Both the position numbers and the translations under genes were made by a program. A DNA stretch of 64,000 bases from Argopecten irradians (lineage: Eukaryota > Mollusca > Bivalvia > Pectinida > Pectinidae), in NCBI RefSeq assembly GCF_041381155.1, contig NC_091137.1, forward strand, positions 27,387,351 to 27,451,350, given 5' to 3'. Shown here in pieces: positions 1 through 64,000 of the stretch. How positions within the stretch are numbered: position 1 is the stretch's first letter; each line of letters opens with the position of its first letter. The notes under the pieces are model-generated. The model saw only the letters and a program-made list of their open reading frames with translations. It did no database searches and had not been told where the DNA came from.

Positions 1-36
1 TCCAACCTATATCTAACCCTGATATTCTGGACACAG

Positions 37-11458
<11,422 letters not shown>

Positions 11459-11806
11459 TGTTTTAACGATATAAAAACCTTAGCAACTGTTGCTATGGAT
11501 ATAAACATGGATAACATTACAAAATATATGGTGTTTACTTTCTGAAGTAATGCTGTTGTTAACATAAATAGATGTATGTACACGTAACTGCAACTTTTAT
11601 GTTTATCCAAAACGATAAACAAATTAGCGTCTATTTCGTTAATGTGAAAGACGTTAGCATTCGGGGTATAAAGTTTGTTTTGTTTCGTTCAAGGGTCAAT
11701 AGCTATTTATTGTGTCGATAATTTTTCATTGACGTTTTTTCAGTTATTTATAATCATAGAGAATGATATAAATTTTGTTCATTGGTGAGTATACTTTAGT
11801 ATGCAC

Positions 11807-11950
11807 ACTGTAAACCAACTTATTTTTGCGTATTTCGCGGGCGATCAGAGTTCTTGAAAATAAATCGCCGCGAAAAAGATTCCACTACAATAAAACAGAG
11901 CGTTGTATATCGAGAAATGAAGTCGCCGTGAATCTAAGTTGGTTTACAGT
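11807..11950. mobile_element. Small MITE (144 bp) with ACTGTAAACCAACTT ends
   Basis: The left end ACTGTAAACCAACTTA is matched in inverted form at the right end (AAGTTGGTTTACAGT). The inside is CpG-containing (GCGGGCGATC, TCGCCGCG) and also partly inverted. No clear target duplication is visible. It lies 350 bp after the adenylate kinase stop. Confidence 0.7.
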
Positions 11951-14099
11951 ACCCGAAATTCTCCTTCGTGATGGAATCGTATATAAGTTTTACAGAAAAA
12001 CAGGGTACAAAACAACAGTTTTCCGTCATTGCATATTGCAGATTTATCTGCCCTTGCAGGTACTGATTGTGACGTCATGTGTTTGCGAGCATAACGTCAC
12101 GCTTTTAAGAGAAAACGGCTTGAGTTTCGCTCACAAAATACTGACGTCACCATGGATATCTACTTGCAAGTATAATTTATCGACCACACATAAAAAAAAA
12201 TTGCTGCTAATATTAAATTTCTAGTTAATTAGACATATACGATAGTTAGGAAAAATAAAGACACTTTCTAATATGACACAAGTAAGTCGATATCAGTAAC
12301 ATATCTACCACTACCACGAATATGAAATGTGTCTAAAGCAGACAAAAACTCACGGTAAATCCCGCTGTCCTTACAGAGGAAAGTCATCAGACGCTATTGA
12401 TTACATATCCAATTCCATATGTAAGCTAAATCTATTTCGACTCAACTCTAAGAAGGGATCGATGAAATGTTTATTTAAATTTATATGTCATTGCTCAATT
12501 TTTGTACTTTTTTAATGGAATTGTCGCTGTGGAACATGTTCGTTCTGCAAGAGGCATCAAAAGCTAAACAGATCCATTTAGATATGGAAACGCAAACTTT
12601 TATGAATGTTTGTTTTATGTAAAACCCCTTTTGTCGATATTGTTTTGGTGCAATTCGTAAATTATTTAACTAATGGATTACTTAAAATATTGCGATATTG
12701 CATACATCGCAATGAGTCTATTGTCATTTTAGAACAAATCACATTACATAAAAATGATTTAGGCGAGAAAACAGTTCAGCAATCGAAAGTATCTCGGAAA
12801 CATCTTCATTTTGAAATCTTCATGCAAACGTTTTAAGCTGATGTATACATGGCCTGGCTATCGTCGGCCTATATTAATACTCCTAGGTGTTCTTTTGTCT
12901 AAAATATACTTTTGTTCCATGATAGTATGAAATATTACGCATATCTCCACAAACGCCTGTTTCCCATTGTCTCAAACGTTATATCGTAGAACATTTTAAC
13001 AATTATTTTGTTTTCCTTTTATTAACTGTTTGATATTGCTAAAGCCAACACATTCACTGATTTGTTTGATCATTGTCTTCTTCATCAATATTGTGCCTTT
13101 CCCTAGGAGCAGATATTCAATGGTCAAATACGTTCGTGGGAATAGAAAGAAACAAACACATGACGTAACTGCAATAGAAAAACACATTGTCTTTTTTGTG
13201 ATATGTAGGCACATTTTTGATACGTCACGATCGTTATCAAACAATGGGTATTGTATGCATGTTCAATGCTCCTTGTGTTTGTGTGTGTTGGTTTGAGTAA
13301 TGATGTATGTCGTTTAATGGTTTCCCTAAGCTGTTGTGAACAGTGCCTTACGCTGTGATAGAGTTGATCAAATGCTTTATGTTTATTTTCCGTTATCTGA
13401 CAGTAGGAATGTTGTTAAAAAGCCATATTTATTGTAGAGATTCCGCTTATTCCCTGTCAATGTGTAAAAACTTTTATTAAATAAATCTATGTAAACACCT
13501 TACATACATAGTTGTTGTATTTACAATTAAGGGCTTTTGTTTTTTTGTTCAGGGGCACTACGTATTCCAATCATATTTCATAATGGTAAAAACTCTTTAT
13601 TTAAATGGCTTTCTGTCGGTTTTAGTGACAAGTTCTGACAATAATGCGATATGCAACTTAACAACGATAAATAAATAAGACTAGAACGGCAACTCTTGAC
13701 AAATTAATTGGATAGATCCAGATTATACTGAAGGATGAGTGTTCTTTCCTTCTGCATCAATCCCCCGTCACTTCATCAAGTTTTTGCAGGTTAAAGGGGA
13801 CAGATCGGTTATTTATGCAAAATATTCTAGCGATATGAAAGGAGCAGCAAATGATCCTGATATCTTATTCGCGAAGGCGGTTGTCGGTCATAAAACTACA
13901 CACAATTAATATCGACCTGCACCTATCGGGATTTATTTGTTATCTAATCTGTTAAAACACGAGGTCGTGATAGTAAGTGTACAATCTAATGATAATGATA
14001 AACAGTACAAACCAACTAAATTTTCGCAGTAATTGAATCTCATCATTGAGAACTTTTATAGAGATTAATTTTCACGAGTTCTAATCATTTAAGTTATAT
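11951..14099. other. Intergenic, nothing recognised
   Basis: AT-rich DNA between adenylate kinase and the pearl-like element. Open frames at 12327-12515, 12606-12836 and 13030-13296 have no domain, splice or composition support. Confidence 0.5.
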
Positions 14100-14100
14100 A

Positions 14101-15118
14101 CAAGAGGCCCATGGGCCTTAACGGTCATCTGACTTTAGCACAATACAACATAGTCGTTTAACGATTTTAGCTTATTTGACCCCTGTGACCTTTAATGGGG
14201 ATCATGATCATTCATTTGAGCAAATTTGGTAGCTCTTCGTCCCAGAATGTCACAGGCCCAATATCAGGTCGCTAGGCCTCCTAGTTATTCTCAAGAAGTC
14301 ATTTAAAGATTTTAACCTATTTTACCCCTGTGACCTTGAATGAAAGTCAAGGTCATTCGTTTGAACAAACTTGGTAGCCCTTCATGCCAACATGTCACAG
14401 GCCAAATATGAGTATCCTGGGCCTTTCGGTTCTTGAGAAGACGTTGAAAAGATTTAAGCCTATTTGACACCTGTGACTTTGAATGAAGGTCAGTGTCATT
14501 CATTTGAACAAACTTGGTAGCCCTTCATCCCAGCATGTCACAAGCCCAATATCAGGTCTCTAGGCATCCTATTTATTCGCAGGTAGTCGTTAAAAGATTT
14601 TAGACTATTTGATCCCTGTGATCTTGAATGAAGGTCAAGTTTATTCATTTGAACAAACCTGGTAGGCTGGTAGCCATTTATTGCAGCATGCAACAGGCCC
14701 AATATCAGGTCTCTAGGCCTCTCAGTTATTATTAAGAAGTTGTTGAAAGATTTTAGCCTATTTGACCCCTATTTGACGGTCATTCATTTAAACAAATTTG
14801 ATAGATTTTCATCCCAGCATGCCACAGGCTCAATATCAGGTATCTAGGCCTCTTAGTTATTCACAAGAATTTGTTTAAAGGATTTTAGGCTTTTTGACTC
14901 ATATTACCTTGAATGAAGGTCAAGGTAATTTATTTGAACAAACGTGGTAGCCCTTCATCCCAGTATGGTACAGGTTAAATATCAGTATCCTGGGCCTTCT
15001 GGTTTTTGAGAAGTCATTTGAATAAAAAGTTTACGCACGGTGGACGGCGCACGGCACACGACGTCGGACGGTGGATGATGACATAGGTCATCCTGACCCT
15101 TCGGGTCTGATGACCTAA
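14101..15118 (+). mobile_element. Pearl-like repeat element with ~146-bp tandem core
   Basis: It starts CAAGAGGCCCATGGGCC (a palindrome), continues TTAACGGTCATCTGAC, then has about six diverged core units. Each unit has TATTTGACCCCTGTGACC, GAAGGTCAAGGTCATTCA, GGTAGCCCTTCATCCCAGCA and TCTAGGCC. It ends in a hairpin, AGGTCATCCTGACCC / GGGTC..GATGACCT, followed by AA. Architecture (head, tandem core, hairpin tail) matches what is described for bivalve pearl elements, which have been linked to Helentron-type transposons; that link is inference here. No coding capacity. Confidence 0.8.
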
Positions 15119-15235
15119 CAAGCGATAATTAAAGTTTGGTTTAAAGTAAATTTTAGAGTATTCAATATCAATAATTGGTCACTAAAAAAGTGGAACATCA
15201 AATGCATCGAAGTGACATTGAATTTGGTTTGTAAC

Positions 15236-15660
15236 CTGATGACATCTATGCGCTGTTGACATGACATTTTGATGTAATTAGATTATTTTTCAATCTCGGT
15301 GGTTAGTACCTTGATGACATCTATGCACTGTTGACATGACATTTTGATGTAATCAGATTCTTTTTCACTGTCGGTGGTTGGTACCCTGATGACATCTATG
15401 CGCTGTTGACATGACATTTTGATGTTATTAAGATTCTTTTTCACTCTCGGTGGTTGGTACCCTGATGACATCTATGCGCTGTTGACATGACATTTTGATG
15501 TTATTAAGATTCTTTTTCACTCTCGGTGGTTGGTACCCTGATGACATCTATGCGCTGTTGACATGACATTTTGATGTAATTAGATTCTTTTTTTACTCTC
15601 GGTGGTTGGTATCCTGATGATATATATGCGCTGTTGACATGACATTTGTATGTAGCGAAT
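15236..15660. repeat. Tandem repeat, 76-bp unit, six copies
   Basis: Unit starts CTGATGACATCTATGCGCTG, continues TTGACATGACATTTTGATGT and ends CTCGGTGGTTGGTACC. Starts at 15386, 15462 and 15538 give an exact 76-bp period; outer copies are more diverged. Two ~60-residue frames on the minus strand are by-products of the repeat. Confidence 0.93.
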
Positions 15661-17117
15661 GGTGAGAGGTAACGGTCGAAAACTGACAATCCAATTATCT
15701 ATCCGGAAGGATTAGGGACAGGTAAGGGCGGCGAAGGGGAATCAAAAGTAATACAGGATGTCCTTTTATAATTCACCACATTCAACAGACGATGTGATGT
15801 TACAGTGGCGTTTGCCACTAACTGGGCTTTAATGAGTAATGTAATATACTTCAACTAGTGACATATCGCATATCAGTGGGACATTTAGTATGAAAAGCTA
15901 GAATTTGATGTAAAGGACGTTTACAGTATATTAGATAGAGGGTCCTACATGAGTGGACAACAAAGTTATTAAAAGAGTTCAATTATTTGATATGCCCTGA
16001 GCCTTTAGGCGAGTTTAATAACATCCATTTTATGTACATATTGTAGATACGAGTGTAAAATTCCAATAGTCACAATACTAGTATTTATGGAAATCAAGAG
16101 AGCGACGAAATCAGAACCCAAGATCATGAAATGTTCGAAAACAGTCTTATAAAAGGTAAGACAAATGACGTTACAAAAAGTTAACTGATTTTTGATTGGC
16201 TAAGCAAAAACTTATGCCAAAGACTGTTTCATGATCCTTGGACCAGGTTAGGATATGGCAGTTCCGCCCAACAAGACATTCGTGCACGTCATATCTTGAT
16301 TTTGACGTCATCATTACAAGTTGACTAGTTACGATACAAAGCATACTTTGTTACATTTACGTAAATTTCATCATGAAATACGTGAAGAATATCCAATAAC
16401 GCGGTTCATTCCCTACATTTCGTAAACAGTCAATAATATTGTTAATTTCAAAGTGAAAGGTTATAAGCAATCAGCACATACAACAATGTCCTATACCTAC
16501 CTAGTCATACACACATTAAAATATTCCGACAGATGTTAGGTTTTTGAACTGCTCCTACAACATATACAAAACCACATACAAATGTTTTCTTAATGCATCT
16601 TTAGTAAGTCAACAAAAGAACGCGATAGCAAAAAGCAGGGGGCATGGGCGGCAGTTCGCGGACATAGGACATCGTATGGCATGTAACAAAAGACATTTGT
16701 AACGACTAATAGATTGGAAAATAGAAAGTTACTCTTCCGTAAAATAAACCTTCCTCATCACCAACTGTCGCTTTTTCATGATTTATATCTGATATATCAC
16801 AACTAATTATTATAAAAAATCTATATAGTAAACTTTGAACATATAACTTTTATCTTAATTCCATCACAAGTCAAATTAAGACATTTATTTTATTTCTTTT
16901 AAGAGTGTTATTTCTTTCAATCGATCATTTACTGATTTTCAACTCGCTGGCCTTAATTGTTCTTGCCTGTGGGTTAATCTTTTGCCGATGCTTCTCCATT
17001 CGACCAGTTCAAAAACAGATGTTGCGCCTGATTAGCGGCCATTCGACATTTACCCGGGATAGGAGTTATACGCCAGGAAATTATTCTCCCATAACAACAT
17101 ACCCTAGTTACTCAATC
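15661..17117. other. Intergenic upstream of the cysteine-rich peptide gene
   Basis: No second gene seen. It should contain the promoter and 5' UTR of the gene starting at 17118. AT-rich stretches near 16810-16835 (TATAAAAAAT, TATATAG) could be a TATA box but are not decisive. Confidence 0.35.
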
Positions 17118-20100
17118 ATGAACGGAACCTGGATGATGTTACCGGTCGTGGTAAGTAAATCAATCTGTATAAAATAAATTAGTCCGCGCATATCGAAAAA
17201 ATAGATAAATAAAAGCAATGACAATTTCAAGAAAACAAATCCACAAAAACGGCGTAGTGGTTAATATTTGTATGGAAGTCATAGATCTCTTTCATCGTGT
17301 TATGATATTTAAGTACTTACTTACAACTTCAGAAACAAAATCCTTATTTTATGTTAAATGTTTTATAAGCCAATCTTACTACTAGTGACTGCGATCAGAG
17401 GCTTGGCATTATAAACTTTCACTTTTACTCGTATGTCCAAACTATTATGAATTTAAGGAAGAATTTTATCAAAACGTATTTCTGGCATAACCATGTGCAT
17501 TAAGAGTTTAAGAATTATTAAATTTGAATAGTATAAGAAAACTATAATGGTTGGGTAAATATATTGTTTATGCCGAAATATTTTTAGACTAAAACGTGTA
17601 GCATCATTTTTCGTACTTCTTGGTGATATACTTTGAATGTTTGTATAAACTGATGAGCAGTTATACTAAAATGAATGAAGACTTAAAATACCAACAGGTT
17701 CGTAATTATCTAAGCTTATACATGCTACTTAGCTTGAACTCAATCGCTGGCTGATTATTTATTGAATTGAAGCTGATATTTCTTATTTAATAGCTCTTTC
17801 CAAATATTTAACTAGAATATACGACCTAGTAATATGTGCTTTGAATCTAGCTGGTGATTATTACATTGTTTACTTTATTAAATATTAATATAATTTTTCG
17901 GTAGCGTCCACAGTCTCCATTAAACACCGATTCCAAATCACGATCTATGACTGGATAACGTATAAATAGCTGTTTTTGTTTTTTTTTATTTTTATGGACC
18001 CGAGGATGGCCAAGAGGCCGAAAATTGTTCTGTTTAAAAAAACGTATTTTCTCCCTCTGAAGAACGATTAATATATTATTGATATGATAATTTAAATATA
18101 AACCAACGAATTTTGTTTAATGTATCAGAATCACTATTGTTCCATCGGCTAACCACAAATTTACTCACGAAAGCATGCCAACTTAACTAAAATAATGATT
18201 CCATGCATAATCCACTCATTAAAAACATATAATTTTCTTTCAGTTGATCTTAGGGATTCACGTGAGTATGATTTTGCATGAATCGGAACAAGTAACGAAA
18301 GTTACGTTAAAATGTTTTTTTTTTTTTTTTTTTCATTTACCAATTGTACCGGAAATGCAGAAGCTATGTTGGTTCCTTATACTGATACTTTTCACTATGA
18401 TGGGTTTTTTTTTTAAACAAGGATGTTATGAACACATTTATTTCGGCGCAATAAAGTTTGAGAGCAAAATTGATTTAGAGCGAGTTAACACAATGATGAA
18501 TATATCCATTCACATACAGTGTGCTCCATAATTCATGCTACACGTTCAAATTGTAACATCGTTTGACATACGTGAGTAACAAAAAAAGATATGTATGGTA
18601 TATGAAGGCATGCAATAAAAAGTTTTATTGTATTTATAATACAAAGGAATTATTTAATATTTGATAATTTTTTCTATCAGACATTTAGAAAATGTAATTT
18701 GCGTTTTAGATTGAAATTCTCTAAAACATTCCTCTCACAGTATTCCATTTGTCGGACCAAACTATTGCATTTCTTTCCCGAACTTTGTAATACTCTTCTC
18801 TTGATTATATATGTATGAAAAGCGATGTATTGGAATCACTAGTGTCCTGAAGGTCCAGAAAATAACTAAAACTCTTTAATTGATTCATTTTACGAGAGAA
18901 AATCACAATTTAATTTGATACTAATCTACAGGGATAATTATTTTAAAATATTCAATACGTCTACATGTCACCGGGTCATTCTTTCCATTTCATTCGCAGC
19001 ATATGTATGTACGATTTAGTTGCTTAACTATACGAGGAGAAAAAAATATTTGATACTAATCTACGGGGATAGTTATTTTAACATATTCAATACGTTTACA
19101 TGTAACCGGGTCATTCATTCCATTTCATTCGCAGCATAATTTTATGTACATGTATGTGCGATATTTAACAATTAAAGGATTGTTAGATTGCATTTATTGG
19201 AGATATAAATGCAATCTGGGTGGCAGATAAATAGAATGGCGCCTGTTAGGGCGCTATGAATATTTATCTGCCACCCAGATTGCATTTATATATCCAATAA
19301 ATGCAATCTAACAATCCTTTAATTGTTATATTTACATTTTACTTTCTAGTTCAAAGTAAAACACAATTTAGATGCGAGTGAAATTTAAATTTCCCACTTC
19401 AGCCATTTAACCTCAACAGCCAAGTTCAATGTAATAAAAAATAGTCCCTATAAAAAATTGAAAAGATAACAAAATTTCAATGTTTTTCAATAGCGTTTCA
19501 TTTTACTTTCAATTATCCAGACATTTAAAAGATTTTTTACAAGTTTCATAACCAAACTGGTTCATTCAACTATAATGTCAAATTTTCTGCGCGGACTAAC
19601 ATGGTTTCAGTAAAAGAGACTAACATCCATTTATTAAGATATAACTGCACCAAGTCTAGGCTGCATTTATTGGCTCATAATGCAGATCACGATTATCATT
19701 AGAGTAATGGGAGTCGCAGTGGCCAAATGTAAATATAGTTGCTTAACTATACGAGGAGAAACTGATTTTCGTTGACGGGTGAAACATTCGCGCGGTAACA
19801 AGTTCCATCAACAATATGAATTACAGATCATCTTGTCATTTCCCCATTCTACTAATGGAAGTGGTACTGGGGTCTAGGTTAAACTGGCTTACGTGTAAAT
19901 TGCAATAATCTTATTTGATTGGATAGTGCAATTGTAACTCATCCACCTTGAAGACACATTTAAAATCTTCTTATTGAGCATTTGAACAGTTCATTACGAT
20001 ATTTTAGGGGTCTAATGTGCAATGAACCAGATAATAATATTCACCGAGTGATATTTTTTTTGTATTGCAGGCCGTGCTTGCTAAGGATAAATGGGAGACA

Positions 20101-23100
20101 GGTGAAGCTAATGTAAGTTTTATATTGAACATGAAGCACAGACATCAACTGTGCTGCTAAATATATAACAAAACGGCCCAATCACCAGGTCTGGTTCACA
20201 GGGATTTGCTCTGATACGGTTTTCCAACAGGTGGAACAACAATTTTCACGTGCGACTTATATGGCAGCGTTTTATATGCAAATCGTGAAATTCTTTCGCC
20301 GTGAATGTGCTACTGGGTATGACCACACATTACGTACATTAAGTAATTTTAACACAAATTTCCATCTTTGTCTCCTATACCAGCCTCGTTTCTGAAATAA
20401 TTATCGTATTTATCGAGAAAATGTAATTTTATTGATGTAATGAAGAGTTGTATAGTGGTAGCCATGTCATTCAGGCTCAGACGAAACTAGCTTATTGCAA
20501 GAGATAAACCAGTTCTACATCATAAGAGAAAGAGCTTATAGAAGTGGCTATGGAATATGATCTTTTCATTCTCTTTCCATATACGAGTGGCGAATTCATG
20601 GTCGAATGTGACGTATCATTCTACCTAGACAATCGTACGACAATATATTTTGATTATCACGTGATATTTTGCTGTAAAATCACAAATCACAAATATAGTT
20701 TTATTTATAGCATATGTGACAAGTCAAATTTACAATGACTGCATGATTTTAGCAGAACGGACCAACCGTGATAAAATAATACTAACAAGAGGCCCATGGG
20801 CCTTAACGGTCATCTGACTATTAGTCCAATACAAGATAAAAGATTTTAGCTCATGAATATTCATCTTTGAACGAAAACGAGGCTTAGTGAGCATAGCGGT
20901 GGTAGTAATACATGTACATTAATGGTATAATTTTACTTACCTTATCATTAAATTTAAATTCACATAATATTCCCGTAGAGGTACATGGATCAATTTGATC
21001 ACATCAGTGGCTGATCGATTTATGGCATAAACATGTTTAATAAATCCCAGAGGCGAGAGGAAAGAAAATGCAGGTACAATGTATCCATGTCAACGATTTC
21101 CTTTATTGAGGCCAAGCTGAATTACAGTATTGGTACTCGTTGCCTAAACTGAAATAAGGCTATATATTATACATGTATGGTGCCAAATAAACAAGGGACA
21201 TGAACCAAACAATTAAATAACATAAATACCACTCCTAACCTTCATTATCAGAGTCTCAAGTTGCCTTCCCCATATTCCCTTTAGGTCAGTATTTGGGTCC
21301 CAGTCTGTTTATATTTAACAGCTGTCCCCTCTGATCACATTTTGCCATTAATTTCCCTATTAAGGTATACATAAATTAAGTTGTTATCACAAATTTCACC
21401 TAGCTCTGGTTGTCCCCTTTACCAATCTCCAATAAACACCCTTTGTCTATGACATGTGGACAATTACAAACACCAATTATGTTCACGATATTGCAAACAA
21501 ATGATATTTGTTATTAGAATAAAGCATTCCTTAATGACTATTTCTGTCTAATGATCACCTTCTTAATAAGATCAATTTCTTTATGGCGCAAACAAAATGG
21601 TAAACTTTACATTATATGACCTTTTGTCGTGACCACTTGGCTACAAAGCCCAATTTCTCATTGCACTTTTGGGTTTAGATAGGCTTCCCTGAATATATGT
21701 GTTTTCCTCATTTTTATGTATCACAAAATAAAAGTACATTGTACTTGATATATTGAGCTTGCTGCAAGGATCATTTTAACTGAAATATGTGTTGGTCATT
21801 TTTAAGTATTTGACAATTCTAGAGGGGCTATTAACAAAGAAATATTACGAAATTTCCTGAAACATAGGGATCGTTTTCAAAATCTGAGGATCATAGTCGA
21901 AATGGCTACTCTAAAATTATCCCTGAAGTTGTGATCACAAAACACATATCCTATAAAATCAGTGCACAGATCATAAGCATGATAAAACACATAAATATGC
22001 ATCAGTATACCACCCATTTAAACTTAAATAAAATGATTAATAAAAAGAGGAGTTGCGATTGAAAGCCTTAATTGTTCATGCAATTATAGAAAACATCGCA
22101 AATGTGATCATTTCAGTAAATATATTTGGTTTTCTTCTAAAGAATTGAACCCGTGTTCAGATTTGATTATTGATGTCCATAGATCATTATATTCAGTTAC
22201 TTTATTTCAGTTTTTCAATATCTACCAGAAATATGAATTTAAGATGTTAGTTTTAGAAATAATTCACTCTAATAATTAACATTTAAATATATCAGCTTTT
22301 ATCAGCTATGAAGTTAGTGTCCTCGTGATTATGCACAAAAAGTGTTGTTTCATTTTAGGAAAAGGTTATGCATGTATATAACAACCGGCACGTTCACTTA
22401 AAAAATTACGGTAAAGAACTAAACACTTAATTTGATTTTTTTTTTTCATTTATGTAAAACACACATGTATAGAATTCTCCACTCTTGTACTTAAATGTGT
22501 GGAAACAAACTACACATGTAAACAGATACAGTGTAAATAACTGATGGTAAAATATAGAATGCAATGTTATACAGATAAATCTACAATGATCTTCAACATT
22601 ATGTACCCTTTTCTCTGCCTATGTTGATAATCAACCTTCTTTTACACTTCAGTATTAAAAATTTGATGAAAATGAGCAATTAAAACTATTTTCATGACAT
22701 TGAACAGCATTGTGGTTTGTTTTTGTAAGATATGTTGCATTAATTGTATATACGTTGCTACGGTGCCTGTGCTCACTAAGCCTCGATCTGAATTAGGAAT
22801 GTCAGGCATGCATATAATTTGGGCCTTAACGGTCATCTGACTATTAGTCCAATACAAGATAAAAGATTTTAGCCTATTTGACTCCTGTGACCTTGATAGA
22901 AGATCAAGGTTATTCTTCTGAACAAACTTGGTAGCCCTTCATCCAAGCATGTCACAGGCCCAATATCAGGTCTCTAGGCCTCTTAATTATTCACAATAAG
23001 TTATTTAAAGATTTTAGCCAGTTTGACCCCTGTGACATTGAATGAAGTTTAAGGTCCTTAATTTGAATAAACTTGGTAGCCATTCATCAAAGCATGTCAA

Positions 23101-23850
23101 GGGCCCAATATCAGGTCTTGAAGTTGTTTAAAGGATTTTAGCCTATTTGACCCCTGTGACCTTGAATGAAGGTCAAGGTCATTCATTTGAACAAACTTCG
23201 TAGCCCTTCATCCCAGCATTCTGCAAGCCCCTAGTCCTTTCGGTTATTGAGAAGAAGTCGTTTGAATGAAAAGGTTACGCATGGCACATGGTGCACAGCA
23301 GACGGCCCACAGTCATAGTACAGACAATGAACGGTGCATGAAAATAGGTCATCCTGACCCTTCGGGTCAGATGACCTAAAAACATTTTTTTCCGCAGAAA
23401 AGCATTTTGTTTATTTCTGTTTCAAAATAAATTTGAGGTTAATTTCAAGGAATTAATATTGAATAGAATTGCTTTGTAAAAGTATTTTGAAAGGCTACAT
23501 AGACATACATTTGAAATGCCGGATAGAAATTGAATTGGAATTACTTTCAAATAAACAAATATGAAAGTTAGTGAACAAAATGACTAGCTGAAAAATATAT
23601 AATTACCATTTCTCCTGAACAGAGCGTGGACAGCACCTGTAAAAACGCCCTTGCTTCAGCACCCATCACAGACATGATTTGCCAGAATAAGAAATGTAAA
23701 GAGGACGTAGACGACAATGGAAAAGTCAAGTACAAGTGTATACAGAAAAACAAAAATGTGTGTTGCTGGTCAAATTATTGTGGACATCACATTTGTCTGC
23801 CAAAACTTCAGGAGGAGGGAAGCTTTTTGAAACTCCTCACGAGAAGTTAG
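17118..23850 (+). CDS. Small secreted cysteine-rich protein, four exons (106 residues)
   Basis: Exons 17118-17150, 18244-18261, 20071-20112 and 23623-23850 (stop TAG). Donors GTAAGT, GTGAGT, GTAAGT; acceptors TTTCAG, TTGCAG, GAACAG; every junction is phase 0. Joined, the first 21 residues form a signal peptide: MNGTWMMLPVV from exon 1, LILGIH from exon 2 and AVLA from exon 3, with a likely cut after AVLA. The mature part (about 85 residues) has exactly eight cysteines: C37-X13-C51-X4-C56-X13-C70-X7-C78-C79-X4-C84-X4-C89, enough for four disulfides. It is lysine-rich before the CC pair. I do not recognise the family; function unknown. An AATAAA lies at 23989-23994. None of the first three exons is visible as a long open frame, and the coherent signal peptide is the main support. 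Confidence 0.72.
18244..18261 (+). CDS. 18-nt microexon of the cysteine-rich peptide gene
   Basis: TTTTCTTTCAG precedes and GTGAGT follows. The six codons LILGIH are phase 0 and supply the middle of the hydrophobic signal-peptide core; without them the core would be only about 10 residues. Part of the gene spanning 17118-23850. Confidence 0.65.
18916..19165. repeat. Local direct duplication (~135 bp, two copies)
   Basis: TTTGATACTAATCTAC, TTCAATACGT, CCGGGTCATTC and CATTTCATTCGCAGCATA occur in the same order in 18916-19016 and again in 19049-19160 with a few differences. It lies in the intron 18262-20070 of the cysteine-rich gene, next to the foldback element. Confidence 0.8.
19167..19327. 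mobile_element. Foldback element, ~66-bp near-perfect inverted arms
   Basis: Begins AACAATTAAAGGATTGTTAG and ends with its reverse complement. The arms also contain GCAATCTGGGTGGCAGATAA and its inverse around a ~28-bp loop. ATATTT flanks both sides (19161-19166, 19328-19333) and is the likely target duplication. Intronic, no coding. Confidence 0.85.
20786..23379 (+). mobile_element. Pearl-like element split by a 2-kb insertion
   Basis: The head (CAAGAGGCCCATGGGCC) at 20786-20850 and the core plus terminal hairpin at 22821-23379 belong to one element of the same family as 14101-15118. They are separated by the insertion 20851-22820. Core units resume at 22874. The tail hairpin AGGTCATCCTGACCC / GGGTCAGATGACCT is intact. 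It lies in the last intron of the cysteine-rich gene. Confidence 0.85.
20851..22820. mobile_element. 1970-bp insertion flanked by a 53-bp exact direct repeat
   Basis: The 53-bp stretch at 20798-20850 is repeated exactly at 22821-22873 and belongs to the interrupted pearl-like element. Inside, the 16-mer CGAGGCTTAGTGAGCA at 20878-20893 is inverted at 22770-22785, 27 bp and 35 bp from the insert's edges. No open frame of note; the inserted element is not recognised. Confidence 0.7.
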
Positions 23851-23994
23851 TATCGGAACAGTTTCACTTTACACGTCACCAACTTAATGAAATGATACAT
23901 GGAAACTTGAAAATCAAGTGGAGTTGGTTTTTCTTATATAATAAACATCATATCAAATCTACATTACAGTGAAATATGCTGTCAATTCAATAAA

Positions 23995-24676
23995 TGCATA
24001 AACCTATTCTGTCTGCTTTATTCTTTCTATCATAAGGCGATGCTCCTCTTACCCCTGGTTTTGAATTCAATTTTATGCCTTCGGTCGCACCAAATGAAGG
24101 GTGTATGATGTGTCAGGCAAAAGAATAACAAGACTTGAGACTATGCATGTTTCCTTGGGTGACTTTAACAACAAAACAACCTTGAAAATGTATGTGCCAG
24201 CCTACATATCTCGTTACAGAACGGGCCTGGACGGACATGGGTAACACTACATTATATACATTACACATTTCATATGGAAGGGGGTGTGGTGTAAAAACTC
24301 TATGGTAAAAAACTAGAATGACAAATCTGACTGTTTTATGTTCTTTTTATTTCAGTGTGTGATTTTGCAATAATTCTTTATAATACAAATTATGAAATTA
24401 TGTTCCCATAGAACAGTAAAACACTCAACATTTAACGGTTTGGTCCGTCCTATTCTGTAATTTTAGGAGAGAGAATAAGATATACAAACAAAGTCAAGTC
24501 TGAACAGAGTTCCTTCTTACCAAAGTCACATTTTTAGTGTCTTTCTCAACTACACCAACTAGGATGAAAACAAAAACCTTCAATTAATAACATATTTTCA
24601 TTTTTTCTTTTGCCTTATTCATTTTAAGATTCAGAGGGGTGTTGATGGATTTTGTAATGCATAATCAATTTCAGTA
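23995..24676. other. Intergenic, nothing recognised
   Basis: Short gap between the 3' end of the cysteine-rich gene and the large pearl-like array. No gene or repeat identified. Confidence 0.5.
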
Positions 24677-27600
24677 CAAGAGGCCATGGGTCTAAACGGT
24701 CATCTGACTATTGGCACAATGCAACAAAGTCGTTTAAAGATTTTAGCCTAATTAACCCCTGTGAATAAAGATCAAGGTCATATTTTTTTGAAAAACAAAT
24801 ACGGTAGCCCTTCATCCCAGCATGTCAAAGGCCCTATATCAGGTCTCTAGGTCTCTTAGTAATTCACGAAAAGTTATTTCAGGATTTTAGCCTATTTGAC
24901 CCATTTGACCTTGGATGAAGGTCAAGGTCATTCATTTGAACGAACCTTTAAGCTTTCCATCCAAGCATGTCACAGGTCCAATATTGGGTCTCTAGGCCAC
25001 CTAGTTATTCTCAATAAGTCGTTTAAATATTTTAACTTGACCCCTGTGACCTTGAATGACAAATAAGATCATTAATTTAAACAAATTAGCCCTTTATCAA
25101 AGCATGCTGCCAGCCCAATATGAGTATCCTGGGTCTTTTGGTTCTGGAGAAGTTGTTTAAAGATTTTAGCCTGTTTGACCACTGTGACCTGGAATGAAGG
25201 TCAAGATTATTCATTTAAACAAATTTGGTAGCCCTTCATCCAAGCATGCTGCATGCCAAATATGAGTATCCTGGGCCGTTTGGTTCTTGAAACGAAGTCT
25301 TCTAAAGATTAAAGGCTATTTCACCCCTGTGACCTTGAATGAAGTTCAAGGTCATTCATTTGTACAACGTGGTAGCCCTTCATTCCAGCATGTCACAGGC
25401 CGAATATTAGATCTCTGGACGTATTAGAAAGTACGGCAAAGTATTTCTCAAGAAGGTGTTTAAAGATTTAAGCCTATTTGACCCCTGTGACCTTGAATGA
25501 AAGTCAAAGCAATTCATTTAAACAAACTTAGTAGCCCTTCATCCGAACTTGCTGCAGGGCCAATGCGAGCATCCTTGACCTTTTGGTTCTTGAGAAGAAG
25601 TTGTTTAAAGAGTTTTACCTATTTGACCCCATGACCTTGAATGAAGGTCCAGGTCATTCATTTGAATAAACTTGGTAGCCCTTCATCCCAGAATGTTGCA
25701 GGCCCGATATGAAAACCTTGGGCCTTTCTGTTCTTGAGAAGTCGTTTAAAGATTTTAGCCTATTTGACCACTGTGACCTTGAATGAGAGTCAAGGTCATT
25801 TATTTGAACAAACTTGATAGCCCTTCATCCCAGCATGTTGCAGGTCCAATATGAGAACCCTGAGCCTTTCCGTTCTTGAGAAAAAGTTGTTTAAAGATTT
25901 TTTGACTTTTTGACCCCTGTGACCTTAAATGTCACGGGCCCAATATCAGGTCTTGAAGCCTCTTAGTTATTCACAAGAAAATATTTAAAGAATTTTAGCC
26001 TATTTGACCCCTGTGACCTGAAAGGAAGGCCAAGGTCATTCATTTAAACAATCTTGGTAGTCCTTCATCCCACCATGCTGCAGGTCCAATATGGGTATCC
26101 TTGGCCTTTCGGTTCTTGAGAAGAAGTTGTTTAAAGGGACAATTCACTCAGGCTAATTCTTTTACATAACCAAGAAGCAAAATATGGCATAAATGTATTG
26201 TTCTACATTTCTTATGAAACATATAACATAAGATATTGACAAATTCCACGTCATTGTTAAGTATTTTAATTGATACCGTTGTAATTACAAATCGTTGATC
26301 AATACGATTAAGCAGGTACAATATGTACGCTGTACCAATGTCCGAGCCAAAGTCACGCATGTTAAACAAATGAACTACATAACCACTGTAGAGGTGATAT
26401 AATGATTTTTTAGGCAAAACAATTCACCTAATAAGGTAAACACACTTCTGTCAGAGCGATTTGAGCAGTTCTAGACAAAAGTAGCATTACTCTACGAGCA
26501 AGGGACTTAGTTCGGCATACAAGATACTCAACCATAATGTGTTATGGCGGACAGCGAGTGAGTTTGAAAATTTCACATGCATTTCATCATCATGGAATTT
26601 TCTGACATGTCACAGTAAAACCGACTGATCTAATTTCCATTAGAACTGGGGGTTTTCCGATATATATAAATTTTAATGTTCTCGTAGAATGAATTGTCCC
26701 TTTAAATATTTTAGCCTATCTGACCCCTGTGACATTGAATAAAGATCAAGGTCATTCATTTGGACAAACCTGTTAACCCTTTATCCCAGCATGTCACAGG
26801 TCCAATATCAGATCTCTAGGCCTCTTAGTTATTCACATTAAGTCATTCAAAGATTTTTGACTATTTAACCACTGTGACCTTAAATGAAGGTCAAGGTCAT
26901 CCATTTGACCAAACTTGATAGTCCTTCATTCCAGCATGTCACATGCCCAATATCAGGTTTCTAGGTCTCTTAGTTGTTCACAAGAAGTTGTTCAAAGGAT
27001 TTTAGCCTATTTGACCCCTGTGACCTTGTATGAAGGTCAAGGTCATTCATTTGAACAAACTTGGTAGTCCTTCATCCCAGCATGTCACTGGCCCAATATC
27101 AGGTCTCAAGGCCAATCTAGAGGCCTTTTAGTTATTCACAAGAAAATATTTAAAGGATTTTAGCCTATTTGACCCCTGTGACCTTAAAGGAAGGCCAAGG
27201 TCATTCATTTAAACAATATTGTTGTCCTTCATCCCAGCATGCTGCAGGCCCAATATGGGTATCCTTGGCCTTTGGGTTCTTGAGAAGAAGTTGTTAAAAT
27301 ATTTTAGCCTATATGACCCCTGTGACATTGAATAAAGATCAAGGTCATTCATTTGGAAAATCTGTTAACCCTTTATCCCGCATGTAACAGGTCCAATATC
27401 AGATCTCTAGACCTCTTAGTTATTCACATGAAGTCATTTAAAGATTTTTGACTATTTGACCCCTGTGACCTTAACTGAAGGTCAAGGTCATCCATTTGAC
27501 CAAACTTGATAGCCTTTCATTCCAGCATGTCACATGCCCAATATCAGGTTTCTAGGTCTCTTAGTTGTTCACAAGAAGTTGTTCAAAGGATTTTAGCCTA

Positions 27601-27957
27601 TTTGACCCCTATGACCTTGTATGAAGGTCAAGGTCATTCATTTGAACAAACTTGGTAAACCTTCATTCCAGCATGTCACAGGCTCAATATCGGTTCCTTG
27701 GACCTTCTGGTTCTAGAGAAGAAGCCGTTTAAAGATTTTAGCCTTTTTGACCCCTGTGACCTTGAATGAAGGTTAAGGTCATTCATTTGAACAAACTTGG
27801 TAGCCCTTCATCCCAGCATGCTACAAGCCAAATACCAGCACCCTTGGCCTTTTGTTTATTGTGAAGAAGTCGTCTGAATAAAAAGGTTACGCACTGCGGA
27901 TGACGACGGATGGTGCATGATGACAACAGGTCATCCTGACCCTTTGGGTCAAATGAA
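24677..27957 (+). mobile_element. Very long pearl-like element (~18 core units)
   Basis: The head CAAGAGGCCATGGG at 24677 is followed by about 18 units of ~146 bp (CTATTTGACCCCTGTGACC, CAAGGTCATTCATTTGAACA, CTTGGTAGCCCTTCATCC). A hairpin tail ends near 27957 (AGGTCATCCTGACCC / GGGTCA). A large internal duplication is visible: the units at about 26700-27090 recur at about 27300-27650. A MITE (26135-26700) is inserted in one unit. No coding. Confidence 0.85.
26135..26700. mobile_element. MITE inserted at TTAA inside the pearl-like array
   Basis: Inverted ends AGGGACAATTCA at the left and TGAATTGTCCCT at the right, flanked on both sides by TTTAAA, which the uninterrupted neighbouring units carry once. 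This fits a TTAA target (as in piggyBac-type elements) and a ~570-bp non-autonomous element. Confidence 0.8.
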
Positions 27958-28269
27958 ATAAAAATTGGATGGCAACTGAATATTTTTTGTAAATGTGGAA
28001 TAGAAAGCCAAATTTTTTTTTCTTTAAAAACAATAATGTTCGATTTGATTTCGTTCATTTCGTACTTACAGACGTAGTATTGTTCAGGTTATGAAAGCTT
28101 TTCTGGAGATTTTAACACTATGACCAACAAATGAGTCTAAAAGACAAAGACATCATTACCATTTCTAATGTAGTAAATCTTTTAACTTTTAAAGATATTT
28201 TTACCACAACTACATGTCAATATTGGTATCACTGGCAGTGTCCAGGCAATAATTGTCTGTATTGGTCTA

Positions 28270-31200
28270 CTAAGACGTGGGAACCACAACCGGTGTTGGA
28301 AAAAAGCGGTTTGAGAGTCTATGTTCCTTCAGGTACTCGCCCCCCTTCTCCTCGTAATCCTGCCGAGATATACTATGAGTGGTAAAATGGGGAGACAAGG
28401 CCCACTTCCTGGCTCCATACCAAGTATCCAAGATCGGATTAGCTACAAAAAAAATAAAATAAAAAATTGAAACTTATTCAATGGGAATAATTCATGTACC
28501 ATATGATACGTGTTAGGTTTGTGTGCAGGACTATTGTTTCTATTGATAATGAAATGACGTTAAAAATGATATCCTGCGTAAACGTCATTGCAGCGGGAAG
28601 ATTACAAAAGCTTACATTCCATCACCACTCAGAAACAAGGAGACACAAATGTTACCCGGTATCAAGTGGTACTTGAATTATTCCCATTCCTCTATTTTTT
28701 TTCTATTTTTTATATTAGGACACCTTTGACTCTTCATTTGTTCTCCCTTTATTGAATTAAAGTAAAAGGAGCTGAGATGGTAGGTAGGTAAAATATTTCT
28801 TTTCTCTTGCACACAGAAAAAAAAAATCTTTTTGCATTGCTCCTCTGATACAGTATGATCCACTGTAATTATTCAGAAGTCAATACTTAAAGATGCTCCA
28901 CCGCCGACAGAGCATAAATGATGTTAATCATTTGAACAATAATTGGTGTTTAATCGTATATATATATGCCTAATTAACACAAAAAATAATATAAAATAAT
29001 TTATTTCGCCTTTGGTGCATGCGCAATCAGTACTTCATTCCATATAGGATATAGTCTCACAGAATTTTTTTGGGATGCAATTAATTATTTTTGATATTTT
29101 TAACTTGAAGGAAAATTAGAAGCGCAAACTTTTCAATAGTGGTAATTGTGTAAAGTTTTTTTTAATTTTTATAAAGGGCCTTAAGACCTTTCTATCTATG
29201 AAGAGTATTTGGTTCCAACACATCTGTGAGTGAAGAAAAAGATTTTTGAAATTTTAGTCAATTTTACCCCTTTTGGCCCCTCCCATAGCCCCCTCGGGGA
29301 TGGGGACCATATTATTCACAATTTTGATTGGCTTTATGCCCTAGAAGGTTTGTGCAAAATTTCATTGAAATTGCTGCAGCAGTTTTGGAGAAGAAATCGA
29401 AAATTGTAAATTGTTTGCACAACGGACAACGGACGACGACGGACAAAAGGTGATTAGAATAGGTCACTTGAGACTTGGTCCCAGGTGACCTAATAAAAAA
29501 TTTTGAGTAAAAGCTGACAATACTAGTTCAAAAGTATTGAATTCAGATTTTTAAAGAAAAAATGTACACTTGTATTTCAAGCCAATTTTGTTTTTCTCTC
29601 TACTGGTATTCCGTCACACTCACAGACCCCTATATAAGCGTGAATCGACATACATGTGCTCAGTCTATACATGTACATATACACCTAGCAGTTGTCCACT
29701 GTGTATCACCTACTAATACGTAAACAAAGCCCTACCTGTAAAGCTGTGAAGGGTTTGTTTTGGGAAGAAAACATATCAACTCCTTTAAGCTGTGATTTAG
29801 ATGTTTCAAAAAATGAAATTTCCACACGAGTGAATAGAAATCCAAATAATAATCCATTCACATATCTTTTTTTTTCTTTTTCTTTTTTTAAAATCTCAAA
29901 TGCATACATTTTAACTTGCGTTGTCAGCTTTTAGGCAGTATTTTGATGTCTTTGAGAAAATGGCTAGAAACTTATGCATTTTAGACCTTAAACTTTAAGA
30001 GTTTTCCAACCATTAGTCTAGAGTACAACAGATTATTTACAAACAGATATAAAATACCAGTAAAATATGATATAATGCTAACTACAAATTTCTGATATGG
30101 GAGAAAAAATGTATCATCCATTTAAAGGTGAAAGACCTGATTATCATACAACTAATGGAGCAGGAGAAGACATGATAGAAATAGGTAAAACTACATAGCC
30201 TCTCCCTTTATTTTATAATTTTGGTATAATATTGTCACATGGTTAGTATTAACATACCTGCACAGGACACATTGAAGAGGGATTGGAATGGCCTCATTTC
30301 TAGTAATTCTGTCTGTAGTCTCTGTTGAAAGTTCCGGAAATTGGCATTTCCTCCGGTAAGAAACACATTCTAAAATTGAATTTGACCTTCTTTATTAATA
30401 AATTAATACCTCTTTCTTATCAAAATTCACAAGCGTTACTGAATTTCTTTTGAATCAAACATCAATCCAATCATCGGGTAAATGGGAATGATTAGATAAA
30501 TTGGAGTGTTGACTTTTCTCTTTCAGTATAGACATGTTAAAGATGCTCCACCACTGACAAATGGTATTTTTTCACTAACAAAAACAAGAGCAGACAATTT
30601 GGTATTTTTCTTCAGTTACAAAAGTTACTTACTTTACACCATTAGCACCATTGAAAAGTTTGAGATTCTAATTTTACCTCAAGTTAAAATATCAAAAATA
30701 TTTAATTGCATCCCGAAAAAAATTCCGTGGCACTATATCCTATATGGAATGAAGTACTGATTGCGCATGCACCAAAGTCAAAACAAAATATTTTATATTG
30801 TTTTTTGTGTTAATTAGACATATATATACACGATTAAACACATCTTATTGTTCAAATGACAAATAAAATTTATGCTCTGTCAGCGGTGGAGCTTCTTTAA
30901 TGGTATACTTGTAAATACAATAGTAAGCAGGAAAAGTGGATATAAACACAGGTAGATATCTGCCAATATTCAAAAGGAGGTATGATCAACAAGATGTTCA
31001 GCTTACCTGTGCTAATCTGCCCTGCCGATCAGCATCATGCTTTTTCAGAACATAGCCCATTGTCTCTGCTAAACCAGCTTGCTCTAGACCAAGCATGGAA
31101 GGCTGGAATAACAGCTCAGGTACCCTGGTAAACACGATACATAAAATCATAAATTTTACTGATTTATTACAGAACACTCAATTGAACTCTGGTACAGCTG

Positions 31201-33820
31201 GAACACTTCAATATGAAATGACAAGGATTGATGGGGTAATTTTCAACAGCCATACTGTGATTTTGTGGTTCTATCCTGGTAAAATCTGATATACTAAAGG
31301 TATTAAACTGTAATACAGGTGTCAACATTTATTCACTGTATATACATTATAGTTTGACACACAATTAAATTCACACACCATAAACAGAAATTGCATGCAG
31401 AAACAGAAGATCATCACAGTTTTGCCTAAATTATTCACCACAGAAATTTGAACAATAAAATATGCTACAAGTTTTCAAAAGCAAACCATCATTTTTCTGA
31501 AAGAGGATGGCATACTGTACATTTTCGCATATGGTGTCAAGCTTTATCAAGAAAAGCCCACAGAACCTGAAAATCCTACATAAGCCATCAGACTAAAATG
31601 TCATATCTTATCTTCACAGCATATCTATCAGTGGAAACAGTATACCTATGTCAGTCACTAACCTGACTCTCTCTATGACCGAGTGTAGACGGTAGTACTC
31701 CGCTATATCAAACTACCTATGTCAGTCACTAACCTGACTCTCTCTATGACCGAGTGTAGACGGTAGTACTCCGCTATATCAAACTACCTATGTCAGTCAC
31801 TAACCTGACTCTCTCTATGGCTAGATGTAGGCGGTAGTACTCCGCTATATCAAACTACCTATGTCAGTCACTAACCTGACTTTCTCTATGACCGAGTATA
31901 GACGTAGTACTCCGCTATATCAAACTACCTATGTCAGTCACTAACCTGACTTTCTCTATGACCGAGTGTAGACGGTAGTACTCCACTATATCAAACTACC
32001 TATGTCAGTCACTAACCTGACTCTCTCTATGGCTAGATGTAGGCGGTAGTACTCCGCTATATCAAACTACCTATGTCAGTCACTAACCTGACTCTCTCTA
32101 TGACCTGGTGTAGACGGTAGTACATGTACTCCGCTATATCAAACTACCTATGTCAGTCACTAACCTGACTCTCTCTATGACCTGGTGTAATGGTAGTACT
32201 CCGCTATATCAAACTACCTATGTCAGTCACTAACCTGACTCTCTCTATGACCTGGTGTAGACGGTAGTACATGTACTCCGCTATATCAAACTACCTATGT
32301 CAGTCACTAACCTGACTCTCTCTATGACCTGATGTAATGGTAGTACTCCGCTATATCAAACTACCTATGTCAGTCACTAACCTGACTCTCTCTATGACCG
32401 AGTATAGACGTAGTACTCCACTATATCAAACTACCTACATGTATGTCAGTCACTAACCTGACTCTCTCTATGACCGAGTATAGACGTAGTACTCCACTAT
32501 ATCAAACTACCTATGTCAGTCACTAACCTGACTCTCTCTACGACCGAGTGTAGACGGTAGTGCTCCGCTATATCAAACTACCTATGTCAGTCACTAACCT
32601 GACTTTCTCTATGACCGAGTGTAGACGGTAGTACTCCACTATATCAAATTACCTATGTCAGTCACTAACCTGACTCTCTCCATGACCGAGTGTAGACGGT
32701 AGTACTCCGCTATATCAAACTACCTATGTCAGTCACTTACCTGACTCTCTCTATGACCTAATCCCTATTGAGATTCCTCCTCTAGACTCTTTTATATTCG
32801 TACGTTTGATAGATGTCTCTCGTCCGACGGGAGATATCTATCAAACGTCCGAATATAAAAGAGTCTAGAGGAGGAATCTCAATAGGAATTATCTATGACC
32901 GGGTGCAGACGGTAGTACTCCGCTATATCAAACTACCTATGTCAGTCACTAACATGACTCTCTCTATGACCGAGTGTAGACGGTAGTACTCCGCTATATC
33001 AAACTACCTATGTCAGTCACTAACCTGACTCTCTCTACGACCGAGTGTAAACAGTAGTACTCCACAATATCAAACTACCTATGTCAGTCACTAACCTGAC
33101 TCTCTCCATGACCGAGTGTAGACGGTAGTACTCCGCTATATCAAACTACCTATGTCAGTCACTTACCTGACACTCTCTATGACCTAATCCCTATTGAGAT
33201 TCCTCCTCTAGACTCTTTTATATTCGTACACGTTTGATAGATGTCTCTCGTCCGACGGGAGACATCTATCAAACGTCCGAATATAAAAGAGTCTAGAGGA
33301 GGAATCTCAATAGGGATTATCTATGACCGGGTGCAGACGGTAGTACTCCGCTATATCAAACTACCTATGTCAGTCACTAACCTGACTCTCTCTATGACCG
33401 AGTGTAGACGGTAGTACTCCGCTATATCAAACTACCTATGTCAGTCACTAACCTGACTCTCTCTATGACCGAGTGTAGACGGTAGTACTCCGCTATATCA
33501 AACTACCTATGTCAGTCACTAACCTGACTCTCTCTATGACCGAGTGTAGACGGTAGTACTCCGCTATATCAAACTACCTATGTCAGTCACTAACCTGACT
33601 CTCTCTATGACCGAGTGTAGACGGTAGTACTCCACTATATCAAACTACCTATGTCAGTCACTAACCTGACTCTCTCTATGACCGAGTGTAGACGGTAGTA
33701 CTCCACTATATCAAACTACCTATGTCAGTCACTAACCTGACTCTCTCTATGGCTAGATGTAGGCGGTAGTACTCAGCTATATCAAACTCCCCCTGGGGAT
33801 CCATGCCTTTATCAAGCTCC
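28270..33820 (-). CDS. ACTR5: ACTR5 exons 16-19: actin-fold C-terminal part
   Basis: Residues 558-719. Exon 16 (33737-33820) encodes [20 protein letters not shown] and is the source of the 71-bp array. Exon 17 encodes [20 protein letters not shown], exon 18 [20 protein letters not shown] and exon 19 [15 protein letters not shown] through [13 protein letters not shown] to the stop at 28270-28272. Exon 19's complement is open for 84 codons on the plus strand (28131-28385); that frame is a shadow. Confidence 0.95.
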
Positions 33821-36800
33821 CTGCCAAAAATGAAAAGGGGTAAAACACTCATGGTTGTTATTTCATAATTACATATCATGTTCACCTTATTTCACATTTT
33901 GAGAATTTTCTTTCTTTTGCACATTTCAAAATCAGTGAATTTAATTACAAGGTTGAAATAATAAGAATTTTAATAAAATTTTGTGCACAACGACTGTGAA
34001 AAAAATAAAAGATTTTTATTACCTGTGGTAATCATTTTACATGGAATCATTTCATAATTTGAAGATTGAGATGTCAAAGGTACTTTGAAGATAAGGATGA
34101 ATATTCTATTGTTGTTATACTGTGGCCAATACATTTGTGTACAGAATACAAAGGTTGGTGTCTTACTTTTGAAACTCTGGGTCGTGTTCCCGTAATTGTG
34201 TTTCTAGTTCCTCCAGTGTTTCCTCTTCAGCCTCTGAATCACTGTCTGCATTCTCAGGGTGCTGTCAAAGTCATCAGATTAATAAATAACATAGCTTTCA
34301 CTTTTAAAATAATGCTACAAATTCTTCTTTTTCTTGTGAATTACTCAAATGTCACACTATAATTGTTGTAAACACAGTTGTTTGTCAGAGTTGACTATCA
34401 CACTTCATGATACCTTATAGTGTATTACAATTAAAATACAACAAGTGTTGGGGGTGTTGCTGATGTAATCACTCGCTCTCTGCTTCAGTCGGTTACACAG
34501 CAGGTGAATGTTATTGTGTGGTACCCAGCGCCATAAGTAACAAGGCCTCTCATTGGATATCGCAGCAACTAACAGGCGGGGCATATGTTAGGTCCTACCT
34601 TGCTCTGCAGTTTGCCTTAGAACGTTTCCGGTACAGTATGGTATGAATTTTCACTCAGATAGTATTACAAGCCTCAATGTGATCCACATTCAGGCTTATA
34701 CAAATACATTTTACAGATAATATCCATATGTTAATGTATTTTATTAACAACTATGACCAATTCTCAAATCACAAATATGCCTATTATAATGTTTCATCAA
34801 CTAAGTGGAAAAACTCAAAGCAAACACAACACACTATAATTCTGTTCATGAAGTTAAACAAGAGGCCCATGGGCCTTAACAGTCATCTGAGTTTGGATAT
34901 ACATTGTAGAATGAAACAAAGACACTATATATATATATATATTGGCCCTTGATGTAGATCAGTGATTTTATAAATTTGACTTTTTTATTCTATGAAGAGT
35001 ATTTGCTTCCAATTTTGCTAGTTTGCTAATTTTCCATTTGCTAGTTTTTTCAAACTTGGGTTAAAAAAAAAATTTGAAATCATATTTCGTAAGTAAAATC
35101 TTGTAGGCCTAGAATCTAGCCAGGTTATTCCACAAACATTCTGATATTGTAAAGTAAGGAGAAGCATTATGGCGGCAAAGTGAGCTGTGTCGGAGATGTG
35201 AGCCGTATCGAAATGTGCTTACTAACATAATTTACACGTGAAGGCAGGTAATTGGATAATCAGTTTATTTTAGAAATGTTGGTTATTGTTGAATTTAATT
35301 GCATATTTACATGACACACATGAATTGTATCATTTTCACCACTGGATATTTTGCAATATTACCTGGTCAATGGGACGGAATCATACAATGTAGCTCTAAT
35401 GACAAACCCTCCGTCTGTCGTTCAGGACTACATCGTCGCAGCTACGTGTCGGTGTTAGTTTGTTATATAAATATCAGTCTCCAGATTTAATGTAGCGGAA
35501 TATCCTACATTTCGACTCATGAGACACAGATTACAGAGAAACCTACGGCTAACGTATGACTTTACAGTTTACAAGTGCTATCATAGAAATCAAATATCCT
35601 AATTCTTCCTAATCTGTTGGAGAAATTTTGATATGTGTAAATTCATATACTATGGAAAAGACTGTTGTGACCGAGACTTATTAGATACGGTAAACCTTCG
35701 GTTAGTTTGAACAAAATTAAATAAATATTGATTGACCAGTTCAAATTATCTGAAATTAAGCTTCAGTAAAAAATTGTGAGTTCGAACTATCAGAGTTGAA
35801 ATCGGTATAACTCAGCAGACAATCTATAGGAAAAGTCTATAGTTTGCTGATATACCAGAAAGGTAATATTCAATCAATTTCTCGTAAACATGAACATTTA
35901 ATTTGTGAATTTATAATATTATTTGCGTAGCAGAAGCCGCATGCATATGTGCACGTGGACAAAGCCCCCAACAGCACCGTTCACGATCGCGGTCTAGAAT
36001 CTACATCGACATCTGTTAACTGAGATAGAAACTTTATTTAAACCACAGAAAATCTAGTTAGATCTTTGTTATATTCCGTAACAAACATAAATTTATTTAT
36101 TTTTTTTTTTTTATAATTTTTTTATTTTTCAAATTTTGTACATGTATATAACATTAACAACGAGACAACACCCACACATCACACTATACACACAAACACA
36201 CTCACACATACACACATACAACTCACATACCCTGATACATACATACACCCTCACACTTTCTTACTAGAATATTTAAATTATACATGATGTGTTTATTATA
36301 ATTACATATAATATTTGTCTTTTTGTTTTTATTTTCATTCCTTCCACACACACTTTTATTCAGGGGGGAGACAAGATGTTACATTTACAGGAGAGAAGTT
36401 AGGAAAGGAAAGAACAGTCAGAAACGGGATGGGTAGGAGGGGAAAAGGATATAGGAAAGGGATGGGTTGGAGGGTAAGAAGTGGGGAGAGGTGGGGAATA
36501 TATGTTGCCAATAATGAAATGGAATAATTAACAAGAGATTATTCATTAAAGAATTATACTTATATATTGAATAAATGTGACAATAATCTGGAACAGACAC
36601 CAGTGTACCAGTATCATATACTTGTACTGTACGTAAATCATATATAATAAGAAATATCAATGTAAGTACTAGTGTAAATAGTAACAGCTAATGAAATAAT
36701 GTTAATTTCTTTAGTTATAAAGAAAGTCCGGTTGCATTTACGAAACTGCTGTTGAAAATATTTGTTTACATTCAGTTCGTAAAATTAGGTCACAATATCA

Positions 36801-39800
36801 TACTGTGATTGTCAGATTGTCCAAAACCCAATTGCATAATGTCTGCTTCTAAAATAAGATAATTCCGGCACTAGTTTTAACTTGATGAAAAGCTACATAT
36901 CTATTGCTTAATTACACAACATGTGGATTATTTTGGCTGGAGCTGAATATGTAATCACATCCACTTGCTGTGACCCAGAGGCTGGCTTTTGATGCTCGCT
37001 AAGACACCTCGTAACTGGCCTGTCCAAGCCAGCGTGAGGCACATGTTTACAGGTAATTTAACACCTTGATTGGCTGATTAAAGATAGACTGAATGCATAT
37101 TTTAATAACAACTTATACTGATATCTGTATCTAGATTGGACTTAACAAACATTGGCGATTTCTTCCACGTGTTTCCATCAGGTACAGCGAATATTCAAAT
37201 ATACTTTGTCTGGGCCTAAGATTAAATGTTTTTGTGTACGATATATTGGCATAAATAATTTTATTTATGACTTAAAATGTTTATGTTAATTTCTTATCTG
37301 TTGTATGGTCATAATAATCATTCATACAATTTTTATTCCAAACATTTTTGTTCCAATGAGCAAAATATGTCACCATTTTTGGGGACCCCATTGCGCCAAT
37401 TTGCTGACAAACATCTTGCTTTTACGTTCATAATTTGACGTGTTCGAACTATCCGAAATAGGATTGATTATAAAAAGTCAGTGTTCGAACTATTGCTAGC
37501 TAAAAAATTACTGTTTTTCCAGAAAAAAATGCGTGTTCGAACTATCCGGCGGTTCGAATCAACCAAAGGTTTACCGTAGAGGCGATATGTTTGATAATAC
37601 CGATTAAAATTGTATGTTAATGCTATTTTTTGCATTTGTATCTTAGCCACACCCATGGAGCTATTCCAACCAATCATAGCCCAGTTTACATACTTCAATT
37701 GTCTAACGGCTCGCTCACCTATCATGGTAACTACTGAGCCACAACATCAGTTGATAGGTCACAGCCGATACCAACACTTGTTGTATTTTGTCAGTAAAAG
37801 TTATAAATTACATGAACATACCATTTCCTTATAAACCTAGTATATATATACACAAATTACATGAACATACCATTTCCTTATAAACCTAGTACATATATAC
37901 ACAAATTACATGTACTTACTATTTCCTTATAAACCTAGTACATATATACACAAATTACATGTACTTACCATTTCCTTATAAACCTAGTACATATATACAC
38001 AAATTACATGAACATACCATTTCCTTATAAACCTAGTACATATATACACAAATTACATGTACATACCATTTCCTTATAAACCTAGTACATATATACACAA
38101 ATTACATGAACATACCATTTCCTTATAAACCTAGTACATATATACACAAATTACATGTACATACTATTTCCTTATAAACCTAGTACATATATACACAAAT
38201 TACATGTACTTACCATTTCCTTATAAACCTAGTACATATATACACAAATTACATGAACATACCATTTCCTTATAAACCTAGTACATATATACACAAATTA
38301 CATGTACTTACTATTTCCTTATAAACCTAGTACATATATACACAAATTACATGAACATACTATTTCCTTATAAACCTAGTACATATATACACAAATTACA
38401 TGAACATACTATTTCCTTATAAACCTAGTACATATATACACAAATTACATGTACATACTATTTCCTTATAAACCTAGTACATATATACACAAATTACATG
38501 TACTTACTATTTCCTTATAAACCTAGTACATATATACACAAATTACATGTACTTACTATTTCCTTATAAACCTAGTACATATATACACAAATTACATGTA
38601 CTTACTATTTCCTTATAAACCTAGTACATATATACACAAATTACATGTACTTACTATTTCCTTATAAACCTAGTACATATATACACAAATTACATGTACT
38701 TACTATTTCCTTATAAACCTAGTACATATATACACAAATTACATGTACTTACTATTTCCTTATAAACCTAGTAAATATATACACAAATTACATGTACTTA
38801 CTATTTCCTTGTACACTTCCCAATCAGCATCATTCTGACCGAAGGTATCTTCCTTCTTTTTCTTTTTTGTTCCTCCTGATGGAATCAAACATATTGTCAT
38901 TATATAGGTCATTAAATAACATTTCATTGATTTCGTATAATGAATTTCAAATAAAATTATCATAATGCCTCTCTACTCTAGGACCCCAAGTTTTATTGAT
39001 GGAGAGAAGTTCGTTCAAAACTGATATACAAGTAAACTGAAAATGGTATAAAATATGACAAGTGATGATTTTCTTAAGGAGACTTTGAGTCTGTATAATG
39101 TCTTGGAAAGACATCTATATCTGTCTATAGTTATTGATGCAACACAAATCAACAATTAAACTTGTGTCCGATAAGAATGGGAAACAAATTGCACACTAAA
39201 ATTCTGCCTATGCAAATCAAATCAACAACTCATGTTCACCGATTCTATATACAAACCCCTTTATTGAATGTAATTCCTTATCACACCAGATCACATTAAA
39301 AGAGATGATACTGTACATTGTACACTGTTCTAAAGACAGAACCTAATATCTGTACTGGTCATCCTTGATACTCCAGGGATTACTATCACTTACGTTGACA
39401 TTATATCCACCCCTGGATTATCTCATAGTAAAATTGGAGGCAACAGAACTGGTAATTTAGTTCTTTGATGTACAACAAAAGGATTGTAGAACAGTACACT
39501 GTGGTTGACTCTTTGGATTTGAAGTTGGGGGTTGCTCTGTTTTCTTTAAAGGAAATCTTTGCAGTTCTGTAATTGGTTCAGATTTGTTCTCCTGAGCTGC
39601 CTTCAATATTACAATGAGATAGCCCAGGTGTGAATATAACATCAGTTATAGTAACCCCTGGAGTATCAAGGATGGTACTGGCCAACTACCAGTTCTCTCC
39701 AGGTACAAAATCTTGCCTGATATATGTGCATTTATTCAATACACTTTAATCTTTCTGATCATTATAGAAGACACTACTAAGAAGATTTTTACACACAAAA

Positions 39801-42800
39801 ATGATTTTTGTATAATCATACAAATATGTATGCATTGGGTAGAATTTGTTCTTGGTGAGAATTGATACATACAAGCTGATTCCCAACTGTACCTACCTCC
39901 AGCAAGTTGAGTAATGATTTTCATCCTCTGCTGTGAAGCAAGGGTCCGGCGCTTGGCCATGTCTGATTTTCTCTGTTTCCTCTTTGTTCGAGCATCTAGT
40001 AATTTCTAAATATATACATCAATATAATAAATTAAAATTTTGTATATGGCTGTTGCTTTTTATAATTTTATCTCTAAATCATAGCATACTATTTTTTCTG
40101 ATTATTCAAAACTTTAATATGAAGTATACCCATATAACCATACAAATATTTCATAGTCAATAAAATTATTAATATGATCTGATCATTTTTTAATCACACT
40201 TCTTGTTTAATTAACATGTCATTTTGACCTTCTGTAAATAATTACCTGTTTCACTCAATTTTAACATACCTGTCTCTTTGACCTCACTTCTTGTAACCAG
40301 CCATCAAAGTTCATCAGCCTTTTTATTTCCAATTTTTTGTCTTCTTCGATTTCCTAGAAATTAAAAAGTGGCTTTAAATGAATTTGTCATCATGGTGTGG
40401 TAAGCAATGTCAGGTAGACCACTGAGATATAGGATTTATATCATAAAGAAACCTGTCAAAAAGTATAAAAACAAGCAAAGGAGAGGTATCACTTTGGGTA
40501 GTTTTACGGCCGATCAGTGATAAGCAAAATATTTTGCGTGAAGATACCTTAGGACCAGCTGCATTTTGAATGCTAATCAGAATATCAAATTTTTTCTGCC
40601 CTCATGTTGATTTCTGCCCTCATGTTAATTTCAGAGGTCAAAGGATGAAAATTCACATTTTTTTTTGTGTTAATTAGACATATGTACACGATTAAACACT
40701 AAATATTGGTCAAATGATGGATATCATTTTATGCTCTGTCGGCGGTGTAGCATCTTTAAGTCCTAATTAAACTAAATATTAGAATAAAGATGATATTTTT
40801 TTTTAAGTTTCTACATGTAAATATTAGGTTTGTGTAGTTCAGTTCAGAACACTGATGAAAAAAAATTTAAAAAAAAGTAGGTCACAGTGACCTAGTTAAG
40901 TATTTGTTCCATTTTAGCATTAAAAACTTTAGTTTGATAAAAACTTGAGATTTTTTTTTAACAATTTTATAGCTTGAATTTAGTGTTTGTGGATCTTGAC
41001 CCAACTTGCTTAAGATGATTAAATTCTAGGGTCACATTGGCTAGGTAACGTGCATAAATTAGGTCATTTAAATCATGACATTAGAAAAATTAGAAGAACT
41101 AGTACATTATATATGTGTCCCTTCAAACTAAGGGGAGACAACAGCTGAATTACAAACCTTCTGACGTTTAGCTCTCTGAACAGCCTGGGCCTTCATTCTA
41201 CCCTCTCGGGCATTCTTCAACATCCGCTGGCGTTTCTTGACAGACAACTGATCAGGTGTCAACTGGTCATCAGGAATTTCTAAAAGGTCATAAACAGGGG
41301 TCTTGGCTTGTTGCTGTAATGACAAAAATCTGGATCATGGCTAATATTTCAAAATTTCTGTTGAAAATGTTAATTTAAGGCTTTATCCACCAGTGCATTA
41401 ATACCATAACTAAATACTTTACATTACAAAGTTCTTTCTTTTTTTTTAATATCAAAAAGGGTAATAAAGATTGCTGAGAAGAATTTTATGGTATTTCAAA
41501 CAAATATATGTATACAAATTACAATGCCTGAATACATAATGATGAATGGATCAGTATTAAGAAATCACGAAAAAAAATGGTGAGGGACACCTTAATATAG
41601 GAAATCAGGGGTTATTGGGTAAATGTGGTTTCTGTAGTAAATCAGATCCTTGTTTAACAAGAGTTAACCTGGCTTACCTCCTCTTCTGGTGGAGGGTCTA
41701 TACCTAGGATCTTAGCCTTCGCCCTCTGGATATTTCCCGTCAGCTTATTGATAGCTATTTGTAATTCCTCTGCTGAATCAAACTCGGATCCCTGCAAGGC
41801 TCTCTAGGGAAATTAAAATTACATATCTGTTCACCAACCTACGTTTGTGAAAACTTATTTTAACATTTCTATTCCTGACAAATTCAGCAACTTCATTTTG
41901 CGAATTGCAGTTAAAATGCTCCATTTTTATTGTAGTTGATATTTTTCATCTGCAAATAATGCAAAATGTAATCACACACAAAATTTATTTGTTTTACTGT
42001 AATAGACCTAAATACATATTAATGATACATATTAATCGAGTCAGTTAACTTCAATGTATTGTTTATCATATCAGTGGATATCAATTATATATGTATACCA
42101 TGTCATTTTATAATACATTCAATCAGTTCATATACTGTACCAGTAATATGGAACATGGTAATAGCATTTTGATGAAAAAACATTCAATTTTAGATGAAAT
42201 GAAACCTTGTTACTAGTAAGACATGAAAATGGAAGAAAAAAAAACATACAAAATGTTGAAAGACACAACAAACAATACTACAAACCTACTCATTTATATT
42301 CAGATTCCAGTGCATGGCCAAATCTAGAGAGACCAATTATAAATAAGTGCACAAATACTGGATAAAGCCATATACAGGAAAAAAAGTAGTTTTCTTAGCT
42401 TTTTCTTATGTACATTAAGTCTTACATGATGATTTAGTTAATTAATATCTTACATTGAATTCCTCATCATCCTCGTCTTCTAGTAGTTCCTGCAGACTCA
42501 TCAACTCTTGTAGTCGCTCCTCATCATTCCTCAACTGTCAAGAAAAAATAAATGAAAATCTTTAAAAACAAAAAAGGTGGGGGTACCCAAATTATGACAA
42601 TACTACTTTTTAGTTATACCATGTATTTGAAATCTTCAGGAAAATCAGAATGTCTTTGATGCCTGATGCATGAAAACAAAGTTGCATTGTATTTTAAACT
42701 GAACAGAAATTATGCAAAGTTGTCATGACCTTTACCTTCTCCACACGTTTTTTAGCATTGACTTCCTTCAGTCTGCGAATCTGTTGGTCACGGCGTTCCT

Positions 42801-45800
42801 TTGCCTGTTTGGCAGAAACTGTCTGCTGGTTTCCTGGAGCCTGGTATAGAGAGCAGACATCACCTAATAATATCATATTACCATTCAGAATAATGGTGAA
42901 AAACTTCTGGGGTATGTCAAGTATAGGTTTGACTTAATGGCATATTATTTCAACAAGGTGTCTAAATATCAAATTACTGCTTCTTTTTTGAAAAATTAAA
43001 TCAATTGGTTCGATTATAGAACTCATATCTAGGTGTCTACATAAGAATTATGATGACCTCATGATCATTTCTATAGATCACGTCATAGTTTGTAAGCAAA
43101 CATCATCCTATCATCTAAAAACAAACATGTTCAGGAAGATTTTGAAATTATCTTTATTAAACTGATTATTCAGATAACTATCCAAGATTGATATCAAAAA
43201 TTAAGATAATTACAGATAAATAAAAACATCTACTTCTTCTTACACTAACAAAGGGCAGCTGTATTTTGTGTACATTATCATCATAGTAGTCGTTAGCGAC
43301 CCAGTTCTCCAAGTCCGAGGCGTAATCTGCAGCAAGGTAACAATGGTCCCTTACCAACTCCTGTGTCAGAAACAACATAAAAATAATGTATAAACAAACA
43401 CTTCTAGAATGAATTGAAAGTAAAGACTTTTCGTTATTTCTTTGACAATGGGTTGTTCAAAAATTTCCCAGGTGAAAGTTGTAGCCATACACCTATGATT
43501 TTTGAACAATTTTAAACAGAGAATACAGATACTAAGTACATTGAGAATTTATCCCAAACACTTAAGAAATTCAAGGATAGACTCCCACCTATTTGTGCTC
43601 CATCATTGTTCTTTGTATTCCTGTATTTTTTATTTTTGTGTTAAGTTATATGTTATGTGTTATTACCACATTTGTAAAGTAAACCTCCACTATTAGTAAT
43701 AACACTTTATCATTATTACGATTTATTTTAGTATTTAATTGTAATGTATTTATTTTGCTGTTAATATTTTGTAGTTCAAGTAAATTTATGATTTTGATAT
43801 TAATGTAAAAATACAAAAAAAAATGAATATGTAAGAAGACAATGAAAATTGAGCATAAATATGTGGGAACCAACCTATCTTAAAGCAAAGATGTTTCCAG
43901 ATAATTAAATTGAGTACAAATATAGACAGGGACATATCATAAGTCATATAGGAAGCATGATGTCTTTATTGTAATTACCTCAGCCCTACTTAACGTAACA
44001 GCAGCAAAGTGGCCAGGATATTTAAGCTGTAGAAGACGCTGCATGAAACCATCCAGGTGAGCTCCACCCAGATTGATTCGACGACAGGTGGCACTGTCCA
44101 TACGTCCCCCTAATACAGGTAGGATGTGCGTCGTCTGGTAACCACAGTCCACGATTAAAGCATCGCCTTTGTCTGGTGTTGATACAGAAACAGTTATTAA
44201 CAACTGGTAATAAAGAACATGGAGCTCACACAGAGTTACAAAAATAACCTTTATTTATAAGTCCTTCACCTTCATTTAGTAAGAAATAAAAAAGCAGGAG
44301 ATGTGTATTTGTCAAAATCTTTTAAGATTGAATGGTGGCTTACATCTGAAATTTCATCATGCTAGAGAATACGGGTTAGAAAAAGTACCAACTGTTAGAC
44401 TATTAAAGTATAGTTAAAGGTTTTTTTCTGATGATATTCAATCTTTGCTTAAATTTAAGCAAATTTCTAATAGTTTAAATATTTACTGTATGTTTTCTAA
44501 ATTGTCATTTGCTTGGTTCAAACAGACAATATGATGTGACTTATTACCTAATTTTGGCTGATTTTGATACAGACTGAACATAGCGTCTACACCATAGGCC
44601 ACACGGGGTACATGGTAGCACTCAAACAGGAGCTCAGACATCTCTGTAAGTAAACAAGTTAATCATCACAGGAATATTCGGTATTTTGCATCCATTACAG
44701 TTATCTGACCTTGCGGGTAGGTATTGATTGTTACAATACATCATGTTTTTATGAGACTCAGTGTAATATCATATTTTTTCTGGGAAAATGAAGTCATTTT
44801 TGCACACAAAGTTATGACATCACAATCAATAGCTTCATGGAAGGGATATAACTATGTAAATATAGAATAGAAATCATGGCTGTTATTGTACAGTACAAGC
44901 TGTTTTGAAAGAACAAGTAGAACATCACTGGATGGAACTTAGATACCAACCTGAACAATGGGAAAATTATTTCTGATAGCTGACAAAAATAATCAAAGCC
45001 AAATAGTAGCCTACTAATTTAACAAAATAAAATCTACAAAGCACAGGTTAATTGGTGCCACAAATACTTGAGTGGAAAGATTATTATATATCAGTTCTAA
45101 TGCATAGATTAACAAGGACATAGTCATTCAGATCCCCCGCCAATGGAGATATCAAAGCTGAAGTAAGTTTGATTGTGGAGACTTATGTGTATGAAAAAAA
45201 ACAGGAAAAAGGAAGTTGAGCTATAGAAAGATGGTGTATAATTCAAGTAGAGCGGGGCTGCAATTGTTGAATCAGGTAAAACAGCCTTGACATTTATATT
45301 TGACTATATACACAAAGATGGGTGGAGTTTTATATTTTCAGGAATGTTTCCATGGTAACGGAAAAAGTGCAAAAAATGAAAACCTAAAAATAGCAAAAGG
45401 TACAACTAGACCATAAAAAGAATGTGTCTATGAAGTTTCGTGGAAATATATCTGCTGGTTTTAGAGTTATGCTCCGGAAATGAACCTGCTACAAAAATAT
45501 AATATTTTCAGCAATGTTTCTATGGTTACAGAAAAAAGCACGAAAAGTGAAAACCTAAAAATAGCAAAAGGCACTACTATACCATAAGAACAATGTATCT
45601 ATGAAGTTTCATGGAAATATCTCTGCTGGTTTTAGAGTTGTGCTTCGGAAATGATTCTTACGCAAAAATCTTCCATTCAGCAATGTTTCCATGGTTACAG
45701 AAAAAAGTACAAAAAGAGAAAACCTTAAAATAGCAAAAGGCACTACTAGGCCATAAGACTAATGTGCCTATGGAGTTCTGTGCATATATCTCAACCGGTT

Positions 45801-47827
45801 TTCCAGTTATGCTGCGGAAACGAACCTGGTACAAAAATATGATATTTTCCGCAATGTTTCCATGGTTACAGAAAAAAGCACGAAAAGTGAAAACCTTAAA
45901 ATAGCAAAAGGCACTACTAGACCATAAGAACAATGTGTTTATGAAGTTTCATGGAAATATCTCTGCTGGTTTTAGAGTTTTGCTCCGGAAACGATTCTTG
46001 CACAAAAATCTGCCATTTTCAGCAATGTTTCCATGGTTACAGAAAAAAGTACAAAAAGTGAAAACCTTAAAATAGCAAAAGACACTACTAGACCATAAGA
46101 CCAATGTGTCTATGAAGTTTATGTGGAAATATCTCTTCTGGTTTTAGAGTTATCCTCCGGAAACGAACCTGGTACAAAATATGATATTTTCAGCAATGTT
46201 TCCATGGTTACGGAAAAAATGCAGACAATGAAAACCTAAAAATAGCAAAAGGCACTACTAGACCATAAGACCAATGTGTGTATGAAGTTTCGTGGAAATA
46301 TTTCACTGGTTTTAGAGTTATGCTCCGGAAACCATTCGTACGGACGGACGGACGGACGGAAACCCATTTGTATGTCCCCCGCCAACTTCATTGGGCGGGG
46401 GATAATAAAATGTTCGTGTATGTACTTCTACTTACGTTGACGACAGTAGTTAGGGTTACACACTGGCTCAGTCATAAGTATTGGGTGTTCTACAGCACTC
46501 TCAGTGGTGATTCCCATGTGGGTGAATATGTAGTCAAAAATCTGTTCCTAATGGCAAAACAATTAAGTTTTAAAGTACAACTAAAGTATTATGTAACACA
46601 AAACTATCTAAGTTACTAACTTTTAACCACAATTGATGTTATAAATAAATCATTAAACTGTCTGTAAGGTATCAGTGTTCTTGCCTTCATATACAATTGG
46701 TACAATATGACAGATTGGGATGGAATGGAAGATGACAAGCATAAGTAATATATGGTTTAAGTTAGGACAAATAAAAACTAGTCTGATGTTATTTAATACT
46801 TGCAGAAAGCACAATGGAGTTTATTAATTAATTTGGTTCAGGGGAAGGTAGCTAGCATCCATCTGTATTACCTGTGTTCTAGGGGAGATAACTCTGTTAT
46901 CTTAATTTACCTGAACATCATAAAGAGTGACCAGGTTTCGGTCAAACTGTGTCCGGAGAATCCACCTGACCACTTCAATGTTGTTAATCTCATTCCCAAC
47001 TTGTAGGTCTGATTCCTTTGAAGAAAAGCACAAAATATTAATAACTTCAGTATTGCAGAAATCTGCTTAATCACAACATTGCTTTTTTCAGCTTTTCAAA
47101 AAAAAAATTAAAATAAAATTAAAGGTAACTTATATTGGTTATACCACAGTTGAAACTCATCATTTTATATGTACACTTAATATTTAATGGGAAATATCTT
47201 CAATTTAGTGTTCAAAACCCGTCATAATGATACTATATTTTATGTTTCACACTCAGCTAATAGAGCTGTCTTATACTTAAAATAATGTTTACACTACCTT
47301 TTTGCCTCGTTGCTTGGCAGTGATGTTTTTGAATACCAACTGTGGTTGTTGTTTCTTTGCTGTCGCCCAGCCTGCTCTACACTGGTAAGAACCTGTATCA
47401 GACAAAAGTCTAGATGAACTTTCACAATACAATGGTCACTAGAACTTCTGCAACCAAATACCAGCTATAACTTTACTCTACAAAATTTAAAAGGGTAACA
47501 GTGATTTAGCTTCATTTATTATTACTTATCACTTACTTTCGGATCAGATGATTATTTCTTTTTTTTATAAAATAGGAGTGATAGTCCCTTTAGTTTTTGT
47601 CACAGGCAATTTTTCTTTATGTGAATTTACATTATGTGAAGTAATTTTTATGTTGTACAATCATGTCTCTGATAAATCAATAAAACAATTGAACATTTCT
47701 TACCATTGTCTATCACCAGGGGCACACTACCATCATACAGTGAAGTAGAATATTCTAATATGGGATCTGGGCTACACCTTTCATCTTTGAAAGAAAAAAT
47801 GTTTGCGGATTCCTTTTCCTGTGCCAT
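28270..47827 (-). CDS. ACTR5: Actin-related protein 5 (INO80 complex subunit), complete, 19 exons, 719 residues
   Basis: Exons from 5' to 3': 47704-47827, 47298-47392, 46911-47015, 46436-46547, 44548-44643, 43979-44172, 43244-43360, 42736-42840, 42454-42534, 41678-41803, 41158-41313, 40270-40353, 39897-40005, 38802-38875, 34167-34261, 33737-33820, 31007-31124, 30258-30369, 28270-28442. They sum to 2160 nt in one open frame with GT-AG ends (the 41158 exon has a weak GTTTGT donor). ARP5 is a nuclear subunit of the INO80 chromatin remodeller and acts there with IES6. Diagnostic segments are PLVIDNGS (nucleotide loop), [69 protein letters not shown] and [13 protein letters not shown] near the C-terminus. 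At 719 residues it is longer than the roughly 600 I expect for vertebrates; the excess is in the charged insert. The start is the ATG at 47825-47827. The gene is divergent from the dioxygenase gene at 52970. Confidence 0.96.
28891..29158. mobile_element. TTAA MITE family copy 1 (right end lost)
   Basis: Preceded by TTAA (28887-28890) and starting AGATGCTCCACCGCCGACAG. It matches the other copies through GGTGCATGCGCAATCAGTAC and then stops near 29158, where another repeat begins. In ACTR5 intron 18. Confidence 0.85.
29165..29492 (+). mobile_element. Hairpin-tailed repeat element, related head/tail style to pearl-like family
   Basis: Contains CTATGAAGAGTATTTGGTTCC, shared with 34990-35015 (one base different). 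It has a CGGACAACGGACGACGACGG run and ends in the hairpin AGGTCACTTGAGACT / GGTCCCAGGTGACCT. The head is missing. The same tail logic (GGTCA...TGACCTAA) is seen in the pearl-like elements. Confidence 0.6.
30541..30896. mobile_element. TTAA MITE family copy 2 (complete, 356 bp)
   Basis: TTAA duplications at 30537-30540 and 30897-30900; ends AGATGCTCCACCACTGACA and its near inverse. Orientation is opposite to copies 1, 4, 5 and 6. In ACTR5 intron 17. Confidence 0.92.
32759..32891. mobile_element. Foldback MITE with 9-bp duplication, copy A (133 bp)
   Basis: Almost perfect palindrome: TAATCCCTATTGAGATTCC at the left and its inverse at the right, with GTTTGATAGATGTCTC arms around a CGTCCGACG centre. 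Flanked by TCTATGACC (32750-32758 and 32892-32900). A 9-bp target duplication fits Mutator-like elements. Confidence 0.88.
33185..33319. mobile_element. Foldback MITE, copy B (135 bp), co-amplified with the array
   Basis: Same element and same flanking TCTATGACC as copy A, with only a few differences (two extra bases, AC, in one arm). It starts exactly 426 bp (6 x 71) after copy A, so it was copied together with neighbouring units. Confidence 0.88.
34167..43360 (-). CDS. ACTR5: ACTR5 exons 7-15: ARP5-specific charged insert
   Basis: Residues 243-557. This part is absent from actin and rich in Lys, Arg and Glu. It runs [12 protein letters not shown] (exon 7), [20 protein letters not shown] (exon 8), [14 protein letters not shown] (exon 9), coiled-coil-like [20 protein letters not shown] (exon 10), [20 protein letters not shown] (exon 11), [16 protein letters not shown] (exon 12), [15 protein letters not shown] (exon 13), an acidic [16 protein letters not shown] (exon 14) and [18 protein letters not shown] (exon 15). 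In known ARP5 proteins the insert binds IES6 and the remodeller, which I assume holds here. Confidence 0.93.
34859..35020 (+). mobile_element. Fragment of a CAAGAGGCCCATGGGCC-headed repeat
   Basis: Head CAAGAGGCCCATGGGCCTTA followed by ACAGTCATCTGAG, a TA microsatellite and CTATGAAGAGTATTTGCTTCC, shared with 29165-29492 (one base different). The tail is missing. In ACTR5 intron 14. Confidence 0.6.
35688..37576. mobile_element. 1.9-kb TIR element with TA target duplication (Tc1/mariner-pogo type)
   Basis: Left end CGGTAAACCTTCGGTTAG, right end the inverse of CGGTAAACCTTTGGTTGA, each continuing to GTTTGAAC or GTTCGAAT, flanked by TA (35686-35687, 37577-37578). GTTCGAACTAT motifs repeat inside both ends. 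No transposase frame; non-autonomous. The superfamily is inferred from TA and end sequence. It contains the low-complexity tracts at 36085-36500. Confidence 0.75.
36085..36500. repeat. Low-complexity run: T-rich, CA-rich, then purine-rich
   Basis: T-rich 36085-36130, ACACACAC-like 36165-36255, then a G/A-rich stretch 36361-36500 (GGGATGGGTAGGAGGGGAAA type). Strong strand asymmetry but no coding signal. Confidence 0.85.
37812..38801 (-). repeat. 49-bp minisatellite seeded on the ACTR5 exon 14 donor, about 20 units
   Basis: Minus-strand unit: AAGGAAATA/GTAAGTACATG then TAATTTGTGTATATATGTAC and TAGGTTTAT. The first nine bases are the last nine of exon 14 and the rest is the start of intron 14. 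Donors in the copies read GTAAGT or GTATGT. The array lies directly downstream (in transcription) of the real donor at 38801. Confidence 0.95.
40660..40755. mobile_element. TTAA MITE family fragment (right end only)
   Basis: GTGTTAATTAGACATATGTA through GCTCTGTCGGCGGTG and AGCATCT, followed by TTAA (40756-40759). Same family as 30541-30896, in the same orientation. In ACTR5 intron 11. Confidence 0.8.
43979..47827 (-). CDS. ACTR5: ACTR5 exons 1-6: actin-fold N-terminal half
   Basis: Residues 1-242. Exon 1 (47704-47827) encodes [11 protein letters not shown] and the phosphate loop VIDNG, split by intron 1 before SYQCRAGWA. Exon 3 encodes [14 protein letters not shown]. Exon 4 encodes [17 protein letters not shown] and exon 5 [19 protein letters not shown]. 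Exon 6 encodes [19 protein letters not shown] and [17 protein letters not shown]. Intron 5 (44644-46435) carries the hairpin-ended repeat element at 45131-46404. Confidence 0.95.
45131..46404 (+). mobile_element. Repeat element with ~170-bp tandem core and GC-rich terminal hairpin
   Basis: Starts GATCCCCCGCCAATGGAG. About six core units follow (AGCAATGTTTCCATGGTTAC, AATAGCAAAAGGCACTACTA, GGTTTTAGAGTTATGCTCCG). Then comes a CGGA microsatellite and the hairpin TCCCCCGCC (46375-46383) / GGCGGGGGA (46394-46402). Same design as the pearl-like elements but unrelated in sequence. In ACTR5 intron 5. Confidence 0.8.
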
Positions 47828-48019
47828 GTTCTGAAGGGGAAAAAAACAAAAACACACTAGATGACATTTTCAAGTAAAATTTGAGCCTAAATGTTTAAAC
47901 AATTTTTGAGGCTTCATAATACTGTTTTAGAAGTTGATCTTTGGGATTTAAACCAACCACATGTGGACATTATAAAGCTATAGTAGTTTGACAATTATTG
48001 TTATCGATAACTTTAAAGA

Positions 48020-48370
48020 CATGCAACAGGATTGGACTAGATTGATCGACGGTGAGCATGTCGCTCAGTCGATAGAACATTTGGCAAGTGTTTAGGAGGT
48101 CCTGTGTTCAAATCCTAGTCTGGCTGCTACATTTTCTTTTCTTCTGTTACAAAGTGGGTGCCCAACTAAATTACACACATGGTGGCGATATAAGGGTCTT
48201 GTGTGTCTTTGAGGACAAAGATAAAGGAGGGAGAAGTATAGTGGGATTGGACTGGGTCAATCAAGGATGACCTAGCTAGTGGCTCAGTTGGTAGAGCATT
48301 CGGTCTGTGTTCGGATGTACCCAGTTCAAGTCCCAGCCTGGATGCTGTATTTTCTCTTCTCCCCTTACAG
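48020..48370 (+). mobile_element. Two tandem tRNA-derived SINE units
   Basis: Unit 1 has TCGCTCAGTCGATAGAACA (A box) and GTTCAAATCC (B box, 48106-48115). Unit 2 has TGGCTCAGTTGGTAGAGCA (from 48280) and GTTCAAGTCCC (48324-48334). Both are preceded by GGATTGGACT and followed by CTGGATGCTGTATTTTC-like sequence. The tRNA stems do not close, so neither is a functional tRNA gene. Confidence 0.7.
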
Positions 48371-50432
48371 ATAATTTTTCAGCTTTAATATATATCTATT
48401 AAAAACAAAGATTTAAATAATGTTAACGTTGATCCAAAGAGGGTTTTAAGGAGTAGGCCTATTATAAGAGTGCAGCCCTTCGTGCGTGAAGGGTACGAAA
48501 TGCTAAGCACTTCTAAGGTAACACTTACATGAAAGTATAAGAAAAAACTCAATATTTCAAATTCAATCCTACACACTGAGAGCTTCAGTTTGCGGCTGCC
48601 AAGTGATACACTACCTTCCAATATAATCAGCTTGCCAAAAACGGAATATCTGTAACAGAAATAAAATTTCTTTCTTCTCCAATGGGGTTTCCTTCTCAAA
48701 TGGGGGGTTGGAGATAAGGATAGAGGGTGAATATATGAGTAAGAAAATGAACAGAAAATTTGGCCCTGTTATTTCCATAAATTGCACTTTTCAAGATTGT
48801 ATAATGATTACTGAAAGCACCATTTTTAACATAAGTTAGTACATTATTAATCAAAATGGGGCAGACTTCATTGTCTCAATTTTGATAAAAGTCACAATTT
48901 AAATCACCTCCATTTCTTACTATGGTGCTAAAATTAGAACACAGGTAAAATTCATTCAACCATGACATTTGCACTGAATTTCCCTGATGGCTTTACATTG
49001 TAGTCAATGGAGAGCACCTAAATTGACATCGTTCAACAAAGTTAGACAACAGAATTTGATATTTCACCCACAGAAACATAGAGTTTTGGATCAGTTGTAA
49101 GGCATTCTAAAAATTATGACGTTCTTTTTTGATAATTATTTTTAAAACATCATTATCTGTTTTCTATTCACAGAATTCCTCATTTGGGTAACTTATTGAT
49201 TACTACAAACAGGTAACTGTTACTTAAATGGGTAACTTTACCCATATGCAGGGTTGTGCCCAACCTGTATAATGTAATTCCGTTCACATATGAAATTCTT
49301 TGACTAAGAGGGATACTCAAACAAAACATGCACAGAGTCTGTACAGTTCTGAGACATATTACAGGCTCTGTGCATGTTTTGTTTAATATCTGAGTATGTG
49401 AATCCCGCTTTGGTATTTTTAAAGTCCGGTACGGATGTTTAAGCGTTACAGTGAGGATATATTTTAATGAAGAAGCCCTCAAGCTCACTGCTTTTAATGC
49501 ATAGCTAAAGAACCAGCGGGCACTTGCCGGGGGGGGTAAGCTTACACAGTACCAGTTGTAATGAGTACATGCATTATGGTAAGTATGTTTTTAGCTAGTA
49601 AATTGCTACAATTTCTTGTTATATCAATTTGGAAATAAAAAATTACCAATTTTGTAGAAGAAGGTGCATGACACTTCTTTTTGTCTAACTTCACATTGTT
49701 TTTCCCCCGACTCGTACACTTAAATTACCTCCTCCTTGAAGAGTTCCGAATTGTAAATCTAATTGAGAAATCAAAGCGGATGATTCCGGAAGGTGATCCA
49801 GATTGAGAATGAAATGCGCACGTGAACTTGAGAAAAAGTGAGAAAAAAAAGTATTGAAAAAAGGTGTTTAGTTCCATAAAATATTTTATATATGCTTTTA
49901 TTAAGTTGATACTATCCAAGGCAAACATTCGCTTGGCACATACAAAAATATTCTGAACAAGCAGAAACATTTGTACAAAAGTAGATCTATATGTACTTGT
50001 AAGTATATAATCTAAATAGCTTGTACATGTGCATAGATTATTGGAATCAAATGATTAATTTAAATATCAACATTCATGTTTCATGAAGTTATCAAAATAA
50101 AATAAGTCATGCTGCCATTCACATACTTATAGAAGATATTTCTTCTTCTTCTTATCGTAAGGTCAAGCCGTCAATTATGACGATTTACGGTAGGCCTATG
50201 GGTTTTAAATATCTGCTTATAGGCACGCTCACACTTATGACCAAATGTATTTGGGGCTGGATTTTATGTTGATATTTTTCGGCAATGTCTATTCAAAGCT
50301 GCCTTAAGACTGTCCAGTGACTTTGAATTCACAATGCGGCTTATTTAAAAGACTACAACTAGACTAGTCATCTACAACTATTAGCAAAGCAGTGCTTTCT
50401 GAGGTTGAGTCATGATCTTTGTTTCTCTAGAT
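48371..50432. other. Intergenic; one 19-bp hairpin, otherwise nothing recognised
   Basis: Between ACTR5 and the dioxygenase gene. Contains the inverted repeat AAACAAAACATGCACAGAG (49319-49337) / its exact inverse (49366-49384) with a 28-bp loop, and a G-run at 49530. Frames at 48385-48699 and 49180-49488 lack support. Confidence 0.5.
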
Positions 50433-50690
50433 TCATCCTATATGACTCCTCGTCCTCAGATCACGTGATCTCCTGATCATTTTGTTCCCTCTCTGGCTTA
50501 GATGGTCGAGTCCAGAAATAATTATATACATTTGGATGACATCGGTTCTTTTCCTTCTACATTCTAGTGTTGGTAGACCTAGGATCAGAAGCCTTTCTCT
50601 ATACGATTTGTCGTTCAGCCATTTCACTAACTTTGTTGCCCTTCTTTGAACTCCATCCAAAGCTTGTATGTCCTTGAGGTATATCAAGGA
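50433..50690 (-). pseudogene. LINE reverse-transcriptase 3' fragment
   Basis: Encodes ALDGVQRRATKLVKWLNDKS, YRERLLILGLPTLECRRKR and TDVIQMYIIISG, the standard segment after the polymerase domain of CR1/L2/jockey-type non-LTR elements. Nothing upstream of it is intact. A dead fragment. Confidence 0.8.
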
Positions 50691-51031
50691 CGTATATGAT
50701 ATAAATCCTTGGGATTAATAAATGAAAAAAAAAGTTACTACTATGAGCGTTACAGTTCAGTCAGTATTACACCCGTAAGTATGAAAGAAATATATATATA
50801 TGAAGCATATGTTTGTAATTATCGTTGTTAGCACTTCCGATATGGAACATGATAATTCCAACATAATAATGTAAACTACTATTGCATAACAAATTTTCTT
50901 GAAAAAAAATAATATAGACATATTCATGTCCACAAGTACCTAGCTATGACTTATGCCCACATATAATTTGGACTGTTGGTGAGGTTTACACGAAATAAGT
51001 CAAAATTTAACTTACTACATCGATGTCTTAA

Positions 51032-51542
51032 CTATAACAGTACAATACTTGTTATATCACCAAAATTGTAATAAGCTGGACATTTTTCATCAGAATTACG
51101 TGATATACATTTATAAAAAGTTGCTAATGAAGGTGTTGATCTAGTCGCTTCATCCAGGTCATTCCACACACGAAGAGAAGAAGGTATAAAAGAAGATTTA
51201 GTTAGAGAAAGTCTATAAAGAGGAAATCTATAATTGCCGTTAGTTAAAGCATAGTTATCAGTATCGCAGACTTTTGGAGGAAGGAGTGAATGGAGATAGT
51301 TTGGTACTAAATTATTCACGATTTTGTAGACTGAACTAAGTTTTTTTCTTTTGCGTCTCAGAAAGTGTCTGAAGGCTCTTTTCGAATATAAAGCAGAAAT
51401 AGTTATATATGAAGGTAAAACCAGTATTAATTCGCGCGGCTTCTGATTCTAAATACCAATCCCAAAGCTCACATGCTATTCTAAAATGGGTAAAATAGAA
51501 GATTTGTAAATACGAGGTAAAGCATCTCTTTTGATGCTCCAC
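51032..51542 (-). pseudogene. Second LINE C-terminal fragment, frame broken
   Basis: Frame 51032-51319 has NYRFPLYRLSLTKSSFIPSS and LRVWNDLD, a common C-terminal segment of bivalve LINEs. The adjacent frame 51336-51542 has ELWDWYLESEAARINTG from just upstream in the same protein. The two are in different frames. A TTAA MITE (51531-51890) interrupts the upstream side. Confidence 0.75.
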
Positions 51543-51890
51543 CGCCGACAGAGCATAAATGATATTCTTTATTTGAACATTAATTGGTGTTTACTCGTGT
51601 ATATATATGCCTAATTAAAACAAAAAATAATATAAAATAATTTATTTCGCCTTTGGTGCATGCGCAATCAGTACTTTATTCTATATAGGATATAGTGCCA
51701 CGGAATTTTTTCGGGATGCAATTAATTATTTTTCATATTTTTAACTTGAATTAAAATTAGAAGCTCAAACTTTTTTTAACGGTGGTAATGGTGTAAAGTA
51801 AGTAACTTTTGTAACTGAAGAAAATTACTAAATCGTCTCCTCCTGTTTTTGATAGTGAAAAAAATATCATTTGTCAGCGGTGGAGCATCT
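51531..51890. mobile_element. TTAA MITE family copy 4
   Basis: GATGCTCCACCGCCGACAGA at the left and CAGCGGTGGAGCATCT at the right, followed by TTAA (51891-51894). The left TTAA is damaged (CTTTTGATG). Confidence 0.9.
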
Positions 51891-51894
51891 TTAA

Positions 51895-52969
51895 CATGTA
51901 ATTTTTTTATAGCAGACTAAATATTTAAAGTCTACGTGATCCCCACATGCAGCATAAAAAATGAGAAAAGTAGCATTGAGGTGCTGTTATACCACCAATC
52001 AACAGAAAGAGAGTGAGAACAACGGTCAGCCGAGAGCCAGTTAAGTGCACGAAGTTTACGGTGAATCCTGATGTAAGGTCATTAGTACTGTTTTGGGCAT
52101 ACATGGTCCAAAGAAAAAAATACTAATGGAATATAAGATCTAAAATCGATAGAATTGCGATTGTGTTGTCTGAGATCAAAATTAGGATGAGAAAGTCTTA
52201 AAAGACATATCCGTTCTAACATAAATATGTATACCATGTCCCTCTCCATTGTTTTATTTTATTATAGTGTCTAATGGTTTTCGAAGTTCTGTAATGAGAA
52301 GACACTTAGTCACAGCTTTGGATAGTATTTTGCATTGGTATAGGTTTTAGCGATGTTACCAAACAAGCTACCGACCTACTCATCACTAAAACACTATGTA
52401 AGTATCTATGATAGATAACAATGATAATTTTTGTCCTTGATTCAGGTCAATTTACATTTACATCTACGATATATCGTCTAGCATACAGAGTCTACTCAGT
52501 AGTGTGGTATGTATACGGCATCATCGTACCTCGCTTTGTCTGTTGTGTTTGATTACAAATAATGACGTTACAAATGCCGAACTGCCACGACGAGTTTATT
52601 TTTAAGTTGTTATGCAGTGAAAGATATTCTAGATTTATTCACGATGTACTATATACTAGTTGTACATGTGTGTACATATATTACGAGGTCTTATCAATGT
52701 AAACTTGTGTTATCACCTATATCTCAGAGTCGATTGTGCATCCCAATCGAGTAACAACGTTAACCGGTATACGTACACACTGTAAGTTGGTCACTGGTAA
52801 TATTATTGTAAATATGCATTCTAAGAATTCAATGTATGTTTATGATACCTGTAATATCGTTTCAATTACTTATCATATCAAGTTAACGCTACCATTATGA
52901 TATAAACCAATTTGTTAGAATTGCATTCAATTTCAGGTTATTTCAATATATCTTATTAATCGAGAGAAG
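51895..52969. other. Intergenic upstream of the dioxygenase gene
   Basis: No gene recognised. Holds the presumed promoter and 5' UTR of the gene that starts at 52970. Confidence 0.4.
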
Positions 52970-55900
52970 ATGGCGGATATTTCCGGTAAGTTTCTTACAC
53001 TTATTTATATATCAACAAGCAATTGAATCGGTGTTGGTAAGTGTACGTATCTTGATAATGATAACTAAATTATCACAACTTTAAACATTCAATGGAATTT
53101 TCGTTGGTAACATCTTTTGTGGCATGAAAAACGACTATTTAAATGAGCAGGAAATAAATTAAATTCATGTTGCATATATACACAAGTTTATTTTTAAACA
53201 TCACATTTAATCTTGTTGAGCAAAACTGCTTTTGATATTTTTCAAGTTTGATATCACTCTTTTTGCGTTAGACCAGAAATTACAGCACATCAGCAGAGCT
53301 ACACAATGATAAACTATAGGTAGATTATTTCTTTAACCAAACTGGTAGTTCATTGATGTACCGTCAACCAATCTGATATCGGTTGTAATGTAAATAAATG
53401 TACAGAATTGTCACGACCGTGGGATGGTTTCCTTTTGTGTTCCAGTATACAACTTCAGTGAAGATTTCAAAGTGACAGAAGATGTTAAAAGGGACTTCGA
53501 GGAACACGGCTATATTATTCTTAAGTATAAAAATACACCGACATGTTATGTCAATAACTTCCAGACATGGTTCCAATAATTTGTGTACACGTTCATTCGC
53601 ACACCATCGATAGACAAACATTTATATTTCTAGATTTCGAGTGAAGCACTGAGAGATCTCAAGGTTTTTTTAAGAAAACCTAGATACATCTCCAGTTTCT
53701 GAAGTGAGTGAGAGATGAAAAGTTTCGAAACATCATAAATTGTAAGAGTGTTTTAAGAGATTCTCAGAATTCGAGATATGCACACATTTATACTGAAAAT
53801 ATTCCTACGTTTGAATTTAAGCTGTCATACTTTATGCATTATCGATACTCTAGAGGTTGCTATTAATCATAGTCGTGTTATAACAAACCTAGAGGCATAT
53901 AGATGGAGGAAAAAATACTACAACACAGACCTACAAGGAATTTCTTTGAACATTTACAGAGAGCAAGGCCCAACGTTAAAGCCATATGCAGCGTGCCTTT
54001 ATTAGATTCGGTTGATTTACATCAAAAGACCAAAACCTGTCCTATCAGTTAGCGTACTCAGAACCTTCCTTTTTGCTATGGCATAGTCTATACCAAATCA
54101 TAAAGCTTTTCATGCATGTCCTCAAACCTTTGAAGTTTCAAGATTTTGTATATCTTGACAGTAAATCAAAGCTGCAGATCTATCATCAATGTGGTATTTC
54201 TGTCACGAGTAAACATTTTATAGAGAACAAGTGAAAACTGAATCCTTCCCAAAATCAAGGCTATCTTTAATTTATAATTACTGATAGAAGTAAACAAATC
54301 CAGGATGAAATTGAATTTTGTATCCTGCATTTGGACAAATGGCAATTGTTGAGATTTTAAAGGGTGTGCAATGTACTTTGTATACGAGTTCATCTATATT
54401 GACATAACGCACAATGTTCGGTCACTTTTACGTCACGCCGGAATTTCATTGGAAAAAGCGTTGAACAGTAAAATAATATAAGCGCAATACTATTTTTTTA
54501 AATTGAAAAACAGAAAGGATATATTTATTCAATTACGGGAGGACTTTTATCAAAATATTTGTAATATTTATTTTTCTATTGATGTGTTTTTGTTGAGAAA
54601 ATGACGTTTTTTGGCGCGACAGATGTAACACGCACCTGTATGCGGTTTCAGTTAAAGTGTCACTGTGGTCATACTGAACACCACATGGCGGTAAAATTTG
54701 ACAAAGAGATTCCCCAAAAACGAACTATCATGATGTCATTTCGTTATAATGAATTGTGACGTCATACTTCAAAATGGTGGACTTTGTTTGTAGACTTGCC
54801 GATCGACAGATCCGAAGAGAAAAGATAAAAAAGTGAAAAAACACAAATACACACAGTACAAAACGGTACTAATACATGAGATAGAGACAATAATTGTTAA
54901 TATAAAAATACGTTTTTTCTTCTATTTTAACAACATGTCAGAAAATATAGACTACGACGTCGTTCTACCTTTTTATCGAACAAAACGTTTGTCTTGCAGA
55001 AATGACACAAAATGAAATTTTTAGATTGGCTGTTCTGTCACGCAAGTTCACGACGTTGAAAAATGACTTTATATTAGGAAGTATGTTTTCTATTCAGAAT
55101 AAAAAAAATACGTTTTTGCTAAAATATACGTGTGCAAAATCTCTACTGAAAATTCAAAAAAGTATTCGAAAAATTGTGTTTTTTTCTTTGTCTTGCAGGT
55201 TTGCCGAATGTCGGAAATGACGTCAATTACGCTCGTCATGTTATAAGATAATGACGTCTTTTACATTCAATAACGTTACATAAAAGTGACCGCGAACATT
55301 GTGCGCGACGTCATTACATAAATGTTATGAGAGAAAATGCATTTCTTTGCCCAACATATTAGTGTCTGTTTCATTGATGTAGAATAAAAACAATGGTCCT
55401 TTGTTGCTAATGATGTTTTACAATGCTTAAAACATTTATTTTTGTTCTGATATAGGGGATTACTAGACAAGGAGGAGGTATCTCTGATAGAAAGCGCCAT
55501 AAAAGGACCCGGATTTAGAGAGAACATATACGGGGCAAGTTACATTGGTGATATTGTCTTATCTTGAATAATACGTGTCCTATTATATGTATACGAATAT
55601 TTATTTGACCACTGCATAAAATACTGAGACATAACCATTGACCTTGTTGTATCAAAAGTAATACTTTTTTTCATGCGATAGGTAGTCATTTAAGCAGTGC
55701 ATTACAAACATAAAACTCTCATGTACAATTCTGTTCTCTTTCAACATTGAATATGACAATGAAGTTAAAATACCAAACAATCATCTTCAACAGGATAACG
55801 AGTATGGTAAGAAAACAGACAAGGTACTATGGAAACATCCCGGAAATGACATCACTGGAATGTTGGCTAGGAGTGAGAAAGTAGCCGGCATATCAGAACA

Positions 55901-58900
55901 GGTAAGTAGAACAGATAAGAATAAATGACGCGTATTTTTACTGCATGGTTGCCAGCATTCTGGGTGACGCCAGGTCTTAATTTTGACTCCGTTCCCTGTT
56001 TTATTTCCCTAGCTTCTGGGAGGAGAGGTGTACCATTACCACACAAAGTTAATGATGAAGGAGGGCGGACGGGGAGCTAGACACGTATGGCACCAAGACT
56101 ACGGGTATAATGTCTCCCAATATAGTTTTATAGAAATTGAATCGTATAAAGGCCATATAGAATAATACTAACCACTTTTAATAGAACTATGCTGTGTTAT
56201 TTGCTTTGTAGTTTATAAACGCATCTGTGAAGCTAAGGCTTAAACGTTTTGATAATAGTGGTTTACCTTAAGATGAAACAGAAAACTGGCTAACATTAAA
56301 AAACAATCGAACAGAAATATGTAGGGTAATGTTATGGTTACATTATATAATTAGTCAAGGTAACACCAGGAATATAGGATTTACGACTTGGTAAATAACT
56401 GCATGAATATTATTTGCAAGACCGACCTCCTTCTAGCGCACACATATATACATATCTATGATTATATTTTCTAACACATGCTATCCTGTTGTATTTCCCT
56501 TTAGGTACTGGTACAGGAACGGCTGTCTCTTCCCTGATATGCTGACAGTTTTCATTCCATTGGATTATTGTAGACAAGAGAACAGTTGTCTCCAGGTCCG
56601 TCTCGAAACTCTCTTATACTTAACCAAACCATTTCCCCCTATTTCGTTGAATTAAAAAAACAATGCCTATTGCAGAATATCAGTGCACTCTTATACACTA
56701 TTTGAATATTTTTGAAAATCCACGAAACTTTTGATGAACCTTTTGTGTTGACATTTTGATGTTGTTTTGCGCTGTTTACATGCTTTTCATCGATATTTTG
56801 AATACAGTTTCGAATCATTAATTTTATGCAATGGCCATTTATATACATACATAACGTTTTTAACCACTCTCATCGCTTATACCTTAATATGATACTTCAA
56901 CCTTTGTATGTTTCTTATTCATACCAAAATACTCTTTTTACATCCACACTTAGTTACTAAGAGGCTCACACAAATGTGGCAGGATCGACCATAAACCAAT
57001 TGGAGAGCAGAACGGATGTGACGTAGAAAGAATGAACGAGATTATGGCTGTATGTCCTCATCAGTACATGGAAATGGATCCTGGTAAACAAGCTTCAGCA
57101 CTTTATAACGTTAACATTGGACACGAATCATGTCGCATCTACCGGCATGGATAATATCATAGAGCTAGTACTTATCTCGTGGTTGAAATGTTAATGTTAT
57201 GCATTGCGTGTACATGATTTTATTTCAACCGTTGAAAGCATTTACACTGTTAATCCAACCCAGCAATAATTAAGATTGTAAAACAATCCTAATCCAAAGC
57301 CTCTTTTATGTTACAACTACGGCCAAAAAAACATGTCTGTTTAGGGTTACAGTGGCCAAAAAATAGGGTCGGTTGGTCGGGAGGATTTTTTTAGTGTCTT
57401 TCACTCTAAAATAATGACAGGAACCGGAGTCTGAGATCGAAATCCCGACTTTTATTTTTTTGTAGAAGAGTGAAAAACAAATTAGAGTCGGAGGTAAAAA
57501 AAAAATAGGGTCGATCGGGTAACCCTTAACAGACATATTATTATTTTTTGGCCCAAGTCAACCACTGGTTGAAGTATAAAACACACAGTGATATACACAA
57601 GGATACGTTTCAGTTCATTCTCATTCTAATAAATGCCATTTTTATGTCAACACATGTTATTGACAGATATGGTGGTACAGTCAATATGATGGCATAACAT
57701 ACTGAATAAATGCCATTTACGGATATGCTTTTTCACATTAGATGATGGCATATTTACAGTATATCATTCAATGTATTTGAGAGAATGCTATGTTTATGGA
57801 CACAAAAGTATTTTATTAGGGGATACTATTTTACCGATATTGTTTTCTACATTTGAGGGGATGTCATTACTAATATTTTTTCTGTTTTATGGAATGTCAT
57901 ATTTATTTACAGTGTATGTGTTTCTCTCCATTTTAGGGGATGCCATATTTTTCCACTGTAACATCATACACTCTAGTAGTGATAATAATAGTGATAAGAG
58001 GAGGTGGGCGTTTTTAACGGCATTCAACAAGGCAACCAATAACCCAACTAAGGAGCATCACCACCCGCAGTATACCCCACTGGAAAAGGTACGCAGATAT
58101 TGGTTAATTATTTGGGTTCGAACGGTAGAACGTAAGGGAAAACCTAAACTATGAAACCAAAGAATAGTGTCTATGTACCAACGACTGAAAAATCTTAAAA
58201 GATGCTCCACCGCCGACAGAGCGTACACGATACCCATCATTTGAACAATAACTGATATATAATCGTGTTTATATGTGTCGAATTAACATAAAAATGCATA
58301 TAAAATAGGTTGTTTTGCTTTTGGTGCATTCACAATAAGTACTTAATTCCATATTGGTCATAGTGTCATGGATTTTTTTTCGAGACGCAAAGAAGTTTTT
58401 TTATGATATTTTAATCATGAATCAAAATAGGAAGCTCAAACTTTTCAATGGTGGTAATGGTGTAAAGTAAGTAAATTTTGTAACTGAAGAAATATACTAA
58501 TTTGTCTGCTACTGTTTTTGAGAGAGAAAAAATACCATTTGTTGGCGGTGGAGAATTTTTAAATGCGCGTTGTGATGAAAATGCTCTGGTATATAGATAT
58601 ATATGAACTACACTATCGAATGGATGCTGTAAATTTTAGACTAATCAGTGCAAAATACCAACCAACCCTTCTCAACCACATGCTGAAGAACCATGCATAC
58701 TACATAGTAAAGAGTAAAAGGCTTTAATATTCCATACATTTAAAATATTCCACCGATGCTTTAATATTGCATCATCCCTATTTATACGAATGGTCTGACG
58801 TTAGATAAATCTATCAATATTATTTAATGTTTTGTTATCAAATGTTATCGGGCATATATCTTGGTTATTTACATTTATAAAAAATGCTCATATTTACCAA

Positions 58901-59244
58901 CATATTTGCGCATGTATTTTCCCTCATCTCTGAATTTTCTCATTTCTGGAAAATAATTACATTATGCAGCGACATGCTAAGGTCCTATTGATAGTATGAA
59001 CATATTCTTATATCTGAGAACTGAGAATATTTTATATAATTTTATATACACCAGTTCCCCTATTCAGCTTGCATATAATAGAGTCCCATAGTTCCTCATA
59101 CCTGTTACTTTCTATATTGATTAGGTGCCGAACTCTGCCATTAAGTCTTGTAAGAATTTCACGGACATGTCGGGGAAGATCTTCGTGGACCCAGCCAGAG
59201 ACACCACGTACAAAGGGAATTTTATGGATACGAAGAAAGCCTAG
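52970..59244 (+). CDS. Phytanoyl-CoA dioxygenase (PhyH) family protein, L-proline 4-hydroxylase-like, nine exons
   Basis: Exons 52970-52985, 53446-53524, 55456-55534, 55794-55901, 56013-56104, 56505-56595, 56954-57083, 57937-58088 and 59125-59244; total 867 nt, 288 residues, phases all compatible. PhyH enzymes are Fe(II)/2-oxoglutarate oxygenases. Seen here are an N-terminal [17 protein letters not shown] helix region, the metal motif H121-Q-D123 in [12 protein letters not shown], the distal histidine H210 ([11 protein letters not shown]) and a following RRW arginine pair to bind 2-oxoglutarate. Also present are [20 protein letters not shown] and ENIYG. The set resembles invertebrate proteins named L-proline trans-4-hydroxylase-like; the substrate is not proven. 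There is no signal peptide or PTS2-like start (MADIS...). The intron after exon 3 is GC-AG (GCAAGT at 55535). The start is the only ATG before a phase-1 GTAAGT donor. AATAAA at 59384-59389. Confidence 0.92.
54408..55305. mobile_element. 898-bp TIR element in the dioxygenase intron
   Basis: CGCACAATGTTCGGTCACTTTTA at the left, with its near-exact inverse ending TAAAAGTGACCGCGAACATTGTGCG at the right. GACGTCA-type motifs recur inside. No transposase frame and no clean target duplication. Non-autonomous DNA element by inference. Confidence 0.7.
57321..57552. mobile_element. Imperfect inverted-repeat element (232 bp)
   Basis: GGCCAAAAAAACATGTCTGT then TTAGGGTTAC at the left; GTAACCCTTAACAGACAT and TTTTTTGGCC at the right. 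Lies in the intron between exons 7 and 8 of the dioxygenase gene. MITE-like; family unknown. Confidence 0.65.
58199..58558. mobile_element. TTAA MITE family copy 5
   Basis: TTAA at 58195-58198 and at 58559-58562; starts AAGATGCTCCACCGCCGACA and ends GGCGGTGGAGAATT. More diverged than other copies. In the last intron of the dioxygenase gene. Confidence 0.9.
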
Positions 59245-59540
59245 ATTAGAACTAATCAGACATATTGATGACACTGAACGTGGATAACTGGGAAGTGACT
59301 ACTTTTTCAGATCAATGAAAACACAAAATCTATTGTCGTATATATTCAGGACATTCAAATTAAAAAGATTGCTCAATTACACTAATAAAGGATGTCTCTT
59401 TTACACTATTTATTACCTTGCAGAAGCTCGTATTTACATACGATATGCATCGAAAAAATAATGAAAACATGAATAAAAATTTTAAAACATAAATTTTAAT
59501 GCTTTTTATGTTTCTGACTTTATTTACCACTGTACCAGTT

Positions 59541-59876
59541 TTAAATGCCATTCTGTGCAGTATTTAGCAGAATAGAGAAAAGCGCATTTTTATCTATTTC
59601 AGTAACAATGGTTATGTTCGGATCTTTCTTGAGCATGCTGTGCCAATCTACAACCATTTGTCCATAGGTGAACTTTCCCTCTAGCTCTACAGTGGCGTAC
59701 ACGTGTTCGGTCTCTCTTATGACCTCTGCTGGCCTTAACATACATGCCGCTAAAATCTCATCAGCCAATGTATATTTCCAGTCTTGTTCGATAGAAAAGG
59801 CGACAGGGTTCTGTTCAATATTCTTTAAAAATTGGTTGCGCTTTCCAGGGAATCTTCGTAGTTCATGGTATTTATC
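59541..59876 (-). CDS. Inosine-uridine preferring nucleoside hydrolase, last exon (partial gene)
   Basis: Acceptor ...TTTCAG at 59877-59882, then 111 codons in phase 0 and stop at 59541-59543. Segments fit the C-terminal third of nucleoside hydrolases: YTLADEILAACMLRPAEVI (the domain around the DE/DP pair), HVYATVELEGKFTYGQMVVDW and NITIVTEIDKNALFSIL. The N-terminal DxDxxxDD calcium-binding motif must be in upstream exons that I could not find before 64000, so the rest lies beyond a repeat-rich intron or outside the window. AATAAA on the minus strand at 59519-59524 is 17 nt after the stop. Convergent with the dioxygenase gene, 296 bp between stop codons. Confidence 0.85.
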   Translation of the reverse strand, partial: DKYHELRRFPGKRNQFLKNIEQNPVAFSIEQDWKYTLADEILAACMLRPAEVIRETEHVYATVELEGKFTYGQMVVDWHSMLKKDPNITIVTEIDKNALFSILLNTAQNGI

Positions 59877-60660
59877 CTGAAACAAAACACATAGTTTTGG
59901 ATGTTCGTTGTACTTTTAATGCTTATAAATTTCTGCGTTGTAATCGTTTTGCCCTCTCGAATAAAAAAAAAATGTTACTTAATTTTGAAATACTTATATA
60001 TTTGAAAGCCAATAAAATTACTGAATAATCGAATCGGCTGATCGACTAGCCTATTGTGGCCTTGAAAATGTATGTGCTTTACATATAGAGGTTCCCCAGT
60101 AAGTTACGATTGGTTATCAGATTTCAGATTTTATTAATACACTCTGGGCACACCTTTGTGTGCCACAAGAGATCAATTTATACAAATCATACATGACAGA
60201 CAGGGTTAATTGATAGTACAGTGTGAACATAATAATAGCGTACTCAAGCGTACATATTCGTTAGTTGTATGATTGTAGTATAAATAACAATATTTTACGT
60301 ACATAGGAGAGTAGCATAATGAATAGTCATCGAATATTATAGACTCTTTCATATGTATGATAGGGTACCCGAGGGTCACAAATGTATAAAACCGAACAAC
60401 ATTTTGTGATCCGTAATCCCTATCCTTCATATCCACAAGGTATTTTGCAATTTTACAACTATAAAAATTTTGAAATAATATATACTTAATAGTTCGTGAT
60501 ATTTTCATTGACCTTTAGTCTTTTATAGTAAAGCCATAGCATGTTAAAATTTTACCGAGGAAATATACATTTTTTTGACGCCGTTACACTATTGAGTGGG
60601 TTGCCATGAATACATTGATGATTTATTTCCAGTATTACACGTGTAGGTATGAAAGAATGA
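59877..60660. other. Nucleoside hydrolase intron, nothing recognised
   Basis: No further exon seen. The minus-strand frame at 60206-60508 has no similarity or splice support. Confidence 0.4.
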
Positions 60661-60765
60661 ATTTATTCCACACGAGTGAGTTATTTTTAAAAGTTACAAA
60701 AGACATTATTTTCAGCGAGTGTCTTTTGTAACTTTTAAAAAATAACTTACGAGTGTGGAATAAAT
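60661..60765. mobile_element. Foldback hairpin element (~105 bp)
   Basis: ATTTATTCCACACG ... AAAAGTTACAAAAGACA and the inverse TGTCTTTTGTAACTTTT ... CGAGTGTGGAATAAAT, with a ~16-bp loop and small mismatches. No clear target duplication. Confidence 0.75.
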
Positions 60766-61879
60766 TTAATATTCAACAACCACGAGTAGTGTGACCTGTT
60801 TCTTCCACAATCGTATTCGTTTTTAGCCGATAGAAATACGGCAGGGATACGGTAATATGTATTTACCGAAATATGCAAATAAGGTGTAGTAATACTTTCA
60901 TCAGCAAAAAGACACTAATTACTATTAAAAAATCATCGTTTAATAAAGAATCCGTAGATATCAAATTCTTCTAATTTGGAACACCTTTATTATTAAATAA
61001 TATCATTTAACGTCTTATTGAGTTCAAATTTTCATAGTTGCTTCCAGAAATTGAAACTCAATGTCGTACTACATGTATACATGTAAAAGCATTCGCACGA
61101 CACGGCATCGTTTATTTCCCGCCAGATAATCACCAAGCCATTACCATCAAGATCAAGTTCGTTTCATACACGTTAAATCTACGAAACTCATCAATGAAAT
61201 TTGTATCCGTCAAGATGTATTATTAGTGCTAAAGCTCAATTTAACATGTATGAAAATGTCACCTATTTTGATACAACGACCACGACGCATACGCTTCCCA
61301 ACAGCAGTTTTGGACGTCAATCGGCGATCACAACATAGAATGACGTCATTTGATTATTGATGACGTTGACAATGATGACGTGACACTGAGAAATAAGTAG
61401 TTCGGTCAAAGTTCAGCGTGTCAGCCAATCAGAATGCGTATAGAGTTTATACCACATGTGGTATAAACAAATTGTTAATCAACAGCTGCAGTATTTATTC
61501 AATGTCCTGAGAGTTGAATAACACCGTCTATTGTGGTAGAAAATTGCATAACCACTAAATATATTTTGATTTTACTTAAGCTCATACTTTTATCTTTAAT
61601 AGAACTTGAACGCTTAATACTTTGTACAGAGTATAAATAGATTGAACATGTAGTAGTTATACAATTGTATATTCAATGCTATATCATATAACATATATAA
61701 TCGGTTATATCACAACATAATAAGAAGTAATAACATACAAGTAATATAAATGCAGGTGTATGTAACAAGTACACTGTACTTTTTGATCAATTTAAAATAC
61801 ATAACTGCTCTATTTGTTTAAGAAAATAACTCACTCTAGTTAATAGAGTTCGATTACAGATTTCAAACATGCCTTCTAT
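60766..61879. other. Non-coding, nothing recognised
   Basis: AT-rich; contains the 10-bp palindromic-like ATACCACATGTGGTAT at 61449-61464 but no larger structure or gene. Confidence 0.4.
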
Positions 61880-64000
61880 TTTTAATAAACTTGGATTTGT
61901 ATAATATATTTATGTCTATTATTAGTTACACTTGCATTACTACATTGAAATAGGTTGAGATATTCATCTTCTATACCGTTATTACATATTAAACAAATAC
62001 GGTTATCACGTGGTATACCAGCCCATCTACCAGTTTCAATAGGAAATTTTAAATTCGAGGTTCTAAATTTACTAATAATAACACGTTCTTTGAAATCAAG
62101 CTTTACGAAATATGGTTCAAGTTTAAACTGCTTTTTAAAGGTTGAGTAGAATTGTCCGCGAGACGATGTTTCAAGAATAGAAAACCAATTTTGAATATAT
62201 TGATCACATAAACGTCGTTTTAGCAAGTTTTTAAACAAAGCTTTATTCATCGTACATGTCTTTTGAAATGCCCATATATTGTTAAAACCTGTGTTATTAA
62301 GGAGTGATTTTATATGCCCAAGCCACTTAAATTCTGTAGTATCGTTTTCTTGCATTCTTAGTGTAAGGCGATAAAATACACTGGAGACTTTATCTCCCCC
62401 TGTAATTAATTTGTGCCAAAACATTAACATCCGTACCTTGATTTCAATTTCTAAAGGAAATTTACCAAGTTCTCCATAAACCATAAAATTAGGAGTACTG
62501 TTTCGAACATGAAGAATTTTTTTAACAAAATTGCAAATGAATTTTCTCAATAATGCTTACATTTTCAAATCCCCAGATTTCACAGGCATACAACAAAATT
62601 GGAGATACAAGTGAGTCAAATAATTTCAGTTGTAAATCAATTGATAATGGGATGTTTCTAATTTTAGTATACAATGCATACAGTGCTTTCTTTGCCTGGT
62701 CAGCTAACTTTTTCTTTGTTTTAGCAAATGAGCCGTTGTAATTGAACAATATACCAAGATAAGGATAAGAATCTTCACGAGTTATCTGATCATTAAATAA
62801 TTTGAAATTACATTGCCGTCTACTTTTGCGTTTTTCAAAAATTACTATTTTTTGTCTTTTGTGTATTAGCAGTTAGTTTCCACTCGTCACAATAACTTTG
62901 AAAGCAATCAAGTGCACATTGTAGACCTTCAGATGATTCTGACATCAGCACATTATCATCTGCATATAAAATGACAATTTGACAATCATACCAAGATTAT
63001 TTTCACATAAACTATCAATTTCTCTCAAATATGACACATTGTTTTGGTGAAAATATTATTCAAGATCATTAAGAAAAATAGAAAATAAAAACGGTGAGAG
63101 ATTTTCGCCTTGTTTAACCCCAACATTACATATAAAAAAATCTGACATTTCATTTCCATTGCGTACACAGGATTTCGTATGTTCGTATAAATTATATATA
63201 ACTTTTAAAATTTTTCCTTTTCCCTTAAAGATGCTCCACCGCCGACAGAGCATACATGATATTCATCATTTGAACAATAATTAGTGTTTAATCTTGTATA
63301 CATAAGTCTAATTAACACAAAAAAAATAAAATAAAATAATATATTTTGCCTTTGGGTCATGCGCAATCAGTACTTCATTCCATATAGGATATAGTGCCAC
63401 GGAATTTTTTCGGGATGCAATTAATTATTTTTTATATTTTTAACTTGAAGTAAAATTAGAAGCTCAAACCTTTCAACGGTGGTAATGGTGTAAAGTAAGT
63501 AACTTTTGTAACTGAAGAAAAATACTAAATCATCTGCTGCTGTTTTTGATAGTGAAAAAATACCATTTGTCAGCGGTGGAGCATCTTTAATAGAGAAAGA
63601 CTGCATTTTTTCCGCGCCACACTGTATCAAAAGCTTTTTTTAAATCAATAAATGTACAATATAGTTTTTCGTTTGTAGAGAAATAGATAGAGATAAGAGT
63701 ATGTAATGTAAAGATTTTTTCTGTTGTTGAGTACCCTTTTCTAAACCCGGCTTGTGGTTTGTGATATAAGATTAATTTCATCTGCTAATTTAGTGAGTCT
63801 ATTGTTTATGATGGAAGTGAATAACTTGCCTAGGCACGAAACTAGAGTAATAGCTCTGTAATTATCAGGATTGTATTTGTCATCTTTGTTTTTATATATA
63901 GGCTTAATTATGCCAATAGTCCAATCTGTTGGAACTAGACCTGTGTTAAGTATAGTGTTAAAATTTTTCGAATATACTGGAAGAAATGTGTGTAAGGTAT
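61880..64000 (-). pseudogene. Decayed LINE (non-LTR retrotransposon) with reverse transcriptase, cut by right edge
   Basis: From right to left on the minus strand: PTDWTIGIIKPIYKNKDD and NPDNYRAITLVSCLGKLF (63800-63960); QAGFRKGYSTTEKIFTLHTL and CTFIDLKKAFDTVWR (63587-63781); a MITE insertion; CNVGVKQGENLSPFLFSIFL (63056-63253); YADD with MSESSEGLQCALDCFQSYC (about 62850-62990); DSLVSPILLYACEIWGFENV (62522-62749); and a C-terminal part with RWAGIPRDNRICLICNNGIE (61882-62550). These are the RT motifs in correct order but spread over several frames, so the copy is dead. The endonuclease and 5' end lie beyond 64000. Confidence 0.88.
63229..63586. mobile_element. TTAA MITE family copy 6 (complete, 358 bp), inside the LINE
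   Basis: TTAA at 63225-63228 and 63587-63590; ends AGATGCTCCACCGCCGACAG and CAGCGGTGGAGCATCT. It sits between two RT segments of the LINE, so it inserted after the LINE did. Confidence 0.95.

Follow-up and report, generated by a model that had tools for sequence, protein, structure and literature searches.

A 71-bp minisatellite that occupies most of intron 16 of ACTR5 in Argopecten irradians, the gene for the chromatin protein ARP5, starts within the exon before it, and each of its units carries the exon end together with a donor-like site. In our view, the array probably arose as a by-product when a minisatellite was born across an exon-intron border, and has been tolerated since. A single tandem duplication would have copied the donor together with ~51 nt of exon 16 before it and ~20 nt of intron after it; only the intronic copies would then have been expanded, by slippage or unequal exchange; and point changes, a MITE-like insertion, and a block duplication would have come afterwards. 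Exon 14 and other scallop genes appear to have undergone the same event independently, which argues for a recurrent class of splice-junction-seeded minisatellites. The window, i.e., the whole stretch of DNA that was analysed, spans 64,000 nt (C4:27387351-27451350; positions refer to the window unless a locus is named), and the genome searched amounts to 845.8 Mb.

The exon 16 array and its history

The exon model of ACTR5 (Table 1) was built from splice signals and open frames, and its 719-aa product, compared as a protein, was 100% identical over its full length with 'actin-related protein 5-like [Argopecten irradians]'. Arp5 (6hts) was the best PDB match (E = 1.2e-175), and a Pfam Actin match was found as well. 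The borders that an earlier, sequence-only reading of this DNA had drawn for exon 16 (33820-33737) and exon 17 (31124-31007) agree with this model matching the public protein; that reading had allowed that a correct gene model might place exon 16 elsewhere, and upon checking, our model keeps it there. In other parts of the window, we noted by eye minus-strand open frames of a Gypsy-like gag-pol (2239-7039) and, on the same strand, an open frame resembling a nucleoside hydrolase exon (59541-59915), as well as three arrays (14152-15004, 24803-25931, and 26704-27838) of apparently one 145-bp tandem repeat family.

Table 1. ACTR5 exons, arrays, and inserts in the window (a slash marks the exon-intron junction).
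Feature	Position	Strand	Remarks
ACTR5 (ARP5) coding region	28270..47827	-	19 exons, 719 aa; exon model and protein identity
Exon 17	31007..31124	-	acceptor side of intron 16; protein identity spans the junction
Intron 16	31125..33736	-	2612 nt, mostly array
71-bp minisatellite	31643..33788	-	26 units: 1 exonic (33786-33716) and 25 intronic, each with a donor-like site
MITE-like insert, second copy, 133 bp	32759..32891	.	97% identical; spread with the array
MITE-like near-perfect inverted repeat, 135 bp	33185..33319	.	within one unit; 9-bp target duplication GGTCATAGA
Exon 16	33737..33820	-	84 nt; last ~51 nt are the array founder; true donor CAG/GTTAGT at the 3' end
Donor-bearing minisatellite, 49 bp × 20.5	37805..38810	-	start lies within the final 9 nt of exon 14; donor copied 20 times in the intron
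Exon 14	38802..38875	-	ends AAGGAAATA/GTAAGT

TRF called the exon 16 array over the extent given in Table 1 with a period of 71 and 30 "copies," a figure that counts in two long insertions, and splitting the array by script yielded the 26 units of 71 bp that the sequence-only reading had claimed. Unit lengths were 70, 71, 76, or 77 bp, apart from two units of 213 and 215 bp that hold an inverted-repeat insert (133/135 bp). The previous partition of a unit into 52 nt of exon and 19 nt of intron was about right: in an ordinary unit, the exon end contributes ~51 nt and the intron ~20 nt, with a border that is ambiguous by one base. Two traits known from the human IFI6 minisatellite (see below), a consensus-like 5' splice site per unit and an array starting at a real exon end, are both seen here, as unit 1 is the end of exon 16 and a GT donor is found in 25/25 intronic units, in the form CAG/GT(T/A)AGT in 24/25. 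The donor CAG/GTTAGT, previously thought to be kept in all units, occurs in 22 of the 25 intronic ones, next to two with CAG/GTAAGT and one with CAT/GTTAGT. The true junction does lie in the unit nearest the exon, with the one real donor followed by 25 intronic copies. In a search of the whole genome, 28/28 matches fell at the ACTR5 locus (only the best candidates were scored). Within the window, a 60-mer over donor 16 had 25 further matches and one over donor 14 had 20; for the other 34 ACTR5 junctions, 29 such 60-mers had no match and five had 1-10 scattered weak ones (14-27 nt), none of them tandem beside the junction. Chance is therefore no issue for the array.

We compared the 26 units over 71 aligned columns, with inserts left out and the exon unit as reference. 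The change 12T>G was present in 25/25 intronic units and absent from the exon unit, which points to one founding duplication and a later expansion inside the intron; most simply, the intronic array would derive from one copy, without later refreshing from the exon. It is the sole difference from the exon in the intronic units 32066 and 31854, and 17/25 intronic units have six further changes in common, at positions 24-35. Altogether, 19 distinct sequences occurred among the 26 units, and a 428-bp block with the insert is found twice in the array, in support of the several rounds of spread that had been proposed for this locus; the proposed origin by tandem duplication across the exon-intron border is supported as well. 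The same variety bears on whether the array could be an assembly artefact, i.e., a repeat that was collapsed or expanded and does not have this size in reality. Tandem arrays are error-prone and one assembly was read, but 19 distinct units out of 26 and a nested insert with a target duplication are unlike a simple mis-assembly, which renders an artefact very unlikely, although the copy number may still err.

The exon end and the units are alike, and this likeness alone leaves the direction of copying unsettled: the array might have come first, with the exon end recruited from the repeat as the splice site moved into it. The exon 16 peptide is, however, near-identical in Mytilus and Ostrea proteins and was kept in the bivalves compared, which comprised these two and one further relative, and the exon unit is thus ancestral and the SV and QV forms derived. 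Moreover, the DDX42 and SPR exon ends described below match distant animals, and the divergent units are the intronic ones. Recruitment of the exon end from a preexisting array therefore deserves hardly any credence. At the founding breakpoint of the duplication, a shared AGTTTG had been proposed, which did not hold up: units join each other as GGTA/GTTTG, the exon reads GGGA/GTTTG, and the intron past the last unit reads GGTA/TACTG (slash, joint), so the identity at the founding joint is one base. Accordingly, the apparent homology of AGTTTG results from the repeat rather than having caused it.

The insert within the long units folds as RNA at -103.8 kcal/mol (z = -18.4). Of the features of a MITE, the inverted repeat and the 9-bp duplication are present in the insert at 33185-33319, and dispersed copies were not seen, there being no further copy in the window or in the sampled loci compared. 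In both units that host the insert, the donor is the stronger GTAAGT. Three units (starts 32290, 32143, and 32506, minus strand) have a six-base insertion with ACATGT, which lies inside GTACATGTAC or ATACATGTAG, and GTACATGT is common as well to the units of the exon 14 array and of the acyltransferase array described below.

One true donor among decoys

The gene presumably still works because only the exon-attached donor has a paired upstream acceptor. From exon definition, this donor would be the only one that is paired, over the 84-nt exon, with the real acceptor upstream; the decoys, most of them with the same donor and all with much alike upstream 50 nt, would have no acceptor nearby. In silico, each of the 25/25 exon 16 decoys would, if used, run into a stop 28 nt beyond the true junction, at codon 596, and such transcripts would then be expected to undergo nonsense-mediated decay. 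A frame shift had been predicted before on the grounds that 71 is not a multiple of three, which is correct and yet beside the point, as the same stop arises at any copy number. Using an assumed U1 end, we obtained a duplex energy of -9.0 kcal/mol for true donor 16 and for 22 decoys alike, of -12.9 kcal/mol for the two CAG/GTAAGT, and of -2.4 kcal/mol for CAT/GTTAGT.

The exon 16 locus had been regarded as a lone case, a view that has to be given up: exon 14 of ACTR5 has a second array (Table 1), and further examples occur elsewhere in the genome. The exon 14 units contain nine exon bases (the last being A or G) and the donor, which is itself among the variable positions (GTAAGTAC, GTATGTAC, and GTATGTTC), and they have no common word longer than 6 with the exon 16 units. 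Of the ACTR5 junctions, 2/18 donors and 0/18 acceptors have arrays; no tandem copies were found at ACTR5 donors or acceptors other than donors 14 and 16. Translated in silico, all exon 14 decoys (20/20) run into a stop 39 nt past the junction, and two units (ATG/GTAAGT, -10.5) are predicted to be stronger than the true donor there (-7.0). Because some predicted decoys are stronger than the true donors, some decoy use is plausible. Judged from the DNA, true site 16 stands out not by its donor sequence but by lying 84 nt from a good acceptor, and we infer the use of the first donor alone from the annotated protein.

Could selection keep the decoys for a function, be it U1 binding, slowed splicing, tuning of ACTR5 by unproductive transcripts, or protection of a long intron against premature polyadenylation? 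The retention of GT(T/A)AGT after CAG in nearly all intronic copies would fit such a role, as would a premature stop from all decoys, which is what a poison switch would give. Yet the 9 donor positions of the exon 16 array received 2 of the 37 tree-inferred changes, and 21/63 nine-base windows were as low or lower, which means that they are not unusually conserved, while the donors of the exon 14 array vary; absent conservation is weak ground for inferring neutrality when the 26 units compared are of such recent kinship. In addition, unrelated arrays at several genes are more easily understood as mutation than as regulation, and an acceptor-type array (L022, see below) also exists that U1 binding leaves unexplained. 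We hence consider a decoy function improbable, and the exon 16 decoys, as far as their letters can tell, display no evidence of function and no sign of selection on their donors.

Arrays at other exon borders

Searching the whole genome for three AGGTRAGT motifs spaced by 50-80 nt yielded 7101 + 6714 = 13,815 matches, versus 935 + 1443 = 2,378 for a reversed-motif control; the counting unit is the match, not the array, and the totals could be dominated by a small number of very long arrays. Outside tandem repeats, AGGTRAGT and its reversal were found 24 versus 25 times in 231 kb. Among the matches listed, there were four arrays, all in the first 5.53 Mb of C1, and the edges of all four were read. 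One array (L034/L035; 35 bp, ~6 kb by extent) begins at the end of a sepiapterin reductase (SPR) exon that is supported by TIGR01500 (E = 1.6e-13; partial and hence below the cut-off) and by a PDB match (E = 1.9e-10), and a candidate last SPR exon was spotted by eye beyond it. Another (L032/L038; 41 bp, ~6.9 kb by extent) begins at the end of an acyltransferase exon, where hand-joined exons gave a Pfam match below the family cut-off (E = 2.5e-4) and the exon alone gave no match. The exons before the L031/L036/L039 array look by eye like those of a P5-type ATPase; Pfam and NCBIfam searches with the candidate exon of L031/L036 came back empty. A possible short exon (DCKWEVFVCDYQPSTQTYYQR) was noted at L036 1766-3501 and L031, between an upstream 39-bp array and a downstream 48-bp donor-bearing array. 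No exon was identified at the edges of the remaining array (L033/L037/L040; 37 bp in L033).

We also sampled 220 kb of the genome without selection, namely twenty 10-kb stretches set at fixed coordinates plus two that flank the window, and counted as arrays those with a period of 20-250 and at least 4 copies. The sample held 24 arrays of 34.6 kb in all, and another 10 kb (L041) was free of arrays with at least 4 copies; for comparison, a TRF share of 15.10% has been published for A. i. irradians (PMC7090048). Three of the 24 sampled arrays include the donor of an exon end, and one includes an acceptor. The donor-bearing L014 array (97 bp × 86) lies at a DDX42 exon (PDB, E = 1.9e-9), and that of L018 (33 bp × 11.6) in a CEMIP-like gene with a G8 domain (E = 5.3e-17); the L018 exon end matched ILEI with hand-joined exons at E = 4e-4, below the cut-off, and the exon alone had no match. 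Locus L022 holds both a donor array (29 bp × 21), at an open exon without a Pfam match on the strand of a PDZ gene, and an acceptor array (6980-8457; 54 bp × 27), the last unit of which extends into the first part of a PDZ exon (E = 3.3e-10, hand-joined exons) while its intronic copies carry the acceptor. An automatic edge scan had returned nine donor candidates, of which three were accepted (L018 and both ACTR5 arrays); it missed the donors of L014 and of the 29-bp array in L022, as well as the acceptor in L022, all of which were found by reading.

Several other candidates were set aside. The L009 acceptor candidate of the edge scan was judged unconvincing, the window array at 10100-10595 (38 bp × 13, CAG/GTTAGC, plus strand) had no convincing exon, and the 65-bp array of L011 starts after a polymerase-like exon and excludes its donor. 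In L025 (3359-3897), an 84-bp tandem repeat was seen by eye to resemble zinc-finger coding sequence, partly broken by stops. A shared origin of the arrays was likewise rejected, as the longest common word among the four units compared was 8 nt. Recurrence at independent junctions thus covers ACTR5 exons 14 and 16, SPR, acyltransferase, DDX42, and the CEMIP-like gene, with word sharing compared for four units.

Taken together, the arrays at ACTR5 exons 14 and 16 and in other genes raise the possibility that exon borders are unusually frequent birthplaces of tandem repeats. With 26,777 genes × 7.11 exons in 835.7 Mb (PMC7090048), junction density predicts ~0.33 donor and ~0.33 acceptor arrays among 24; these counts belong to a different assembly and may be underestimates, in which case the true expectation would rise. 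The observed three donor arrays and one acceptor array correspond to P = 0.005, both for at least 3 donors and for at least 4 junctions; if each unit is allowed 20 nt of slack, the two values are 0.009 and 0.011. Without the unsupported L022 29-bp exon, the values become 0.04 and 0.03, and the sample is small and was searched more closely for donors than for acceptors. A donor score of at least 8 was reached by 6/24 array units versus 1/24 reversed, with a score matrix that was assumed, not fitted. Two of these six units only (L014 and L018) lie at a demonstrable exon; for the other four (L019, L027, and two in L025), no exon was found.

These numbers, together with the excess of motif triples over a control that vanishes outside arrays and the occurrence of two arrays in the one gene ACTR5, are what would be expected if splice junctions were preferred birth sites, several-fold above random positions, by a mutational bias (e.g., transcription-linked breaks or R-loops). 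The motif count covers donors only. We give this preference somewhat less than an even chance. Alternatively, a genome with ~15% tandem repeats would reach borders at the expected rate, and two arrays would have fallen in one gene by chance. The sample and the motif count favour borders being struck too often, both being thin, with small numbers in the one and copy-weighted matches in the other. The existence of an acceptor-type case suggests that the bias, if real, concerns exon borders generally and not U1 sites alone. That donors above all are minisatellite hot spots, with a large set of genes having exon-end arrays several-fold over junction density, we put forward tentatively, as something that may well turn out otherwise.

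Known repeats and wider meaning

Donor-bearing minisatellites and repeats at exon-intron boundaries are already known, from IFI6 and from human duplicated genes, respectively. The minisatellite of human IFI6 (6-16, G1P3) is described as having multiple splice donor sites, with downstream units used and three mRNA species (PMC4526556, citing Turri, Cuin and Porter 1995, Nucleic Acids Res 23:1854). The ACTR5 array resembles it in that tandem units with 5' splice sites adjoin an exon end. It differs in that IFI6 units are reported to be used in mRNA, whereas the ACTR5 decoys would each lead to a stop, as predicted from sequence alone, and in that conserved coding sequence makes up ~51 nt of the 71-bp ACTR5 unit, with several unrelated arrays present in the one genome. 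In human duplicated genes, internal tandem repeats at exon-intron boundaries have, on average, 30-bp units × 4 (De Grassi and Ciccarelli 2009, PMC2812944). As described there, those repeats are short and defined between human paralogs in segmental duplications; the scallop arrays lie in single genes, number ~12-180 copies, and reach lengths of up to 8 kb, with an apparent over-representation of borders.

The scallop arrays share with intron gain by tandem duplication, as set out in PMC4974935, a duplication across splice-competent sequence. Unlike in that process, an existing ACTR5 intron was lengthened and nothing suggests a gained one, and the duplicates carry donors, with no acceptor scored. 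Similarly, CeRep25B of C. elegans and other intronic minisatellites (PMC4039745) are intronic with a proposed bearing on splicing, but CeRep25B is presented as a clustered repeat family, whereas the scallop array is a copy of the adjoining exon end. Long splice-junction-seeded arrays as a genomic class were not found in the open-licence literature, among the titles and abstract openings listed.

For the study of splicing, the exon 16 array offers 26 sites with much alike sequence from -50 to +20 that differ in their position relative to the upstream acceptor, i.e., a natural experiment on exon definition. For annotators, exon-adjoining arrays may hide exon copies and false donors. If donors are indeed hot spots, they would tie transcription- and splicing-associated DNA damage to the origin of minisatellites and would provide many natural tests of how the spliceosome chooses among dozens of near-identical donors. 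The genome-wide excess lends itself directly to a test with the annotation and RNA-seq that exist for this farmed species; should it hold, it would tell where many minisatellites come from and mark exon borders as a source.
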